A DNA stretch of 64,000 nucleotides from Bacteroidales bacterium. GTDB lineage: Bacteria > Bacteroidota > Bacteroidia > Bacteroidales > P3. A program made the position numbers and the translations under genes. The stretch's first letter is position 1; every line of letters starts with the position of its first letter. The notes under the pieces were generated by a model. The model saw nothing but the letters and a program-made list of their open reading frames with translations, had not been told where the DNA came from and searched no databases. Shown here piece after piece: positions 1 through 64,000 of this stretch. The DNA is taken from NCBI GenBank assembly GCA_017480785.1, contig JAFURZ010000013.1, forward strand, positions 248,001 through 312,000. The letters run 5' to 3'.

Positions 1-3
1 GGG

Positions 4-363
4 ATGGCATGTGACGACACCTCCATAATCTTCGACGGCATCCAGGGCCGCAACTCGTTGATGCAGCGTGTGGGCCTGACGGAGCAGGAGCACGAGGGCC
101 TCTGCCAGCGCCTCCGCAATCTGGGCTGCATCGAAGTCAATGTGGAGAAAGACCGGCGGACGAACTACGTTGTTTATAAATACGGCAGTTGGTTCGACGA
201 AAGCCCATTCGGATTGCTTCTGTACAGTTCGCCCATGACCGTGGCGGAACGTGCCGAAAACATGGCCAACGAGCACCGCATCCCCTACAGCGACCGCATG
301 GTATTTTCTGGGCAGTTCTGGAAAAAAAAGAAGACCCGCTGGTTGCGCAAGCACCCGTGGTAA
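4..363 (+). CDS. Hypothetical protein, possibly cut by the window edge
   Basis: The open frame runs to a stop at 361-363. An ATG lies at 4-6, but the frame is still open at base 1, so the true start may lie outside the window. The 119-residue product is charged and soluble-looking, with no signal peptide or membrane segment. It ends in a very basic tail (WKKKKTRWLRKHPW). I recognise no family. It is followed after 30 bp by a co-oriented membrane protein gene, so the two may be co-transcribed. Confidence 0.5.
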   Translation: MACDDTSIIFDGIQGRNSLMQRVGLTEQEHEGLCQRLRNLGCIEVNVEKDRRTNYVVYKYGSWFDESPFGLLLYSSPMTVAERAENMANEHRIPYSDRMVFSGQFWKKKKTRWLRKHPW

Positions 364-393
364 CGGTCAAACAGTATTAACCCTTTATATACA

Positions 394-1038
394 ATGGAAA
401 AAATGAAGAAAGCGTCAATCATACTGGCATGGGTTGGAGTTATCCTCCTCGTTGGGCTGTTCCTCTGCGGCGTGGATGTGCTCGACGAGCAGGCTTTCCG
501 CTGGCGGCTGGAGTACTGGGCGTTTGCCGGAGCATTCGCCTGCTTTGCTGCGGCGATGATTCTGTGCGCCATACGCACCAAGAAGCTTGCCGCTCGGATT
601 GTATGGGCCGTGCTGTCGCTGCTTCTGCTGTATGCCGTTGTCGACACGGTGCGCTGTTGGCCACGGCTGGTCTATTCCGACAGCCACTATCAGATGTGGG
701 CCAACAGAGGCTCTGACAGGGAGTACTGGAAACTGTATTATGGCACGGGCCTTGTGATGACCGACGTCGGCGGCACACCGCAGCCCTATTGGGGAAAGCT
801 GGACAGCTGCCGCGTCGTGCTTTACGACTCGCTCGGCGCGATATGGGTAGAGACATGGTCGAGCCACCAAGGCAAACCGTTCGAGCATGAAGGCTGTCTG
901 GTGCCCATCGACAGCCGTTTCAGCAAAGGCAACTATGAGTTGCACACCGCCGAGCTCGACTCGTTGTTGGCCGTGCTTATCAACGATTCCGTGGCGCCCG
1001 GAACATGGTATAAGACACGGAGCGTTGTTTCACCTTAA
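394..1038 (+). CDS. Membrane protein of unknown function, three N-terminal membrane segments
   Basis: This 214-residue protein starts with MEKMKK and has three hydrophobic helices at about residues 8-28, 42-62 and 68-87. About 125 polar residues rich in Tyr, Trp and Asp follow, probably outside the membrane. The C-terminal part contains a repeated Asp-Ser-Leu pattern but no motif I can assign. It lies 30 bp after the preceding gene on the same strand and converges with the next gene, whose end is 12 bp away. Function unknown; the call rests on the membrane topology. Confidence 0.7.
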   Translation: MEKMKKASIILAWVGVILLVGLFLCGVDVLDEQAFRWRLEYWAFAGAFACFAAAMILCAIRTKKLAARIVWAVLSLLLLYAVVDTVRCWPRLVYSDSHYQMWANRGSDREYWKLYYGTGLVMTDVGGTPQPYWGKLDSCRVVLYDSLGAIWVETWSSHQGKPFEHEGCLVPIDSRFSKGNYELHTAELDSLLAVLINDSVAPGTWYKTRSVVSP

Positions 1039-1050
1039 GGTTTGCTGAAA

Positions 1051-1635
1051 TCACTCTTCCTTTTTGCCGGGAATGGGGCAGAAGGCCGACAGCGTCTCGA
1101 AGCGCTGCCAGAGGTCGACGAGCACCTGCTCGCGGTCGTCGGCACGGTAGGAGCGCGCCAGCAGGTCGTCCTGTAGGATGTTGGTGATGCGGGCGAAGGT
1201 GGAGACCATCGCGATGCCATCGCGGAAGTCCTTGATGCTGCCTATCTCGGCCAGCATCATGCGCAGGTGGCTGTCGTCGAGGTAGAATATCAGCGAGCTG
1301 AAAATCTCGGTGCGCAGGGCTAGGAAGTCGTCGCACGACACCTGGTCGTCCTCCAGCAGCTTGTACATCTTGGTCACGAAGCGCGAGTAGACCGCCACCT
1401 TGCTCTCGTAGATTTTGATGCTCTTCTCCTTGGCCTCCTCGGTAGCGCGCTGGCCGTGCATCAGCACCATGGTGACCACCGCCACCACGATGGCGCCCGT
1501 GCAGGCCGCGAAGATCTGCGACCACAGCTCCGGAATGCGCCAAATCCCGATGGCGTTGGTCAGCGCCAAGAACCCCAGCACAAGTACCAGTACGATGCCT
1601 ACCACCAGCGGCCAGAACAGATTGCCTTGTTTCAT
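1051..1635 (-). CDS. Hypothetical membrane protein with a cytoplasmic helical tail
   Basis: The 194-residue product has two membrane helices, at about residues 8-26 (rich in Val and Leu) and 38-60. About 130 mostly helical, charged residues follow, probably in the cytoplasm. It resembles the loosely defined class of small Bacteroidales inner-membrane proteins with a two-helix anchor and a coiled tail. No catalytic motif is visible. It is a single gene, convergent with the gene to its left, and its upstream side carries the 41-bp repeat tract. Confidence 0.65.
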   Translation of the reverse strand: MKQGNLFWPLVVGIVLVLVLGFLALTNAIGIWRIPELWSQIFAACTGAIVVAVVTMVLMHGQRATEEAKEKSIKIYESKVAVYSRFVTKMYKLLEDDQVSCDDFLALRTEIFSSLIFYLDDSHLRMMLAEIGSIKDFRDGIAMVSTFARITNILQDDLLARSYRADDREQVLVDLWQRFETLSAFCPIPGKKEE

Positions 1636-1810
1636 AATCCAGTGTCTATTTGTTTGCCAACAATAACGGCAAGCACAGTGATTTATTGCAGCGTAGCAGA
1701 AGAAAATGTTGTCGGCGAGGGCAATAAAACCCAGCGAGTAGCGTTCTTTCTATGCGACAGGGGCAAGAAGCAGGACGGCGACGAGCCCGCGCAGGACGAC
1801 ACCATCCCCG

Positions 1811-2015
1811 CCGAATGATGCAACGCGCCGCGCATATATGCGGAATGGCGCAACAGCCGTGTAAACCCTTCGCGCGTCGATGCGAGGTCGATTTGCAGCC
1901 GTGCAACGCTCCCCGCATATAAGCGCGGTCGGTTTGCAGCCGTGTAATGCGCTCCGCATATATGCGCGCCCGTTTTGCAGCCCTGCACCGCCGAATTGCA
2001 GGTATGCGCGGTGAA
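1811..2015. repeat. Degenerate 41-bp tandem repeat, about five copies
   Basis: Most of the 432-bp gap between the minus-strand membrane gene and the lipoprotein gene is a repeat tract. Units starting TTTGCAGCC lie at 1892, 1933 and 1974, exactly 41 bp apart. Less exact units begin near 1852 and 1811. Each unit carries TTTGCAGCCGTG, a CGC-rich core and CGCATATATGCG-like sequence, which is palindromic. Open frames across it merely reflect the repeat, since the encoded peptides repeat a GALHGCK-like phrase. Function unknown. Confidence 0.8.
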
Positions 2016-2067
2016 AATGCAGGAATGAAACAACAGATTGAACAGAAACAATTAACACAGACAGACA

Positions 2068-2706
2068 ATGAAAAAGATATTGCTCCTATGCGCCGCGATG
2101 ATGACGCTACTATGCGTAGGGTGTTCAAGCCACGAGCCCGTTGTCTATCCCTTCGGCAAGACCTACACATACAGCGTGACAATCGCTGATGGATGTGTGT
2201 TGCCCGACACCACATTCGAGATAAGGATGACGACATCCAAGAAGAAATATTACGGCCAGTTCGGTCTAAAATACGAATACTTTACCCTTGACGGCACACC
2301 GATATACGTCGAGCAGACGGGATACAGTGAGGACAAAGACCGCGTGGAACTGCATCCGCCGCGCATGGGCATGATGGCCTTCACCGAGGTGGCGCCATTC
2401 CCTACATACACGTTGCCTGCGGGGTGCTATGTTTCGGCAAAAGGGAGCATTGTGGTTAAGAAGTCCACGTTCCCTGCCGCTAACGGCAAGACCATTGAAT
2501 ATGCTTACGACCAAGGCGGTACAGATACAATCAACCATTACGGCGAGGAGATTGAATGTTTCACCATCACTGGCGAGAATACGAACCACCTTGACGACAT
2601 CGGACATTACCGAGTCACCTATTGGTTCCATCCGCGATATGGTTTCGTATTGTGGAAATACGAGTTGCCCGATGGTAAATGCGTTTGGATGACATTACAG
2701 AAATAA
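2068..2706 (+). CDS. Hypothetical lipoprotein
   Basis: The 212-residue product begins MKKILLLCAAMMTLLCVGC, a lipoprotein signal peptide with the lipidated Cys at residue 19. The mature part is probably anchored in the outer or inner membrane and looks beta-rich (alternating Tyr, Thr and Val), with a C-terminal stretch of aromatic residues. No named domain is recognised. It stands alone between the 41-bp repeat tract and a strong hairpin that lies 40 bp past its stop. Confidence 0.75.
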   Translation: MKKILLLCAAMMTLLCVGCSSHEPVVYPFGKTYTYSVTIADGCVLPDTTFEIRMTTSKKKYYGQFGLKYEYFTLDGTPIYVEQTGYSEDKDRVELHPPRMGMMAFTEVAPFPTYTLPAGCYVSAKGSIVVKKSTFPAANGKTIEYAYDQGGTDTINHYGEEIECFTITGENTNHLDDIGHYRVTYWFHPRYGFVLWKYELPDGKCVWMTLQK

Positions 2707-2745
2707 CACAATGAACATAGCAGTCTTCTGCGGCTGCGATGCGAA

Positions 2746-2777
2746 AACGGCTGCCATCCTTGCGGACGGCAGCCGTT
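2746..2777 (+). terminator. Intrinsic terminator of the lipoprotein gene
   Basis: AACGGCTGCC at 2746-2755 and GGCAGCCGTT at 2768-2777 form a perfect 10-bp stem around a 12-nt loop, followed by GCTGTTTT. It lies 40 bp past the lipoprotein stop codon. Because the opposite strand ends its own genes just to the right, it may work in both directions. Confidence 0.75.
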
Positions 2778-2800
2778 GCTGTTTTGTGTATGAGGGTTCT

Positions 2801-2920
2801 TTATTTCTGCTTCACCCAAATAAGCTTCGAGGTGTCGTAGCCGCGGCGCCGGGCTTCGGCGAGGATGGTGTCGAGGGTATCCTTGGGCAGCTCCGGCGTG
2901 CGGGAGGGAATATAAAGATG
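2801..2920 (-). pseudogene. Stranded C-terminal tail of a lipocalin (Blc-like)
   Basis: Read on the minus strand, 39 codons ending in TAA at 2801-2803 give a peptide starting HLYIPSRTPELPKDTL and ending GYDTSKLIWVKQK. The SRTP...GYDTSKL pattern is the C-terminal signature of bacterial lipocalins (Blc family, Ile-Leu-Ser-Arg-Thr-Pro then Tyr-Asp-Thr-Ser-Lys-Leu). There is no start codon and no beta-barrel part: the fragment begins 6 bp after the stop of the DUF1295 gene. The simplest reading is a deletion that removed most of a lipocalin gene once located downstream of DUF1295. Confidence 0.7.
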
Positions 2921-2926
2921 CAAAAA

Positions 2927-3730
2927 CTACGCCTGTAGCCACTTGTATTTCACCACGCTGTAGAGCGGGATGAGGGGAAGCAGGATGGGGGTCTTTTTGA
3001 TGTAGGCCAGGTATTCGGGGTCGGAGCCGTAGACTTCGTTCTGGCGCAGCTCCAGGCGGCGGGCGCCGCTGAACATGACGTAGACGATGCCGATATAGCC
3101 CACGGCAGCGAATATCCACTGCCACACGACCATTCCGGCGCCGATGCCGCTGAGCAGCACACCGGTCCAGATGACCAGCTCGCCCAGGTAGTTGGGGCAG
3201 CGGACGATGCGGTAGAGCCCCGTATCGACAAAACGCTTGGCGTTGCGCTTCTTGGCGGCGCTCTTCTGTGCGTCGCTGAGGGCCTCGAGTAGTATGCCGC
3301 AGAGGATGACGGCGGCGCCGACCCATGCCCAGAGGTTGCTCACCTCAACGCCCTTGGACATATTCTGCAGGCGGAAGAAGACGGGGCTGACCTGCAACAC
3401 ATAAAGGATGGCGCAGAAGAGCCACACGGTGACAACGACGCCCACGGGTTTCTTCTTTTGCAGCGAGGGGTCGTAGAGTATCTTGCGGTAGGCCGCCGCT
3501 TTGCGCTCTCGCAGGAAGAGGTAGGTGCCCAGTCGGCAACCGAAAACAATCAGCAGCGCACACAGCACCGCAGCGGGCCACGAGAGCGAGGCGCCGAACA
3601 TGACGAGCATCGTCACGGCCAGGGCCGCCACGCCGTAGCCATAGCCAAGACTGAAGAAATAGATGAAGTACTTCCAACCCACGGCCGAGACGGCGAGGGA
3701 GACTGCGAAGAGGATAAGCAATTGTGTCAT
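2927..3730 (-). CDS. DUF1295 / isoprenylcysteine methyltransferase-like membrane protein
   Basis: The polytopic protein has six or seven hydrophobic segments. Its C-terminal part carries the DUF1295/steroid-5-alpha-reductase-like signature: FVDTGLYRIVRCPNYLGE (around residues 180-197), then RRLELRQNEVYGSDPEYLAY near the C-terminus. In the wider ICMT superfamily this region binds a cofactor and a methyl or hydride acceptor; the substrate here is unknown. I chose the ATG at 3728-3730 (MTQLL) because the upstream ATG at 3764-3766 adds 12 polar residues before the first membrane helix. A lipocalin remnant follows its stop directly. Confidence 0.8.
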   Translation of the reverse strand: MTQLLILFAVSLAVSAVGWKYFIYFFSLGYGYGVAALAVTMLVMFGASLSWPAAVLCALLIVFGCRLGTYLFLRERKAAAYRKILYDPSLQKKKPVGVVVTVWLFCAILYVLQVSPVFFRLQNMSKGVEVSNLWAWVGAAVILCGILLEALSDAQKSAAKKRNAKRFVDTGLYRIVRCPNYLGELVIWTGVLLSGIGAGMVVWQWIFAAVGYIGIVYVMFSGARRLELRQNEVYGSDPEYLAYIKKTPILLPLIPLYSVVKYKWLQA

Positions 3731-3789
3731 ATCAGTATGTTTTGATAGAACAACGGCAATATGCATTTTTTATTGTGCGGCAGGAGAGG

Positions 3790-3866
3790 GAACGCAAATT
3801 GCCACGAATTATTCATAAATGTATTTATGGTAAATTCGTGACAATAAAACAAGATGATTTGCGTTC
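3790..3866. repeat. Nested inverted repeats between divergent genes
   Basis: Three pairs of arms are nested. GAACGCAAAT (3790-3799) pairs with ATTTGCGTTC (3857-3866), CACGAATT (from 3803) with AATTCGTG (to 3840), and CATAAAT (3814-3820) with ATTTATG (3823-3829). The block fills the gap between the divergent DUF1295 and yraN genes and ends 3 bp before the first possible yraN start. It could be a miniature element, a double operator or a cruciform-prone site. Confidence 0.7.
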
Positions 3867-3869
3867 TTT

Positions 3870-4301
3870 ATGCAAAAGAATAACATGGCATACGTAAAGT
3901 TTCGGTTTGCGCAGAAGGAGAGGTCGTTGGAGAGTCGACAGGAGGCCAAGGAGCTGGGCGCCACAGGCGAGCAGATGGCCACACGGTACCTGGTTGACAA
4001 CGGATTTGTGATTCTCGAAAACAACTATCATAACCGACACAAGGAGGTCGACATCATCGCCCTCGACCAGGGAGAGTTGGTGTTTGTTGAGGTGAAGACG
4101 CGCTCAACCGACTATTTCATGCAGCCGGAGGAGGCCGTCAACCACCAGAAGCGCCAGAATCTTATCCGTGTAGCCAACCAATACATCCGCTACCACAAAC
4201 GCCATGAAGCCGCCCGCTTCGACGTCATCGCCATCGTCAAAAACGACAAAGAGACCCGCATCAAGCACATCAAAAATGCTTTCAATGTGTTTAACTACTG
4301 A
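3870..4301 (+). CDS. yraN: YraN/UPF0102 family nuclease-fold protein
   Basis: The product matches the UPF0102 family, which has a restriction-endonuclease-like fold. LGATGEQMATRYLVDNGFVIL is followed by the putative active site KEVDIIALDQGELVFVEVKTR, with the expected Asp, Glu and Lys (EVD...VEVK). Family members are about 120 residues. The ATG at 3885 (MAYVKF) would give 138 residues and is probably the real start, because the ATG at 3870 sits beside the inverted-repeat arm. The last 7 bp overlap the convergent gene that ends at 4295. The cellular role of the family is not firmly known. Confidence 0.85.
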   Translation: MQKNNMAYVKFRFAQKERSLESRQEAKELGATGEQMATRYLVDNGFVILENNYHNRHKEVDIIALDQGELVFVEVKTRSTDYFMQPEEAVNHQKRQNLIRVANQYIRYHKRHEAARFDVIAIVKNDKETRIKHIKNAFNVFNY

Positions 4302-5551
4302 TTAGTCAGTTTAAGTTTCCTGAGGCGTGATGAAATGCTCTTGAAACTGCGGCCGAAGATAGCCATTAATTCGGGGATTGTGGTGCCGTTTTGGTAAAGT
4401 TCGGTGAGGCGTTGGTCGTCTTCTTTATGCCAAGGAGCACCGTGATTCGGGTAGGTGTCCCTTAATGTTTTTCTAGTTAATTCTGGAATCTGAGTGATGA
4501 TAGCCTTCAACAGGTTATTGGGATGGACAATGCTCTTGCTTATAGTTTCTATTGTCAGTTCTTTCGTTAGTGGTGCCAGCAGAAGAAGGTCGGGGTCGCT
4601 GGGGAGTCCTCCGATGCCCAGAAGAAGATAAACAGGTGTTCTGGTCTTTGAGAAATACTGTATGAAGGTTGCCATCCGGTCGGCTGGCAGGAGTTCCTTT
4701 TCTAAGTCATGGGGCATGTGGCTACGCCATTTGCATTCAATGGCGAAGGCTTTTCCTTTATAGTCAAACACGAGGTCGGGTGCGCTGTTGTTTTCGGGAT
4801 AAACGCCAGGGAGTATCTTGTCGCCACGCCAGTCTTTCAAGGTTAATCCTTCCTGGTTCGGGATGTCAAGCAACGACACAATGTAGTCTTCGAATTCGCG
4901 GCCTTTTATGGCTTCATCGCTCATGGTGAGCGACTTGATACGGAGGTAGATGGTGCTGTAGGGGCGGTCGATGGCCTTGTGGATGGCATGGATGCCCATG
5001 TCTTCGTAGAACATGCGCAGCAGACGCTTGTCCTCGGCCACCGTCCAGCGGTAGGGTTTCTCCTGTTGCTCGGCGACCAGACGGAGGTCTTCCTTTTGCA
5101 GCAGCCACGTTACATTGTTCAGGCCAGCCAACAGGCCGCAGATGCTGCCGTTGGGGTTGATATATCCGCAGACGATATGCTGCACCTGACTGATGACGTA
5201 TTGGTTGCGTAGCCGCGCGGGAAAGCCCTTGCCGTCGCTCTCCTCGGGTTGCAGCACAAGGATCTGCAGGCGGTTCTCTTTCAGCGCCCGCTCTATCTGC
5301 ACGTTGTAGGTGTCGTTGAATTTGCCGAGCACCACCAGCGTGGTTGGCACGTTGCACACCAGCAACGCCTTCAGCACCTCCTCCTCAAATTCCGACGTAT
5401 TGAAACACACCGCGCATCCCCACTTGTCAAACTCCTCCACCCACCGGAACACATTCTCGTAGCAATAGAACGGCGCGTGTTTCGACGTGAGAAACAGTGT
5501 CTTCTCCCGTTTCCACAATTCCCTGTTCCCGATAGCCTGCTTGATGCGCAT
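4295..5551 (-). CDS. DprA-like (SLOG) / Myb-like / PD-(D/E)xK / Myb-like protein
   Basis: This 418-residue protein combines recognisable modules. Residues 15-150 resemble the DprA/SMF Rossmann fold: a Thr-Ser turn near 23, LKALLVCNVPTTLVVLGKF at 60-78, and GFPARLRNQYVISQVQHIV at 109-127, matching the DprA FPxRNRIIAGLS region. Residues 167-207 (RWTVAEDKRLLRMFYEDMG onward) look like a Myb/SANT-type DNA-binding helix set. Residues 257-276 (APDLVFDYKGKAFAIECKW) form a PD-(D/E)xK nuclease core with Asp259, Glu272 and Lys274. A second Myb-like segment (PWHKEDDQRLTELYQNGTT) lies at 374-415. It is the last gene of a four-gene operon, 10 bp after the TOPRIM-like gene. Role inferred: nucleic-acid sensing and cutting in defence. 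Confidence 0.75.
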   Translation of the reverse strand: MRIKQAIGNRELWKREKTLFLTSKHAPFYCYENVFRWVEEFDKWGCAVCFNTSEFEEEVLKALLVCNVPTTLVVLGKFNDTYNVQIERALKENRLQILVLQPEESDGKGFPARLRNQYVISQVQHIVCGYINPNGSICGLLAGLNNVTWLLQKEDLRLVAEQQEKPYRWTVAEDKRLLRMFYEDMGIHAIHKAIDRPYSTIYLRIKSLTMSDEAIKGREFEDYIVSLLDIPNQEGLTLKDWRGDKILPGVYPENNSAPDLVFDYKGKAFAIECKWRSHMPHDLEKELLPADRMATFIQYFSKTRTPVYLLLGIGGLPSDPDLLLLAPLTKELTIETISKSIVHPNNLLKAIITQIPELTRKTLRDTYPNHGAPWHKEDDQRLTELYQNGTTIPELMAIFGRSFKSISSRLRKLKLTNQ

Positions 5552-5561
5552 AAAAGGGTAT

Positions 5562-6227
5562 TTAATGAAGTAAGTTCAGCTGACGAAATGCTTGTCGAAC
5601 ATTGTCTTCGAAAGTTCGGAACGAGTCAAGTCGCCTTAATGAATCTAAGCGGATGCTATTGCCAATAGTCTCATATAAATCATCAATTGTTATTTGGTTT
5701 CTTCTTCTCTTGGTCTGAGAGGAGAATGCAATTCTAATGGCATCATTAATTATTCCTTTTGGGTCAGCATAAGACTCTGGATTTTTATCAATTCCCAGCA
5801 TGTTATCTGAACAATTCTCTGCATTGATGAAATGTTTTAGTAGTTGAGTGTCTGCTAGCATCCAGGCTTCCATCATTCTGACCGGAATAGTCGGCACAAT
5901 AATCTTGCATAGCTTGTCATCCTCAGATTCTTGAACAGCCTCAATCAATGGGTTGAACTTCCACTGCATAACATTTTCGATAGATCGCGCATCAGCATCT
6001 GTATGAATACAGAGTGCATGCGTTCTGGCGAAAGACTTGCGAAGAGCATCCATCATCTTAGATACGAATGTATCTCCATTTGCAGAGATTATTTGGATGT
6101 CGTAAATATCAAATTCACCGTCACATTCCCACGAGAGGTCGGAGATGGTGCGATGAATTACATTCCGAAGAAATTTTATATCGGTTGTACCTTCTGCAAT
6201 TAGTCCGAAAATAATTTGCTGACTCAT
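5562..6227 (-). CDS. TOPRIM-like (DUF4276-type) partner of the adjacent ATPase
   Basis: The 221-residue protein begins with a beta strand ending in an acidic turn (IIFGLIAEGTTDIKFL, with Glu at about residue 12) and has a later DxD strand (ALCIHTDADAR). These are the two metal-binding elements of a TOPRIM fold. IPVRMMEAWMLADTQLLKHF resembles the conserved patch of DUF4276-like proteins. Such proteins are commonly encoded beside OLD-type ATPases, the pair acting like a split OLD nuclease. Here the start lies 5 bp past the ATPase stop, so the two are almost certainly co-translated. The nuclease assignment is by fold signature only. Confidence 0.7.
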   Translation of the reverse strand: MSQQIIFGLIAEGTTDIKFLRNVIHRTISDLSWECDGEFDIYDIQIISANGDTFVSKMMDALRKSFARTHALCIHTDADARSIENVMQWKFNPLIEAVQESEDDKLCKIIVPTIPVRMMEAWMLADTQLLKHFINAENCSDNMLGIDKNPESYADPKGIINDAIRIAFSSQTKRRRNQITIDDLYETIGNSIRLDSLRRLDSFRTFEDNVRQAFRQLNLLH

Positions 6228-6232
6228 TTATA

Positions 6233-7615
6233 TTATGCAGTTATATTGTCGTAGTTTAGGTAATTGATAGCATCTGCAATTGTCAATTCCCGTTCTTGCT
6301 CAGTAATTGATGTCTGAAATGTTTTTTTTAAGGGTGTAAGTTTACTTATTCTAATCATTTGTCTCGAACCGGCATCAACAACCTTATGGGTTACAAGCCG
6401 CGAAAACCAAATGCCTACGTTATCAGGGGTTTCGAGTTCCTTGTTCGTAAGGTTTTTAAGCAAAATGGGCGAGTGAGTATTGACAATAACCTGACGCAGG
6501 GTGTCATTTCGGTCAGAGAAATCAAGTGCCAACTGCTGTAGCAATTCTGCCATTGCTTTCATTCGATGGGGATGAATCCCATTTTCAGGTTCTTCAAAGC
6601 ATAATAGTCCATTAAACTGGTCGTCATATAATAATACGCATAGGACAAGAAGACGTAGTGTTCCTTCGGAAAGTACTCGCGATGTAAATGTCTTCCCTTC
6701 TGCATTGCATAATTCAAATACAAATTGTTTGTTGGCTTTGTCATCTTTGACAGAAAGTTTCGTGTACTCCGGCAGGAATGATGAAAGTTTCAAGATGATT
6801 TGCTGCAGCAAGAAATCGTCAGTTGTTTTAAGTCGATACAAGGCTGCGGAAAGGTTCTCTCCTGCATGCCCAATAATGTTTCCTGTGTATCCGATATCGT
6901 ATCTGGTAGGCTCCCTCAATAGTTCAGGATTCAGCTGCATGAAGTTCCATCCAGCAATCTCTCTTTGTGCAGCGTAAATATGAGGGAACTCCACTGAGTT
7001 TATGCTTCCAAGCACTGTCTGGTTTGCGGTGTTGGCAATTATCGACCTTCCCCCCTGTCGCCCATCTTGACGTATCTTAATTGTTGGGAGTCCTTTGTCG
7101 ATAATCGTATTAATATATGGAGTGCTACTGCCGCCACTTCGTGAACTCTTCCATAGTCCAGTCTCCTTTTTGAGGAATTTCTTCGCCCACACGTCCTCGT
7201 CTGTTGCAATACGGAGAAGCCTCTCATGTGCTACCATTAATTCCTCGTATCCCATATTGCTTTTTTGCTTTTCAACACACAGTTCGTAGCGAAGGCGAGG
7301 AGTCTTTAGTTCGGCCACACCTCCCCAGTTGTCCTTGATTATTCGGGGAACAAGCAGTTCAACCGCAAAAGACATTTTTGATACAGAATGTGTGTCATCT
7401 ATTTTTGTGAAAAGTTCTGAAATGCTACCACGCAGTTGTTTACTGGCAAAAGCAGAGCGCAAGTCGGATGACGCCAGATTCGACAAAAGGTGCAACGCAT
7501 CGAAAAGATTGCTTTTGCCAGATGCGTTGGTTCCTGCAATTACAGTCAGTGGAGAGAATTCCATACTGAAATTGTTGAATGTCTTGAATCCGTCTATCTC
7601 TATCTTAGTTATCAT
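6233..7615 (-). CDS. OLD/AAA_21-type ATPase
   Basis: The 460-residue ABC-like ATPase has all expected motifs: Walker A GTNASGKS (28-35), a signature-like LSEGTLRLLVLCVLL, Walker B LLCFEEPENGIHPHR, and the switch His in VNTHSP. It begins ITKIEIDGFKTFNNF, the standard RecF/OLD N-terminal strand. It lacks its own C-terminal TOPRIM domain; that function seems to be supplied by the next gene. In characterised relatives (OLD, Gabija, PARIS) such ATPases sense phage or act as the scaffold for a nuclease. The upstream 106-aa gene ends 16 bp before this start. Confidence 0.85.
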   Translation of the reverse strand: MITKIEIDGFKTFNNFSMEFSPLTVIAGTNASGKSNLFDALHLLSNLASSDLRSAFASKQLRGSISELFTKIDDTHSVSKMSFAVELLVPRIIKDNWGGVAELKTPRLRYELCVEKQKSNMGYEELMVAHERLLRIATDEDVWAKKFLKKETGLWKSSRSGGSSTPYINTIIDKGLPTIKIRQDGRQGGRSIIANTANQTVLGSINSVEFPHIYAAQREIAGWNFMQLNPELLREPTRYDIGYTGNIIGHAGENLSAALYRLKTTDDFLLQQIILKLSSFLPEYTKLSVKDDKANKQFVFELCNAEGKTFTSRVLSEGTLRLLVLCVLLYDDQFNGLLCFEEPENGIHPHRMKAMAELLQQLALDFSDRNDTLRQVIVNTHSPILLKNLTNKELETPDNVGIWFSRLVTHKVVDAGSRQMIRISKLTPLKKTFQTSITEQERELTIADAINYLNYDNITA

Positions 7616-7631
7616 AATGAGTTATATTTGA

Positions 7632-7952
7632 CTATATAACGTGATTATTCTGTTTTTCGTATGTGCGCTTGTAATTTAGGAATTGTTGGAGGCATTGGGA
7701 GTATTTGAGGTCGATGGCTACCTCCATTGCTTTCTTTGCATCTTCCGGGAACCCCATAAACAATATCTTTGCTTTGTTCTTGGCTTGAGCCTTCTCGCAT
7801 TCCACTCCGCGATGAATGTCCTCGTCGGAAATCGGATAGTACTGACCGCAACGCATAGCACTCACAAAGTTGCACAAACGAGAATAGCTATCGGATGTAC
7901 TCCCTGCGATGAAGCCGTTCTGGAATAGTTCGAATATGTCTTTGTTGTTCAT
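7632..7952 (-). CDS. Small protein, first gene of the ATPase/TOPRIM operon
   Basis: This 106-residue soluble protein starts MNNKDIFELFQNGF and ends NYKRTYEKQNNHVI. I do not recognise a family. It is co-oriented with and 16 bp upstream of the OLD-like ATPase gene. The last 36 bp of its coding region (7637-7672) are nearly repeated (31 of 36 identical) at 14122-14157, just upstream of another AAA ATPase gene. This suggests that this small gene travels with such ATPases. It could be a regulator or an accessory subunit. Confidence 0.65.
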   Translation of the reverse strand: MNNKDIFELFQNGFIAGSTSDSYSRLCNFVSAMRCGQYYPISDEDIHRGVECEKAQAKNKAKILFMGFPEDAKKAMEVAIDLKYSQCLQQFLNYKRTYEKQNNHVI

Positions 7953-8250
7953 TTCTGCCTAATTCTTTGTACTTTATCCACGAAAAATAACTATTTGCTT
8001 TAATAACGACAAGGGCGGGAAATTATTGCATCGTGGGCAATAAAATCGGAGCGGCTGCGTTTATATGGGCGTGATTTGGTTTGATATGAATCGTAATAGA
8101 ATACATAACTCGCTGATTTTTACCCCCCCCCACGAATTGCACAGGTAATCGTCGGGAGTCTTTCCTTTTTGTCTTTAATTCATTTGCCTCTCTCTGCCGC
8201 AAGCTTGCGGCGGGGCGGGATGGTTTTGTAATTGTAAATTCACAATCAAT
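7953..8250. other. Non-coding gap with a C9 tract and a 16-bp palindrome
   Basis: No gene is visible in this 298-bp stretch between divergent transcription units. It contains a run of nine C at 8123-8131 and the perfect palindrome GCCGCAAGCTTGCGGC at 8196-8211. Promoters for both sides must lie here, but I could not place a convincing TTTG/TAnnTTTG pair. Confidence 0.6.
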
Positions 8251-9373
8251 ATGAAGAGAGTCTTTCTACTTGGAGTTTTAATTTGTTTGCTTGGAACTAT
8301 GACTGCGAACGCCCAAGTAAATTCCACGGCAAAAAGTACATCAGATGGCAAACCCGTTGTTACCACATTGATGTCAAAGAAACTAGCCTACGCATGTAGA
8401 CGAAACCCCAATACATGGGGAATGGCTCTTGGATATTGTACAGGTGCCGAAACGGTTGGCGATTTAAAGTGGAAACTTGCATTAATGGACGAAGGTGACC
8501 CCGATTTGTGTGAAAAGTTTTTGGTGCATTTGTTTAATAACAATGGGGTTCGTACTCCTGGATACCTTACAAGTACTGCTGGATTTACAGAAGAGGAGGT
8601 GCAATTGGCGATTAGAATAATCCAATATTTGGAAGATGAGGAAGAAAAGAAGGAGGCTATTCAACAGGAATCATTGTTTGCAGAATGGACAAAAAGTGGT
8701 GTTCCTCAAAGAATTTCACCTAATATACATGCAAAAATTATGTGCAACGACACTATCTCTTGCACCGTATGTAGATAGTCTTAATCTTGACGAGATTAAT
8801 TATTCGTTGAATGTAGAAATTGATGAGCATGGCGAAATACAGAGATTTGGATTATTGGGAACGAAGAATTCCAACCCTGAGTATTTACCAGAAGTATTTA
8901 ATCGTTTACAGCTGTATACTAAACCTGCCAAATATTATTTCGATGCAATCTCAAAAAGCATTGATATGGCCACAAGTGAAGTCGTTGATATTTTTGAAGA
9001 AAGGGATAAAATATCTGGGAATAGATTCTATTATGATCCGAGCGCAATTCACATTGTTGTAAAATACGATAGAAAAAAAAGGCAATGCAAGATTATTGAT
9101 CATTATGACAATAACAACTTAAAAGATAAATTCTATGAAATGATAGGTAAATATGGCTTGGACGAAGCCTCTATTTTAGAGGAACTAACATCGCATCTTG
9201 AGAAAACATCCTATAAAGGGAGGCTTCTCATTAGATTTTACATTTATCGTCGAAAATTGGTTGTAAAGCAAAGAGAACGAGATGTGATAGCCAGCTTCAA
9301 ACTAACCCCCAAAGCCATTGTTAAAGATGTTGAGGATGTAGGCATACTAGGTTTGGATTACGAATGGAGATAG
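8251..9373 (+). pseudogene. Secreted protein gene split by a frameshift
   Basis: The first frame (8251-8778, 175 aa) starts with a clean signal peptide (MKRVFLLGVLICLLGTMTANAQ) and stops at 8776-8778. The reading then continues in another frame from about 8732-8760 to 9373 (YVDSLNLDEINYSLNVEID onward) with equally good codon character for 200 residues. The second frame has no signal peptide, and its upstream extension (8636-8730) looks non-coding. The switch point is near 8745-8765. The second half includes a segment loosely like a TonB C-terminal beta-alpha-beta unit (EIQRFGLLGTKNSNPEYLPE). It is either a real frameshift or a sequencing error; the whole protein would be about 370 residues. 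It precedes the agmatine-deiminase-like gene by 4 bp. Confidence 0.6.
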
Positions 9374-9377
9374 CAAA

Positions 9378-10313
9378 ATGTGGCGGTTAAAACACTTCTT
9401 TTCTATTGGAATAATTATGCTAATGTGTAATTGTAGCATGCAAAAAAAAGTTATGAATAAAGTAACAACAAGCAACGAACAAACCGTCTATATGTCGAAG
9501 CTACTGATGGAGCGTTACCCAGAGACCTGCAAGAACCTAATCAAGATTCTCGAAAAACACAATATCAAGTACTCATTCATAAAAGGGACAAAAGATATTT
9601 GGTGCCGTGATTATATGCCTATTCAAACAGAATCGGGCAAGCTTATTCAGTTCAAATATGACCCAAGCTATTTGAAAGGCAAAAAGGAGTGGGAAGAGTC
9701 CCGTTCTGATGTGAAAGATATATGCAAGCAGAACAATATTATCACAACATTCTCGGACATAAATTTGGATGGAGGGAATGTAATTATCTGCGATGGAAGG
9801 GCGATAATATCAGACAGAATTTATTCGGAAAATCCAGATAAGACGAGAGAAGAATTGAGGAAAGAACTGGCTATGCTGTTGGAATGTGAGATTATTGTAA
9901 TTCCATCGCTAAACAAAACTGCAGATTTTACAGGTCACGCTGATGGAATGGTTAGGTTTGTGGATAGAAATACCGTTCTTGGGATAAAATACGATGACAG
10001 ATATAAAAAGGATTGGTGGAAAAATACTCAAAAGGTGTTGGATGCATACAACATAAGTTTTATTGAAGTACCATTCTTTGAAGATGAACCAGATAGAGAA
10101 CACCCAGAGAGCGCAATTGGCGTTTATGTGAATTATTTAGAGGTTAATGATTTGATAGTAGTGCCTGTATTTGGAAGAGAGGAAGATGCACGAGCAATTG
10201 AAATAATCCAAAAAGCATTCCCCAACAAGCAAATCGAAACAATCAATTACAACGATGTGGCAAAAGAAGGTGGCTTGTTGAATTGCACAACATGGGTCGT
10301 AAAAAAATCATGA
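9378..10313 (+). CDS. Agmatine deiminase / peptidylarginine deiminase family lipoprotein
   Basis: The 311-residue product has the motifs of the PAD_porph guanidine-modifying fold: IWCRDYMPIQ, LDGGN, GHADGMVRFV and a C-terminal GGLLNCTTW with the likely nucleophilic Cys. These enzymes hydrolyse agmatine to N-carbamoylputrescine or deiminate peptidyl-arginine. Unlike cytosolic AguA, this protein starts with a signal-like helix ending in MCNCSM, so it may be a lipoprotein acting in the periplasm or at the surface. It lies 4 bp after the frameshifted secreted gene, so a two-gene operon is likely. The substrate cannot be told from sequence. Confidence 0.82.
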   Translation: MWRLKHFFSIGIIMLMCNCSMQKKVMNKVTTSNEQTVYMSKLLMERYPETCKNLIKILEKHNIKYSFIKGTKDIWCRDYMPIQTESGKLIQFKYDPSYLKGKKEWEESRSDVKDICKQNNIITTFSDINLDGGNVIICDGRAIISDRIYSENPDKTREELRKELAMLLECEIIVIPSLNKTADFTGHADGMVRFVDRNTVLGIKYDDRYKKDWWKNTQKVLDAYNISFIEVPFFEDEPDREHPESAIGVYVNYLEVNDLIVVPVFGREEDARAIEIIQKAFPNKQIETINYNDVAKEGGLLNCTTWVVKKS

Positions 10314-10321
10314 AACGGTAT

Positions 10322-10540
10322 AAAATGAGTCATTACACCCCCAATTGATTTTTAAAACGGCTAAAATGGATCATTACAGCCCCAAATGATTTTGAAAATG
10401 CCTAAAATGAATCATTACAACGCCAATTGATTTTGAAAACGGCCAAAATGGATCATTACAACGCCAATCGATTTTGAAAATGGCCAAAATGAATCATTAC
10501 AATGCCAATTGATTTTGAAAACGCCTGAAATGGGTCATTA
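10322..10540. repeat. Array of six 41-bp direct repeats with internal dyads
   Basis: Units begin AAAATG(A/G)(A/G)TCATTAC at 10322, 10363, 10404, 10445 and 10486, with a sixth variant at about 10527. The period is 41 bp throughout, about four helical turns. Most units contain AATGA-N-TCATT or a one-mismatch form (a 5+5 inverted repeat) and a second near-palindrome, CAATTGA. The array fills the 280 bp before the 256-aa gene and has no spacers. Confidence 0.85.
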
Positions 10541-10592
10541 CGGGCGGAAAAAATTTTGAAACAGCAAATAATCATTAAAAACAATAAGAACT

Positions 10593-11363
10593 ATGGATGC
10601 AACGAAATTCAATGAAAAGGCTTTGAGCAATTATCCCGTGGCGTTTTATTTCAGCGCGGTGAAATCGTTTGAGGAGAGAATCGGCGCGGCGGAGTGCGCG
10701 TTGGACCGTTTCCGCGAGATGCGCGACGAGTACGACCGGCTGTTCAAGGCGTTCGACGAGGCCTACAAGCGGACGCAGAAGAGCGAATTGACGGCGAAGA
10801 TTGCCTCCCTGGACAAGGAGCGCGACGGCTACGCCTACGTGATACAGAAGGTGGCCGAGGCGTGGGCGGCGAAGATTGAGGACGAGAGCCTGGCGGTGCA
10901 CGGCGTCAGGGTGTCGCAGGTGTTCCGCGACTACGGCTTCCGCACGTCGGAGGCGCTGGTGGCGGAGAACGCGAAGATTCACAATATGGAGCAGAAGCTG
11001 GCGGAGCGCGACTTGGTGAGCGACTTGCAGATGATGGGCCTCACGGAGCTGAACCGCCGCCTGCTGAACCGCACGGAGCAGATCGAGCAGCTGATGGGCA
11101 AGCGCAACGAGGAGAAGAGCGACGTGGTGGTGGGCGAGCTGAAGGCGGCGCGCGAGAAGCTGGACGGCCACTATCGCGCGTTCGTGACCTACCTCAACGC
11201 GGTGCAGGAGCTGCAGCCGGAGGAGAGCCTCTCGAAGGCGGCGCAGTACTACAACGCCGACCTGGCGAAAATCGACCTGCAATACCAGCAGAGCCGCAAG
11301 AAGGGCGGCAAAGAGGATGAGCCTGCAACCACGACACCTGCCAATGTCGAGGACGAGGGCTGA
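10593..11363 (+). CDS. Helical protein, resembles Bacteroidales DUF6261
   Basis: The 256-residue protein is almost entirely predicted helix and rich in Glu, Lys and Arg, with no signal peptide. It includes heptad-like stretches (RLFKAFDEAYKRTQKSELTA; ELKAAREKLDGHYRAFVTYL) and a low-complexity acidic tail. It resembles the helical Bacteroidales family DUF6261, but I am not certain of that. The 41-bp repeat array lies directly upstream and a terminator follows, so it is a single transcription unit possibly controlled through the array. Function unknown. Confidence 0.65.
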   Translation: MDATKFNEKALSNYPVAFYFSAVKSFEERIGAAECALDRFREMRDEYDRLFKAFDEAYKRTQKSELTAKIASLDKERDGYAYVIQKVAEAWAAKIEDESLAVHGVRVSQVFRDYGFRTSEALVAENAKIHNMEQKLAERDLVSDLQMMGLTELNRRLLNRTEQIEQLMGKRNEEKSDVVVGELKAAREKLDGHYRAFVTYLNAVQELQPEESLSKAAQYYNADLAKIDLQYQQSRKKGGKEDEPATTTPANVEDEG

Positions 11364-11387
11364 TGCCGACCACAAAGCACAACAACA

Positions 11388-11419
11388 AGCGAGGCCCCGC
11401 CGAACGGCGGAGCCTCGCT
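11388..11419 (+). terminator. Intrinsic terminator after the 256-aa gene
   Basis: AGCGAGGC (11388-11395) pairs with GCCTCGCT (11412-11419), and the inner CCGCC-GAAC-GGCGG extends the stem. The hairpin lies between convergent units (the 256-aa gene and the nifJ fragment) and could serve both. The T tract on the plus side is short (GCGTTT). Confidence 0.65.
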
Positions 11420-11442
11420 GCGTTTAGAGTGTCGATGCAGGA

Positions 11443-12498
11443 TTACATCTCGCTCAGTTTCTTGTAGCCCTCGTAGCGCAGCTTGGCGTTGCGCTCGGTG
11501 GCGACGAAGAGTTCCTCGGCCTCCTGGGGGAAGGTCTTGGTCAGGGAGTTGTAGCGGACCTCGCCCATAATGAAGTCGCGGTGCTGTGGCTGCGAACACC
11601 TTATTCCAAAATTAAATGCAGTGAGCAACTTGCTCCAGTCGGGTTCCTTCGAGTCGAGGTGGAAGCCGTTCTTGCCTTCATCCTCCTCGGCGGGGTTGAA
11701 GTGCCAGAGGTGCCAGTAGCCGCACTCGACGGCCAGCTTCTCCTCGTTCTGCGTGCGACCCATGCCGATCTTGATGCCGTGGTTGCTCACTTCGTTTGAT
11801 TTCGATTTCAGCGGTGTTCGCGGCCTTACGGCTGATTGCAGGGGCGTAGCATACGAGCAGGTCCAGTGGACCTGTGAGCCGAGCCCCGTGAAATCCCCAT
11901 TTCTCGGATTAAGGCGAAGGGAGAGCGACGGGCCGTGGTAGGCCTCGGCCTCCTTGATGACCTTGAAGTACTGCGCCTGGCTGGCTCCCATGGCTACCTG
12001 CGCCACATAGACGTAGCCGTAGCTCTTGGCAATCATTCCGAGGTCTTTCTTGCGAATCTTCTTGCCGCTGGTGGCGTGCTGCGGCTGCCGACCTTGTGGA
12101 GGCAACTTGGCGACAGCGCCGGCCGGCGTGGCCTTGCTGCTCTGTCCGCCGGTGTTGCTGTACACCTCGGTGTCCACCACGACGACGTTCACATCCTCGC
12201 CGCTGGCCAGCACGTGGTCCAGACCGCCGAAGCCGATGTTTCTGTTCTCCGCTTCGCTATCGAAACATCCACTGGATGTTTCTTCACACCAGCCGTCGCC
12301 GCCGAAGATCCACTGGCTCTTCTTGACGATGTAGCTCTTCAGGGCGAGGAGCTGCTTGCAGATGTCGCAGCCGCAGGCCTCCATCAGCGGGACGAGCTTG
12401 TCGGCAATCTGCTGGGTGCGGAGGGTGTTCTCGCGGTTGTCAATCCACTCCTGGAAGAGGGCCTTGATTACGGCGGAGCAGCAGCAGTCGCAGGCGGT
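11443..12498 (-). pseudogene. Duplicated 3' end of nifJ carrying four in-frame insertions
   Basis: This is a near-identical copy of about the last 280 codons of the intact nifJ at 15980-19528, without the first 900 residues and without the native start. It begins right after the stop of the 154-aa gene (12502); the first internal ATG is at 12384. Relative to the intact copy it has four changes: 45 nt at 11582-11626; about 102 nt net within 11786-11926; 27 nt at 12077-12103; and 50 nt replacing 8 at 12239-12288. Every net change is a multiple of three and adds no stop codon, so the frame stays open for 313 codons. It lacks the domains for a working PFOR. Confidence 0.85.
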
Positions 12499-12501
12499 TG
12501 C

Positions 12502-12966
12502 TTAATCGAAGTTCATCATCTTCTGTGGCAACAATCCTATTTTGGATAATTGTCTTGATTCACTGGACCCTTTCAGTATTTTCACTCTACCAGTAGCAAT
12601 CCAATAGAATGCGGGGTGACTCTTAGGCTTTAATTCCTTAATGAGTGGAGCTTTAATGTGCAGCCAAGCCTTTAACCATTTTAGTTTTTCTGTCATTTCC
12701 GATACATTTCCTGTATCGGCAGGATGAAACTCTACGAAATATGTTTCATTATCGTATTCGATAGCATAATCCCAACGATTTGCATCGGGATATGCGGATT
12801 TTGTTGCCTCATCCAGATTAATGCTTCCTGTCAATGCGCGTGGATTTTTGCATATTATCTTGGAACGGTATTCTCCTTTGACCGAATGAAGTCCTTCCAT
12901 GAAATACCCTGCTACATCAGGTGTTTGTTCGACAGCCATCTCTAATGGCGTTTTTTCAGTCTTCAT
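12502..12966 (-). CDS. Putative nuclease-fold partner of the adjacent ATPase
   Basis: The 154-residue protein contains RWDYAIEYDNETYFVEFHPA (about residues 64-83). This looks like a PD-(D/E)xK hairpin in which the usual ExK is replaced by Glu-Phe-His. It overlaps the end of the ATPase gene by 11 bp, so translation is coupled. Together they resemble two-gene ATPase/nuclease defence modules, but I do not recognise a named system. Its stop codon lies right at the junction with the nifJ fragment, so one edge of the inserted block is here. Confidence 0.6.
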   Translation of the reverse strand: MKTEKTPLEMAVEQTPDVAGYFMEGLHSVKGEYRSKIICKNPRALTGSINLDEATKSAYPDANRWDYAIEYDNETYFVEFHPADTGNVSEMTEKLKWLKAWLHIKAPLIKELKPKSHPAFYWIATGRVKILKGSSESRQLSKIGLLPQKMMNFD

Positions 12967-14107
12967 CGTTCAAGTATTTTGCAACTACCTCAGATGATTT
13001 GGATGCGAAAGCAGATAGTCCGCCCCATTCGGAAACGATAGAGTCTGTATCGCCAGCGTCTAATGATGATATATCAACTGAATCCACCCTCCCATTTCTA
13101 GTACGCTTGAAATAATAGGTTTTGATGTTTTTTTCAAATAAACCGACAAGCATATCGCGAACAGGCGAACCAACAGGGACATCAAATAATTCATACAATC
13201 CATCGTATTTATTCAACGATTCTTTCAACAAATTGAATGCCCATGCAAACTCGAGAAAAACAGGAGAATGTGTTGAAATGATAACTTTATATCCTCCGAC
13301 TTGCATCAGTTCAATTATCTGAAGGATAACGCTGATGATAGCACGGGGATGTAATCCCATTTCTGGCTCCTCAATAACGACGTATTTGTATTTCTCTTTA
13401 CGAATCACTTTTGAGGGAGGTCCCGAGAGACAGTAAAAAGCCATAAGTAATGGCATGAACTCTTTCTGACCTGCACTCCAAGACATAAACTGAATATTAA
13501 CATCGTCTACTTGAAGCAACATTTTCTTTTGATTATCGCGTTCTTCCATTACAACCTTTGCCCCATGGAAGATGCTGTCATCAAATGATTTCTTCAAATG
13601 TCCTTTTAGTCTATTGCTTAGTGGGAATATCGTATCAGATTTACCCAACCCATTCTGCATAAACAAGCGAAGTGTCTCGCTAAAGATACGATGAATATAT
13701 GGTGCCGAATTGTCAAATTCCATGAAAAATTTAGGTCGACCATCAGATATACTTAATATCCTTTGGGCTGGCACATAAAACATAGTTTCAATATCGGTTT
13801 TTGGCTTAAGGGGTATTTGTCCTTTTGCGAAATTACGGCCATCATACATTATTTTTGTGTTCTCTTTCCACATTGAGGCCATACCTGATCCATAATAAAC
13901 ATTGAGTATTTTATCGACATTATGTCCAATAATAAAATTATAGCGATCTAAATTTTCAATGATACTATCCCTATCAATAGCAAGCTTCAACGTTTCAAGC
14001 GCAATACTTTTGCCACTTGCCTGTGGTCCGACAAGTATCGTCAAATCGCCAAAATCAATGTCGATTTTACCTAAAGGCCCAAGGTTCGAAATTTTGAAAT
14101 TGTCCAT
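12956..14107 (-). CDS. OLD-like AAA ATPase
   Basis: The 383-residue protein has Walker A GPQASGKS (27-34), the signature-like WSAGQKEFMPLLMAF, Walker B YVVIEEPEMGLHPRA and switch His VIISTHSP. It is shorter than the ATPase at 6233-7615 and not closely similar outside the motifs. No TOPRIM domain is present; the overlapping 154-aa gene may provide the effector. It is AT-rich relative to nifJ, which suggests transfer. Immediately upstream is a decayed tail of the 106-aa gene family found before the first ATPase. Confidence 0.82.
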   Translation of the reverse strand: MDNFKISNLGPLGKIDIDFGDLTILVGPQASGKSIALETLKLAIDRDSIIENLDRYNFIIGHNVDKILNVYYGSGMASMWKENTKIMYDGRNFAKGQIPLKPKTDIETMFYVPAQRILSISDGRPKFFMEFDNSAPYIHRIFSETLRLFMQNGLGKSDTIFPLSNRLKGHLKKSFDDSIFHGAKVVMEERDNQKKMLLQVDDVNIQFMSWSAGQKEFMPLLMAFYCLSGPPSKVIRKEKYKYVVIEEPEMGLHPRAIISVILQIIELMQVGGYKVIISTHSPVFLEFAWAFNLLKESLNKYDGLYELFDVPVGSPVRDMLVGLFEKNIKTYYFKRTRNGRVDSVDISSLDAGDTDSIVSEWGGLSAFASKSSEVVAKYLNDED

Positions 14108-14121
14108 TGTTTTTTTTAAAA

Positions 14122-14157
14122 TAACGCGATTTTTCTGGTTTTCGTATGTGTGTTTGT
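14122..14157 (-). pseudogene. Remnant tail of the ATPase-associated small gene
   Basis: Thirty-one of 36 bases match the end of the 106-aa gene (7637-7672). The minus-strand reading HKHTYENQKNRVI parallels YKRTYEKQNNHVI. It sits 15 bp before the second ATPase gene, in the same relative position as the intact gene before the first ATPase. Confidence 0.65.
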
Positions 14158-14185
14158 GATATTAATTCATAGTAATTTGTTGCCT

Positions 14186-14851
14186 CTATTCATAAATACC
14201 CGTTAGGACACTTTCCCACCATTGGCAGATGTTCTTTCTTATATCAATGTCTCCTTTATTGCATTCTACAATCACGTCTTTATTGTTAATCGTATGGCTT
14301 GATTCAATCCATACATCGTTTTTGAATGGAACATACATTCTCTTGACGGTAAGATTTGCAAATGCTGCAGGGCATCCGTATCTAAAAGCATGCGAAATTG
14401 TTATGGAATTTAAGTTACAGCCATCAAAGGCTGAACCATAAATCGCAGTGCAATCTTCGTGAAGGATGATGTCTGTCCTATTGATTGACCGAGGACAACA
14501 GATTAACAATAGACCTTCCTTAATCCGAACATTTACCTCTTTTTTGTAATCAAAATAACCGAGATTATAACCAAAGTTCTTTTTGTTAAAGGTTTCTTCG
14601 TTCAATCTCAAATATAGAAGTCCATCGTGTACCTCATAACAAGAGTTCTTAATTCCAATTTTAATCTCTTTCAGATTGGGATACTCAGCAAAATGTGGTG
14701 CAACGTCATCGTCAAAACCAAAATCGGATTTAATGATGATTCTTTCTATTTCTTCATCATAAATCTTATTGTCGAAAAGATCCGTATCATAAAATGATGC
14801 CTTTATGTTTTCTCGACGGATAATGATATTTCTTCCACGTTTCTTGAGCAT
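14186..14851 (-). CDS. Leucine-rich-repeat-like (BspA/LRR_5-type) protein
   Basis: The 221-residue protein has no signal peptide. Its central part carries repeated strand-turn units typical of the BspA/LRR_5 class (LHEDCTAIYGSAFDGCNLNS, then ITISHAFRYGCPAAFANLTV), which usually mediate protein contacts. It is AT-rich and co-oriented with the ATPase pair downstream and the 343-aa gene upstream, and is probably part of the same acquired block next to nifJ. It may be a sensor or adaptor, but nothing in the sequence proves this. Confidence 0.55.
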   Translation of the reverse strand: MLKKRGRNIIIRRENIKASFYDTDLFDNKIYDEEIERIIIKSDFGFDDDVAPHFAEYPNLKEIKIGIKNSCYEVHDGLLYLRLNEETFNKKNFGYNLGYFDYKKEVNVRIKEGLLLICCPRSINRTDIILHEDCTAIYGSAFDGCNLNSITISHAFRYGCPAAFANLTVKRMYVPFKNDVWIESSHTINNKDVIVECNKGDIDIRKNICQWWESVLTGIYE

Positions 14852-14888
14852 TCTGTAATAAATTACGTGATTCCATTGGATTCAAACA

Positions 14889-15920
14889 TTAGAAAGGCAA
14901 GTCCCTTAATTGTCCATATTTTCGTTTATAAAGAGGAGTGTCTTTTTCAAATGTATAATCATCATAAAGACCTGTAGTTGTAGGACCACCTAAATCAACT
15001 GTCTTGTTTGGATCCGTATACCCATATTTTTCAACATTTGCCTTCCATATTTTATAGCGACAATAGCTCATATACATAGTAACATATCTTGAGGGATCAA
15101 TGTTCTTGGGTTCTTCCTTTTTATTTATTTTTAGATAGGGGACAGAGTGTGAAAATGTTTGTTGACAAGGAGCATACTCGGATTCATACAATTTATCAAA
15201 AAGAGATTCAAATGTGGGTCTTTCATCTTCTTTCCAAGAGCCGTGAAAGCCATTGAATGTAAATAATAATAGCCTTGTTTCCTCTTTTTTATAGTGCAAA
15301 TTCACATCACAATACAATTTCTCACGGTAGAGTTCTGGGTATTCTTTCTCCAAGAAAGATTCCATCCAATTGAAATCAATTGCTTTTATCTTTATTCTTG
15401 TATTTGTACCAAAAATAGTGAGTAAAATATAATCCGTAACATTATCATCTATTAACTCAGGAATTTCATAATAATAATGGTATTCGGCAAATGCAAAATA
15501 TTCCGTTTCCTTTCTTCCTTCGTATGTAAAATGTCGTTCTTCCATAATATGAACCATTCCGCACCATTCTGTTGGTGACGAAGGTTTTGTTGGGTATTCA
15601 ATTTCTTCTATTATTTTTACTGGCTTTGATTGCTGCCAAGCAATTTCAATAATGGTGTCAGCAAGAGATTTGTTACAGTTTGCAGTTATTTCAGACTGAC
15701 ACTTTTCATAACTTACTAATACTCTATCTGATTGCCGAATAATGATAAACGCAGAATTTGGATGGTTAAAAAAAACAATACCATTTTGCATGCAGAAGTT
15801 CTCCAATGCAGAATGGTTCTTAATACCATCGCAAACAATCTCGGATGGATTTAAGTCTTTTATTATTAAGAAGACTTTATCCCAATTAACATAACCATAT
15901 GTAAAGACAGACAATCTCAT
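14889..15920 (-). CDS. Unknown 343-aa accessory protein
   Basis: I start the gene at the ATG at 15918-15920 (MRLSVFTYGYVNWDKVF). The longer open frame to 16217 only reads the nifJ 3' end in a wrong frame. The N-terminal 100 residues look like an alpha/beta domain (VFLIIKDLNPSEIVCDGIKN, then FIIIRQSDRVLVSYEKC), reminiscent of small nucleotide-sensing folds but not assignable. The rest is rich in Tyr and Glu. It lies 60 bp downstream of nifJ, beyond its terminator-like hairpin, and is AT-rich. Function unknown. Confidence 0.6.
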   Translation of the reverse strand: MRLSVFTYGYVNWDKVFLIIKDLNPSEIVCDGIKNHSALENFCMQNGIVFFNHPNSAFIIIRQSDRVLVSYEKCQSEITANCNKSLADTIIEIAWQQSKPVKIIEEIEYPTKPSSPTEWCGMVHIMEERHFTYEGRKETEYFAFAEYHYYYEIPELIDDNVTDYILLTIFGTNTRIKIKAIDFNWMESFLEKEYPELYREKLYCDVNLHYKKEETRLLLFTFNGFHGSWKEDERPTFESLFDKLYESEYAPCQQTFSHSVPYLKINKKEEPKNIDPSRYVTMYMSYCRYKIWKANVEKYGYTDPNKTVDLGGPTTTGLYDDYTFEKDTPLYKRKYGQLRDLPF

Positions 15921-15936
15921 GCTTTCTATAATATAG

Positions 15937-15968
15937 AAGCTGGGTAGCCCTCTCGGGCTGCCCAGCTT
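15937..15968 (-). terminator. Probable terminator of nifJ
   Basis: A 14-bp stem is formed by AAGCTGGGTAGCCC (15937-15950) and GGGCTGCCCAGCTT (15955-15968), with one non-Watson-Crick position and a TCTC loop, 11 bp past the nifJ stop. The following minus-strand tract (CTATATTATAG) is only weakly T-rich, so read-through into the downstream accessory genes is possible. Confidence 0.65.
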
Positions 15969-15979
15969 GATTTGAGATA

Positions 15980-18900
15980 TTACATCTCCGAGAGTTTCTT
16001 GTAGCCTTCGTAGCGCAGCTTGGCGTTGCGCTCGGTGGCGACGAAGAGTTCTTCGGCCTCCTGCGGGAAGGTCTTGGTCAGGGAGTTGTAGCGGACCTCG
16101 CCCATGATGAAGTCGCGGAACTTGCTCCAGTCGGGCTCCTTCGAGTCGAGGTGGAAGCCGTTCTTTCCTTCTTCCTCCTCGGCGGGGTTGAAGTGCCAGA
16201 GGTGCCAGTAGCCGCACTCGACGGCCAGCTTCTCCTCGTTCTGCGTGCGACCCATACCAATCTTGATGCCGTGGTTGATGCAGGGTGCGTAGCAGATGAT
16301 GAGCGACGGGCCGTGGTAGGCCTCGGCCTCCTTGATGACCTTGAAGTACTGCGCCTGGCTGGCTCCCATGGCGACCTGCGCCACATATACGTAGCCGTAA
16401 CTCTTGGCAATCATACCGAGGTCTTTCTTGCGAATCTTCTTGCCGCTGGTGGCGAACTTGGCGACGGCGCCGGCCGGCGTGGCCTTGCTGCTCTGTCCAC
16501 CGGTGTTGGAGTACACCTCGGTGTCCACCACGACGACGTTCACGTCCTCGCCGCTGGCCAGCACGTGGTCCAGACCGCCGAAGCCGATGTCGTAGCCCCA
16601 GCCGTCACCGCCGAAGATCCACTGGCTCTTCTTGACGATGTAGCTCTTCAGGCCGAGGAGCTGCTTGCAGATGTCGCAGCCGCAGGCTTCCATCAACGGG
16701 ACGAGCTTGTCGGCAATCTGCTGGGTGCGGAGGGTGTTCTCGCGGTTGTCGATCCACTCCTGGAAGAGGGCCTTGATTTCGGCGGAGCAGCAGTCGCACT
16801 GCAGGCCTTCACGCATGATGCGCTCGATGCGGTCGCGCATCTGGCGCGTGGCGGTGGCCATACCGAGGCCGAACTCGGCGTTGTCCTCGAAGAGCGAGTT
16901 GGCCCAGGCGGGGCCGCGGCCGCTGCGGTAGTTGCGGCAGTAGGGCGTGGCGGGGGCCGAGCCGCCGTAGATGCTGGAGCATCCCGTGGCGTTGGCCACC
17001 ATCATCTGCTCGCCGAAGAGCTGGGTGATGCACTTGAGGTAGGGCGTCTCGCCGCAGCCGGCGCAGGCGCCGCTGAACTCGAACAGCGGCTGTGCGAACT
17101 GGCTGTTCTTCACGCTGGCGGTCTTGTCGATGAGGTTGTCCTTGTAGGTGACCATCTTCTGGGCGTAGTCCCAGTTGGCGGCCTCGCCGAGCTGGCTCTC
17201 GAAGGGCTTCATCACGAGGGCCTTCTCCTTGGCGGGGCAGAGGTCGGCGCAGTTGCCGCAGCCCGTGCAGTCCATCACGCTGACCTGCATGCGGAAGTGC
17301 ATACCGGCCAGCTCCTTGGGCATCTTCACGTCGATGGCCTTCATCGTGGCGGGGGCGTTCTTCATCTCCTCGTCGGTCATCACGCAGGGGCGGATGGCGG
17401 CGTGGGGGCAGATGAGCGAGCACTGGTTGCACTGGATGCAGTTCTCGGCCTTCCACTCGGGGACGACGGTGGCCACGCCGCGCTTCTCATACTCGGTGGT
17501 GCCGGCGGGGAAGGTGCCGTCCTCATAGCCAGCGAAGGCGGAGACGGGCAGGTCGTTGCCGCACTGTGCCACCATCGGGCGCATCACCTTGGCGATGAAC
17601 TCGGGGTCGCCCTCGTGCTTCTCGACGGCGAAGTCGGTCGTACAGGGCAGGTTGGCCCACTCGGCGGGAATCTCGACCTTCACGATGTCGCCTCCGCGGT
17701 CCACGGCGGCGTAGTTCTTGTTGACCACGTCCTCGCCCTTGCGGCCGTAGCTCTTGACGATGAATTTCTTCATCTGCTCCACGGCGAGGTCGTAAGGTAT
17801 CACCTCGCTGATCTTGAAGAAGGCGCTCTGGAGGATGGTGTTGGTGCGGTTGCCCAGGCCAATCTCGGCGGCAATCTTGGTGGCGTCGATGATGTACATC
17901 GTGATGTGGTGCAGGGCCAGGTACTTCTTCACGAAGTCGGGCAGCTGGGCCTTGGTCTCCTCGACGGTCCAGGGGCTGTTGTAGAGGAAGGTGCCGTTGT
18001 CCTTCAGGCCGCGCAGACAGTCGTACTTGCGCAGGTAGCTGGGCACGTGGACGGCCACGAAGTCGGGCGTGCCGACCAGGTAGGGTGCGGGCAGGGGGTT
18101 GTCGCCGAAGCGCAGGTGCGAGCAGGTGTAGCCGCCGCTCTTCTTCGAGTCGTAGTCGAAGTAGGCCTGGCTGTACTTGTTCGTGTTGTCGCCGATAATC
18201 TTGATGCTGTTCTTGTTGGCACCCACCGTGCCGTCGGCGCCGAGGCCGTAGAAGCGGGCTTCGAAGGTGCCCTTGGGCAGGATGCTGATTTCCGGCAGGA
18301 TGGGCAGCGAGCGGAAGGTCACGTCATCGACGATGCCGATGGTAAACTGGTTCTTCTTCTCGCCTTCCATATTGTTGAAGACACTGATGATCTGTGCGGG
18401 GGTGGTGTCCTTGCTCGACAGGCCGTAGCGGCCGCCGAGGATGACGGGCTTGTAGGGGCAGGTGGAGAAGGCCTCGACGACGTCCATATACAGCGGGTCG
18501 CCGTTGGCGCCGGGCTCCTTGGTGCGGTCCAGCACGGTGATGCACTTCACGTGCTCCATCAGGCTCTTGGGCATAGCCTCCATCAGGTGCTTCACGCTGA
18601 AGGGGCGGTAGAGATGCACCGTCACGCAGCCGGTCTTCTTGCCCTGGGCGTTGAGGTAATCGACCACGGTCTTGATGGTCTCGGTCGCCGAACCCATAGC
18701 CACGATGACGTTCTCAGCGTCGGCGGCGCCGTAGTAGGTGAAGGGGGCGTACTTGCGGCCCGTCAGCTTGCTGATCTCGGCCATATACTCAGCCACGATG
18801 TCGGGCAGGGCGTCGTAGTACTTGTTCTGCAGCTCGCGGGTCTGGAAGTAGACGTCGCTGTTCTGCGCCGTGCCGCGGGTCACGCTGTGCTCGGGGTTGA

Positions 18901-19528
18901 GGGCGTTCTCGCGGAAGCGCTTCAGGGCCTCCTGGTCCACCAGCGGACGCAGCTCTTCCATATCCCAGGCCTCGATCTTCTGGATCTCGTGGCTGGTGCG
19001 GAAGCCGTCGAAGAAGTTCAGGAACGGCACGCGGCCCTTCAGGGCTGCGAGGTGTGCCACGGGGGCGAGGTCCATCACCTCCTGCACCGAGCTCTCGGCC
19101 AGCAGGGCGAAGCCCGTCTGGCGGGCGGCCATCACGTCGGCGTGGTCGCCGAAGATGGAGAGGGCCTGGGCGGCCAGGGCGCGGGCGCTCACGTGGAACA
19201 CGCCGGGCAGCAGCTCGCCGGCGATCTTGTACATGTTGGGGATCATCAGCAGCAGACCCTGCGAGGCGGTGTAGGTGGTGGTCAGCGCACCTGCCTGGAG
19301 AGAGCCGTGCACGGCGCCTGCGGCGCCTGCCTCGCTCTGCATCTCCACGACCTTCACGGTCTCGCCGAAGAGGTTCTTACGCCCGCCGGCGGCCCACTCG
19401 TCGATGTACTCCGCCATCGGGCTACTCGGGGTGATGGGGTAGATAGCTGCTACCTCACTGAACATGTAGGCCACATGCGCTGCCGCGCAGTTGCCGTCAC
19501 AAGTCATGAATTTTTTTTCTTTTGCCAT
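15980..19528 (-). CDS. nifJ: Pyruvate:ferredoxin (flavodoxin) oxidoreductase
   Basis: The 1182-residue enzyme is full length for single-chain PFOR, which oxidises pyruvate with CoA to acetyl-CoA, CO2 and reduced ferredoxin. The N-terminal domain is recognisable (MTCDGNCAAAHVAYMFSEV...YPITPSSPMAEY). CoA- and TPP-binding domains, two 4Fe-4S motifs (CIQCNQCSLICP and CTGCGNCADLCP), the cluster Cys pair in ACAGCGETPY and the TPP-binding ATGCSSIYGGSAP region are all present. It is strongly GC-rich in an AT-rich neighbourhood. Its last 280 codons are duplicated at 11443-12498 and its leader at 20797-20833. I see no clear promoter in the 46 bp between its start and the upstream gene. Confidence 0.97.
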   Translation of the reverse strand: MAKEKKFMTCDGNCAAAHVAYMFSEVAAIYPITPSSPMAEYIDEWAAGGRKNLFGETVKVVEMQSEAGAAGAVHGSLQAGALTTTYTASQGLLLMIPNMYKIAGELLPGVFHVSARALAAQALSIFGDHADVMAARQTGFALLAESSVQEVMDLAPVAHLAALKGRVPFLNFFDGFRTSHEIQKIEAWDMEELRPLVDQEALKRFRENALNPEHSVTRGTAQNSDVYFQTRELQNKYYDALPDIVAEYMAEISKLTGRKYAPFTYYGAADAENVIVAMGSATETIKTVVDYLNAQGKKTGCVTVHLYRPFSVKHLMEAMPKSLMEHVKCITVLDRTKEPGANGDPLYMDVVEAFSTCPYKPVILGGRYGLSSKDTTPAQIISVFNNMEGEKKNQFTIGIVDDVTFRSLPILPEISILPKGTFEARFYGLGADGTVGANKNSIKIIGDNTNKYSQAYFDYDSKKSGGYTCSHLRFGDNPLPAPYLVGTPDFVAVHVPSYLRKYDCLRGLKDNGTFLYNSPWTVEETKAQLPDFVKKYLALHHITMYIIDATKIAAEIGLGNRTNTILQSAFFKISEVIPYDLAVEQMKKFIVKSYGRKGEDVVNKNYAAVDRGGDIVKVEIPAEWANLPCTTDFAVEKHEGDPEFIAKVMRPMVAQCGNDLPVSAFAGYEDGTFPAGTTEYEKRGVATVVPEWKAENCIQCNQCSLICPHAAIRPCVMTDEEMKNAPATMKAIDVKMPKELAGMHFRMQVSVMDCTGCGNCADLCPAKEKALVMKPFESQLGEAANWDYAQKMVTYKDNLIDKTASVKNSQFAQPLFEFSGACAGCGETPYLKCITQLFGEQMMVANATGCSSIYGGSAPATPYCRNYRSGRGPAWANSLFEDNAEFGLGMATATRQMRDRIERIMREGLQCDCCSAEIKALFQEWIDNRENTLRTQQIADKLVPLMEACGCDICKQLLGLKSYIVKKSQWIFGGDGWGYDIGFGGLDHVLASGEDVNVVVVDTEVYSNTGGQSSKATPAGAVAKFATSGKKIRKKDLGMIAKSYGYVYVAQVAMGASQAQYFKVIKEAEAYHGPSLIICYAPCINHGIKIGMGRTQNEEKLAVECGYWHLWHFNPAEEEEGKNGFHLDSKEPDWSKFRDFIMGEVRYNSLTKTFPQEAEELFVATERNAKLRYEGYKKLSEM

Positions 19529-19560
19529 AATTGCTTAAACGTTTAAGGATTAATTATTTT
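19524..19560. repeat. nifJ leader repeat, copy 1
   Basis: This 37-bp sequence covers the nifJ start region and leader and matches 20797-20833 at 35 of 37 positions. It contains the perfect 12-bp palindrome TTAAACGTTTAA (19535-19546). It abuts the 3' end of the serine-protease gene (stop at 19575). Confidence 0.85.
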
Positions 19561-19574
19561 GTATATTGTTTTTT

Positions 19575-20495
19575 TTAAGTATTGGTCGGAGGAATAGCTG
19601 TTGCTAAAATATAATTGCCACCAATGTTATTTTCAACAATCTTATCTAGATTCGTCTTGTCAGCAAGAATCATACAGCAATGGTGTATGCCCAAAACCAA
19701 ATCTTGTATATCTTGCCTACTTTCAAGGTCTTCTACTGCGAGTCCTACTTTACGGCATTCTTCTCTATCAATATGGCGATTATGGGCTTTTGTATCGTCG
19801 TTTTTTGCGAATTTCTTTTTAATATCTTTTACTTTTGCAGCTGATAACCCTTTGCCGGATAGTATTTTGTCGGTCAACTTATCCACAAGCTCATCTGCTT
19901 GCTGGCAACGTGTTAGGAATGTGGGTGTAAGTTTTGAGAACATAACTTGCCACAATCCAAGGCATGCAGGATTATTGGTGACTTCTTTAACTGCGTATTT
20001 GTATTCTCTCAGCATAGACTGACAGGCAACTCCTCCCAATTGAGGATCAAAGGGTCCAATACAGGACTGTCTTCCCATAAGAATTGATTTACAGGAAACA
20101 GCAATCATTGAACCTGCAGACATGGCCATCTGAGGAACTATAGCCCTTATGTCATCACCATAGTAAGATTTAAGATAGGAGATGATTTGTTCTGTTGCAC
20201 CAATCTCGCCTCCTGGTGTGTGAAGGATAAGATCAAGACCTTTCTTTTTATCCGTTCCTTTAACAGTCTCCATTAGAGCATTTACATCCTTGTCATTGAT
20301 GTCAGTATTGATAGAATTTTTCCCATGATTGAGAAATGCTGAGAAATAGAGAATTGTGTTTCTTCCTGTTAAGGTGGATAAGTCATGAATCATCTGGCTT
20401 TTTCTTTGTAAGATATGATTATATCCCGATTTCTCACTTCCACCAGTGATGACTGCTTGATTGTATTCGTTATTTAATTCACTCCAACTGTTCAT
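19575..20495 (-). CDS. SDH_sah-family Clp-fold serine proteinase
   Basis: The 306-residue protein matches the serine dehydrogenase proteinase family (SppA/ClpP-crotonase fold). DLILHTPGGEIGATEQIISY carries the first oxyanion turn and MAMSAGSMIAVSCKSILMG the nucleophilic Ser; FDPQLGG is also conserved. There is no membrane helix, so it is probably cytoplasmic. Its start overlaps the stop of a 67-aa gene by 4 bp, making a two-gene unit. The unit is AT-rich and bracketed by the two copies of the nifJ leader repeat, so it looks like an inserted cassette. Substrate unknown. Confidence 0.8.
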   Translation of the reverse strand: MNSWSELNNEYNQAVITGGSEKSGYNHILQRKSQMIHDLSTLTGRNTILYFSAFLNHGKNSINTDINDKDVNALMETVKGTDKKKGLDLILHTPGGEIGATEQIISYLKSYYGDDIRAIVPQMAMSAGSMIAVSCKSILMGRQSCIGPFDPQLGGVACQSMLREYKYAVKEVTNNPACLGLWQVMFSKLTPTFLTRCQQADELVDKLTDKILSGKGLSAAKVKDIKKKFAKNDDTKAHNRHIDREECRKVGLAVEDLESRQDIQDLVLGIHHCCMILADKTNLDKIVENNIGGNYILATAIPPTNT

Positions 20496-20695
20496 AATCT
20501 TGCAGAAAAGGTTTCGTTAGTTTCAGCAATACTCCGTTTTTGATCTTGATATAAGGAGAATTGCACATAATGTCCATCACGCATTTCCCAAGAGACATCT
20601 TGAAATGCTTGTGAAGAGTTCTCATCAAAACCCCTCATGAATTTTTTGAAAGATTCGCCAATGTTCATTGGCTCATTAATGATTCGGGTATTCAT
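20492..20695 (-). CDS. Small protein coupled to the serine proteinase
   Basis: The 67-residue protein, MNTRIINEPMNIGESFKKFM onward, overlaps the protease gene by 4 bp (ATGA arrangement), which implies translational coupling. It has no membrane segment and I do not recognise a family. Its size and coupling fit an inhibitor, adaptor or substrate of the protease, but this is inference from arrangement only. Confidence 0.6.
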   Translation of the reverse strand: MNTRIINEPMNIGESFKKFMRGFDENSSQAFQDVSWEMRDGHYVQFSLYQDQKRSIAETNETFSARL

Positions 20696-20796
20696 ATGTA
20701 TAAAGTATAAAATTTGTTATAATAACGATACTACTTTGTTTTTATTTCAATAGAGAGTGATATTGGTTTTTACATACCATAAACTATAATTCTTGT

Positions 20797-20833
20797 GCCG
20801 TAATTGCTTAAACGTTTAATGATTAATTATTTT
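20797..20833. repeat. nifJ leader repeat, copy 2
   Basis: This second copy of the 37-bp nifJ start/leader sequence has two mismatches and contains TTAAACGTTTAA at 20808-20819. It begins 7 bp beyond the stop of the 342-aa gene (20840), mirroring copy 1, which lies 14 bp beyond the stop of the protease gene. Confidence 0.85.
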
Positions 20834-20839
20834 GGTGAA

Positions 20840-21868
20840 TTATTCAAGATAAGAATCATATCTTTCCAAAAAATATTTGTATGTTTTTTTTGAAGACTCT
20901 ATCAAAAAGTTATAATTCTCACATAATTGTATTAAATATTCTTCGTAGTCGCCTTCGTATATCTTCCATCTATCTACATTTATAAATTGCTCGAGTGCTC
21001 GGCTAAAAATCATATTCTTATAGTGTGTATTTTCACATCTTTCAATCACATCAGATTTATAGTCCCATATCATTCTTTCGGTAAGGAATCTACGATGTTC
21101 ATTTTTGTTATATTTTTCTTTTGCGCACCTCTTTAATTCATTTTCTTCATCAATATATGGTCTTTTAGGAGGATTTATACTCATTGAATGGGCTTCACAA
21201 AAGCCGGAGTCTTTATATATATTCTCGGAATGATGAGGGAATAATCTGTTAATAAATGGTTCGCCAATTTCTTTATATACTTTGTCTACATAGTAATAGT
21301 CATCTTTGCCTGGTTTGCAAATAAACGTTTCTTCGTTTTCTATTGTAAAAGAATCAATAATTCTATCTATGTCTAATTCGTTCAAATATTGATCGATGGC
21401 ACATAATTTCTGGTTTATGTCAAAGGTGTCTTTAAGATACAATTTGTTTTTAAAGAAAGCATTGATTATTGTTTGCTCTTGATTGGAATAGTTCCATCCA
21501 GCATAGGTGGTTCCTTCATTTTGATAATAAACAATATATTGATATCCAAAGCCATTATTCACGATAAAGCGTTTGCTTTTCTTAAGTGTTTCTTTGGGAA
21601 TACATAATCCACCATTATCATTGTATAATGTATAATCATAATCATCCCCTGCATTACATCGGATATTCTCAAAATAATCAAATTCATTTAAAAGAACAAC
21701 AAAATCACTTTTGTCGTTCTTCTTTGGGACAAAAAAAACATAATCATCGGGTTTAACCTTTGGTAAAATCGCATTCTCCATTAGCTGGAAATAACCACTA
21801 TCGTGAAGGATTACTTTAAAATCCTCTCGACCTAAAACAACTCCAAATGACAATGGCTGAACTTTCAT
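20840..21868 (-). CDS. Unknown 342-aa accessory protein
   Basis: This AT-rich gene encodes a soluble protein starting MKVQPLSFGVVLGREDFKVI and rich in Tyr, Asp, Glu and Asn. It has no signal peptide or membrane helix, and no motif I can assign. Its stop abuts the second nifJ leader repeat, and it is co-oriented with the protease unit and ORF6N. I read it as another cassette stacked at the nifJ 5' side. A defence or toxin-type role is possible but not shown. Confidence 0.6.
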   Translation of the reverse strand: MKVQPLSFGVVLGREDFKVILHDSGYFQLMENAILPKVKPDDYVFFVPKKNDKSDFVVLLNEFDYFENIRCNAGDDYDYTLYNDNGGLCIPKETLKKSKRFIVNNGFGYQYIVYYQNEGTTYAGWNYSNQEQTIINAFFKNKLYLKDTFDINQKLCAIDQYLNELDIDRIIDSFTIENEETFICKPGKDDYYYVDKVYKEIGEPFINRLFPHHSENIYKDSGFCEAHSMSINPPKRPYIDEENELKRCAKEKYNKNEHRRFLTERMIWDYKSDVIERCENTHYKNMIFSRALEQFINVDRWKIYEGDYEEYLIQLCENYNFLIESSKKTYKYFLERYDSYLE

Positions 21869-21901
21869 CTGATTAGTATTACTTATTATTTCAGCAGTTT
21901 C

Positions 21902-21978
21902 CTATTCTTTACTTTGTTTATACCCAATCTTTTTCCGTGGTTTGGCGGGTTGCTCGCGCAGTTGGTCGAAGGCGTTAT
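21902..21978 (-). pseudogene. Out-of-frame C-terminal tail of the ORF6N gene
   Basis: A different frame from the ORF6N gene reads DRAHNAFDQLREQPAKPRKK then IGYKQSKE and a stop at 21902-21904. Phage-type ORF6N proteins typically end in a proline-rich PxKPRxKIG(F/Y)K tail, so this is the native C-terminus. It is displaced by a frameshift in an A-rich stretch near 21985. Confidence 0.65.
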
Positions 21979-21986
21979 GGGCACGG

Positions 21987-22556
21987 TCATTTCTTGTTGT
22001 CTTTCTTCACTCGTTTGACGGTATGTGTGATTTTGCCAATAATAAAGTTTATCTCCAACGATGATTCCGTCTCGGTGGTCTCGAGGTCGGGCATCACGAT
22101 GTCGGTCAGCACCTCTCCGAAGTGTTGCATCTTGCTCTGTTGTACCTCCTTGTCAGTCTCCTTGTGCAGTTCTACAAGTTCGCGCTTCAGGCTGCGGACT
22201 TTTGCGAAGGTCTCGATGATGGCGAAGGTCACTGCCGTGGCCCGTTCGCTGTGCAAGATGGTGGCAAGCATATAAAGCCCCTTCTCGGTGAACACCTTGG
22301 TGGTCGAGCGACTCTTGACCGACACCTTTGTGGTCGATATTTTCGACCGCAAACTCTGCAACTCACTCTTACTGAGCTCGAACATATAATCCTTCGGGAA
22401 CTTGTCCCGATTGTTCCGCACCGCCTCATTTACGCGTCGCGTCTCCACGCCGTACAACTCCGCCACATCAGCATCGGCAATCACTTGCTGCTTGCGTATG
22501 GTAGCAATCTTGTTTTCTACCTCAATGTAGGGAATCAATGCATTTAATTTGCTCAT
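21987..22556 (-). CDS. ORF6N/KilA-N-type DNA-binding protein, frameshifted at its end
   Basis: Residues 8-100 carry the ORF6N domain: EVENKIATIRKQQVIADADV, YGVETRRVNEAVRNNRDKFP, YMFELSK, then FTEKGLYMLATILHSERA. These domains come from phage and plasmid regulators. A helical stretch follows (RSLKRELVELHKETDKEVQQ). The frame ends at KKDNKK, but the family's usual proline-rich IGYK tail continues in another frame at 21902-21978, so the current protein is slightly truncated. A second, unrelated tail lies upstream at 22675-22800. It is probably of mobile-element origin. Confidence 0.8.
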   Translation of the reverse strand: MSKLNALIPYIEVENKIATIRKQQVIADADVAELYGVETRRVNEAVRNNRDKFPKDYMFELSKSELQSLRSKISTTKVSVKSRSTTKVFTEKGLYMLATILHSERATAVTFAIIETFAKVRSLKRELVELHKETDKEVQQSKMQHFGEVLTDIVMPDLETTETESSLEINFIIGKITHTVKRVKKDNKK

Positions 22557-22674
22557 ATTTTCTTTTTCGTTTTACCTATTCTGAACGCCCAACATTTGTG
22601 TTTTGCGGTCGAAAATTTTGATTGCAAATCATATAACCTGTTATTTGTCAAAGAGATTAGTCATTATTTTGTGG

Positions 22675-22800
22675 TCACTCTTTATCTTGTTTATACCCTA
22701 TCCTCACCCTCGGATTGGCGGGTTGTTCGCGCTGTTGGTTGAGGGCGGTGTTTGATGGCATCGATGTCGGCGGGCTCTTTTATATTCGTTTCGTCGTGCA
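22675..22800 (-). pseudogene. Second ORF6N-like C-terminal remnant
   Basis: The minus strand reads DETNIKEPADIDAIKH and then, after a one-base slip, ALNQQREQPANPRVRIGYKQ and a TGA at 22675-22677. This parallels the tail at 21902-21978 (REQPAKPRKKIGYKQ), also at the DNA level (TTGTTTATACCC...GGCGGGTTG). It is the remains of an older related gene that the present ORF6N gene has replaced or been inserted into. Confidence 0.6.
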
Positions 22801-22984
22801 TTTCGTTATTGCATAATCAATTAAGTATTAGCACCATATCGGCATTCCCCTATTAATTATGAGGGTACAAATATAATAAACTTTGCCGACACGGCAAAAA
22901 ATATTTCACGCGGGAGGCTTGGGAAACGGGGGTGGCGTCGGACGGCACCAGGTGACTGTCCGATAGGTGGGAAAAGTGTGAATT

Positions 22985-23326
22985 ATATCGTGCGCGATTT
23001 ATCTTACAGACTCCCCGGAAGGACACCAGGATGGGGTGCCGACAGGTCGATGTCCCCTCCGTGTCATCTCCGACACAACTCCGATACAACTCCGACACAA
23101 GTCCGACAAATGTCGGAGAAATCACGGAGTTGATTCGGTTAAGATACAGATTATCAACAGACTTAGGGTATCTGCGAATAGTCCTAATATGTGTCTGCTC
23201 TGATTTTCAGCGAGTTGCATTTTAGGCCTGGATTTTCCGGATATCGGGATTCTGGCCGGTGGAGGGGGCTTGTGATGGAGGCTTGGGAAGTTAAAGAAGC
23301 ATAATTATATCGTGCACGACCTATTT
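22985..23326. mobile_element. MITE-like element, copy 1
   Basis: Ends are ATATCGTGCGCGAT (22985) and TATCGTGCACGACCTA (to 23322), variants of the AGGTCGTGCACGACCT palindrome. The interior (about 23056-23134) carries several ACTCCGACACA-type direct repeats and TCCGACAAATGTCGGA, related in inverted orientation to copies 2 and 3. There is no real gene in 22801-23456; the open frames there come from the repeats. Confidence 0.6.
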
Positions 23327-23456
23327 TTTCGACCAGATAAAAGCAGCGGCGGCAATGCGTGTTTCCGATCCTGCCGCATAATGGTAGCACTATATGTTTA
23401 ATTGGTTTGTATCCGTCATAATGAGGAGCGGCGGATTACGTTGTCCCCCAGCCCAT

Positions 23457-24374
23457 TCACTGGCGCCACCCCTTGACCAGCCGCACCGAGCGGCCGTAGC
23501 CGCGGTCGTGGTCGTAGGTGCTGACGGCAGTGGCGTTGACAAGGCCGTTGATGAACAGCAGGGCATAGGCCTGACGGTCGGCATTGCAGGTCGAGGCCCA
23601 GTAGCTGCCACCCTCGCCGATGGTCGAGAGCCAGGTGCCACCCCTGAAACCGGCGGCAGGGAGGAACACGGCTCCGGCCGTTTCCATCAGCGTCCACTCG
23701 TCGGCGGTGTAGACGTTGTCGGAATAGCTGATGGTGAAACTGTTGCCGTTGATGCCCACGATGGGGGCGATGGAGGAGGGCCGGCTGAAGTTGTCGGGGA
23801 AGAGGACGAGCCCCGCCGTGCCGCACACCGTGGCTTCGGCATAGCGGGCGCTGTCGGTGCCGTCCACGGTCGAAGCGCTGCGACGGTTGACCAGGTAGTC
23901 CCACTCGTCGTGCGTCAGCGTGCGCCACTGTCCGGGTTGGTCGCCGCCGTTGGAGATGGCGTTGTACACGCCCCAATCGGCATACGCCTCGCCGCCACAG
24001 AGGCTCTCGATGTCGTAGTCGCCGTCCACCACCGAGCCCGGCGTCACATGCCACCCGCTACTGCCCCAGGTCAGGAGGTCTATCCATCCCGTGTTGGAGT
24101 CGGACACGGCGGCATTGGCCGTGCCGAGATAGTCGTACTGATGCTCGGCAAAGCGGAAAGTGCCGCCGGACGACCCATCGGCGGTGGCGTGGCTATCGAC
24201 GGCGCAGAACTGCAGGTTGCCCTGCGAGAACTGCACCAGTTGCCCGGCGCCCACGCTGAACAGAAACGGCATCGGCTCGGCCCCTTCATGGTCGAACCCT
24301 TCACATCCGCATCCGACGGCCAGCAGGCACGCCAGAGCTACGCATAGCGGAAATATCTTTTTCTTCATTGTCAT
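23457..24374 (-). CDS. FISUMP-like (Fibrobacter paralogous-domain) lipoprotein
   Basis: The start is ATG 24374 or 24368, giving M(TM)KKKIFPLCVALACLLAVGC, a lipoprotein signal with Cys as the anchor. The mature protein shows the pattern of the FISUMP/major-paralogous-domain class: SVGAGQLVQFSQGNLQF, YDYLGTANA, PGQWRTLTHDEWDYLVNRRS, AGLVLFPDNF, FLPAAGFRGG and a C-terminal GYGRSVRLVKG. Such proteins are predicted surface lipoproteins of unknown role, common in gut Bacteroidales. The small helicase-associated-domain gene lies 8 bp upstream on the same strand and shares its promoter. Confidence 0.8.
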   Translation of the reverse strand: MTMKKKIFPLCVALACLLAVGCGCEGFDHEGAEPMPFLFSVGAGQLVQFSQGNLQFCAVDSHATADGSSGGTFRFAEHQYDYLGTANAAVSDSNTGWIDLLTWGSSGWHVTPGSVVDGDYDIESLCGGEAYADWGVYNAISNGGDQPGQWRTLTHDEWDYLVNRRSASTVDGTDSARYAEATVCGTAGLVLFPDNFSRPSSIAPIVGINGNSFTISYSDNVYTADEWTLMETAGAVFLPAAGFRGGTWLSTIGEGGSYWASTCNADRQAYALLFINGLVNATAVSTYDHDRGYGRSVRLVKGWRQ

Positions 24375-24382
24375 GTCTTGTT

Positions 24383-24637
24383 TCATTGGTATTGGTTCAA
24401 GTGGCGGTGCTCCGCGCCGAGGGCCAGCAATTGTCCGAAGCGCTCCTTGCGGTCGGCGGACAGGGAGCCTGCGTTGAGCAGCTTCTTCTGTTGTTTCCAC
24501 CAGTTGTGCATGTGGAGTTCCTCGGTGCGATGCTTGGAAGGCCGGCGACGGTTGGCCGCCATGAAGTCCATGATTTCCTGCCAGTGGGCAGTCCAGATAT
24601 CGTCTTGTGTCATTGTCGGCGATTGAGTATTTGTCAT
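24383..24637 (-). CDS. Small helicase-associated (HA) domain protein
   Basis: With the ATG at 24635-24637 (MTNTQSPTMTQDDIW) the protein has 84 residues. The core, WQEIMDFMAANRRRPSKHRT then HNWWKQQKKLLNAGSLSADR, matches the helicase-associated repeat, a three-helix nucleic-acid-binding unit. Here it stands alone without a helicase. It is the first gene after the minus-strand promoter at 24652-24682 and precedes the FISUMP-like lipoprotein by 8 bp. Confidence 0.7.
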   Translation of the reverse strand: MTNTQSPTMTQDDIWTAHWQEIMDFMAANRRRPSKHRTEELHMHNWWKQQKKLLNAGSLSADRKERFGQLLALGAEHRHLNQYQ

Positions 24638-24651
24638 TGTTTTTCGCGATG

Positions 24652-24682
24652 CAAAAGTACACTTTTTTCCACACACAGCAAA
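24652..24682 (-). promoter_or_regulatory. Bacteroidetes-type promoter, leftward
   Basis: On the minus strand, TTTG (24679-24682) and TACTTTTG (24652-24659) are separated by 19 bp, matching the Bacteroidetes sigma consensus TTTG-N19/20-TAnnTTTG. It drives the HA-domain gene and lipoprotein. Confidence 0.75.
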
Positions 24683-24688
24683 AAAAAG

Positions 24689-24720
24689 TTTGCCGGAATG
24701 GATAAATATTCGTACCTTTG
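24689..24720 (+). promoter_or_regulatory. Bacteroidetes-type promoter of rmuC
   Basis: TTTG (24689-24692), a 20-bp spacer and TACCTTTG (24713-24720) lie 36 bp before the rmuC ATG. The -33 boxes of this and the leftward promoter are only 6 bp apart, so the two may compete. Confidence 0.8.
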
Positions 24721-24756
24721 CAGCCGATTATCAACCTCAAAAAAACACATTGAAGG

Positions 24757-26166
24757 ATGACAAGCATCATCATAGCGGCTGCGGTGGCAGCCGTCATAGG
24801 AGTGGCCGTCGGATGGCTGGTGGGCAACCGCGGCAAGGTGCGCCAGCAGACCGAGAACGAGCTGCTGGGCAAGCAACTGGACCAGCAGCGCGTCGAGGCC
24901 GAGCAGGCGCTGGTGCAGGAGCGCACCGAGGGCGCGGCGCGGCGGCAGGAGGCCCTCGACATGCAGCGCCGCCACTACGAGCAGCTGCTCGACGAGCAGG
25001 AGCGCCGCCACAGCAGCGACACCGCCGCCCTGGAGGAGCGCTTCAACAACACCATCAAGATGGTCAAAGAGCAAATGGAGAACGCCACGAGCGAGATGCT
25101 CAAGCGGAGGCAGGAGGAATTCGCCACAGCCAGCAACGCCAACCTCACGGGCATTGTGAACCCGCTGAAGGAGACCATGGAGAAGATGAAGGAGGAGATG
25201 GCCAAGAACTCGACCGTCCAGACCACCATGAGCGCCGAGATAAAGACCAACATGGAGCACATGATACGCCAGAGCATCGAGGCACAGCGGAGCGCCGAGG
25301 AGCTGACGCGGGCCTTCAAGCACGAGAGCAAGACACAGGGCGACTGGGGCGAGGTGATACTGAGCAACCTGCTGTCGCAACAGGGCTTCACCGAGGGGAA
25401 GGACTTCGAGACACAGGCCGTCATGCGCGACATGGACGGCAACACCATACAACCCACCGAGGGCGACAACCTGCGGCCCGACGTGCTGCTGCACCTCGAC
25501 GAGCAGCGCGACGTCATCATCGACTCGAAGGTGTCGATGACGGCCTACATCAACTATGCCAACGCGCAGGAGGAACCCCTCAGACGGCAGTACCTGCGCG
25601 AGCACATCGCCAGCCTGAAGAGCCACGTCGACGAGCTGTCGGCCAAGAACTACCCGCAGTACCAGGTGAACCCTCACCTGGACTTCGTCATCATGTTTGT
25701 GCCGCACCCGCCGGCGCTGTGGGAGGCCACCCAGGAGGAGCCGTCGCTGTGGCAGGACGCCATGCAGAAGAAAGTCTTCATCGCCGACGAGCACACCCTC
25801 TACGCCGCCCTGCGCATCATCCGCATCACGTGGACCCACATCGACCAAGAGAAGAACCACCAGCGGCTGTACGACCTGGCGCAGGAGATGATTGAGCGCA
25901 CGGGCAACTTCCTGAAAGACTACAACAGCGTGGGCAAGAACCTGCAGGACGCCCTGGAAGCCTACGAGAGCGGCAAAAAGCGGCTGATGCCCGACGGGCG
26001 CAGCATCACCACCACGGCCAACCAGATACTGGCCCTGGGACTGGACAACACCAAGACCAGCAAGAAGCGTAAAAGCCAGGTCACCATCATACCGACAGAG
26101 TACCTGGAGCCCACGGCACAGGCCTCACAACCAGAAGAGTCACAGAATGTTCCGTCGGCAGAATGA
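24757..26166 (+). CDS. rmuC: DNA recombination protein RmuC
   Basis: The 469-residue protein has an N-terminal membrane anchor (MTSIIIAAAVAAVIGVAVGW) and a long coiled coil (about residues 25-190). The RmuC nuclease-like core follows: KTQGDWGEVILSNLLSQQGF, then LRPDVLLHLDEQRDVIIDSK with the Asp...DxK pattern. RmuC proteins limit rearrangements at inverted repeats in E. coli, and a nuclease role is predicted from the PD-(D/E)xK-like core. It has its own promoter and ends 90 bp before the ubiquitin-like operon, which has a separate promoter. Confidence 0.95.
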   Translation: MTSIIIAAAVAAVIGVAVGWLVGNRGKVRQQTENELLGKQLDQQRVEAEQALVQERTEGAARRQEALDMQRRHYEQLLDEQERRHSSDTAALEERFNNTIKMVKEQMENATSEMLKRRQEEFATASNANLTGIVNPLKETMEKMKEEMAKNSTVQTTMSAEIKTNMEHMIRQSIEAQRSAEELTRAFKHESKTQGDWGEVILSNLLSQQGFTEGKDFETQAVMRDMDGNTIQPTEGDNLRPDVLLHLDEQRDVIIDSKVSMTAYINYANAQEEPLRRQYLREHIASLKSHVDELSAKNYPQYQVNPHLDFVIMFVPHPPALWEATQEEPSLWQDAMQKKVFIADEHTLYAALRIIRITWTHIDQEKNHQRLYDLAQEMIERTGNFLKDYNSVGKNLQDALEAYESGKKRLMPDGRSITTTANQILALGLDNTKTSKKRKSQVTIIPTEYLEPTAQASQPEESQNVPSAE

Positions 26167-26172
26167 AAAAGA

Positions 26173-26204
26173 TTTGGAGAATTGCAGTTTTTTTAGTACC
26201 TTTG
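26173..26204 (+). promoter_or_regulatory. Promoter of the JAB/E2/E1/Clp operon
   Basis: TTTG (26173-26176), a 20-bp spacer and TACCTTTG (26197-26204) lie 52 bp before the JAB gene start. It is the only clear promoter seen for the six tightly packed genes that follow. Confidence 0.8.
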
Positions 26205-26256
26205 CACCACGAAAGCGTTCCCGCACCAATCGGATAACAGAAAGAAAACAAGACCT

Positions 26257-27243
26257 ATGCTAGGATTCGGCCCCCGACCCAACAAGACCTCGCCCACCTC
26301 ACCGACAGGATGGGAGACGGCAGCAGACATAGCCATCATCTACCGCAGCGAGCTGGATTACATCTCGCGTTGCGTGCTGGACTATCCCGACATCGAGACG
26401 GGAGGCAACTTGTTCGGCTACTGGAACAACGCAGGCCAACCCGTGGTGCTCTACGCCATCGGTCCTGGCGACAACGCCACCCACCAGCCTGCATTCTTCA
26501 TTCAGGACATGGGCTACTTCGGGAAGATATACACCGAGTTGAACCACCGCTTCCTCCTGTCGCATATCGGCGAGTGGCACTCGCATCACCAGTTGGGTTT
26601 GGCGCGTCCAAGCGGTCACGATGCCTCGACGGCCTACCGCACCGTGCAGGCCACCCACCGAAGAAGCCTGCTGCTGTGCATCGCCAACTGGCGTGATGGG
26701 CGCACCACGGTAAACCCATACAACTTCCACCTGCACATGCCCACGGGTTATGTCGATGCCCAGTGGCACATCGTGGAGCAGGAGAGCCCGTTCAGGCCTG
26801 TGGCCGACGCCGCGCTGGACGGCCTGCTGCGGCATCCACTGACCGCCGAGGCGGCACACGGTCCACTGCGTACCCTCGGACAGCCCGAGAAGCGAGCGCC
26901 CGGCTTGGCTTTGGCCGACAACCACTGGCTGCGTCAGGAGGGAGGCATCGGAATGATGCGCAAGATGGTGGCCACAGTGGAGCAGCTGGCCGGAGGACGG
27001 AAGGCCACCTTCCAGGCCGACCCGGCAGAGGGGCTCATACGTATCCTGCCGGAGGGTGCTGACTGGAGCATCGAGTTAGCGGCCGACTTCCCACAATCGG
27101 CTCCACAGCTGCTGTTTTCGGGGCAGCCCTTCGCCACGCAGCCCGCATGGCAGGCACCTCGCGGATTCGACGACACCCTGGCCGCCTTCAACCGCTGGAT
27201 TACCGAAGCATTGACAAGTCAAATCAATACACAACAACCATGA
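26257..27243 (+). CDS. JAB/JAMM-type metallopeptidase (predicted deconjugase)
   Basis: The 328-residue protein has a JAMM zinc-peptidase core: Glu47 in DIETGGNLFGYW, then GEWHSHHQLGLARPSGHD with His108, His110, Ser119 and Asp122. The His-Ser spacing is one residue longer than in the classic eukaryotic motif, as I recall for bacterial ThiF/E2-linked JAB proteins. Such enzymes cut ubiquitin-like proteins from targets or from precursors. The C-terminal about 150 residues are a separate alpha/beta region (IRILPEGADWSIELAADFPQ) that may recognise a partner. The stop overlaps the E2-like start by ATGA, which ties it to the conjugation genes. Confidence 0.88.
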   Translation: MLGFGPRPNKTSPTSPTGWETAADIAIIYRSELDYISRCVLDYPDIETGGNLFGYWNNAGQPVVLYAIGPGDNATHQPAFFIQDMGYFGKIYTELNHRFLLSHIGEWHSHHQLGLARPSGHDASTAYRTVQATHRRSLLLCIANWRDGRTTVNPYNFHLHMPTGYVDAQWHIVEQESPFRPVADAALDGLLRHPLTAEAAHGPLRTLGQPEKRAPGLALADNHWLRQEGGIGMMRKMVATVEQLAGGRKATFQADPAEGLIRILPEGADWSIELAADFPQSAPQLLFSGQPFATQPAWQAPRGFDDTLAAFNRWITEALTSQINTQQP

Positions 27244-27686
27244 TATCACAAGACCGTTACCAAGCCGAGGATACCGTATTGGCTCACTACATTCCGCGCA
27301 CATCCTACCGGTTTGAGAACATCTACTCCAACCGGCCTGTACTGAAAATCACCTATGTGACACGCAACAGAGCCAGTTACGTGCTCTACTTCGACCTTGC
27401 CGGCTTCCCGAACAACAAGCCGAAGGTCTACGTCATGAAGATGCTGCACGACAAATGGGGTAATCCCATGAGCGGCGCGTCGGGAGCCAACCACACCCTG
27501 CCGTCATGGAACGGATGGACCCAGCTGTGCCACTACTCTGACGAACACTGGAGACCCAACGTCACCCTGATGCACGTGTATATCAAGTGTGCAGCTTGGC
27601 TGGAGATATACCAGGCTCACCTGCGCACTGGTCGCAATATCGGGGACATACTGGCACACCAACAGAGTCATGTGTCAGAATACTAA
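27240..27686 (+). CDS. E2/UBC-like protein
   Basis: I start at the ATG of the ATGA overlap (27240, MISQDRYQAED), giving 148 residues; a longer frame only reads into the JAB gene. The order resembles the E2 fold seen in bacterial ThiF/JAB loci: strands at 35-70, then TQLCHYSDEHWRPNVTL (94-110), then CAAWLEIYQAHLRTGRNI (117-134) with the WLxxYxxxLxTG pattern. Cys97 and Cys117 are the candidate acceptor residues; I cannot tell which, if either, is catalytic. It would take an activated modifier from the E1 two genes downstream. Confidence 0.7.
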   Translation: MISQDRYQAEDTVLAHYIPRTSYRFENIYSNRPVLKITYVTRNRASYVLYFDLAGFPNNKPKVYVMKMLHDKWGNPMSGASGANHTLPSWNGWTQLCHYSDEHWRPNVTLMHVYIKCAAWLEIYQAHLRTGRNIGDILAHQQSHVSEY

Positions 27687-27713
27687 GTCTAACAATCTTA
27701 AAAAATAAACAAA

Positions 27714-27884
27714 ATGGGAAACGAGAACTTTGCGGGCTTGGATGAACTCGAACAAGCCCTTCAGAACGGTGGAACGAAAGGCGACATCTATTGGCAGGAC
27801 GGGCAACTGACCACCCAGAAGAACCCCTTCGAAGAGTCGCTGACTGCAACCGAGCCTCTGAAACACGGCTGGGCAAACCGCTAG
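27714..27884 (+). CDS. 56-aa protein between E2 and E1 genes
   Basis: ATG at 27714-27716 and TAG at 27882-27884 give MGNENFAGLDELEQALQNGG at the N-terminus, KGDIYWQDGQLTTQKNPFEE in the middle and KHGWANR at the end. It lies 27 bp after the E2-like gene and 4 bp before the E1 gene, so it is almost certainly translated in the operon. It is shorter than a normal beta-grasp ubiquitin (about 70-76 residues) and lacks a terminal Gly-Gly; an internal Gly-Gly is at residues 19-20. It could be a minimal modifier, a substrate or an adaptor. No family recognised. Confidence 0.6.
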   Translation: MGNENFAGLDELEQALQNGGTKGDIYWQDGQLTTQKNPFEESLTATEPLKHGWANR

Positions 27885-27888
27885 AGAC

Positions 27889-29157
27889 ATGGAACGCATC
27901 TACTACATTGACGGAAGCGAAGTAAATACGTTTCTGTCGGGGGCGACTGTTGCTGCCCCGGGAGTGGCTTATGAATGGGAAGGCGAAGGCGTGGTGCACC
28001 TGCACCTCCAGCCACTGAAGCATGCCTATGGCCGGTGCCATAGCGTGCTTTTCACTCGCGCCCCCCGTCCGGCAAGCGACGCCGACACAGACTACACAGT
28101 GTGTGTAGCCGAGGACGGCAGTTGCACCGTGTGGACGGCTGGTGCCGCCGACGGCGTGCAAGCCATGACCATACCCACGAAAGAGAACCTCTACTCACGC
28201 AACCACGGCATACTGGAACTGGGCATACTAGAGAATAAGCGCGTGATGATAGTAGGCCTCGGCAGCTTTGGCTCACAGATTGCCATCGAGCTGGCCAAGG
28301 CCGGCGTCGGCAGCTTTGCCCTGATGGATTTCGACCGCATTGAGTTGCACAACCTGGCCCGCCACACGGCTACCACGCGCGACCTTGGACGTCTCAAGAC
28401 CGACGTCATCCGCGAAGCGCTAGAGGGCAAGAATCCTTACGCCAACGTTGACCTCTTCCCCATCGACATCAACCAGCACCTTGAGACGCTGCTGGTCGAA
28501 TGCCGCAAGGCCGACCTGGTCATCTGCGCCACCGACAACAACCTTTCGCGCATCAACATCAGCCAAGCACTCATCGGCACACAGACTCCAGGCATCTTCG
28601 GCAGCGCCCTAACGCGTGCCGAGGGTGGCTGTGTGTTCCACTATCAGCCCGGCGGGCCGTGCTACAACTGCTTTCTTGGCAACGGACTCATCTCCGGTGC
28701 CCGTGAGGAGGTGAGCAGTGTGGAAGCCGGCCGACGCAGCGGCCAGATAGCCGCCTACACCTCGCCCGAGGATGCCAACGCCGTGGTGCAGGTGGGCTTG
28801 AGCGCCGACATAGAGCCCATCTGCAACATGGTGGTGAAGCTGGCCTTGGTCGAGCTTTCGCGCGGTGCCGAGTCGGGCATCAGCTCACTGGAGAAAGAGT
28901 TGGTGTTTCCGGCCTACCTATGGGTGAACCGACGCGAACGGCACTTCCTCCGCTTTGCCTCGTTTGCCAATCCTGGCAACCGTCCCACCATCATGCGCTG
29001 GTACGGCATCAGTATGCAGAAGGATGAGAACTGCGTACTGTGTGGCAAAAAACACAAATTCACGGTGGAACAAGACCTGCTGGACGACATGGGGGTAACC
29101 ATGGAAGACCTTCAGGCACAGAACGCCGACCTTGACCAAACCCTTGCCGAGCTATGA
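27889..29157 (+). CDS. E1-like ThiF/MoeB-family adenylyltransferase
   Basis: The 422-residue protein has a ThiF/E1 core from about residue 115. VMIVGLGSFGSQIAIELAKAG carries the ATP-binding GxGxxG at 123-128, MDFDRIELHNLARH carries the Asp and the Asn/Arg pair, and VICATDN follows. Zinc Cys pairs are at C258/C261 (PCYNC) and C382/C385 (CVLC). The first about 95 residues form a separate beta-rich domain of unknown type. E1 enzymes adenylate the C-terminus of a ubiquitin-like protein and pass it on as a thioester. The AAA+ gene starts 9 bp later. Confidence 0.9.
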   Translation: MERIYYIDGSEVNTFLSGATVAAPGVAYEWEGEGVVHLHLQPLKHAYGRCHSVLFTRAPRPASDADTDYTVCVAEDGSCTVWTAGAADGVQAMTIPTKENLYSRNHGILELGILENKRVMIVGLGSFGSQIAIELAKAGVGSFALMDFDRIELHNLARHTATTRDLGRLKTDVIREALEGKNPYANVDLFPIDINQHLETLLVECRKADLVICATDNNLSRINISQALIGTQTPGIFGSALTRAEGGCVFHYQPGGPCYNCFLGNGLISGAREEVSSVEAGRRSGQIAAYTSPEDANAVVQVGLSADIEPICNMVVKLALVELSRGAESGISSLEKELVFPAYLWVNRRERHFLRFASFANPGNRPTIMRWYGISMQKDENCVLCGKKHKFTVEQDLLDDMGVTMEDLQAQNADLDQTLAEL

Positions 29158-29166
29158 CCATCCGCC

Positions 29167-31383
29167 ATGTCTAATACCCTATCGCTCAACGAAGACAGCA
29201 GGCACTTGATGGAGTGCGCCACGGCCATCTGCCGTCGCTTCCGCTTGGTCTGTATTGAACCCGCAGTATTGTTCATGGCCATCCAACAATGCCATGGCAA
29301 CGAGTTGTCACATCTGCTCAGCGGGCTGGGCATCAGCCCCGACCCATTTTACTCGCGCGTGGCCCAAAGCATGAACCGTCTGGAGCGAAGTAACACGCCT
29401 GAGGGTGCCATAAAAGTATCCCCTGCAGTGCTCAAAGCGCTCCAGCTGGCTCCTCAAGTAGGCCGGCAACTGCACGACGCCACACATCCGCACGCGGGAC
29501 TGGCAGTGGCGTTGCTCACTATTCCGAGTCCGATCCAGCAACTGGCCAGCCAAGAAGGCTTCTCACTCGACCGGCTACGACAAGAAGAGACGCCGGAGCC
29601 CTCCCCCAGCCCGTCACGTCAATCCCCCAGCCGTACAAGCCGGCGGTGCCCGACCATCGAGCGTCACTGCGTGGACCTGATTGAGCAGGCACGACAGGGG
29701 AAGATACACCCCGCCATCGGACGTGACAAGGAGATACTCAACGTGCTCCAGATACTCTCGCTAATGACCAAGAACAACGCAGTGCTGGTCGGCGAGCCAG
29801 GCACTGGCAAGACGGCCGTCGCCGAGGGGCTGGCTTTCCGGATGCTGAACAACCAGGTACCGGAAGGAATGGAGGACATGCGGCTTTTCCAACTCGACAG
29901 CGAGGCCATCAAGAGCGAAGAGGTCATGCGCCATATTATTGAAGAGGCCAAGAGCGACCCGAAGATAGTGCTCTTCATCGACGAAATACACACTCTCATA
30001 GGCAACTGCTCGTGTGCCAATAACGAAGTGGCCAACCTACTCAAACCAGAGATGGCACGCGGAGCCATCAAGATTCTCGGCGCAACCACCCTCGACGAAT
30101 ACACCAAGCACATCGAGAAAGACAAAGCCCTTGAGCGACGATTCCAAAAGGTGCTGGTCGATGAGCCCGACATAGAGACCTCTATCAAGATACTCGCCGG
30201 AATCAAACGCCGCTTTGAACAACACCACCAAGTGACCATCCCCGAGGATGTGGTAAGTTCTGCTGTGAAGCTGAGCCACCGCTACATCACCGACCGCCGT
30301 CTGCCCGACAAAGCCATCGACCTGATGGACGAGGCCGCCTCGAACGCACGCATGCGACACCACGACAGCGTGACGGAGAACGACATCTTGACTGCTGTCA
30401 CACGCCGCACGGGGGTGCCACTGCAGAACCTTAGCAGTGACGAGACCGAGCGTCTGCTACACATCGAGGAGCACCTCCACCACTCCATCATAGGGCAGAG
30501 CAAGGCCGTCAGCGCCGTAGCGGCAGCCATCCGACGCAGCCGCATGGGGTTGGGCAACCCTAACCGGCCCGTGGGCTCGTTCCTCTTCCTAGGCACCTCT
30601 GGTGTCGGCAAGACAGAGCTCTGCAAGGCCTTGGCTGAATTCCTCTTCGACTCGCGCGACAGGATAGTCCGCATCGACATGAGCGAATACCAGCAGGAGC
30701 ACTCCGTGGCCCGACTCTTCGGCGCACCGCCGGGCTATGTCGGCTACGATCAAGGAGGGCAGCTCACTGAAGCCGTCCGCCGCAAACCCTACAGCATCGT
30801 GCTCTTCGACGAGATGGAGAAAGCCCACCCCAAGGTCTATGAAACCCTCCTCCAGATGCTCGACGACGGCCGTATGACCGACGGGCAAGGTCGCACTGTC
30901 GACTTCCGCAACACCATCATCGTGATGACCTCCAACATGGGCCAGGACATCATCGCCCGCAACCTCATCGGTCACACCGACGACGCCACCGTGCAACGCA
31001 CCTCTGAGGCCGTCGTAGGCCTGCTGAAACAACGCGTGGCCCCCGAGTTCATCAACCGCATCGACAATATCGTCATGTTCCTCCCTCTCACACAAGAAGA
31101 GGTCCGTCAGATAGCCCGTCTGCAACTGGATGGCACCGTGAGCCAGTTCCAGACACAAGGAATCACCCTCACCTACACTCCTCAGGTAGTCGAATACATC
31201 GCAGCACACGGCTACGTGCCCGAATACGGGGCACGACCTATCGGACGGACCATCAACAAGCATCTCGTCGACCCCTTGACCGAGGCCATCTACGCTTCGC
31301 ACATCAACCGCAGCATGCCTATCCAAGCCGATGTGGCAGACGGGAACATCTTCTTCCACAACTCTAATAACCAGCAAGCATGA
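29167..31383 (+). CDS. Two-domain Clp/Hsp100 AAA+ unfoldase
   Basis: The 738-residue protein has a degenerate Clp N-domain (about 1-135), a Pro/Ser/Arg-rich linker, then AAA module 1 with Walker A GEPGTGKT (209-216) and Walker B VLFIDEIHTLIG. Module 2 has Walker A GTSGVGKT (476-483), Walker B IVLFDEMEKAHP and sensor-2 region YGARPIGRTINKHL. The long coiled coil of ClpB/ClpC is missing, so it is ClpA-like. At the ClpA IGL position there is an Ile-Gly-His (601-603), so docking on ClpP is uncertain. Its place in a JAB/E2/E1 operon suggests it unfolds modified proteins. It overlaps the next gene by ATGA. Confidence 0.92.
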   Translation: MSNTLSLNEDSRHLMECATAICRRFRLVCIEPAVLFMAIQQCHGNELSHLLSGLGISPDPFYSRVAQSMNRLERSNTPEGAIKVSPAVLKALQLAPQVGRQLHDATHPHAGLAVALLTIPSPIQQLASQEGFSLDRLRQEETPEPSPSPSRQSPSRTSRRCPTIERHCVDLIEQARQGKIHPAIGRDKEILNVLQILSLMTKNNAVLVGEPGTGKTAVAEGLAFRMLNNQVPEGMEDMRLFQLDSEAIKSEEVMRHIIEEAKSDPKIVLFIDEIHTLIGNCSCANNEVANLLKPEMARGAIKILGATTLDEYTKHIEKDKALERRFQKVLVDEPDIETSIKILAGIKRRFEQHHQVTIPEDVVSSAVKLSHRYITDRRLPDKAIDLMDEAASNARMRHHDSVTENDILTAVTRRTGVPLQNLSSDETERLLHIEEHLHHSIIGQSKAVSAVAAAIRRSRMGLGNPNRPVGSFLFLGTSGVGKTELCKALAEFLFDSRDRIVRIDMSEYQQEHSVARLFGAPPGYVGYDQGGQLTEAVRRKPYSIVLFDEMEKAHPKVYETLLQMLDDGRMTDGQGRTVDFRNTIIVMTSNMGQDIIARNLIGHTDDATVQRTSEAVVGLLKQRVAPEFINRIDNIVMFLPLTQEEVRQIARLQLDGTVSQFQTQGITLTYTPQVVEYIAAHGYVPEYGARPIGRTINKHLVDPLTEAIYASHINRSMPIQADVADGNIFFHNSNNQQA

Positions 31384-32129
31384 AAATCGGCGGCTACGAC
31401 TTCAACCCACGCGACTTGACGCTGAACCTACAGCAGAACACGGGCAGAGGCATGCCTCCTCCCATCAGACCTCGCACCACCTCCTCTTCCAGCCCCACTT
31501 ATTCCAGTCCTACCTATTATTCCTACTCCCTTTGGGAAAGGATTAACGACGGGGTGGAAAGCATCGGGGAATGGCTACAGGATACCGGCGCATGGCTGAT
31601 ACCCCTCATCGTCGCGGGCATCCCCGCCGTGGGCGGTATCATCTGGGCCATTGTGGCGGTGATATCGGAATTTGCCAAACATGGATTCTGGAATGGATTG
31701 GTGGCTTTGATTGTTGCTGCTTTTCTCGGTACTATTGCATACTTCGTACTGGCTTTTGCAGCCTATATAGTGTCTAAAGTGGTCTACCTGCTGGGATACA
31801 TCTTCACCAACGCCTGGACGCTACTCATCACCCTAGCCCTGGCGGGCGGCATCTGGCTCTATGCAGCATTGAAGAACACCGACCATACCCCCAAGCACAA
31901 ATACCAACCCCGCACCGAGCAGACCACCCCCGCGGTCACCTACTACCGCTGCACCGCCAACGTCCTCAACGTGCGTGCCGCGGCCACGACGCGCTCTCAG
32001 GTGATTGGCACCATCCAGAAAGGCGAAGTCGTCGGTGTCATCGGCATCGAAGGCAACTTCGCCAAAATCAACTGGCACTCGCAGACGGGCTACGTAAGCC
32101 GCGACTACATAGCGCGGACGGGGCAATAG
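31380..32129 (+). CDS. Membrane protein with a C-terminal bacterial SH3 domain
   Basis: The 249-residue protein has a Pro/Ser/Thr-rich N-terminus, three or four membrane helices (about residues 70-170) and a linker. A bacterial SH3 domain follows, with ANVLNVRAAATTRSQVIGTI and then WHSQTGYVSRDYIARTGQ at the end. SH3_3 domains often bind cell-wall peptides or proteins. It overlaps the AAA+ gene by 4 bp and so belongs to the operon. It could place the system at the membrane. It ends 2 bp from the convergent DUF4954 gene. Confidence 0.8.
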   Translation: MKIGGYDFNPRDLTLNLQQNTGRGMPPPIRPRTTSSSSPTYSSPTYYSYSLWERINDGVESIGEWLQDTGAWLIPLIVAGIPAVGGIIWAIVAVISEFAKHGFWNGLVALIVAAFLGTIAYFVLAFAAYIVSKVVYLLGYIFTNAWTLLITLALAGGIWLYAALKNTDHTPKHKYQPRTEQTTPAVTYYRCTANVLNVRAAATTRSQVIGTIQKGEVVGVIGIEGNFAKINWHSQTGYVSRDYIARTGQ

Positions 32130-32131
32130 GG

Positions 32132-33844
32132 TTATTGAAGCACGGCGTCGCGCTCGGCGCTGTCCCAGTAGGTCATGTTGCGGAAGGGGTTCTCGTCGTC
32201 CTTGCGGCGGCTGGCCACCTTCTGCTTCTCGATATCGGCCTGGATGTCGGCATAGCGCTGGCGGTAGTGCTGCCAGAGAGCATCGGTCAGAGCGTCCACA
32301 CCGGCCAGGCGGCAGAGCACCCCGTAGGCATGGGCGGCCCGTTGGGCGGGATAGGCCTGCCAGAGGGCGTCCATCCGTTCATGCACCTGGGCCCAGCTGC
32401 CGATGACGCCACTCTCCACGTCGGCTATCAGCCGTTCCATGTCGGGCCCAGCCACCAGCTGGCCTCCGATGTTGACCCACTCTCTGCACTCTCCACGCTC
32501 CACTTTGCTCTCTCCGCCTTCCAGGGTCTTCATGGCGTAGAAGACGAGCATCTCCTCGTAGGCCTTCAGTCCTTCCGCGGCCTTGAGCACCACGGTCGGA
32601 CGCTTGCTCTTCTCCATGCCTTCGGCAAAGACGGTGCCGCCCTTGCCCATCCACTGCCTCAGCAGCTCCATGCCCCCGAGAATCTCCTCGGCGGTGTCGG
32701 GGGCCAGGTTGTCGAACTCGATGTGCTGAGCCTTCACCACACGCTTGTCGCGTTTGGCGAACTTCTTGCTGTTGCGGTCCATGGCGTACATGTTGTACAT
32801 CCACCAGTAGGCCGGCATCACCTCCAGCTGGTCCTTGCTCACGTTGTTGTTCACCAGCGCGAAGGGCAGCTTGATGTCGAGTTCGGCCGGATAGTCGCCC
32901 TTGGCCAGCAGGCAGTAGGAGGCAAAGCGGCTCGAGTGCTTGAACGAGCAGCAGAGGCCCGGCCAGAAACCACGGCCGGCGGCCAACTCGTTGTCGGCGG
33001 TGCGCGAGTTGTGGTTGCTCCCGATGGTGCCGCCGGCGGCAATATTGCTCTGACCCATGATGAGGCCGGCGATGAGGAACGAGTTGTTATGATGCTGCTC
33101 GTGGGCAGGGAAGATGACGCTGTTGCCCACCTCGCAACGCGCCAGGGTCGAGTTGTCGCCCACCACGGTGTCGTTCAGCCGCAGGCCGAACTCGAGGTGC
33201 ACATGCTCGCCCAGCAGGAAACGCTCGGCGATGACACCGTGTTCGAGCGTGCAGCCGTAACCCACCACGCCGTCAATCAGCGTGATGCAGCTGTCGACCA
33301 CCGTGCGGTCGGCCTCGGTCGACTGGATGGTCACATTGCGGATGCAAGTGGTGTTCTTGACCGTGCAGCAGTCGCCCACACGGCTCTCGTCGGTCAGCTT
33401 GTCGGTGAACTCCTCCAGCCTCTGCATGAACACCTTGCGGCCGCGATAGCGGGCCCACATGTAGGCGTCGCCTATGGTCATGCCGGCAAAGGGGACAATG
33501 GCGCGGCCCCCGTTCTCGTTCATCACCTCGAGGGCATGGGGCCGGCCGCCGCCGGTCATCTCGCCGATGTTGAACAGCGTCACGCGGTCGCCCAAAACAT
33601 AGTCGGACAGCAAGCGCACGTCGCGTATATCGGCATCGGCACCCACCGAGCAATTGCGGAGAGTCGAATTGACAACGGTGGACTGCTCGCCGAGAGTTAC
33701 ATATCCTTCTAAGATGTTGTTGCGCAGACATTTCGGGCAGAACGAGTCGGCCACACGGACGGCCGACCAGTCGTCTGCATAGTTGCCCGCCCGTTCAAGT
33801 TGTTCTATCTCACCCGGAGTGAGGCTGCGATAGCGGTGATTCAT
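32132..33844 (-). CDS. DUF4954 protein with left-handed beta-helix repeats
   Basis: The 570-residue protein matches the Bacteroidetes DUF4954 family. Its first 300 residues carry hexapeptide-type repeats seen in sugar-nucleotide acyltransferases (STVVNSTLRNCSVGADADIR, ITLIDGVVGYGCTLEHGVIA). An alpha-helical second half follows (PAYWWMYNMYAMDRNSKKFA). The N-terminal SFCPKCLRNNIL may bind metal. The enzymatic role is unknown. A TACCTTTG -7 box lies on the minus strand at 33867-33874, about 25 bp before the start. Confidence 0.85.
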   Translation of the reverse strand: MNHRYRSLTPGEIEQLERAGNYADDWSAVRVADSFCPKCLRNNILEGYVTLGEQSTVVNSTLRNCSVGADADIRDVRLLSDYVLGDRVTLFNIGEMTGGGRPHALEVMNENGGRAIVPFAGMTIGDAYMWARYRGRKVFMQRLEEFTDKLTDESRVGDCCTVKNTTCIRNVTIQSTEADRTVVDSCITLIDGVVGYGCTLEHGVIAERFLLGEHVHLEFGLRLNDTVVGDNSTLARCEVGNSVIFPAHEQHHNNSFLIAGLIMGQSNIAAGGTIGSNHNSRTADNELAAGRGFWPGLCCSFKHSSRFASYCLLAKGDYPAELDIKLPFALVNNNVSKDQLEVMPAYWWMYNMYAMDRNSKKFAKRDKRVVKAQHIEFDNLAPDTAEEILGGMELLRQWMGKGGTVFAEGMEKSKRPTVVLKAAEGLKAYEEMLVFYAMKTLEGGESKVERGECREWVNIGGQLVAGPDMERLIADVESGVIGSWAQVHERMDALWQAYPAQRAAHAYGVLCRLAGVDALTDALWQHYRQRYADIQADIEKQKVASRRKDDENPFRNMTYWDSAERDAVLQ

Positions 33845-33866
33845 TGTTCAAATAGTATTAGCGGTG

Positions 33867-33874
33867 CAAAGGTA
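33867..33874 (-). promoter_or_regulatory. -7 box of the DUF4954 gene
   Basis: CAAAGGTA on the plus strand is TACCTTTG on the minus strand, 23 bp before the ATG. The -33 element is imperfect (a T-rich tract ending TTTC about 20 bp upstream), so only the -7 box is called. Confidence 0.55.
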
Positions 33875-33930
33875 CACAATTTTTCAAATATACAAGAAAA
33901 AAATTTGCCGACGGGAGGGGCCGGGAGTTA

Positions 33931-34209
33931 ATTAGGTCGTGCACGACCTATTTCCGGATGCCCCGATTGAACACCGAAAAAAGACCGGTTTTTGTCCGAC
34001 TGCAGTCGGACCATCCTCGGAGTTGAGTCGGAGTTGTTACGGAGATGTTACGGAGATGTCCGTTCCGAAACCCGTCATTGTGCTCTGTTTCACTGTGTTT
34101 TAGGTTCGTTTTAGGGGCTAATACGCCCAGTGGGCACCCTTTTGGTACCTTGAGGAGGGGGTGCGGCGAAGGGGTGTCGACAGGCAGTTAGGTCGTGCAC
34201 GATGTAATT
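33931..34209. mobile_element. MITE-like element, copy 2
   Basis: The left end holds the perfect 16-bp palindrome AGGTCGTGCACGACCT (33934-33949); the right end is AGTTAGGTCGTGCACGATGT (34186-34205). Inside, TCCGACTGCAGTCGGA (33995-34010) is another perfect palindrome, followed by GGAGTTG-type repeats to about 34060. The layout and size (about 280 bp) match copy 3. No gene lies between 33845 and 34288. Confidence 0.65.
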
Positions 34210-34224
34210 TTTATATGTTAAAAA

Positions 34225-34256
34225 TTTGGTGGTTCCGGTTTTTCTTCGTATCTTTG
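34225..34256 (+). promoter_or_regulatory. Promoter of secreted-protein module 1
   Basis: TTTG (34225-34228), a 20-bp spacer and TATCTTTG (34249-34256). An in-frame ATG at 34226 lies inside this promoter and cannot be the start; the ATG at 34289 is used instead. The same promoter with the same flanks precedes module 2. Confidence 0.82.
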
Positions 34257-34288
34257 CACCGAAATTGACAACAGAAAAACCTACGCCA

Positions 34289-35758
34289 ATGAAAACTATC
34301 GCTTTACATTTACCAAAGGTGCTTTTTGCGCTGGTATTGCTCGCTCTGGCGGCACCGGCCGGGGGTCAGAACAGCCTCGTGAGGCAGTATCCCGTGCTGT
34401 CGGGCGACACGGTGCTCGTCCGCACGGACAACTCCACGTTTGTCACCTGCTGCAACACGACCGGCTGGCGCAGCTGCTTCGTGGTGGACGACGGCACCAC
34501 CTGCCGCCGGTTCTTCACCACCCTGGCGCCCTCGGGCATCCATATCACCGACTCGGGCTACGTGGTGTATGACATGCAGCTGGTGAATGGTGTGTGCTGG
34601 TTTGCGGGCTACAAGTGGTTCGATACGGGGTTGCCTTTTTACACCCTTGACGGCCAAGCCTACAACCTCGTCACCTACAAGGCCGTTATCGGCCGTTTCA
34701 ATACGGCCGACGTGCTGAACGGCAGCGGGAACTACGGCATCATTGAGGTTTCGGGTCTGCACCACATCGAGCGCCTGGCCGTCATCGGAAGCAACGTCAC
34801 CGCCATCGGGGTTAAGCCCAATGGGACGCGCCAGCTGGTGGAACTCTACAAGATTCCTTTTTTCAACAAATACATAATGACGACAGAAGAATCATCCCTG
34901 CCGCAGGAAGTATTTATGGATGTCGTCGCAGCGGGGAATAAAATGGTCTTGTTGTCGCGCTTTTCAACACCTGGCAGCACAGAACTAACCAATTACTTTG
35001 GGCTACGCTATGGCACGGCAGGATTATTGTTCGGAAATACAACCCTTCATCGCCACGATGTAAGCCCGGCCTATAACTCATACCTCACGTTTCCATCGGT
35101 ACACCCTATGCGACTTGCTGCCACCAATAATGGCAACGGGGTAGTGGTGGCTTATGTTGCCCAGAATGATGGACTACCCTCTGGCAATCCATGGCTCTAC
35201 AAGTTCGTTCTCTTCCACATTGCCGCCGAGAACGATACTTACACTGACGTAATTATTAACACCGATGGAGAGAAATACACAGATATCGCGGACTTGCGAT
35301 TCAACAAACCTATAACCACAAACACCCACATGTCACTACTCCTGCAAGCTGGACCCTCTGACGTCTATCTTAGATTCCCTCCGCTTAATTTCTCTGGTTC
35401 AACTACCGATGTTATTCTTTACACCACATCTCCATATATCCAATCGGTCGCGCCCTACCAGACAGCAGCGACAGGTTTGGAACTTGCCGCTGCCGGTCAC
35501 CACGTCCTGACAAACACACCATACACAGAGGAGATTCTGGAGGAAGATATCCTAAGCCTCACTGGTACTTCCTACTCAAACAATTGCCTACAAACAAGTG
35601 AAGGAATGTTGTCGCGGACGTCTGTTAACAGCAGAATCGGCGATTTAACCTGTTCGCTTGACACGATATCTGTCAAACGCTCTGTCCAATTTGTAAATCA
35701 CTCATATACATCATCCATCATTTCCAAGACAACGACTTGCATAGATGGAATCCACTAA
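34289..35758 (+). CDS. Secreted protein A1 of the duplicated module
   Basis: MKTIALHLPKVLFALVLLAL followed by AAPAGGQ is a signal peptide; the mature protein is about 460 residues. The N-terminal 190 residues are nearly identical to A2 (38104-39570), with conserved Cys pairs (FVTCCNTTGWRSCF). After RQLVEL the two copies fall to modest similarity. The pattern of short strands suggests a beta-propeller-like surface or exported protein, but no family is recognised. It has no T9SS sorting domain of its own; the next gene does. Confidence 0.75.
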   Translation: MKTIALHLPKVLFALVLLALAAPAGGQNSLVRQYPVLSGDTVLVRTDNSTFVTCCNTTGWRSCFVVDDGTTCRRFFTTLAPSGIHITDSGYVVYDMQLVNGVCWFAGYKWFDTGLPFYTLDGQAYNLVTYKAVIGRFNTADVLNGSGNYGIIEVSGLHHIERLAVIGSNVTAIGVKPNGTRQLVELYKIPFFNKYIMTTEESSLPQEVFMDVVAAGNKMVLLSRFSTPGSTELTNYFGLRYGTAGLLFGNTTLHRHDVSPAYNSYLTFPSVHPMRLAATNNGNGVVVAYVAQNDGLPSGNPWLYKFVLFHIAAENDTYTDVIINTDGEKYTDIADLRFNKPITTNTHMSLLLQAGPSDVYLRFPPLNFSGSTTDVILYTTSPYIQSVAPYQTAATGLELAAAGHHVLTNTPYTEEILEEDILSLTGTSYSNNCLQTSEGMLSRTSVNSRIGDLTCSLDTISVKRSVQFVNHSYTSSIISKTTTCIDGIH

Positions 35759-35769
35759 ACGGATTAGTT

Positions 35770-37101
35770 ATGAAGAAACGGATTATCATATCATTATGGT
35801 GTGTACTGGCCTCATGTGGCACACAGGCACAGTTGGTGTACACTCCTGGCGATACGCTGGAGGGTCGCTGCAACTATTATTATTACAATCCCCTAGATGA
35901 GTTGTGCCCTTGGTTCCACCAATACAGTTACGCTACCTATCATGCGTCGGGGCATGAAGACGACGCTTTTACCAAGCTTGTTCGTATCGAACACACCGAC
36001 CGGCAAATGGCAGTGAAAGGTATTGCCGCGATGGTGACCCGTATCGAAGACTATTTGGCCGATAATTCATGGATATATTTCAATAGCCCATCACCAGGAA
36101 AGAAGGCCGAGTATGTGTACCTTTGTTCCGATGACTCCCTCAGACTTACCATGATAGATTCCGCCCGTTGGGACACATTGACTCCACGACTATTGAAACT
36201 CCCAAAATCTCCAGACACCCTGACAGACAGCAATACTGACAACTTCCTCTACTGCCATTTGTTTGAGGCATATTTCGAGGAGTCGCATTTGGTCGACTCT
36301 AGGTTTCTTATGGCAGGCTCATACTATAGCAATTCCGATGCAAACCCGAAGACCTACATACCAACCAAGTACTTCGTTGTTGCAGAAGACTACGACATCT
36401 GCAACGAAGGTTGCCATGGGGACACCACAGGCTATCTGTACTCCTATCTGGATTCGGAATACCTACAACGACTCATTGACGAGGCCTATGCCTACTACGA
36501 CTCCCTTGGAGAACTGGACCGCTACAAAGACTCTATCGACTATGCTATTTCCTTAATCTGGCGCAGCAGGCTTGACAGAGCCAAAACAGGTCACCTCGGC
36601 CCCTTCTTCGCCATTGTGGACTTCTACCAGCTCGATGCGACGGTGGCCGACAGCTGCACCGGGATGGGATGGGCACTGGGCAGCGGCCGATACCCCGACC
36701 GCTCGCTCGACACCATCATGGCCCGTCCCCGGCCGGGCTATTGCTTCGTGCAGTGGGACGACGGCAACACCGACAACCCCCGCATCGTCGACCTTACCCA
36801 GGACACACTCTTCACCGCTATCTTCGGCACCTGCCCGGCAGAGGGTATCCCGTCCCCCACAGAGTCTTCACTGCCCTTCAGCGTACAGCCCAACCCGACC
36901 ACCGGAACTGTCGCCGTCGGCACTCCGTCGGACGGCAGCTACCAGCTGACACTCTACGACATGGCCGGACGGCTGCTGATGCAGACCTCGTTCACGGGCA
37001 CGGCCACCACCCTCGACCTCAGCCACATGGCTGCCGGCAGCTACCAGTTGATGCTCCGCTCGGCTACCGTCTCGGGCATCAAAGTCATCGTCAAACAATA
37101 A
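35770..37101 (+). CDS. Secreted protein B1 with a T9SS C-terminal sorting domain
   Basis: The start is ATG 35770 (MKKRIIISLWCVLASCGTQA), the first that gives a signal peptide; the open frame extends upstream into gene A1. The last 70 residues (SVQPNPTTGTVAVGTPSDG, LYDMAGRLLMQTSF, LDLSHMAAGSYQLML, IKVIVKQ) are a type A Por/T9SS sorting domain, so the protein should be exported across the outer membrane and attached to the surface. The domain before it (YCFVQWDDGNTDNPRIVDLT) resembles InlB B-repeat-like or bacterial Ig-like units. The C-terminal half is almost identical to B2. Confidence 0.82.
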   Translation: MKKRIIISLWCVLASCGTQAQLVYTPGDTLEGRCNYYYYNPLDELCPWFHQYSYATYHASGHEDDAFTKLVRIEHTDRQMAVKGIAAMVTRIEDYLADNSWIYFNSPSPGKKAEYVYLCSDDSLRLTMIDSARWDTLTPRLLKLPKSPDTLTDSNTDNFLYCHLFEAYFEESHLVDSRFLMAGSYYSNSDANPKTYIPTKYFVVAEDYDICNEGCHGDTTGYLYSYLDSEYLQRLIDEAYAYYDSLGELDRYKDSIDYAISLIWRSRLDRAKTGHLGPFFAIVDFYQLDATVADSCTGMGWALGSGRYPDRSLDTIMARPRPGYCFVQWDDGNTDNPRIVDLTQDTLFTAIFGTCPAEGIPSPTESSLPFSVQPNPTTGTVAVGTPSDGSYQLTLYDMAGRLLMQTSFTGTATTLDLSHMAAGSYQLMLRSATVSGIKVIVKQ

Positions 37102-37104
37102 CAA

Positions 37105-37974
37105 ATGGAAGCCATGAGAAAGATACTGTCACTATTGCTGCTCGTCCTGCCGCTGTCGGCCGCCTTCGCTCAGCCGGCATACAGCAACCACGACACCGTC
37201 ACCGGGACGCCCTCGCATTACTACGTCCCGTTCTGGTACACCAATTGTCCCTCGTTCCGAGCCGATAGTGTCAACTTCTTCGATAGCGAATTAACCAATG
37301 TCAACTATCTTTTTTGGGGGGATAGCTTGCGTCTGAATCATGTCACTTTACGCGAATTCAATACCAACACACCCATGGAGATTTTCGGCATAGTAGCGTT
37401 GGTGGATATCACTCCCCACTTTCCAAGTCCGATGGCAAACCCTACGGCCGGACGGGCCCCGGAATATCTCAAGCTCCTGCAAGGCACCGACTCTATCACC
37501 GATGGCTACTTTGACAGCGATTCCACACAACCCATCCCGCCAAGCATGTTACCCCTCCACATGACGATGCTCGACTCGCTCCGATGGGACACCGTCACAC
37601 CCCACATTCTACGGCTGCCCAAGAAGCATAACGCTGTCGACGACACCGACTTCTTCTACTGCTACGCCTACGAGTGCTGGTTTCCGCAACCCGTCACCGT
37701 CGATTCGGTGTTCTACGTGCTCGGAACTTACCGAAGCAACTGTGTCCCGCTTTCCGGGAGATTGTCCAATTACCCCACTTCCTACTTCTATATTGGGGAA
37801 GACTTTGACATCAACTGCGACAAGTGTATCCAACGTGATTATTCGCGTGTTTTTTCATGTCCGTTTTTTCCAAATGAACATGCTTCTTTTTGGCATTGGG
37901 ATAATCTGAACAAGAGCATCTTTGGCCTCTTCTACCCGATTATTGGCTTTCCAAATGCCTGGAAAAAAGAATAG
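37105..37974 (+). CDS. Secreted protein C1 of the duplicated module
   Basis: The start is 37105 or 37114 (MRKILSLLLLVLPLSAAFAQ), a clear signal peptide. The mature 265 residues share RWDTVTPHILRLPK and DTDFFYCYAYECWFPQPVTV with C2, and a related phrase with protein B (SARWDTLTPRLLKLPK). B and C are therefore partly homologous. C has no sorting domain. It follows B1 by 3 bp in an A-B-C operon. Function unknown. Confidence 0.72.
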   Translation: MEAMRKILSLLLLVLPLSAAFAQPAYSNHDTVTGTPSHYYVPFWYTNCPSFRADSVNFFDSELTNVNYLFWGDSLRLNHVTLREFNTNTPMEIFGIVALVDITPHFPSPMANPTAGRAPEYLKLLQGTDSITDGYFDSDSTQPIPPSMLPLHMTMLDSLRWDTVTPHILRLPKKHNAVDDTDFFYCYAYECWFPQPVTVDSVFYVLGTYRSNCVPLSGRLSNYPTSYFYIGEDFDINCDKCIQRDYSRVFSCPFFPNEHASFWHWDNLNKSIFGLFYPIIGFPNAWKKE

Positions 37975-37976
37975 GC

Positions 37977-38024
37977 GGGGGGGGGGGGGCGGCGACGGGC
38001 AGTTAGGTCGTGCGCGATGTAATT
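37977..38024. repeat. G13 run and a solo MITE end before module 2
   Basis: A run of 13 G (37977-37989) begins just after the C1 stop codon. It is followed by AGTTAGGTCGTGCGCGATGT (38001-38020), the right-end motif of the MITE-like family. The equivalent place before module 1 has only short G runs. The promoter starts 50 bp after the G run. Confidence 0.75.
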
Positions 38025-38039
38025 TTTATATGTTAAAAA

Positions 38040-38071
38040 TTTGGTGGTTCCGGTTTTTCTTCGTATCTTTG
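38040..38071 (+). promoter_or_regulatory. Promoter of secreted-protein module 2
   Basis: TTTG (38040-38043), 20 bp and TATCTTTG (38064-38071). The sequence from the MITE end through this promoter is practically identical to that before module 1, so the duplication includes the promoter. Confidence 0.8.
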
Positions 38072-38103
38072 CACTGAAATTGACGACAAAACAACCTATG
38101 CCT

Positions 38104-39570
38104 ATGAAAACTATCGCTTTACATTTACCAAAGGTGCTTTTTGCGCTGGCCCTGCTCGCACTGGCAGCACCGGCCGCGGGCCAGAACAGCCTCGTGAGGC
38201 AGTATCCCGTGCTGTCGGGCGACACGGTGCTCGTCCGCACGGACAACTCCACGTTTGTCACCTGCTGCAACACGACCGGCTGGCGCAGCTGTTTCGTGGT
38301 GGACGACGGCACCACCTGCCGCCGGTTCTTCACCACCCAGGCGCCCTCGGGTATCCACATCACCGACTCGGGCTACGTGGTGTATGACATGCAGCTGGTG
38401 AATGGTGTGTGCTGGTTTGCGGGCTACAAGTGGTTTGATACGGGGTTGCCTTTTTACACCCTTGACGGCCAGGCCTACAACCTAGTCACCTACAAGGCCG
38501 TCATCGGCCGTTTCAATACGGCCGACGTGCTGAACGGGAGCGGGAACTACGGCATCATTGAGGTTTCGGGGCTGCACCACATCGAGCGCCTGGCCGTCAT
38601 CGGCAGCAATGCCACCGCCATCGGGGTTAGGCCCAACGGGACGCGGCAGCTGGTGGAACTTGCCTTGGATACTTCCGGCTACAGCTATCTTCTCAGTATT
38701 GAGAATTCTTCCATGTCGCAGGAAGTGTTTATGGATGTTGTCGCAGCGGGGAATAAAGCGGTTGTGTTGTCGCGCTTCAACGCCTCCGGTAACCCATGGT
38801 ACCATAGGGATTACTTTGGCTTGCGCTATGGTAGTGCGGGCAACCTATATGGCACCAGCAACAACATACGCTGCTATGATGTGTACACTGCAATGCTCTG
38901 GTGCACCTCATTCACGGCAGTACACCCCATACGTCTTGCCGCCACCAACAACGGCGACGGGGTAGTGGTGGCATATATCGCGCTGAATGACGAGGAGACA
39001 AATCCATTACTGAACAAGTTTGTGCTGTTCCATGTTGCCTCCGAGAACGCCAGTACTACAGATGTGATTTTCAACTTGAATGACGAGTATCAATACACAG
39101 AGATTGCTGACATACGCTTCAATAAACCAGTCTTCAACAACACCAATATGGCCCTGCTTTTGAGGGACGGCTCGGGGAATTCCGTACTGAGATTTCCCAA
39201 ATTGACCTTTCCTCTATCCAACACCTTGTACGAGGATGTACTTTTTATCAATAATCTCCGCATTAATTCTGTAGCTCCCTATCAAACGGGACTCACCAAC
39301 CTGCATTTGTCCGCCGCCGGACATTACAATGGAACCACACCCTATTTGGCAGGGATAGTTGAGAAAAACATTTACTCTCTTGACTTCACTCAGAATTGTT
39401 TCTCATTCGGCAACGGGAATCTGACTCTTTATAAGAATATTCCCAGTAAGGCGGAAAATTTTGATTATCCTCTGGTTGTGAGCACTGTTTCCGCGGCTGT
39501 CACTTTCAAAAACCACTCCTATAGTTCTGCTTCACTATCCAAAACAAACACCTGTATAAACGGAAATTAA
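38104..39570 (+). CDS. Secreted protein A2 of the duplicated module
   Basis: The start at 38104 (MKTIALHLPKVLFALALLAL) lies beyond the promoter, as in A1. The first 190 residues are nearly identical to A1. From about 38660 onward the copies diverge (A2: LALDTSGYSYLLSIENSSMS; A1: LYKIPFFNKYIMTTEESSLP) while keeping shared landmarks (QEVFMDVVAAGNK; HPIRLAATNNGDGVVVAY). No sorting domain. Function unknown. Confidence 0.75.
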   Translation: MKTIALHLPKVLFALALLALAAPAAGQNSLVRQYPVLSGDTVLVRTDNSTFVTCCNTTGWRSCFVVDDGTTCRRFFTTQAPSGIHITDSGYVVYDMQLVNGVCWFAGYKWFDTGLPFYTLDGQAYNLVTYKAVIGRFNTADVLNGSGNYGIIEVSGLHHIERLAVIGSNATAIGVRPNGTRQLVELALDTSGYSYLLSIENSSMSQEVFMDVVAAGNKAVVLSRFNASGNPWYHRDYFGLRYGSAGNLYGTSNNIRCYDVYTAMLWCTSFTAVHPIRLAATNNGDGVVVAYIALNDEETNPLLNKFVLFHVASENASTTDVIFNLNDEYQYTEIADIRFNKPVFNNTNMALLLRDGSGNSVLRFPKLTFPLSNTLYEDVLFINNLRINSVAPYQTGLTNLHLSAAGHYNGTTPYLAGIVEKNIYSLDFTQNCFSFGNGNLTLYKNIPSKAENFDYPLVVSTVSAAVTFKNHSYSSASLSKTNTCINGN

Positions 39571-39581
39571 TAAAAAACACA

Positions 39582-40922
39582 ATGGCTATGAAAAGATTGA
39601 TAATCCTGCTGGTTGAGGTTGTTCTCGCGGTAACAGTCACACAGGCGCAGATACATATTCCTGTCAGCGACACGGTGGAAGGGCGGTGCGACAATTACTA
39701 TTACAATCCAAAGGACGAAACATGTCCTTGGTTCCTTGACAATAGTCCTGCAGTCTATAATAAGTCGCATTTCCATGGGCAACGGTTCACCAAACTTGCC
39801 CTTGTTGAACATACCGACCGACGAATGGCAGTGAAAGGCATAGCTGCCATGGTGCAAAGGCTTGCGGACTTTCGTGAAGACTGGGGAGGACCCATTTATT
39901 TCTACAGTCCCAATCCGGGGAAAAAAGCAGAGTACACCTATCTGTGCACAGGCGACACAAACGAGCTTGTTATATTGGATTCTGCCCGCTGGGATACCGT
40001 GATTCCACGCCTATGGAAATTTCAGAAGCACCCAGAGGCCCTTAATGACAATACAACCGACAGCTTCTATTATTGCCATCTGTATGAAACATATTTCGAC
40101 GAGCCTGTACTGGTAGACTCGAATTTTACTATGGCGGGGTCATTTAATTGTAATTCCGATGCAACTATCTGGACCTATCTACCCACCAGTTATTTTCTCG
40201 TAGCAGAGACATACAACGTCTGCCTTGAGGGGTGCCACAAAGACTCGTCTGGGTATCTGTATTCCTGTTGGAATGCCAACTATCTGAATAGTTATAGAGA
40301 AGAGCTCTATAACTACTACGACTCCCTTGGAGAACTGGACCGCTACAAAGACTCTATCGACCATGCTATTTCCTTAATCTGGCGCCGCAGGCTTGACAGG
40401 GCCAAAACAGGTCACCTGGGCCCCTTCTTCGCCATTGTGGATTTCTACCAGCTCCATGTGACGGTGGCCGACAGCTGCGCCGGGATGGGATGGGCGCTGG
40501 GCAGCGGCCGATACCCCAACCGCTCACTCGACACCATCGAGGCCCGTCCCCGGCCGGGCTTCTGTTTCGTGCAGTGGGACGACGGCAGTACCGACAACCC
40601 CCGCATCGTCGACCTCACCCAGGACACCCTCTTCACCGCCCTCTTCGGCACCTGCCCGACACATGATATCCAGTCCCCCACAGAGTCTACCCTGTCCTTC
40701 AGCGTACAGCCCAACCCGACCACCGGCACTGTCACCGTCGGCACCCCGTCGGACGGCAGCTACCAGCTGACGCTCCACGACATGGCCGGACGGCAGTTGA
40801 TGCAGACCTCGTTCACAGGCACGGCCGCCACCCTCGACCTCAGCCACCTGGCCGCCGGCAGCTACCAGCTGATGCTCCGCTCGGCCACCGCCTCGGGCAT
40901 CAAAGTCATCGTCAAACAATAA
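39582..40922 (+). CDS. Secreted protein B2 with a T9SS C-terminal sorting domain
   Basis: A signal peptide (MAMKRLIILLVEVVLAVTVT, ending TQA) is followed by a domain only partly similar to B1. From YYDSLGELDRYKDSID onward it is nearly identical to B1, including the type A T9SS sorting domain (QPNPTTGTVTVGTPSDG, AAGSYQLMLRSA, IKVIVKQ). It is predicted to be attached to the cell surface. The gene lies 11 bp after A2 and 3 bp before C2, the same operon order as module 1. Confidence 0.82.
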   Translation: MAMKRLIILLVEVVLAVTVTQAQIHIPVSDTVEGRCDNYYYNPKDETCPWFLDNSPAVYNKSHFHGQRFTKLALVEHTDRRMAVKGIAAMVQRLADFREDWGGPIYFYSPNPGKKAEYTYLCTGDTNELVILDSARWDTVIPRLWKFQKHPEALNDNTTDSFYYCHLYETYFDEPVLVDSNFTMAGSFNCNSDATIWTYLPTSYFLVAETYNVCLEGCHKDSSGYLYSCWNANYLNSYREELYNYYDSLGELDRYKDSIDHAISLIWRRRLDRAKTGHLGPFFAIVDFYQLHVTVADSCAGMGWALGSGRYPNRSLDTIEARPRPGFCFVQWDDGSTDNPRIVDLTQDTLFTALFGTCPTHDIQSPTESTLSFSVQPNPTTGTVTVGTPSDGSYQLTLHDMAGRQLMQTSFTGTAATLDLSHLAAGSYQLMLRSATASGIKVIVKQ

Positions 40923-40925
40923 CAA

Positions 40926-41777
40926 ATGGAAGCCATGAGAAAGATACTGTCCCTATTGCTGCTCGTCCTGCCGCTGTCGGCCGCCTTCGCACAGCCGACC
41001 TACAGCAACCTCGACACCGTCAGCGAAATACCCTCGCACTACTACGTCCCGTCCTGGTACACCCGCTGCCACTCGTTCCGGGCCGACACCGCCGGCTTTT
41101 ACGACACGGGAGTGTCTTGCCACGACCACAACGGCTTGTTGCAGAACATCATCACCGCCCGCGAGTTCCGCACCGACACCCTCAGGCCTGTTTACGGCAT
41201 GGTGGCGCTGGTGGAGATAGACCCCTTGGCACACCACCAGACCATCCCCGTGCAGAACTCCTCTGCCGGGCGGGCTCCGGAATATCTCAAGCTGTTGCAA
41301 GGCACCGACCCCATCGTCTACTATCCCGGGGGCGACACGATTCAAACGCCACTGGAGGATGTCTTCCCCCGACAAATGACAGTGCTCGACTCGCTCCGTT
41401 GGGACACCGTCACGCCCCGCATCCTGCGTCTGCCCAAGAACATTTTCGCCGTCGACGACACCGACTTCTTCTACTGCTACGCCTACGAGTGCTGGTTCCC
41501 GCAACCCGTCAACGTCGACTCGGTGTTCTACGTGCTCGGCACCTACCGGAGCAACCTCACCACCCTCGAAGGCTACCTCCACTACCCCACCTCCTACTTC
41601 TATATTCGTGAGAAAAGCGATATCCAATGCAATAGATGCACCGAAGAGATTGCATCGAAGGTATTCACGACCGACAATTTCCCCAACCAATTCCCCTTCC
41701 AGTGGCATCAGGACGACATGAGCGGCGCCTTCTTCGGGCTGTTCTACCCCTTCTTCGAGTTGCCCGAAGCTAAATAA
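40926..41777 (+). CDS. Secreted protein C2 of the duplicated module
   Basis: It begins MEAMRKILSLLLLVLPLSAA, a signal peptide nearly identical to C1. The mature region differs from C1 in its first 100 residues, then shares LKLLQGTDPI, LDSLRWDTVTPRILRLPK and DDTDFFYCYAYECWFPQPVN. The last 8 bp overlap the convergent EamA gene. Function unknown. Confidence 0.72.
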   Translation: MEAMRKILSLLLLVLPLSAAFAQPTYSNLDTVSEIPSHYYVPSWYTRCHSFRADTAGFYDTGVSCHDHNGLLQNIITAREFRTDTLRPVYGMVALVEIDPLAHHQTIPVQNSSAGRAPEYLKLLQGTDPIVYYPGGDTIQTPLEDVFPRQMTVLDSLRWDTVTPRILRLPKNIFAVDDTDFFYCYAYECWFPQPVNVDSVFYVLGTYRSNLTTLEGYLHYPTSYFYIREKSDIQCNRCTEEIASKVFTTDNFPNQFPFQWHQDDMSGAFFGLFYPFFELPEAK

Positions 41778-42765
41778 AGAAGAGGCATACACCCGCCACG
41801 CTGATGACGGCGCCGACGACCTCGCGCAGGGCTACCCGCTGGTGGAAAAGCCATGCGGCGGGGGCTATGATGAGCACCGGCGTGAGGGCAAAGAGGGTCT
41901 GGGCGATGCCGGTGGAGGTGTACTGCGTGGCCAGAAGCGAGGCGCTGACGCCAATGAAGGGTCCGAAGACGGTGGCCCCCAGCACGCACCACATGGCACG
42001 CCGGTCGTGGACGGCATGGCTCAGCTTCTGCCGCCAGTCCTTGTTGAACAGCCTCAACAGCAGGAAGAAGCCCATCAGGCCTATGGTGGCACGTATCATA
42101 GTGGCGGCGAAGGGCACGCTGAGGTAGAGCGGCAGGGGGAGCACGGCACCGTCGGGCACCGCCTGGGTGGCGACGCCGGCCGCGGCGATGGCCGCATCGT
42201 AGTGCTGAAGGCCTGTCTTGCTCAGCACAAGTCCAAATCCTTGACAGATACCGGCCACGGCGGCGTAGAAGACACCGCGGCGCGGCAACCGCAGCTGTAG
42301 CGGCGCGGAGTGCCGCGGCTGTCCGTCTCCAGCGCTCCTCTTCCCCAGTATCGAAAGGGCGATGCCTCCAAGGGTGACGACCATGCCCACGAGGGCCAAC
42401 GGACGCATCCGCTCGCCCAGCAGCAGAAAGCCCGTCAGGGCCGCCGTCGGAGCCGAGAGGGTCATAAAAAGCTGGCCGAACCGCGAGCCGATATAGATAT
42501 AGCCCTGCATCAGGCAGTAGTCGCCAATCACATAGCCCACCACACCGCTCAGGAGGAGCCAGAGCCACGTGGAGCCGTCGGCATAGCGGGGCCACGGCAT
42601 GCCCATGGTGAGCCACAAGGTGAGCACCAGCAGGGTGAGCGACATGGTCATGCGCACCACATTGAGCGGCAGCGAGCCCATACGCTTCGACGCCACCTCG
42701 GCAAAAAGGGCCGTCACCGTCCACGAGACGGCGACGCCCAAAGATATCAATTCACCAACGAACAT
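41770..42765 (-). CDS. EamA-family (DMT) transporter
   Basis: The protein of about 331 residues has ten hydrophobic segments in two EamA halves (ISLGVAVSWTVTALFAEVAS near the N-terminus; FYAAVAGICQGFGLVLSKTG at the second repeat). It is typical of drug/metabolite transporters that export small metabolites; the substrate cannot be predicted. I prefer the ATG at 42763-42765 (MFVGEL) over the one 12 bp upstream, but both are possible. The final residues overlap the C2 gene end to end. Confidence 0.85.
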   Translation of the reverse strand: MFVGELISLGVAVSWTVTALFAEVASKRMGSLPLNVVRMTMSLTLLVLTLWLTMGMPWPRYADGSTWLWLLLSGVVGYVIGDYCLMQGYIYIGSRFGQLFMTLSAPTAALTGFLLLGERMRPLALVGMVVTLGGIALSILGKRSAGDGQPRHSAPLQLRLPRRGVFYAAVAGICQGFGLVLSKTGLQHYDAAIAAAGVATQAVPDGAVLPLPLYLSVPFAATMIRATIGLMGFFLLLRLFNKDWRQKLSHAVHDRRAMWCVLGATVFGPFIGVSASLLATQYTSTGIAQTLFALTPVLIIAPAAWLFHQRVALREVVGAVISVAGVCLFFI

Positions 42766-42777
42766 GGAATCTTCCAA

Positions 42778-42808
42778 CTACCCACTACACACTACCCACT
42801 GCACACTA
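42778..42808. repeat. Heptanucleotide repeat between EamA and C69 genes
   Basis: CTACCCA CTACACA CTACCCA CTGCACA CTA shows a 7-bp period. It is the same repeat type as the hairpins inside PNGase F and beta-galactosidase, but here only one arm is present. It overlaps the end of the C69 dipeptidase gene by a few bases. Confidence 0.7.
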
Positions 42809-44383
42809 AAAGCCCATGCCGAACATCTGCCAGTAGGTGGCCTCGAGCTGACGCCAGGCGGCGGTGGTGTTGTCGTAAATCTGGCGGGTGTAGGCGTTGA
42901 GCAGCTTGGTCACCTGCTTGCCCTTGCTGGTAGCCATCACGTCGTCCTCCAACGCCTTCAGCCCACTGAAGGCGGTACCCTCATGGTGCATCACGGCGTT
43001 CATGTGCTGCTTCTTGGTGCGCTGCCAGGCGACGGTGGCCAGCTTGTTGGCCCGACGGTACTGCCAGAGGAGGGCGTCGGGGTCGTACTGGCGCTGGCCG
43101 CAGGTGTTGAACGCCTCCGGCAGCTCGGTGGTGCCGCAGAAGATGGGGATGCGGGGCGACTGGCCGGGGTTGTCGACAGCCATCCAGCAGATGCCGCCCA
43201 CGGCGTCGGGCAGCCAGCCGCGCAACTGGGCCACGAAGGAGTAGGAGCACCAGGCCACGCTGACCGTGCGCCGGAAGTCGATGGTGCCGGGGGCTATCAT
43301 GTTGAGGGTCTGCTGCATGGTCGAGGTGAGCCACGGATTGGCCACAGGGCTGACGACAGTGTCCTTGTAGGTGCTGCCGTCGTCGCGCTTGCGGTCGACC
43401 ACCACCCTCAGGTTGCGGCACATATCCATGTCGGTACCCTCGTAGGTGGAGCGGAGGAGGCGCATCACGTCGGTGACGTCCACCGGCGAGTCGGGCTTGA
43501 TGCTGAAGGGGAGCTCGGGCATGTCGCGCGTGAACCCTTGCGAGGGAGCCAGGGCATTGAAGATGAACCACTCGCGCTCGCGGTAGTTCTTGCCGTGGGC
43601 CCACGAGGTGTTGTAGGCCTTCCAGAAGACAAAGTCGCCCTCGCCGTCCCAGAGGCCGTACTTGCGGGCCACCGCCTCCACGTTGTCTGAGCAGAGGAAG
43701 TAGTCGGGGTTGTTGCGCTGAAGGCGTCCGATGCGGGGTATGTTGCAGCTCACGGCCACGTGGTCGTCGGGCACCCGCTGGGCCACCCACACGCCACCCA
43801 CCTGGTCGCGCCCGCAGCCGATAATCTCCATCTGCCACACCTCGCGGCGGTCGGCGATGGTGATGCATTCACCCCCGTCGGCATAGCCATACTTGGCCAC
43901 CAGCTTGCCGATGAGCTGGATGGCCTCGCGGGCCGTCGTGCAGCGCTGCAGGGCCACCCGCTCCAGCTCCTCGATGAGGAACATCGCGTCGGGGTTCACC
44001 AGCGTGTCGGGCCCTCCAAAGGTGCTCTCGCCCATGGCCAGCTGATGCTCGTTCAGGCAGGGGTAGGCCGTGTTCAGGTAGGCATAGGTGTGCGACGCCT
44101 CGGGAATCGTGCCGGCCACCTTGATACCCACCGTGTCGTCCTTCCCCATCGTGTGCATAGTCCCCTTGCGCACAAGGTGCTTGGTGCCCTTGTCATGGTC
44201 GGCGGCCGGTTCGACAGTCATCCACGTGCGGTAGCGGCCGTCGCAGGTGTGCGACGTGATGACGCTCCCGTCGGTCGAGGCCCGCCGCCCCACCATGATG
44301 GAGGTGCAGCTCTCTTTCGTGTTCACCTGTGCCGCCGCCACAAGGGGCAGCACCCAAAGGACCAGTGTAAATATGCGTTTCAT
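42806..44383 (-). CDS. C69-family secreted dipeptidase
   Basis: The start is ATG 44383 (MKRIFTLVLWVLPLVAAAQV), a signal peptide; upstream codons read into the MITE-like element. Right after it comes KESCTSIMVGRRASTDGS, where the Cys (residue 26) aligns with the N-terminal nucleophile of peptidase family C69 (PepD). Other family landmarks are LAMGESTFGGPDTL, ADGGECITIADRREVWQMEI and a C-terminal helical region (QVTKLLNAYTRQIYDNTTAA). These enzymes cut dipeptides; Bacteroidales homologues are periplasmic. Single gene. Confidence 0.88.
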   Translation of the reverse strand: MKRIFTLVLWVLPLVAAAQVNTKESCTSIMVGRRASTDGSVITSHTCDGRYRTWMTVEPAADHDKGTKHLVRKGTMHTMGKDDTVGIKVAGTIPEASHTYAYLNTAYPCLNEHQLAMGESTFGGPDTLVNPDAMFLIEELERVALQRCTTAREAIQLIGKLVAKYGYADGGECITIADRREVWQMEIIGCGRDQVGGVWVAQRVPDDHVAVSCNIPRIGRLQRNNPDYFLCSDNVEAVARKYGLWDGEGDFVFWKAYNTSWAHGKNYREREWFIFNALAPSQGFTRDMPELPFSIKPDSPVDVTDVMRLLRSTYEGTDMDMCRNLRVVVDRKRDDGSTYKDTVVSPVANPWLTSTMQQTLNMIAPGTIDFRRTVSVAWCSYSFVAQLRGWLPDAVGGICWMAVDNPGQSPRIPIFCGTTELPEAFNTCGQRQYDPDALLWQYRRANKLATVAWQRTKKQHMNAVMHHEGTAFSGLKALEDDVMATSKGKQVTKLLNAYTRQIYDNTTAAWRQLEATYWQMFGMGF

Positions 44384-44454
44384 CTGTTGCTTTTCTATAA
44401 TTGACAATGGTAACGGGGACGAGGGGGCTTTTATTGTGTCGCACCCGCACAATA

Positions 44455-44720
44455 ATACATCGCGCACGACCTAATTATGATTTCCAGCATGCTTTTCGCA
44501 GGGCAGTCCAGATTGCCACCCCCTCGGCACGGCAAACTGCCCCAAAACAACCTTCGCCTGATTTCCAACCACTTAACATCAAACACGACTCAACAACATG
44601 ATTAATACGACATTAGTCCGACTGCAGTCGGACCATCCTCGGAGTTGTGTCGGAGTTGTTACGGAGATGTTACGGAGTTGACCCGAAGGCATCCTCCCGA
44701 TAGGTCGCGCGCGACCTAAT
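44455..44720. mobile_element. MITE-like element, copy 3
   Basis: The left end ATACATCGCGCACGACCTAA (44455) is the reverse complement of the right end of copy 2. The right end is the perfect palindrome AGGTCGCGCGCGACCT (44702-44717). TCCGACTGCAGTCGGA at 44617-44632 and the following CATCCTCGGAGTTG-GTCGGAGTTGTTACGGAG stretch match copy 2. It fills the gap between the C69 and Nudix genes (44384-44759); no gene is seen there. Confidence 0.65.
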
Positions 44721-44759
44721 TCACATGCCGACGGGTGCACGGCCGGCCTCCCGCCCGCC

Positions 44760-45185
44760 TCAGTCCCTCGGGCAAGGCGTCGCCGAAAAAATATATTTTG
44801 GACTGTCGGGGTTGACGAGCTCCCGGTCCGCCGGCAGCCATTCCACCCCCCGCAACTCGTCGGGAGCCAGCCAGCGTGCCGCCTCGTGCTCCTTCAGCGT
44901 CAGGCTGCCGCTCTCCACGCGGCACCAGTAGCAGTGCATCGTCAGGTGGAACTGCGGGTAGTCCCACTCCACGGTGTCCGCCAGCCGTCCGACGGCGATG
45001 CGCGTCTCCAGCTCCTCCCATATCTCGCGCCGCAGGGCCTCCTCAGGCGTCTCGCCGGGCTCCATCTTCCCGCCGGGAAACTCCCACCAGCCGCGCCACT
45101 CGCCGTAGCCCCGCTGGGTGGCGAAGATGCGCCCCGCCCCGTCGTGGATGATGGCCGCTACGACCTCGATGCGTTTCATGTTCAT
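44760..45185 (-). CDS. Nudix hydrolase, MutT-like
   Basis: The 141-residue protein carries a full Nudix box, GGKMEPGETPEEALRREI then WEELE (about residues 40-62), with the expected Gly, Glu, Arg and Glu residues. It also has the MutT-like RGYGEWRGWWEFPGG entry and a C-terminal WLAPDEL. This composition fits (d)CTP or 8-oxo-dGTP diphosphatases that clean the nucleotide pool. The start overlaps the TSCPD gene stop as ATGA, so the two are co-translated. Confidence 0.88.
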   Translation of the reverse strand: MNMKRIEVVAAIIHDGAGRIFATQRGYGEWRGWWEFPGGKMEPGETPEEALRREIWEELETRIAVGRLADTVEWDYPQFHLTMHCYWCRVESGSLTLKEHEAARWLAPDELRGVEWLPADRELVNPDSPKYIFSATPCPRD

Positions 45186-45436
45186 TGCCGTTTCAGTTGT
45201 TCCAGGGCGCGGCAGAGCTGGTCGGGGCAGGAGGTGGGCTTGCCGCCGCAGCGGATGCCGTCGAGGCGGGCTATCACGTCGTCGATCTTCTGGCCCGTCA
45301 CCAGCCGGCAGATGCCCTGCAGGTTGCCGTCGCAGCCGCCTAGGAACTGCACGCTGCGGATGGTGCCGTCCTCGTCTGCCGCCACGTCGATCATCACCGA
45401 GCAGGTGCCCTGCGTTGGGTATTGTATGTGTTTCAT
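45182..45436 (-). CDS. TSCPD-domain protein (TIGR03905-like)
   Basis: The start is ATG 45436 (MKHIQYPTQGTCSVMIDVAA), giving 84 residues. It has FLGGCDGNLQGICRLVTGQK and the eponymous CGGKPTSCPDQLCRAL, the conserved Cys-containing TSCPD signature also found at the C-terminus of some vitamin B12-dependent ribonucleotide reductases. Stand-alone copies are common in anaerobes; function unproven. It precedes the Nudix gene with a 4-bp overlap. Confidence 0.88.
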   Translation of the reverse strand: MKHIQYPTQGTCSVMIDVAADEDGTIRSVQFLGGCDGNLQGICRLVTGQKIDDVIARLDGIRCGGKPTSCPDQLCRALEQLKRQ

Positions 45437-45477
45437 TTGGGGTGTAATATGCAATTATTATTGCGATGGGAAATGTA

Positions 45478-47577
45478 TTATATCTCCTCTATTCCGATGG
45501 ATTTCAAATACTCGTATGTGCCGTCATAGAACTCGGGTAGGCGTGTGTGGTCGTTGGCATTGCCTTCGGGCACGCAGATTATCATGCCTTGCCGGGCACG
45601 GGTCATCAATACACGATAGGCATTCAACTGATACATTTGCGCGTCGCGCTGGCGGATTTTGTTCCACTTACTGCCCTTGAACGCATTATGATCCCAGCCA
45701 GAAGGAGTGTACCTGAAATCGCCGTCCCAGACGAGGCATGTCCAATCGAGCTCGAGACCTTGAATGTCAAATTCGGTAGCGGCATCCTCAAGGAAAAGCG
45801 ATGAGCGGACATCCGTCTTGTCGGCCAGGAACCAATGTTCTACGTCGGGCTGCAAGCGGACATCAATGGCCAGCGGTTTAAGTCGATACGCTTGTGACGA
45901 CACGACAATACCGTATCGCTCGGAGCCACGGGCTTTTTGTTCGAGCCACTGTTTTGCTCTGTCGAGGTCTCTTGTTAGGTATAGTGGATATCTATCTTTG
46001 AATTCCTGATAAAATGCTCGAGCCTGTTCAACATTCCTATCCAAAACGTGATGTACAAAGTTGGATAGTTTTTCGGCGCGGAATGACCTCATGGAGACGG
46101 CCAAGTGTAGTTGCTCTACTTGCTGTACATTCTTGTTGTTAGCAACCAGCTCGGCAACAATTCCCTCCGCATATTCCTTATCAGTTAGGTGCTTGGATAT
46201 ATATACTTTCCAATCGGGGAATGTCTCGTTCATCGCACGAATCCACTCGCCAATGCCAGCCTCGCCGGTATTGATTTCCTGGCCGCCTCCGACAAGGCAG
46301 ACAATAACCGCCCAGTCTTTGCGTAAATCGAGAGACCATATCAGGAACTCGGCTTCGGACATCGGGAAGTCCGGCACTTTTTTCATCCCTCCACGACTGC
46401 CACCCTTGGCCAGCCACCCAGCCAGGTGTTCCAAATCCCAGCTTCGCTGCGCTTCGTCAAAGATAGCCACATGCTCCACCTCACCATGACCAGCAGTCTT
46501 GTGTGCTACCGATTTAGTCTCATCGATCTCTAGGCGACCGTTCTCTATTGGAAGCTTGATCTTTGCCAGCATGTTAGAACGGTAGCGATGGATGATTTGG
46601 ATGAACTGCGATACCTCGCGTTTTGCATCCGTGATATTGCATTTATTGCCTCTCTCACGTTCTTTGCGTTGTTTGTCTTTTGCCAATGTTGCTGTGAGAA
46701 CCTTAACAAGAGGACCATTACCAGAGAGGTAAACGGCAAGATTCCGCTCTTCTTCGGGCGCATTCTCTTCTTTCAGCGATTGTTGAATGGCGACATTCAA
46801 TCCCACAAGAGTCTTACCAGCCCCGGGGACACCCGTAACGAAACAAATGCTCTTTTCTCCATTCTGTTTGCTCTTCTGGATTACATCCAGCACAAATTGG
46901 GTCGTTTCTTCCAACGCAGCGCCAGCAGCCTCATGGCGTGTGATATCCTCTACCGAATGTGATTGATAGAGTGCGCTGGCTGCCTCGATGATGGTTGGTG
47001 TCGGTGAGTATCTGCTGATGACCCACTGTGCAAAATCACTTTCTTTTGACGGTTGGGCGTTCTCATTCTCAATCACTCGGTCGATGAGTTCCTGCAGAGT
47101 GTCGGCATTTGACAGGAGCGGATTGTATATTTTGTCGTCGTAAACTGAGAATGCCAGTTTATGACTAACCGTTTTTGCCTCTGTCGCCACAAGAATGGGG
47201 ACAATAACGCAATGATGGCTTGCTTGATGAAAATTCTTCAAATCAAGCGCATAATCCATCACTTGCTCCATATCGGACTGAAGATAATCCCTTTGGCCGG
47301 CTTTAAATTCTATGACAAACACAATACCCCTAAGCAGCAACACCGTGTCGATACGCTTACCAAGTCGGGGGATGGAATATTCAAAAATGATTTCGGCATA
47401 CTCTTCCTTCCATGGTGCCAAGACCTGCTTCAATACATCTATTTCCTCACTCCAAGCATACTTCTGTTCTGCCACACTGTCTCCTTCATCCCTCAATGCA
47501 ATCTGACCGAATATTTCATCTTTCGTCGCATTGATGAATTCCTGAATGGTGGCTTTGTAAAAGTATCTATTTGTCAT
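45478..47577 (-). CDS. DUF2075 helicase with an N-terminal nuclease-like region
   Basis: The 699-residue protein is a DUF2075 (Schlafen-group-like) superfamily 1 ATPase. Walker A is VTGVPGAGKTLVGLNVA, Walker B HVAIFDEAQRSWD, later motifs VCLVGGGQEINTGEAGI, and the C-terminal LNAYRVLMTRARQGMIICVP is the helicase motif VI region. Residues about 70-95 (SIPRLGKRIDTVLLLRGIVF then VIEFKAG) form a PD-(D/E)xK-like Asp...ExK pattern. Such proteins occur in defence islands and near restriction systems. It stands alone here, followed by the TSCPD/Nudix pair after 41 bp. Confidence 0.85.
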   Translation of the reverse strand: MTNRYFYKATIQEFINATKDEIFGQIALRDEGDSVAEQKYAWSEEIDVLKQVLAPWKEEYAEIIFEYSIPRLGKRIDTVLLLRGIVFVIEFKAGQRDYLQSDMEQVMDYALDLKNFHQASHHCVIVPILVATEAKTVSHKLAFSVYDDKIYNPLLSNADTLQELIDRVIENENAQPSKESDFAQWVISRYSPTPTIIEAASALYQSHSVEDITRHEAAGAALEETTQFVLDVIQKSKQNGEKSICFVTGVPGAGKTLVGLNVAIQQSLKEENAPEEERNLAVYLSGNGPLVKVLTATLAKDKQRKERERGNKCNITDAKREVSQFIQIIHRYRSNMLAKIKLPIENGRLEIDETKSVAHKTAGHGEVEHVAIFDEAQRSWDLEHLAGWLAKGGSRGGMKKVPDFPMSEAEFLIWSLDLRKDWAVIVCLVGGGQEINTGEAGIGEWIRAMNETFPDWKVYISKHLTDKEYAEGIVAELVANNKNVQQVEQLHLAVSMRSFRAEKLSNFVHHVLDRNVEQARAFYQEFKDRYPLYLTRDLDRAKQWLEQKARGSERYGIVVSSQAYRLKPLAIDVRLQPDVEHWFLADKTDVRSSLFLEDAATEFDIQGLELDWTCLVWDGDFRYTPSGWDHNAFKGSKWNKIRQRDAQMYQLNAYRVLMTRARQGMIICVPEGNANDHTRLPEFYDGTYEYLKSIGIEEI

Positions 47578-47757
47578 ATTTCACCAGATTGTTAATGGTT
47601 GTGACAACGTGCCTGTAATCAGGTATTATTGTCCAATTCGCTTACATACACGCATTTTGCCCTACAGATTCATTGTTTGGAACCCATCAGTGCCCGCAAA
47701 AAAATCTATGAATGCGTATTTATTCTTCGGAATAATTGGAACTTCACAATATGGTTT

Positions 47758-47884
47758 TTATTTTACAATAGTATAGCCCACATTTTTTAGGCCAAATTTA
47801 TCACCCAACTCATCAACTAACGACTCTAGCAATTCTTCATTGATTCCTTTGATTGTTGCAAATGGGTTAATTTTTTTTATCTTT
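47758..47884 (-). pseudogene. Short coding remnant after the nuclease-like gene
   Basis: A minus-strand frame reads KINPFATIKGINEELLESLV then DELGDKFGLKNVGYTIVK and a TAA at 47758-47760, with natural codon character but no ATG. The frame is blocked upstream by a stop overlapping the end of the nuclease-like gene. It is either a frame-shifted C-terminus of that gene or the tail of a lost gene. The rest of 47578-47757 holds nothing I can identify. Confidence 0.45.
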
Positions 47885-48791
47885 ATTTATATCTGGCAAT
47901 TACCGCCTCATTCCATCTCTTTATTTCTTCCATTATTCCATTATCTATTTGTTTGGGGAGCCAATTCATCAATCTACACCTATCAAAAATAAATCCCTTT
48001 GACTGAATCGACAGTTTGTCCCATTTCTGCGATGGAATAGTATCACTCAACATGTAAATGGAAATCGGAGTAAAAATAAACCTTGGAATTAAATATAAAT
48101 CAAATGTTTCCGGGCACATCATGCCTAATACCGAAGACCAAGACGTGCCTGTCTTACATTGGCCAAATCCAATAAATTGGCCTTTTTTTCCATCTTTAAA
48201 AGGAATAAAAGCATACAAGTCAATGCCGCCATCTTTTTGAGTGGGTTCTATTGCATCTTCCCTGAGAGAATAACCTTTTTCCCCGATATCAGAAAGCAGC
48301 CTTTTTAATTTGTCCTTAAATGATTCGGAGAGACCGCTTCCAGTTCCAAACACAGAAACATGAGAATCCTCTCCAAAATAGTTCTTTAAAATACAAGCAG
48401 ACAATCTTTCAAACAGCAAAGTTCCGTCTATTCCATCTGCAATACGTTGTGTATTCATTTTTTCTCTCGTGGCCAACAAAAGGAATGTGTAGACTGATGA
48501 GATATCCCCATTTGATGTTTGGAACTGAATCGTGTTTGCATTAGCAAAAAACGGATAATTTCCTGCGCACCAGCTGCTTCTTAAGTCAATTATTCCTAAA
48601 GATTCTGACAGTGCATTATTGTTAATTTCATCTACATCTTCTTCGTTTTCATCAGCGATTCCCATTTCTTGTGCGATAGAAACGATGGAACATGAATGGG
48701 TAGGGCTAAACAGGCATTCCAACTCCAAATTGTCTGCCATTTCATCGCGCTGCATGTTGACATTGTAATCAAGGAATAGTGGATTGTCCAT
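47883..48791 (-). CDS. Restriction-endonuclease-like protein
   Basis: The protein has about 302 residues from the ATG at 48789-48791; a GTG one codon earlier is also possible. The C-terminal half has a PD-(D/E)xK-like core: TQKDGGIDLYAFIPFKDGKK then GQFIGFGQCKTGTSW, with Asp in one strand and Gln-x-Lys in the next (Gln replaces the usual Glu). This is a known variant in REase-fold enzymes. The gene directly follows the ParB-like gene (no gap) and the D12 methylase, so it is the probable cutting subunit of a restriction-modification-like operon. Target sequence unknown. Confidence 0.65.
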   Translation of the reverse strand: MDNPLFLDYNVNMQRDEMADNLELECLFSPTHSCSIVSIAQEMGIADENEEDVDEINNNALSESLGIIDLRSSWCAGNYPFFANANTIQFQTSNGDISSVYTFLLLATREKMNTQRIADGIDGTLLFERLSACILKNYFGEDSHVSVFGTGSGLSESFKDKLKRLLSDIGEKGYSLREDAIEPTQKDGGIDLYAFIPFKDGKKGQFIGFGQCKTGTSWSSVLGMMCPETFDLYLIPRFIFTPISIYMLSDTIPSQKWDKLSIQSKGFIFDRCRLMNWLPKQIDNGIMEEIKRWNEAVIARYK

Positions 48792-48794
48792 CAC

Positions 48795-49901
48795 TCAATC
48801 TATTGTGCGTTTGTCAGACTTATTTGGGTTCTTTATGGCCTCGTATTTTACCTTCATACTATCAAACAGAACTTCTGCTGAATCGGCCACATCTTTTGCT
48901 AATTGCAGGTCGTCCCTATTTCCATCGTAGAAAGACATTTTTGCCAAGGCGTTTTCTATTTTCATTTTAGCTTCTGCCATGGCACGTCGCAACAGTTCTT
49001 TCCCATCTTCACTAGTGTCATAGGCTACAGCTAAATCTCGTGTGGATTTTAGTAACTCGATTGCTTCTGCATCCTGCAAAACCTGATTTAACTGTATTAA
49101 ATCAGGGTTTTGTGTTGTAATAACAGGCGCTATATTCTGGCTTCTGCTTCCGAAGAGCCACAGCATCACATTCTCAAGCTGTTTCAAGTGTGTAGAAGGA
49201 ACTAATGGCAATTCATCACTACCATCCATTCCCAAATATTTCATGAAGCCGGTATATGGGAGTGCCGTATAAAGATGTGAAAAATAAATCCTTTTATTGT
49301 AAATGTCGTCTATTTTGAATTCTGTCTCCTGGTCGGCTTGTTCAAGAACCATCAACCCTCTAAATAGCCTACGTACTGTATTCTTTGAGTCACCAATCTG
49401 GTTCGCGATTTCATCCAAAGTCGCATGGTATTCATTGTGAACCAGTGCTATATATTGAGCTTTTGCATAAGAATTCCATTTTACCGCACCCTTTACGTGC
49501 TTGAATCCAATATAACGCCATGCCTCTTCTCTGTTTTCCACAATGACAATTGGAATATTGTTCTCCAAGTCGGTCCGGAGAGAATCGCTAATTCTCTCAA
49601 CATATTGGCCCATACCTTTAATACCTTCAGGATGAAGAATTGATTTTACTGCGGCCAACCTTCTATTTCCCTCAATTACTATTTTCTGGCCTCTCTCTTC
49701 TACAACATATAAAGGTTCGCTTTCAAAAAAACCATTAGCAAGAATAGACATGACCAATTCATCAATAGCCATATCTGCCCATAGTAACTTCAATATTTCA
49801 GACTCTGAGGTCCGACTGGAATATTCGGCCAAACGAGGGTTCTGAGGGTCGAAGTGTAGCTCGCTTGCTTTGGATGTTTGCATTCTTGCCATATATTGCA
49901 T
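48795..49901 (-). CDS. ParB/Srx-domain protein of the methylase operon
   Basis: The 368-residue protein begins with a ParB-type N-domain: SELHFDPQNPRLAEYSSRT, MAIDELVMSILANGFFESEP, then IVIEGNRRLAAVKSI, the GxRR-type nucleotide-binding box. Next comes a helix-turn-helix stretch (LDEIANQIGDSKNTVRRLFR) and a helical C-terminal half. ParB-fold proteins can act as CTPases or nucleases. It is encoded 3 bp after the D12 methylase and abuts the nuclease-like gene, so it is probably a specificity or effector subunit of the same system. Confidence 0.75.
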   Translation of the reverse strand: MQYMARMQTSKASELHFDPQNPRLAEYSSRTSESEILKLLWADMAIDELVMSILANGFFESEPLYVVEERGQKIVIEGNRRLAAVKSILHPEGIKGMGQYVERISDSLRTDLENNIPIVIVENREEAWRYIGFKHVKGAVKWNSYAKAQYIALVHNEYHATLDEIANQIGDSKNTVRRLFRGLMVLEQADQETEFKIDDIYNKRIYFSHLYTALPYTGFMKYLGMDGSDELPLVPSTHLKQLENVMLWLFGSRSQNIAPVITTQNPDLIQLNQVLQDAEAIELLKSTRDLAVAYDTSEDGKELLRRAMAEAKMKIENALAKMSFYDGNRDDLQLAKDVADSAEVLFDSMKVKYEAIKNPNKSDKRTID

Positions 49902-49904
49902 TAT

Positions 49905-50753
49905 TTATTTAAAGCTCATTTTTTTAGGAAAACTCAAACTGTTTGAGTGCAAAAGTAACTCTCTCCCTTTCCGATGTGTTCTGACTGAATAGTTTAAATC
50001 AAACTCATATAGTGGGAAATCCTTATAAAGTTGGCGGATTTCATAAACATTATCATAAGAAAGGATCCAATCAAAATGAGCTTTTTGGCTTAAAAAAAAT
50101 GCCAAATCCCTATGATTATCTTGCGTATAATAATCCATATAAAGAGATTTCCCTTGTTGGAAATAGGGTGGGTCTAAATAGACAAACAAATTATCCCGCA
50201 CATTATTTAACTGTAAAAAATCAAGCGCATCTAAATTGAATACCTCTATACGGTCTGCCAAAGTTCCAATTTTTTTTACCTTTTGTGCAAGGTTTTGCCT
50301 GTTATAGCGACAATCAATTTTATATTTTGCCTTCTCTTGCTGAATGGCGGAAACGCCACCTATAGGACCTGCATTCAGAACTCCAGATCTATTCGTCCTT
50401 GTTAAAAAGAAAGTTGCAAAACCCAACTCGAAAGATGATTTGGTTGCTGTTTTGAATACATCCTTCCACCTATGCCATTCTCTTAATGATACCTCACACC
50501 CTTGAATCATGTCAACAAAACGTGAATTTTCTTTAATGACATAATACCAGAACGAGAAAATACCGATATTGGCATCGTTTATCAAAATCTTATTCACAGA
50601 ATTTTTCAACAGCAAGTTTATGGCAGCACCTGCTCCCCCGGCATACGGCTCCGCATAGACAATATCTGTTAGGTTATTCTTTTTGAATAACTCAACGATA
50701 AAGTTTGTCATTATCGCTTTCCCGCCCGGATACCTAAGTGGACTACCGTTCAT
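49905..50753 (-). CDS. D12-class DNA adenine methyltransferase (Dam-like)
   Basis: The 282-residue enzyme has the class D12 motifs: SPLRYPGGKAIMTNFIVELF (SAM-binding FxGxG equivalent), YAEPYAGGAGAAINLLL, and catalytic DPPY in LFVYLDPPYFQQGKSLYMDY. It methylates adenine N6 in a short DNA site that cannot be read from sequence. It is the first gene of a three-gene minus-strand operon with the ParB-like and nuclease-like genes. The operon is AT-rich compared with neighbours, which suggests acquisition. Confidence 0.88.
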   Translation of the reverse strand: MNGSPLRYPGGKAIMTNFIVELFKKNNLTDIVYAEPYAGGAGAAINLLLKNSVNKILINDANIGIFSFWYYVIKENSRFVDMIQGCEVSLREWHRWKDVFKTATKSSFELGFATFFLTRTNRSGVLNAGPIGGVSAIQQEKAKYKIDCRYNRQNLAQKVKKIGTLADRIEVFNLDALDFLQLNNVRDNLFVYLDPPYFQQGKSLYMDYYTQDNHRDLAFFLSQKAHFDWILSYDNVYEIRQLYKDFPLYEFDLNYSVRTHRKGRELLLHSNSLSFPKKMSFK

Positions 50754-51316
50754 ATATTATTGTTCGCAAACAACTTATTATATAATTCAAATTGCAAAAA
50801 TACAAATAATATTTTATCTGGCAAAATAATTTGTATAAAGATTTTAAAGTGACTATGTATCAACTTATTGCAACTGAGATTTCCTGCGAAGGAAAAACGA
50901 TGGAAATGATGGATTTGTTTGGACCCGATCCCGGCATGGCCGACTTTATGGAACTCCGCTTTTAAATCGATGTATGTCGTGAGAATCGGAGGTGATGACA
51001 TCCTTCTTGTATAATCAATCGGCCATTTTGACAGGTAGATTATCAAGGTTGCTCCCTGTGGCCAGTTTTATTGGAGTCGTGGCGGAGGATGAGGCTTTAG
51101 AATTTGAGAGTTTGGAGGCGGCGCTTGACGGTGGCTTCGGAGATGCTGGGATGATGGGCGTAGCCGGTGTAGGGGAGATGGGGCGATGGGGTGATTTTGC
51201 CGAGACATCGTAGAAGGATCACCGAAGGAACGCCGAAGGGACGGGCTTGAGGAAGGTGGGGGGTGGGGCATGCAAAAAAGGAAAACGAGAGGCTGTGGTG
51301 GTCTCTCGTTTTTTTG
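50754..51316. other. Gene-poor stretch with possible gene remnants
   Basis: No confident gene. A 36-codon plus-strand frame at 50855-50965 (MYQLIATEISCEGKTMEMMD...) looks coding-like but is short and unrecognised. On the minus strand, about 51098-51215, a frame reads HLPYTGYAHHPSISEATVKR then RLQTLKF and a stop. This looks like the last helices of a winged-helix protein and is probably a decayed gene end. Confidence 0.35.
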
Positions 51317-51388
51317 TACTCCCGCAGGGAATCGAACCCTGATCAAAGGTTTAGGAAACCTCTATTCTATCCATTGAACTACAGGAGC
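51317..51388 (-). tRNA. tRNA-Arg (anticodon CCT)
   Basis: The minus strand folds into a 72-nt cloverleaf: acceptor GCTCCTG/CGGGAGT, D arm GTTC...GAAT, anticodon stem GAGGT/ACCTT with loop TTCCTAA (anticodon CCT), and T arm CAGGG-TTCGATT-CCCTG. CCA is not encoded. It reads AGG arginine codons. The T tract just to its left (51309-51315) is on the other strand, so no terminator is claimed. Confidence 0.93.
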
Positions 51389-51412
51389 AGAGTATTGTCT
51401 CTCTTTTCTGCC

Positions 51413-51494
51413 GCCCCTACGGGGCTTGGGGTGTCGGGTGGGCCGTTGTCCGTGGGCTTGCGCCCACGCCTAAGTTCTTGCGCCCCTACGGGGC
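51413..51494. repeat. Pair of GCCCCTACGGGGC hairpins downstream of infB
   Basis: The 13-bp inverted repeat GCCCCTACGGGGC occurs at 51413-51425 and 51482-51494. Between them lies GTGGGCTTGCGCCCAC, also self-complementary. All are in the 139 bp between the tRNA and the infB stop. They may end the infB transcript or be REP-like. A degenerate heptamer repeat (AACTAACAACTAACCACTAC) follows at about 51505. Confidence 0.6.
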
Positions 51495-51527
51495 TTTGCT
51501 GTCAACTAACAACTAACCACTACCAGC

Positions 51528-54401
51528 TTACAGTTTTCTCTTTATCTCTATCACCTCGTAGGCTTCGACGATGTCGCCGACTTTGATGTCGTTGTAGTTT
51601 TCGATGTTCAGGCCGCAGTCCTGGCCGCTGACGACCTCCTTGACGTCGTCCTTGAAGCGCTTGAGGGAGGCCAGCTTGCCGGTGTAGACCACGATGCCGT
51701 CGCGGATGATGCGGATGTTGCTCTGGCGGTTGATCTTGCCGTCGAGGCACATACAGCCGGCGATGGTGCCCACCTTGCTGATCTTGAAGGTCTCGCGGAT
51801 CTCGAGGTTGGCCACGATCTTCTCCTGCGTCTCGGGGGCGAGCATGCCCTCGATGGCGTCCTTGAGCTCGTTGATGGCGTCGTAGATGATGCTGTAGAGG
51901 CGGATGTCGATGTGCTCGGTCTCGGCCATCTTGCGGGCGCCGACGGAGGGACGCACCTGGAAGCCGATGATGATGGCGTCGGCCGTCATGGCCAGCATGA
52001 CGTCGTTCTCCGAAATCTGTCCCACGGCCTTGTGGATGACGTTGACCTGCACCTCCTCGTTGCTGAGCTTGATGAGGGAGTCGCTGAGGGCCTCGACGGA
52101 GCCGTCCACGTCGGCTTTGACGATGATGTTGAGCTCCTTGAAGTTGCCGAGGGCGCGGCGACGGCCGATCTCCTCGAGGGTGAGGTGTGTCTGTGTGCGG
52201 ATGCCCTGCTCGCGCTGCAGCTGGGTGCGCTTGGCGGCGATATCCTTGGCCTCCTTCTCGTTCTCCATGACGTTGAAGGTGTCGCCAGCCTGGCAGGCGC
52301 CGGTGAGGCCCAGCAGGAGGACGGGCTGCGAGGGGCCGGCCTCCATCACCTCCTGGTTGCGCTCGTTGTACATGGCGCGGACTCTTCCGGCCACGGCACC
52401 GGCCACGATGGGGTCGCCCTTGCGGATGGTGCCGTCCTCGACGAGAATCTTGGCTACATAGCCGCGACCCTTGTCGAGCGTGCTCTCGATGACGGTGCCC
52501 TTGGCGCGCTTGTTGGGGTTGCCCTTGAGCTCCATGATGTCGGCTTGGAGGATGACTTTCTCAAGCAGCTCCTCGACGTTGATGCCCTTCTTGGCGCTGA
52601 TGTCCTGGCTCTGGTACTTGCCGCCCCACTCCTCGACCAGCAGGTTCATGTTGGCCAGCTCGGTCTTGATGCGGTCGGGGTCGGCGCCGGGCTTGTCGAT
52701 CTTGTTGATGGCGAAGACGATAGGCACACCGGCCGACTGGGCGTGGTTGATGGCCTCGACCGTCTGCGGCATAATCTTGTCGTCGGCGGCGATGACGATG
52801 ATGGCGATGTCCGTCATCTTGGCACCGCGGGCACGCATGGCGGTGAAGGCCTCGTGGCCGGGGGTGTCGAGGAAGGTGATCTTGCGGCCCTCGGCGGTAG
52901 TCACTTCGTAGGCACCGATGTGCTGCGTGATGCCGCCCGCCTCGCCGGCGATGACGTTGGTCTTGCGAATGTAGTCGAGCAGCGACGTCTTGCCGTGGTC
53001 GACGTGACCCATGACGGTGACGATGGGGTTGCGGGTGACGAGGTCCTCGGGACGGTCCTCTTCCTCAATCTGATGCAGCGTGTTGACCACATCCTCAGAG
53101 GCGAAGTTGACCTCGAAGCCGAACTCGTCGGCGATGAGCTTGATGGTCTCGGCGTCGAGGCGCTGGTTGATGCTGACGAAGATGCCGACACTCATGCAGG
53201 TGGCGATAATCTTGGTCACCGGCACGTTCATCATGGTGGCCAGCTCGTTGGCGGTGACGAACTCGGTCACCTGCAGCACCTTCTGGTTCTCCATCTCGTG
53301 CATCATCTCTTCCTCCATCTGGGCGTGCACCTTCTGGCGCTTCTCGCGGTTGTGCTTGGAGGTCTTACTCTTGCCCATGGGCGAGAGGCGGGCGAGGGTG
53401 TCGCGAATCTGCTTCTCGATTTCGTTGTCGTCAATCTCGACGGGCTTCTTCTCCTCCTTCTTTTTCTTCTTCTTGCCGCTGCCCTGCTGTTGCTGCATGG
53501 CGGCGTTCTTCTGGCTCTCCTTCTTGGCTTTCTCCTTCTCCTTGCTTTCCTTCTTGGCCACCTCGGCGCCAATCTTCTTCACCTCCTGGGCGCTGACGGC
53601 CTCCTTCTTGGTGTGCTTGCGCTTGCGCTTGCTGCCCGGAGTGTCGGCACCGTCCTTGGAGAACTGGCTGAGATCGATCTTGTCGAGCACCTTGGGGCCT
53701 TCGAGCTTGGTGTATTGTGTCTGTATGAACTCGGGCTCGGGCTTGGCGGGTTCGGGTTTGACGGGCTCTGGTGCCACCGGGGGCTCAGGCTTCACGACAG
53801 GAGCGGGAGCAGGCTCCTCGGCCTTCTGCGGTTTGCTCTTAGGTTTGGCGGCCACAGCGGGCGACACAGCGGGTTCTTTCTTCTTCTTTTTCTTGTCGGG
53901 CCGCGTGCGCTGGTTGATGGCGCTGAGGTCTATCTTGCCCACCACGTTGAAAGGACTGTTGGGGTCATTGGGGACAGGCGTCGGCTCCACCACCGGGGCC
54001 ACGGGGGCCGCCTCGGCCACCGGCTCGGCCACGGGAACGTCCTTCTCTGCCTCCTCGGGGACCACCGGGGCCTCTTCGACCGCCTTCGCCGGATTCTGTT
54101 TCACCTCGGGCGACTTATAGGTCTTGATGACCACCTCTTCCGGTTCGGACTCGGGTTCCGGCCTGCTGCTGGCTTCCACCACACGGTTGGCGCCGCTGGT
54201 CATAAGCTCTATCTTGTCGGCTTCTTCCTTCACCTTGCGTTCACCCTGGAACGCCGTGGCCAACAGCTCATACTGTTCATCGCTAATCTTCGTGTTGGGG
54301 CTAGGCTCCACCTGGTGCCCCTTCTTGGCCAGGTACTCCACGAGGGTCTGCACACCCACGTTCAGGTCCTTGGCCACCTTGTTCAGTCTGAAACTTGCCA
54401 T
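51528..54401 (-). CDS. infB: Translation initiation factor IF-2
   Basis: The 957-residue protein has an N-terminal IF2_N domain ([20 protein letters not shown]), a long Pro/Lys/Glu-rich linker (about 80-370), a second IF2_N-like domain ([20 protein letters not shown]) and the GTPase domain with G1 GHVDHGKT, G3 DTPGHEAF and G4 NKIDKPG. The C-terminal domains follow and end [10 protein letters not shown]-2 places initiator tRNA on the 30S subunit. It is last in the operon rimP-nusA-infB. Long frames on the opposite strand here are shadows of its biased codons. Confidence 0.97.
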
Positions 54402-54420
54402 ATTGTCGAGTCCTTTCTTT

Positions 54421-54453
54421 TTAAATTGAAAATTGAAAATTGAAAATTGAAAT
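54421..54453. repeat. Heptanucleotide repeat between nusA and infB
   Basis: Four units of AATTGAA (7-bp period) in the 67-bp gap between nusA and infB. AATT and TTCAATT sequences nearby could pair with it, but only one arm is strong. Confidence 0.75.
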
Positions 54454-54468
54454 TCGGCGGGATTTCAA

Positions 54469-55707
54469 TTATTCAAACTCCGAGCGGAGCACCTCGAGCA
54501 CGTGGTCGATTGTCTCTTCCTCGAGGTCGGTGCGGGTCATCAGTTCCTCCTTGGGCAGCGCCAGCACGCTCTTGGCGGTGTCGCAGCCAATCTTGATAAG
54601 CTCGTCGATAACCCACTGCTCTATCTCGTCGTTGAACTCCTGCAGGGCCACGTCGTCGTAGTCCTCGTCCGTGTCGCGGTACACCTCAATCTCGTAGCCC
54701 ACCAGCTTGGAGGCCAGCTTGATGTTGTAGCCGCCCTTGCCGATGGCCAGGCTCACCTGGTCGGGCTGCATGAACACCTCGGCCTTCTTCTCCTCCTCGT
54801 TGATTTTGATACTGCTCACCTTGGCGGGCGAAAGCGCACGCTGAATCATCAAGTCCACACGCGGCGTGTAGTTGAGCACGTCGATGTTCTCGTTACGCAA
54901 CTCGCGCACGATGCCATGGATACGGCCACCCTTCACACCCACGCAGCTTCCCACCGGGTCGATGCGGTCGTCGTAGCTCTCCACGGCCACCTTGGCGCGT
55001 TCGCCGGGCTGACGCACGATGTTGCGAATGGCGATGAGACCGTCGTAGATTTCCGGCACCTCGGCCTCGAGCAGGCGCTCCAGGAAGATGGGCGACGTGC
55101 GGCTGAGCACGATGATGGGGTTGTTGTTCTTCATCTCCACCTTCAGCACCACGGCTCTCACCGTGTCGCCTTTGCGGTAGTGGTCGCTCGGTATCTGCTC
55201 GCTCTTGGGCAGCACGAGCTCTATCTTCTCCTCGTCGAGCACCAGGATTTCCTTGTTCCACGGCTGATACACCTCGCCAACGATAATCTCGCCCACCTTC
55301 TCCTTGTACTTCTGGAATACCAGGCTCTTCTCGTAGTCCTGTATCTTACCCACCAGGTTCTGACGGATGCTCAGAATCTCGCGGCGGCCGAACTCGCTCA
55401 TCAGGATGGGTTCCGAGAGCTCCTCGCCCACCTCGAAGTCGTCCTCAATCTTCAGCGCGTCGCTCAGCGCTATCTCGCGCGTCGGGTCCTTCACCTCGCC
55501 GTCGTCGACAATCATGCGGTTGCGGAAAATCTCCAAGTCACCTTTGTCGATGTTCACGATGATGTCGAAGTTGTCCTCCGAGCCATAGTGCTTGGCCAGC
55601 GCGGCACGGAACACCTCCTCCAGGATGCGCATCAGCGTCTCGCGGTCAATGTTCTTAAACTCCTTGAATTCCTGAAAGGAACTGCTCAAGTCTTGGTTCT
55701 TTGCCAT
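54469..55707 (-). CDS. nusA: Transcription termination/antitermination factor NusA
   Basis: The 412-residue protein has the NusA N-terminal domain (about 1-130), an S1 domain (GEIIVGEVYQPWNKEILVLD) and two KH domains (GSCVGVKGGRIHGIVRELRN and VSLAIGKGGYNIKLASKLVG with GxxG loops). It binds RNA polymerase and modulates pausing. The short acidic C-terminus is usual for Bacteroidetes. It lies 24 bp after rimP and 67 bp before infB. Confidence 0.97.
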   Translation of the reverse strand: MAKNQDLSSSFQEFKEFKNIDRETLMRILEEVFRAALAKHYGSEDNFDIIVNIDKGDLEIFRNRMIVDDGEVKDPTREIALSDALKIEDDFEVGEELSEPILMSEFGRREILSIRQNLVGKIQDYEKSLVFQKYKEKVGEIIVGEVYQPWNKEILVLDEEKIELVLPKSEQIPSDHYRKGDTVRAVVLKVEMKNNNPIIVLSRTSPIFLERLLEAEVPEIYDGLIAIRNIVRQPGERAKVAVESYDDRIDPVGSCVGVKGGRIHGIVRELRNENIDVLNYTPRVDLMIQRALSPAKVSSIKINEEEKKAEVFMQPDQVSLAIGKGGYNIKLASKLVGYEIEVYRDTDEDYDDVALQEFNDEIEQWVIDELIKIGCDTAKSVLALPKEELMTRTDLEEETIDHVLEVLRSEFE

Positions 55708-55731
55708 ATTGTTGTGTGTTTGTTCTATGCG

Positions 55732-56172
55732 TTAAAACTTAATCACCACCTTGACGCTCTTCACGTCGCGGCGTTGCAGCACCACCTCCTGCGGGGCCTG
55801 CTTCTTGGTGCCCGGCGTGCGCAGGGTGACTGTAGCCTCGTCGGCCGCCGTGAGCTCGCCCACGGTCTTCTGCCCGTCGAAGGTGACGGCCTCCACCTCG
55901 CGCCCGATGTTCTTCACCAGCTGTCGCGTGAGTTTCAGCGGCTGGTCGGCCCCGGCCGAACTCACGTCGAGGGCGAAATCTTCCTCGTCACGGTCCAGCT
56001 GGCCCTCGATGGCGCGGCTCAACTCGATGCAGTCGTCAATAGTGACACCGTTGTCGCCGTCGATGTCGACATAAATGCGGTTGTCAGGCGTGATTTTCAG
56101 GTTCACAAGGAACTTATCACTCCCTTCCAACGCCTGGTTCACCAGTTCTAATATCTTGATTTTCTCTATCAT
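55732..56172 (-). CDS. rimP: Ribosome maturation factor RimP
   Basis: The start is ATG 56172 (MIEKIKILELVNQALEGSDK), giving 146 residues, normal for RimP. The upstream ATG at 56244 lies inside the promoter and is rejected. Core motifs are YVDIDGDNGVTIDDCIELSR and FALDVSSAGADQPLKLTRQL (family pattern LDVSSPGxxRPL). RimP helps 30S assembly. It is first in the rimP-nusA-infB operon. Confidence 0.93.
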   Translation of the reverse strand: MIEKIKILELVNQALEGSDKFLVNLKITPDNRIYVDIDGDNGVTIDDCIELSRAIEGQLDRDEEDFALDVSSAGADQPLKLTRQLVKNIGREVEAVTFDGQKTVGELTAADEATVTLRTPGTKKQAPQEVVLQRRDVKSVKVVIKF

Positions 56173-56184
56173 AATCAACAAAAA

Positions 56185-56203
56185 GAGAGGCTTTCGACCT
56201 CTC
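56185..56203 (-). promoter_or_regulatory. Terminator-like hairpin in the rimP-nusA-infB leader
   Basis: On the minus strand, GAGAGG-TCGAAAG-CCTCTC is followed by TTTTTG, between the promoter and the rimP start. It sits within the first nucleotides of the predicted transcript, so it may be a 5' stem-loop that stabilises the mRNA or a leader attenuator. Confidence 0.6.
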
Positions 56204-56214
56204 CTATTCCGCTG

Positions 56215-56245
56215 CAAAGATACAGCTTTTTTTGAAACTGGCAAA
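56215..56245 (-). promoter_or_regulatory. Promoter of rimP-nusA-infB
   Basis: On the minus strand, TTTG (56242-56245), a 19-bp spacer and TATCTTTG (56215-56222). The -33 box is directly after the stop of the upstream lipoprotein gene. Confidence 0.8.
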
Positions 56246-56247
56246 AT

Positions 56248-56847
56248 TTATTTCTTCCGCTCTCCATAAAACTGGGGGAACTTCTCCAGCATCGAGTAGT
56301 CCTTCTGCATCGCCGCCAAGTTAGAGTCGGTGATGGTGATGTAGAACTCGCTGACGTAGTCGGCCTTCGGGATCAGGTCTGTCGTGTCCTGCATCCACAC
56401 ATGCTCCACAAACGGCATCCCCTCTTCATAAACGGAGAATGAATACATGGTTGTGTCACGTAAGTTATACAATGTCACATCTCCATAACACGAATTCTCC
56501 TGCCAGACGTCCACACCTCCGTAGACGATATGGAATATATCCGTGCAAAGCCCCCCCGAATCGACAACAGCCTTTGCTCTGCGTACCATTGTCATATGAT
56601 TACCACACCATAAATCCTCATCTTCCAGAGGACATAAATAAGGGTACCACTCATTCCATAAAGCAGTGTCATTTATACTGCGCCACCCTGTCGTTCGGTA
56701 AAACTCAATGTATATTGGCATCGCTGCCATATTCTCCACCTTAAAACATAGCCGGATATTATTGGTAGGATACCACGGGTCACATGCTGTAAACACAAAC
56801 GAGGACAATGCCAATAACATTGGGAAAAAAAATCTTCTCATAATCAT
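56248..56847 (-). CDS. Hypothetical lipoprotein
   Basis: MIMRRFFFPMLLALSSFVFT followed by ACDP is a lipoprotein signal; the ATG at 56841 (MRRFFF) is an equally good start. The mature part of about 175 residues has many Trp, Tyr and Asp residues and beta-strand character (IRLCFKVENMAAMPIYIEFY; YFSVYEEGM-like segments). It may be an immunoglobulin-like outer-membrane lipoprotein. No family recognised. It stops just before the rimP promoter. Confidence 0.72.
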   Translation of the reverse strand: MIMRRFFFPMLLALSSFVFTACDPWYPTNNIRLCFKVENMAAMPIYIEFYRTTGWRSINDTALWNEWYPYLCPLEDEDLWCGNHMTMVRRAKAVVDSGGLCTDIFHIVYGGVDVWQENSCYGDVTLYNLRDTTMYSFSVYEEGMPFVEHVWMQDTTDLIPKADYVSEFYITITDSNLAAMQKDYSMLEKFPQFYGERKK

Positions 56848-56936
56848 TCACCAATTAATGGTTCAAACAATTCATCTATTCTTTCATGGTATGTATCATT
56901 CACCCTGTTTTTAATTTATTTTCACAGGCGGCAGCA

Positions 56937-58040
56937 TCAACCCGCGGGGAGGGTCTTATGGTAGTGGCAGTTGATGACCTCGCGGCAGTCGCCGTGCCAG
57001 TTGTGCATACCGCCCCCGAGGCAGTCGCGGAACTTGCGGCAGTCCTTGCACATGCCACGGCGGGCCCAGCGGCGGTCGCGGAAGGGCTGGAAGCGCGTCT
57101 GCCACACCTCCCACAGGCTGTCCTGGTAGATATTGCCCTGGGCGAACGCCTGCCGGTCTACGTTGGGACAGGCACAGATGGTGCCGTCGATGAGCACGGA
57201 GGCAATGTTGATGCCGGCGTGGCAGAAGAAGGGGTTCTGCCGCACCCGCCGTTCGTATCGCCCGAGGTAGCCCTCGCAGCTGAAGGTGACATTCATAAAT
57301 GCACGATTGCGCGCTTGCGAGGTTACGTGCGCGTTGCTGGTCCGCTTCTCCTCAATGAAGTCCATCAGCTGGCAGAACTGGCCGTCGGAGAGGTGCAGCT
57401 CGGGCTGACCCACGGCACGGCCGATGGGGATGATGGTGAAGAGGCGCCATTGCGGCACCCCCAGGGCGGCCAGCCGGTCGTGGATGGCCTGCAGCTGCGG
57501 CAGGTTGCGCTGGTTGACGCAGGTGACCACGTCGAAGTTCAGCCGTGGCTCGCGGGCAGCGATGGCGATGGCCTCCAGGGTGCGGGTGAAGCTGCCCTCG
57601 CGGCCCCGCATCCAGTCGTGCTCAGCCTCCAACCCGTCGAGGCTGATGGTGAGGGCGCCCATGCCGGCCCCCATCAGGCGACGGTGCATCTCGTGGTCAT
57701 AGAGCCATCCGTTGCTGACGATACCCCAGCCCACGTGCCGCTTCTTCAGCGCCACCCCCAGGTCGCAGAGGTCGGGCCGCAACAGCGGCTCGCCACCGGT
57801 CACCACCACGGTGAAACCCGGCACGCGGGCCTGCTCGGGTATGGTGTCGAACGCCCGCAGGAAGTCCTCCAACGGCATATCAGGCTCACTGCCCGGCGCC
57901 GTACAATCGCTGCCGCAATGACGGCAATGCAGGTTGCAGCGCGTGGTGCACTCCCAGAAGAGGTAGTTCAACTCGTGAACCCGCGCCTCCATGTCGTGGA
58001 AGCGACGGTGCAGGAAGTCGCGTATGGGCGTCCCACTCAT
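56937..58040 (-). CDS. Radical SAM/SPASM protein of the lipoprotein-linked type (TIGR04133-like)
   Basis: With the ATG at 58038-58040 (MSGTPIRDFLHRRFHDMEAR) it has about 367 residues. The radical SAM cluster motif is CTTRCNLHCRHCG (CxxxCxxC), followed by TGGEPLLRPDL and ISLDGLEAEHDWMRG. A C-terminal SPASM domain (FFCHAGINIASVLIDGTICA; MCKDCRKFRDCLGGGMHNWH) binds extra Fe-S clusters. The start overlaps the upstream lipoprotein stop (ATGA). It matches my recollection of the paired families TIGR04133/TIGR04134, in which the rSAM enzyme is thought to modify the partner lipoprotein. Confidence 0.87.
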   Translation of the reverse strand: MSGTPIRDFLHRRFHDMEARVHELNYLFWECTTRCNLHCRHCGSDCTAPGSEPDMPLEDFLRAFDTIPEQARVPGFTVVVTGGEPLLRPDLCDLGVALKKRHVGWGIVSNGWLYDHEMHRRLMGAGMGALTISLDGLEAEHDWMRGREGSFTRTLEAIAIAAREPRLNFDVVTCVNQRNLPQLQAIHDRLAALGVPQWRLFTIIPIGRAVGQPELHLSDGQFCQLMDFIEEKRTSNAHVTSQARNRAFMNVTFSCEGYLGRYERRVRQNPFFCHAGINIASVLIDGTICACPNVDRQAFAQGNIYQDSLWEVWQTRFQPFRDRRWARRGMCKDCRKFRDCLGGGMHNWHGDCREVINCHYHKTLPAG

Positions 58041-58420
58041 TGCACGCGGCGAAGGACGATATCGATGGTGTCGGTCAGGCCGGTATTGAACACCGTATCC
58101 AGCATCTCGTACTGCGACTGCTCGTCCTCGAAACGGAAATTGACGTTCGTATCCTGACAAATATAATTCGTCACCCCGATATCGGCAATTCCCGCCGAGT
58201 CGGTATATCCTCCCAACACCCAGTCGTATTCATAATCTTGGTTCGACTGCCACTGCGACGACACCTTGATGTCGGGCAGCGGCTCGTGGTCTTTGTCAGA
58301 CACCACACGGAAGGTCATCCTGTCATAGCAATAGTCGGGCTCAATGCCATAGCAGGCCTGGAAGACAAACATGGCGGCTGTCAGCGAAACGCCTTTCAGT
58401 ATTTTTCTCAGCAGTCTCAT
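58037..58420 (-). CDS. rSAM-partnered putative lipoprotein (TIGR04134-like)
   Basis: The 127-residue product starts MRLLRKILKGVSLTAAMFVF then QACYG, a lipoprotein signal with Cys23. The mature domain (YDRMTFRVVSDKDHEPLPDI, ending DTIDIVLRRVQ) is a small beta-sandwich like carboxypeptidase-regulatory/Ig folds. It overlaps the rSAM start by 4 bp, which supports an enzyme-substrate pair. A TATTTTTG -7 box lies at 58450-58457 on the minus strand. Confidence 0.8.
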   Translation of the reverse strand: MRLLRKILKGVSLTAAMFVFQACYGIEPDYCYDRMTFRVVSDKDHEPLPDIKVSSQWQSNQDYEYDWVLGGYTDSAGIADIGVTNYICQDTNVNFRFEDEQSQYEMLDTVFNTGLTDTIDIVLRRVQ

Positions 58421-58449
58421 GGCGGAAATGTATTTGAGGTTTTTCGGTG

Positions 58450-58457
58450 CAAAAATA
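58450..58457 (-). promoter_or_regulatory. -7 box before the rSAM lipoprotein gene
   Basis: TATTTTTG on the minus strand, 29 bp before the ATG; the -33 box is not clear (T-rich CTCC region). Called on the -7 box and position only. Confidence 0.45.
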
Positions 58458-58537
58458 CAAAATAATTTTGATACGGGAGAAAAAATATTCTGCTCCCCAC
58501 ATCCTCAGGGTTTTCGACTACAGTTCAACTTGAGTTT

Positions 58538-58597
58538 TACGGTAGTATTACGCTTTTCCCCGAAGAACAGCCGAAGAACAACCGTAATACTACCGTA
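58538..58597. repeat. 15-bp perfect inverted repeat with a 30-nt loop
   Basis: TACGGTAGTATTACG (58538-58552) and CGTAATACTACCGTA (58583-58597) are perfect complements around a 30-nt loop that itself repeats GAAGAAC. It lies just downstream of the 167-aa gene. Without a T tract it is not a standard terminator, so it could be a miniature element or a Rho-independent-like barrier. Confidence 0.75.
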
Positions 58598-58616
58598 GAA
58601 ATGGCGGCGGGGGTGG

Positions 58617-59120
58617 TCAGGCGGGGTGGGGCTGGTATTTCTTGGCCAGCTCGTCGAGGAGGGCGGCGCGTTCCTGCCGTTGCTCGTCGGGGGTGTACTG
58701 CGGGTCGTCGAAGGAGAAGACCTTGCCCTCCGGCACCTCGCCGAGGTCGTCGGGGTCCAGCTCGCGGCCGAGGCCGGCCTGCATCCAGGCCATCTCGCGG
58801 ATGGAGAAGAGGCAGCGGGCGCACCACACTTCGCGCTCGTTGCCCAGGGGGAAGTCGCCGTCGAGGTCTTTGGCCGCCCGGTGGAAGGGTGCTTCGTCGG
58901 CCACCCGCTGGGCATAGGCGGTGTCGTCGGGCATGCCTCCGAGGTTTGCCAATCCCCCATACAGACTGTAGGCCAGGTGGATGCGCTCGACGAGCCGGTC
59001 GACCGTCGGGGCCAGTTCGGGGTGTTTGCGGCCTATCGCCCCGTAGGCGTCAAGCCACTGCTGCAGACAGTCGTCGGGGCTGTCCCAGTAGCTGCGGTTC
59101 AGTGCATAGATGGGTTCCAT
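58617..59120 (-). CDS. Hypothetical soluble protein next to PNGase F
   Basis: The 167-residue protein starts MEPIYALNRSYWDSPDDCLQ, has no signal peptide, and is predicted mostly helical with an acidic C-terminal half (ELDPDDLGEVPEGKVFSFDD). A Cys pair (WCARCLF) could bind metal. I recognise no family. It starts 6 bp after the PNGase F stop, so it is probably co-transcribed with the secreted glycan-degrading genes upstream, but its own role is unclear. Confidence 0.6.
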   Translation of the reverse strand: MEPIYALNRSYWDSPDDCLQQWLDAYGAIGRKHPELAPTVDRLVERIHLAYSLYGGLANLGGMPDDTAYAQRVADEAPFHRAAKDLDGDFPLGNEREVWCARCLFSIREMAWMQAGLGRELDPDDLGEVPEGKVFSFDDPQYTPDEQRQERAALLDELAKKYQPHPA

Positions 59121-59126
59121 ATTGCG

Positions 59127-60854
59127 CTAGTATTCGATTATCAATGTGCCGCTGACGGCCCAGTGGCTGAACATGCCCTCGACGGGCTTGCCCTGCGGGA
59201 TGGCGACGGTGAGGGTGTGCTCGCGGCCGTCGGCCCAGGGCGTGAGGTCGAAGTAGACGGGCTGCGTGGCGGTGCCGGGGCACCATCCGGAGCGCGAGAG
59301 GTCGCTGCTGCTGAGCCCGTTCCAGAAATTGCCGCTGACGGGGTTAAGGTCGCGGTAGCAGCCGCAGTCCTCGCGCCAGGGGGTGTGCGTGAAGGCTACC
59401 TTGCCGTCGATGAGGAGGGTGTTCTGCTTGGGCACGAACTCGTCGCCCTCGCCCCAGCCGCCGTGGCCGGTGCTGATGTAGCGCAGGCGGGCGCGGCTCA
59501 CGGGGTTGTTGTTGAGGCCACGGGTGTCGATGCGGAAGGTGACGGTGAGCGAGTCGGTGGCGAAGAGCTTGCCGTAGTTCTGGCCAGCCATCTCGAGCAC
59601 GTTGCAGGTGTTGAAGAGCACCTGTATCTCTTGCGACTCTTCGTTGAACCACTCGCGTTGGTCGCCGGGGTACGACTTGACGTCCATCGTCAGCAGGTGG
59701 CCCCCGCCGTCGTAGTTGCCTATCCATGCGCCGACAAGCATGTCGCCGCCGATATACACGTCGGTTATCTCCTGCTTGTAGTAGGTCTCGGGGCGCCAAT
59801 CGATGCCGTAGCCCTGCATGCGGTCGTTGAAGCGGCCCACACCGAAGGGGGTGAAGAAGCGCACCCACTCCAGCGCCGGCGCATAACCGTCGGTACACAT
59901 GATGCCTTGGTAGCGCTCGCCGTCGCGGCCGGTGAAGAGGGGCAGCGAGTCGGGGTGGTTGTTGATGCCGTCGAAGAAGGTGGAGCGCCCGCCGTAGGGG
60001 ATGATGAATATCGACCCCGTGCGGTCGTAGGCGTCGCCGTTGCTGCGCTGGTGCAGCTCGACGAAGTGCTGGTAGTGGTCGGGGAGGATGGGCAGGTGCA
60101 CCCGTTTCAGTATCAACGTGCCGCCGGCGAAGTGCAGCACCGTATCCATCGGCATCTGCCTCTGGTCGCCGTCCACATGGGCGTTCTGCGCGCCCCAGTG
60201 CAGCTGCTCATGGTCGAAGATGCGGGTGGTGACGACGAGGCGCTGCTTCATGATGCGGTCCAGCTCGCGGGGGGACACACGTTTAGTGGGTAGTGGGTAG
60301 TGGGTAGTGGATAGCACTTGTCCACGACTGCTACCCACTGACCACTGACCACTACCCACTTTCTCGGCTTTGGCCAGCACCAACCGCTTCTGCCCGTTGC
60401 GGGTGAACGAGCGCAGCACTCCCTTGTTCAACCCATAGTAAGGCAGCGGGTTGACGCTGACGGGCGCCCGCTCGTCCATCTCGAACTCCAAGGTGTTGCT
60501 GTTGATGGAAGTTTTCCACTTTCCACTTTCCACTTTCCACTCCAAATCGCTCCGCGAGAAGCCTGTGCGATAGTAATACACGCTGTCGTCGTAGGCGGCG
60601 GTGACGGTGATGCTGTCGGCGTCGTAGTCCACCCCGGTGACGGTCTGGCAGTAGCCGCGTATCAGCTCGCCCTCGGGCTGCGGCGTGTGGATGTAGAGGG
60701 TGTTGCCGTAGCGGTAGACGGTGATTTCCGACGTGTCGTTCTGCTCACCGTACTCGATTTGCCAGTAGGTGAAGCGGTTGGCACCCTTGGGAATCTTCAC
60801 TTGGGCGGCCGCCAGCAGGGGCAGCATCAGGGCCAGGAGGAGTGTCTTTTTCAT
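59127..60854 (-). CDS. Secreted PNGase F-like peptide-N-glycosidase
   Basis: The 575-residue protein has a signal peptide (MKKTLLLALMLPLLAAAQVK), an N-terminal domain, and the two-lobed PNGase F catalytic region. That region is marked by TGHGGWGEGDEFVPKQNTLL, REDCGCYRDLNPVSGNFWNG and SGWCPGTATQPVYFDLTPWA near the C-terminus. PNGase F releases whole N-glycans from glycoprotein Asn. Two repeat-derived insertions interrupt the N-terminal half: WKVESGKWK (DNA 60513-60543) and SGQWSVGSSRGQVLSTTHYP (DNA 60285-60360). It probably works with the adjacent beta-galactosidase on host glycans. Confidence 0.87.
   Translation of the reverse strand: MKKTLLLALMLPLLAAAQVKIPKGANRFTYWQIEYGEQNDTSEITVYRYGNTLYIHTPQPEGELIRGYCQTVTGVDYDADSITVTAAYDDSVYYYRTGFSRSDLEWKVESGKWKTSINSNTLEFEMDERAPVSVNPLPYYGLNKGVLRSFTRNGQKRLVLAKAEKVGSGQWSVGSSRGQVLSTTHYPLPTKRVSPRELDRIMKQRLVVTTRIFDHEQLHWGAQNAHVDGDQRQMPMDTVLHFAGGTLILKRVHLPILPDHYQHFVELHQRSNGDAYDRTGSIFIIPYGGRSTFFDGINNHPDSLPLFTGRDGERYQGIMCTDGYAPALEWVRFFTPFGVGRFNDRMQGYGIDWRPETYYKQEITDVYIGGDMLVGAWIGNYDGGGHLLTMDVKSYPGDQREWFNEESQEIQVLFNTCNVLEMAGQNYGKLFATDSLTVTFRIDTRGLNNNPVSRARLRYISTGHGGWGEGDEFVPKQNTLLIDGKVAFTHTPWREDCGCYRDLNPVSGNFWNGLSSSDLSRSGWCPGTATQPVYFDLTPWADGREHTLTVAIPQGKPVEGMFSHWAVSGTLIIEY
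60285..60360. repeat. 76-nt heptamer-repeat hairpin inside the PNGase F gene
   Basis: The left arm is a series of AGTGGGT heptamers and the right arm the complementary ACCCACT series; outer arms AGTGGGTAGTGG and CCACTACCCACT pair perfectly. It is translated in frame as part of PNGase F. It has the same length and design as 62538-62613. Confidence 0.85.
60513..60543. repeat. Heptamer TTTCCAC tract inside the PNGase F gene
   Basis: Four units of TTTCCAC with a 7-bp period, translated as WKVESGKWK on the minus strand. A single-arm relative of the 76-nt hairpins. Confidence 0.75.
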
Positions 60855-60875
60855 GTATGCGGTGTATGTGTATGT

Positions 60876-63998
<3,123 letters not shown>

Positions 63999-64000
63999 CT

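What the first reader, a model, noticed from the sequence alone, without database searches (positions are those of the whole stretch)
26257..32129. Six-gene operon joining a ubiquitin-like JAB/E2/E1 set to a Clp-type AAA+ unfoldase and a membrane SH3 protein
One promoter (26173-26204) precedes six genes with gaps of 27 bp or less and three ATGA overlaps. The sequence shows a JAMM motif (Glu47, His108, His110, Asp122), a ThiF/E1 core (GLGSFG, two CxxC pairs), an E2-like pattern (LCxY...WLxxYxxxLxTG) and a two-module ClpA-like ATPase without a coiled-coil domain. Prokaryotic E1/E2/JAB loci are known (the ubiquitin-antecedent families of Iyer, Burroughs and Aravind; CBASS Cap2/Cap3; Bil and Bub systems). 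A dedicated Clp unfoldase plus SH3 membrane protein in the same operon does not match any named system I know. Inference: conjugation marks proteins that the AAA+ ring then unfolds, at the membrane.
Basis: partly seen in the sequence, partly recalled or inferred. Interest (0 to 1): 0.88.

Follow-up and report, generated by a model that had tools for sequence, protein, structure and literature searches.

The report
Ubiquitin-type cascade with tiny unusual tag
A Bacteroidales-type bacterium carries an operon that looks like a small ubiquitin system whose tag is probably a 56-residue protein unlike ubiquitin, coupled in this lineage to a protein-unfolding ring and a membrane protein; if right, it widens what can serve as a protein tag.

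Summary
The six-gene operon is real: promoter, JAMM, E2 and E1 residues and the two-ring Clp ATPase are as described, except that there are two ATGA overlaps, not three, and the ATPase derives from ClpB. Seventeen loci (window included) keep the order JAB-E2-E1. AAA+ was found in 5 of 17 and the SH3 protein in 2 of 17: lineage add-ons, not the core. Elsewhere the place holds Septu-like, CBASS, small membrane, Ig-like or Sel1 proteins.

A counterpart (56-69 aa, once a tandem) lies between E2 and E1 in 16 of 17 loci. Its tail is conserved up to G[FW]A, GFF or PYY, then mostly breaks off into unrelated 1-5-residue ends, as in ubiquitin precursors. One genome has a head-to-tail tandem ending twice in VKDGFA. 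No profile links it to the beta-grasp fold. I think it is the modifier: JAB matures and removes it, E1/E2 attach it. Its motif recurs in downstream proteins (9 of 38 ORFs against 0 of 115 elsewhere in those loci).

The parts
26173..26204 (+). Bacteroidetes-type promoter TTTG-N-TAnnTTTG
   Evidence: exact pattern match; 11 in window against 0.67 expected
26257..27243 (+). JAB/JAMM metallopeptidase, 328 aa; about 26947-27111 may be an E2/RWD-like C-terminal domain (weak)
   Evidence: Prok-JAB matched in 7 of 7 aligned members, window E 0.00055 and below Pfam's cut-off; E47/H108/H110/D122 invariant; profile positions 231-285 hit the VPS37A chain at E 0.5 only
27240..27686 (+). E2-like protein, 148 aa (start at 27240), candidate catalytic Cys97 with His85
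27714..27884 (+). 56-aa small protein, proposed modifier precursor
   Evidence: counterpart in the E2-E1 gap of 16 of 17 loci; dN/dS 0.14
27849..27875 (+). C-terminal tail TEPLKHGWA of the modifier
   Evidence: aligned with the TDMTKDGFA-type tails; T46, G52 and A54 invariant in the 8 rows; identical in L034
27876..27881 (+). proposed removable two-residue end (NR)
   Evidence: same NR in L034; other groups diverge in length and sequence after the corresponding point
27889..29157 (+). E1-like (ThiF fold) activating enzyme, 422 aa
   Evidence: PF00899 E 1e-32; family alignment A6
29167..31383 (+). ClpB-derived two-ring AAA+ ATPase, 738 aa, without M-domain and without the D1 pore loop
31380..32129 (+). 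membrane protein with three hydrophobic segments and C-terminal SH3_3, 249 aa
24757..26166 (+). flank: rmuC (not part of the system)
   Evidence: PF02646 E 8e-79; also upstream of the operon in L034
32132..33844 (-). flank: DUF4954 protein (not part of the system)
   Evidence: PF16314; also downstream of the operon in L034

Best explanation
The operon is a bacterial ubiquitin-type conjugation cassette (JAB - E2 - modifier - E1) with a lineage-specific effector module (ClpB-derived AAA+ ring plus membrane SH3 protein). Proposed mechanism: (1) the 56-aa protein is made as a precursor; JAB cuts after the conserved G-W-A, removing the last two residues. (2) E1 adenylates the exposed C-terminal Ala. 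(3) The modifier passes to Cys97 of the E2 and from there to a target; JAB also reverses this. (4) The AAA+ ring, with the membrane protein, acts on modified or docked targets, extracting or remodelling them; in the window protein only the D2 ring keeps its pore loop. Shown by sequence: enzymes and catalytic residues, presence of the small protein in the gap and the abrupt end of its conserved tail, a tandem precursor in one genome, exchange of the downstream module, ClpB kinship. Inferred: conjugation itself, the cleavage point, the target, and what the ring does.
For: JAB-E2-E1 order in 17 of 17 loci, with a small ORF between E2 and E1 in 16; hosts are Bacteroidota except L055, a Bradyrhizobium plasmid without the small ORF. 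Tails: in five species of one genus the last 12 core residues KVGTTIGTKPYY are identical, then VK, NDKE, LK, AN, VK; VVVDQIYKDGFF then NTFII or M; T-[DE]-M-T-x-x-G-F-A then nothing, F or L. Tandem: L056 encodes 142 residues with two near-identical units, each ending VKDGFA, followed by KNEG... and MVK, like a polyubiquitin precursor. A C-terminal Gly or Ala on a non-ubiquitin protein is a known E1/E2 substrate in CBASS (PMC10097602, passages read). In L055 a cyclase ending FGA lies downstream, and the E1 starts with a stretch resembling helix plus hairpin of the small protein (the resemblance is my reading). E2 signature. The five operon AAA+ proteins are one clade, 100/100 support.
Against: No experiment and no structure: the prediction tool was off. 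No non-zinc Cys is invariant across the 12 E1s; C312 is invariant only in the eight Bacteroidales proteins, so a thioester on E1 is unproven. In 4 of 16 loci (L035, L038-L040) there is no extra tail to remove. The L056 repeats are nearly identical and may be a recent duplication without function. The window's small protein shares only 13-26% with the six rows other than L034, so its alignment to them rests on few residues, and window and L034 have the same NR end. The sets in which the end varies between close relatives are three groups only. Five of the 16 small proteins are from one genus. Weak, unrelated Pfam hits to the small proteins exist (RibLong in 2 of 12, best E 0.011). AAA+ was not found in 12 of 17 loci.
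Confidence: 0.57

Rival explanations
1. The small protein is an adaptor or regulator of the E1/E2 (or of the effectors), not the modifier; the conjugated protein is something else, such as an effector or a host protein.
For: Its central hairpin motif recurs in downstream proteins (9 of 38 non-overlapping ORFs against 0 of 115 in the same loci, 0 of 237 in other loci and 0 of 53 in the window) and, by my reading, at the N-terminus of the L055 E1, as expected of a docking motif. Most of the small protein varies strongly.
Against: Within groups the C-terminal tail is strongly conserved and stops abruptly with variable ends; one genome has a head-to-tail tandem.
Confidence: 0.22
2. A peptide-maturation (MccB-like) pathway: the E1 adenylates the C-terminus of a small peptide to make a modified, perhaps secreted, peptide; JAB processes it.
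For: MccB is the next solved relative of the E1 profile after MoeB and ThiF (1.4e-19); MccB adenylates a short peptide (recalled).
Against: A dedicated E2 with invariant His/Cys and a JAB isopeptidase fit transfer to a protein better; the six window genes include no exporter family; the small protein is far longer than the MccB heptapeptide (recalled).
Confidence: 0.08
3. One reading: a six-gene unit in which E1/E2/JAB and the Clp ring plus SH3 membrane protein are obligate partners for membrane-linked unfolding of marked proteins.
For: AAA+ is beside or near the core in 5 of the 8 loci of the closest E1 clade, and those AAA+ proteins are one clade. Genes are tightly packed in window and L034.
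Against: AAA+ not found in 12 of 17 loci, SH3 protein not found in 15 of 17; other genes take the place.
Confidence: 0.1
4. The true modifier is an ordinary ubiquitin-like protein encoded elsewhere in the genome.
For: Bil and other systems use beta-grasp modifiers (PMC11354881, passages).
Against: The cassette occurs in distant hosts with its own small ORF. No search for a remote Ubl gene was made.
Confidence: 0.03

Closest known systems
CBASS type II Cap2/Cap3
   Same: E1, E2 and JAB-type activities acting on a non-ubiquitin protein whose C-terminus is Gly or Ala; reversible (PMC10097602, passages).
   Different: There E1 and E2 are domains of Cap2 and the substrate is the CD-NTase; here they are separate genes and the likely substrate is a 56-69-aa protein. 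One relative, L055, does sit upstream of CD-NTase and Cap4 genes.
Bil (BilABCD)
   Same: Four-function set: modifier, E2, JAB, E1; JAB matures the modifier (PMC11354881, passages).
   Different: BilA has two ubiquitin-like domains and a C-terminal Gly; here no beta-grasp signal and a G[FW]A-type end.
Bub
   Same: Bacterial ubiquitination-like operon family (PMC13373217 and PMC12687455, passages).
   Different: BubCD is only a weak match of the E1 profile (9.5e-5 against MoeB 3.3e-26). The defining Bub papers were not held.
vWA-MoxR-FtsH ternary systems with a Ubl-conjugation set (Burroughs et al. 2020)
   Same: A conflict system that joins E1, E2, JAB to AAA+ ATPases; ClpN repeats are mentioned in variants (PMC7159879, passages).
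   Different: There the set includes a RING E3 and a Ubl fused to E2 and EAD1, with vWA, MoxR and FtsH; none of these is among the window genes.
Iyer et al. 2006 operon types 6a-6e
   Same: E1, E2, JAB genes together; 6d has separate E1, E2, JAB and a small protein, with a Bacteroides listed (PMC1779556, section 14 and passages).
   Different: 6d: small protein is beta-grasp with conserved C-terminal Gly, E2 lacks the usual His, JAB has an N-terminal domain. Here: no Gly end, a His 12 residues before the Cys, and a JAB with a C-terminal extension.
Pup / pupylation
   Same: Small tag and an AAA+ ring (analogy; PMC5286830 and PMC3511204, abstract starts in the listing).
   Different: Pup is attached by other enzymes, not E1/E2 (listing); here a ThiF-type E1 and an E2. 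Whether the small protein is disordered is unknown.
ClpB/Hsp104
   Same: AAA+ protein nearest to ClpB; Walker motifs of both rings and the D2 pore loop kept.
   Different: M-domain lost in window and L034, shortened in L035; D1 pore loop lost in window and L034 and its Tyr replaced in the other three.

Membership tests
E2 (UBC) superfamily | UBC/RWD fold signal and active-site Cys | tested here: met
   P57, P61, H85, C97 invariant in 13. 29 of 33 PDB hits up to E 5 are E2, UEV or RWD-type chains (two FANCL chains counted on recall), best E 0.008, most covering only the N-terminal part before the Cys. The most-matched PADLOC E2 model hits 7 of 13 members; best E of any 6.5e-6; the window protein itself only 0.012. 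Pfam RWD and UQ_con: 3 of 13 each, not the window protein. Fold not predicted.
E1/ThiF superfamily | Adenylation core GxGxxG and zinc CxxC pairs | tested here: met
   PF00899 1e-32
E1/ThiF superfamily | Conserved catalytic Cys for a thioester | tested here: inconclusive
   C312 conserved in the eight Bacteroidales proteins, not in the wider set
JAB/JAMM peptidases | E ... HxH ... S x x D | tested here: met
   a strict WHSHHxLGL pattern was found in 16 of 17 loci by script, not in L051, where the JAB was found by tblastn. One residue more than the usual spacing between HxH and D (usual spacing recalled).
CBASS type II | CD-NTase gene with E1-E2 fusion Cap2 | tested here: not met
   No CD-NTase hit among the six operon genes; E1 and E2 separate
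Bil | beta-grasp modifier with C-terminal Gly | tested here: not met
   No Pfam or PDB beta-grasp hit for the small protein; no Gly end. Sequence test only
Bub | E1/JAB architecture and modifier of Bub | tested here: inconclusive
   BubCD a weak E1-profile hit only; defining papers not held
Iyer type 6d | Ubl with conserved C-terminal Gly, E2 without the usual His, JAB with N-terminal domain | tested here: not met
   against PMC1779556 section 14
Pup system | PafA-type ligase | not tested
   None among the operon genes; genome not searched for it
ClpB | ClpB sequence kinship, two AAA+ rings, M-domain | tested here: inconclusive
   Two rings; the operon clade branches among ClpB sequences, but the branch that unites it with some ClpB has only 88/89 support; M-domain absent in window: a ClpB derivative, not a ClpB
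Unfoldase partnering ClpP | IG[FL]-type ClpP loop in D2 | tested here: not met
   window has NLIGH at that place; loop consensus recalled

The most novel reading that the evidence does not exclude
A complete ubiquitin-type cascade (E1, E2, JAB) whose modifier is not ubiquitin-like at all but a 56-69-residue Pup-sized protein, matured from precursors (tandem 'poly-modifier' in one genome), with a shared docking motif on swappable effectors; in this lineage it feeds a dedicated ClpB-derived ring at the membrane.
Probability: 0.4. Interest if true: 0.88.

Novelty: new variant of a known kind. Interest (0 to 1): 0.74.

Why it matters
Where the passages I read name a modifier for a bacterial E1/E2/JAB system, it is a beta-grasp protein or, in CBASS, the cyclase itself (types 6a-6c of Iyer et al. 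have none named there). A small non-beta-grasp modifier with precursor tails and a tandem form would separate the chemistry of ubiquitination from the ubiquitin fold, and would link it to Pup-like tags and Hsp100 machines. The exchangeable downstream genes (Septu-like, CBASS, membrane proteins) make it a candidate regulatory core for several immune or stress effectors. The central claim can be tested with one expression experiment.

Tried and rejected
Rejected: that the operon AAA+ replaces the cell's ClpB/ClpC. The own genome shows no other ClpB/C, but it is 92% complete, and the near relative G115 has a ClpC and an N-terminal ClpB piece on a small contig. Not supported: viral carriage. Viral-contig scans with the E1 and E2 profiles confirmed nothing (58 and 25 candidate stretches), and the window E2 had no match in phages at E 1e-5. 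In plasmids, E2 queries from L055 and L057 matched only two Bradyrhizobium records; the E1 query matched 480 records, of which I saw 20 rows, none covering 80%; the window E2 was not run there. In the family of G396, 5 of 9 genomes (one genus) hold the cassette, and in all five stretches fetched the same two neighbouring genes lie beside it (psd- and pssA-like, names recalled), so there it looks inherited in place. Rejected: ClpP partnership (no loop). Not settled: JAB C-terminal RWD-like domain (E 0.5). Wrong turn: the first AAA+ tree took an antisense ORF for L110; redone. The E1 tree has long branches (L055, L056) and does not settle whether AAA+ was gained once and lost. The motif was written after seeing examples, so its counts are in-sample. 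The first count used all ORFs of 40 aa or more in six frames, most of them not genes (12 of 163 downstream against 0 of 1194); the second used non-overlapping ORFs of 90 aa or more. In both, same-strand ORFs upstream of E1 within 4.5 kb were in neither class, 15 loci were tested (not window or L055), the L067 E1 position was estimated, and five of the loci are one genus. The rmuC/DUF4954 pair was not tested as an empty site in other species. Literature: nine searches; the listings shown, capped at 8-20 titles, held no description of this gene set. Burroughs 2011 and 2012, Chambers 2024, Gong 2025 and Ye 2026 were not held, and Burroughs 2015 was not opened (one search failed), so prior description is not excluded.
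Full report
OBSERVATION. Comparison with the nearest relative (L034, 0.80-0.91 aa identity) gives dN/dS of 0.09-0.19 for all six genes, including 0.14 for the 56-aa ORF.

RELATIVES. In the host's own family 190 genomes were searched with the E1; 179 gave some match, but by best E-value only the own genome and G115 stand out (4e-291, 2e-262; next 1e-15), the rest being partial matches in the ThiF core. A scan of the GTDB contig collection gave seven loci, L034-L040, 51-90% identical in E1; L034 and the G115 copy look like the same locus (same identities). An E2 profile found 5 of 393 genomes in the order (own, G396, G541, G216, and a short match with a stop in G257 that I dropped), 3 of 395 in the phylum (own, G676, G863), 1 of 98 and 1 of 301 in two further groups, in each case only the centre genome already known, and 5 of 9 in the family of G396. 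These sets overlap. One plasmid relative came from Bradyrhizobium. With the window these make 17 loci: window, L034-L040, L049, L050, L051, L055, L056, L057, L066, L067, L068; L049, L050 and L066-L068 are one genus.

CORE. All 17 have JAB, E2 and E1 in that order (16 relatives checked); 16 have a small ORF between E2 and E1. The E2 keeps His85 and Cys97, 12 residues apart, in 13 of 13 aligned rows. Of 33 PDB hits of its profile up to E 5, 29 are E2, UEV or RWD-type chains, but individually weak (best 0.008) and mostly over the part before the Cys. PADLOC's E2 models match it (best 6.5e-6 among members, 0.012 for the window protein), Pfam RWD and UQ_con weakly (3 of 13 each). The E1 profile hits MoeB, ThiF and MccB best, Cap2 and BubCD more weakly. 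Only the zinc cysteines are invariant in 12 E1s; C312 is invariant in the eight Bacteroidales proteins.

THE SMALL PROTEIN. Apart from the L056 tandem it is 56-69 aa. It has no convincing family: Pfam gives weak unrelated hits only (best 0.011), PDB none better than 0.13. Along the chain I read an N-terminal helix-like stretch, a hairpin-like motif such as LVFNPxTGEFE, a linker, and a conserved C-terminal stretch that ends abruptly. In five species of one genus the last 12 core residues are identical and are followed by VK, NDKE, LK, AN and VK; L051 and L057 share VVVDQIYKDGFF and then have NTFII and M; in the Bacteroidales group the tail ends G-F-A followed by nothing (4 loci), F or L; window and L034 both end G-W-A-N-R. 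L056 encodes 142 residues with two near-identical units, each ending VKDGFA, then KNEG... and MVK, behind two E2 genes. This is the pattern of ubiquitin, SUMO and polyubiquitin precursors (recalled), and JAB is the obvious processing enzyme. CBASS gives the precedent for a C-terminal Gly or Ala on a non-ubiquitin substrate (PMC10097602; passages). The Bradyrhizobium locus, which lacks the small ORF, has a CD-NTase (annotated as hypothetical) that ends FGA, followed by Cap4 and a TIR protein. The order of elements does not match beta-grasp, but no structure was predicted, so 'not ubiquitin-fold' is a sequence judgement.

THE DOWNSTREAM MODULE. Window and L034: AAA+ and TM-SH3 (SH3_3 in L034 at 2.7e-15). 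L035, L036, L037: ClpB-like AAA+ (in L036 about 3.8 kb after E1, with other genes between); in L035 and L036 small membrane proteins without SH3. L049, L050, L066-L068: a 124-125-aa membrane protein (SH3 not found in the two scanned, L050 and L066). L051: a protein with one hydrophobic segment, then the contig ends. L056: a protein I read as Ig-like (no Pfam hit). L057: proteins matching PtuA (2.2e-66) and, weakly, PtuB (4.5e-6; HNH_I-A better at 3.8e-8). L055: CBASS genes and a TIR protein. L038-L040: Sel1-repeat proteins. By tblastn no AAA+ relative of the window protein was found in the other 12 loci; the L039 and L051 contigs end about 1 kb after E1. The small protein's motif recurs near the N-terminus of downstream proteins: 9 of 38 non-overlapping ORFs of 90 aa or more within 4.5 kb, against 0 of 115 elsewhere in those loci, 0 of 237 in other loci and 0 of 53 in the window; it was seen in 10 of 15 loci, five of them one genus. 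The motif was written after seeing examples. The window's membrane protein does not match it; I read a degenerate form, YDFNPRDLTLNL, at its start.

THE AAA+ RING. The five operon AAA+ proteins form one clade (100/100) apart from ClpC; the branch that joins them to some ClpB has 88/89 support (28 rows). L036 and L037 keep the M-domain, L035 has part of it, window and L034 have lost it. Window and L034 also lack eight residues including the D1 pore loop; in L035-L037 the D1 pore-loop Tyr is replaced. The D2 pore loop GYVG is kept; no ClpP-binding tripeptide is seen (loop names recalled). So it is a specialised Hsp100, probably pulling with D2 only (inference).

MECHANISM. The best reading is a conjugation core with its own small modifier and exchangeable effectors. 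Presence beside Septu-like and CBASS genes argues for defence; the stable place in 5 of 9 genomes of one genus argues for a lasting, possibly physiological, role. I do not claim a function beyond reversible modification that feeds an effector.

STATUS OF CLAIMS. Shown by sequence: gene order, catalytic residues, ClpB kinship, tail pattern, tandem, effector exchange, selection. Inferred: cleavage point, adenylation of the small protein, E2 transfer, target, role of the ring and the membrane protein. Not excluded: earlier description in papers that were not held. On re-checking I lowered the main confidence slightly (0.58 to 0.57), because the direct E2 evidence for the window protein is weaker than first written.

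Noticed in passing
window 34171-38990: Repeated stretch: 300 nt at 34171-34470 recur at 37986-38285 with 94% identity, including the same promoter (34225, 38040), with further matching pieces in the following gene (spacing about 3815).
   Followed up: partly
L056 4161-4595 and about 3694-4107: Two adjacent E2 genes in the locus with the tandem small protein; both keep the His...Cys signature.
   Followed up: partly
L055 11464-12912: Bradyrhizobium E1 carries an N-terminal extension (KSKLVYDKTRRTIVAVSEE) that I read as resembling helix plus hairpin of the small protein; its cassette sits upstream of CBASS genes whose cyclase is annotated as hypothetical and looks cut at its start.
   Followed up: partly
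L038 1-9820: The cassette lies downstream of genes for a Ser/Thr kinase with WG repeats, an FtsK-like ATPase and an FtsA-like protein; a further reading frame before the small ORF holds one clear (YNERTGDF) and one degenerate copy of the motif.
   Followed up: partly
L036 11373-14239: Between E1 and AAA+ lie two short genes that start like the ClpB N-domain and one that looks like a radical-SAM protein (my reading).
   Followed up: no
L037 13903-20316: Long downstream series: motif proteins, DUF4407 protein and two dynamin-like GTPases.
   Followed up: partly
L038 11222-11356: 44-aa ORF 13 nt after E1 beginning MGWEYNPKTGDFDGGG, a minimal motif protein.
   Followed up: no
window 1-64000: The TTTG-N-TAnnTTTG promoter pattern is strongly over-represented (11 against 0.67 expected), useful for marking transcription starts in this genome.
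   Followed up: no
window 14001-16000 and 20001-22000: AT-rich stretches (GC 0.34 and 0.33 where many neighbours are 0.5-0.6), possible acquired islands.
   Followed up: no
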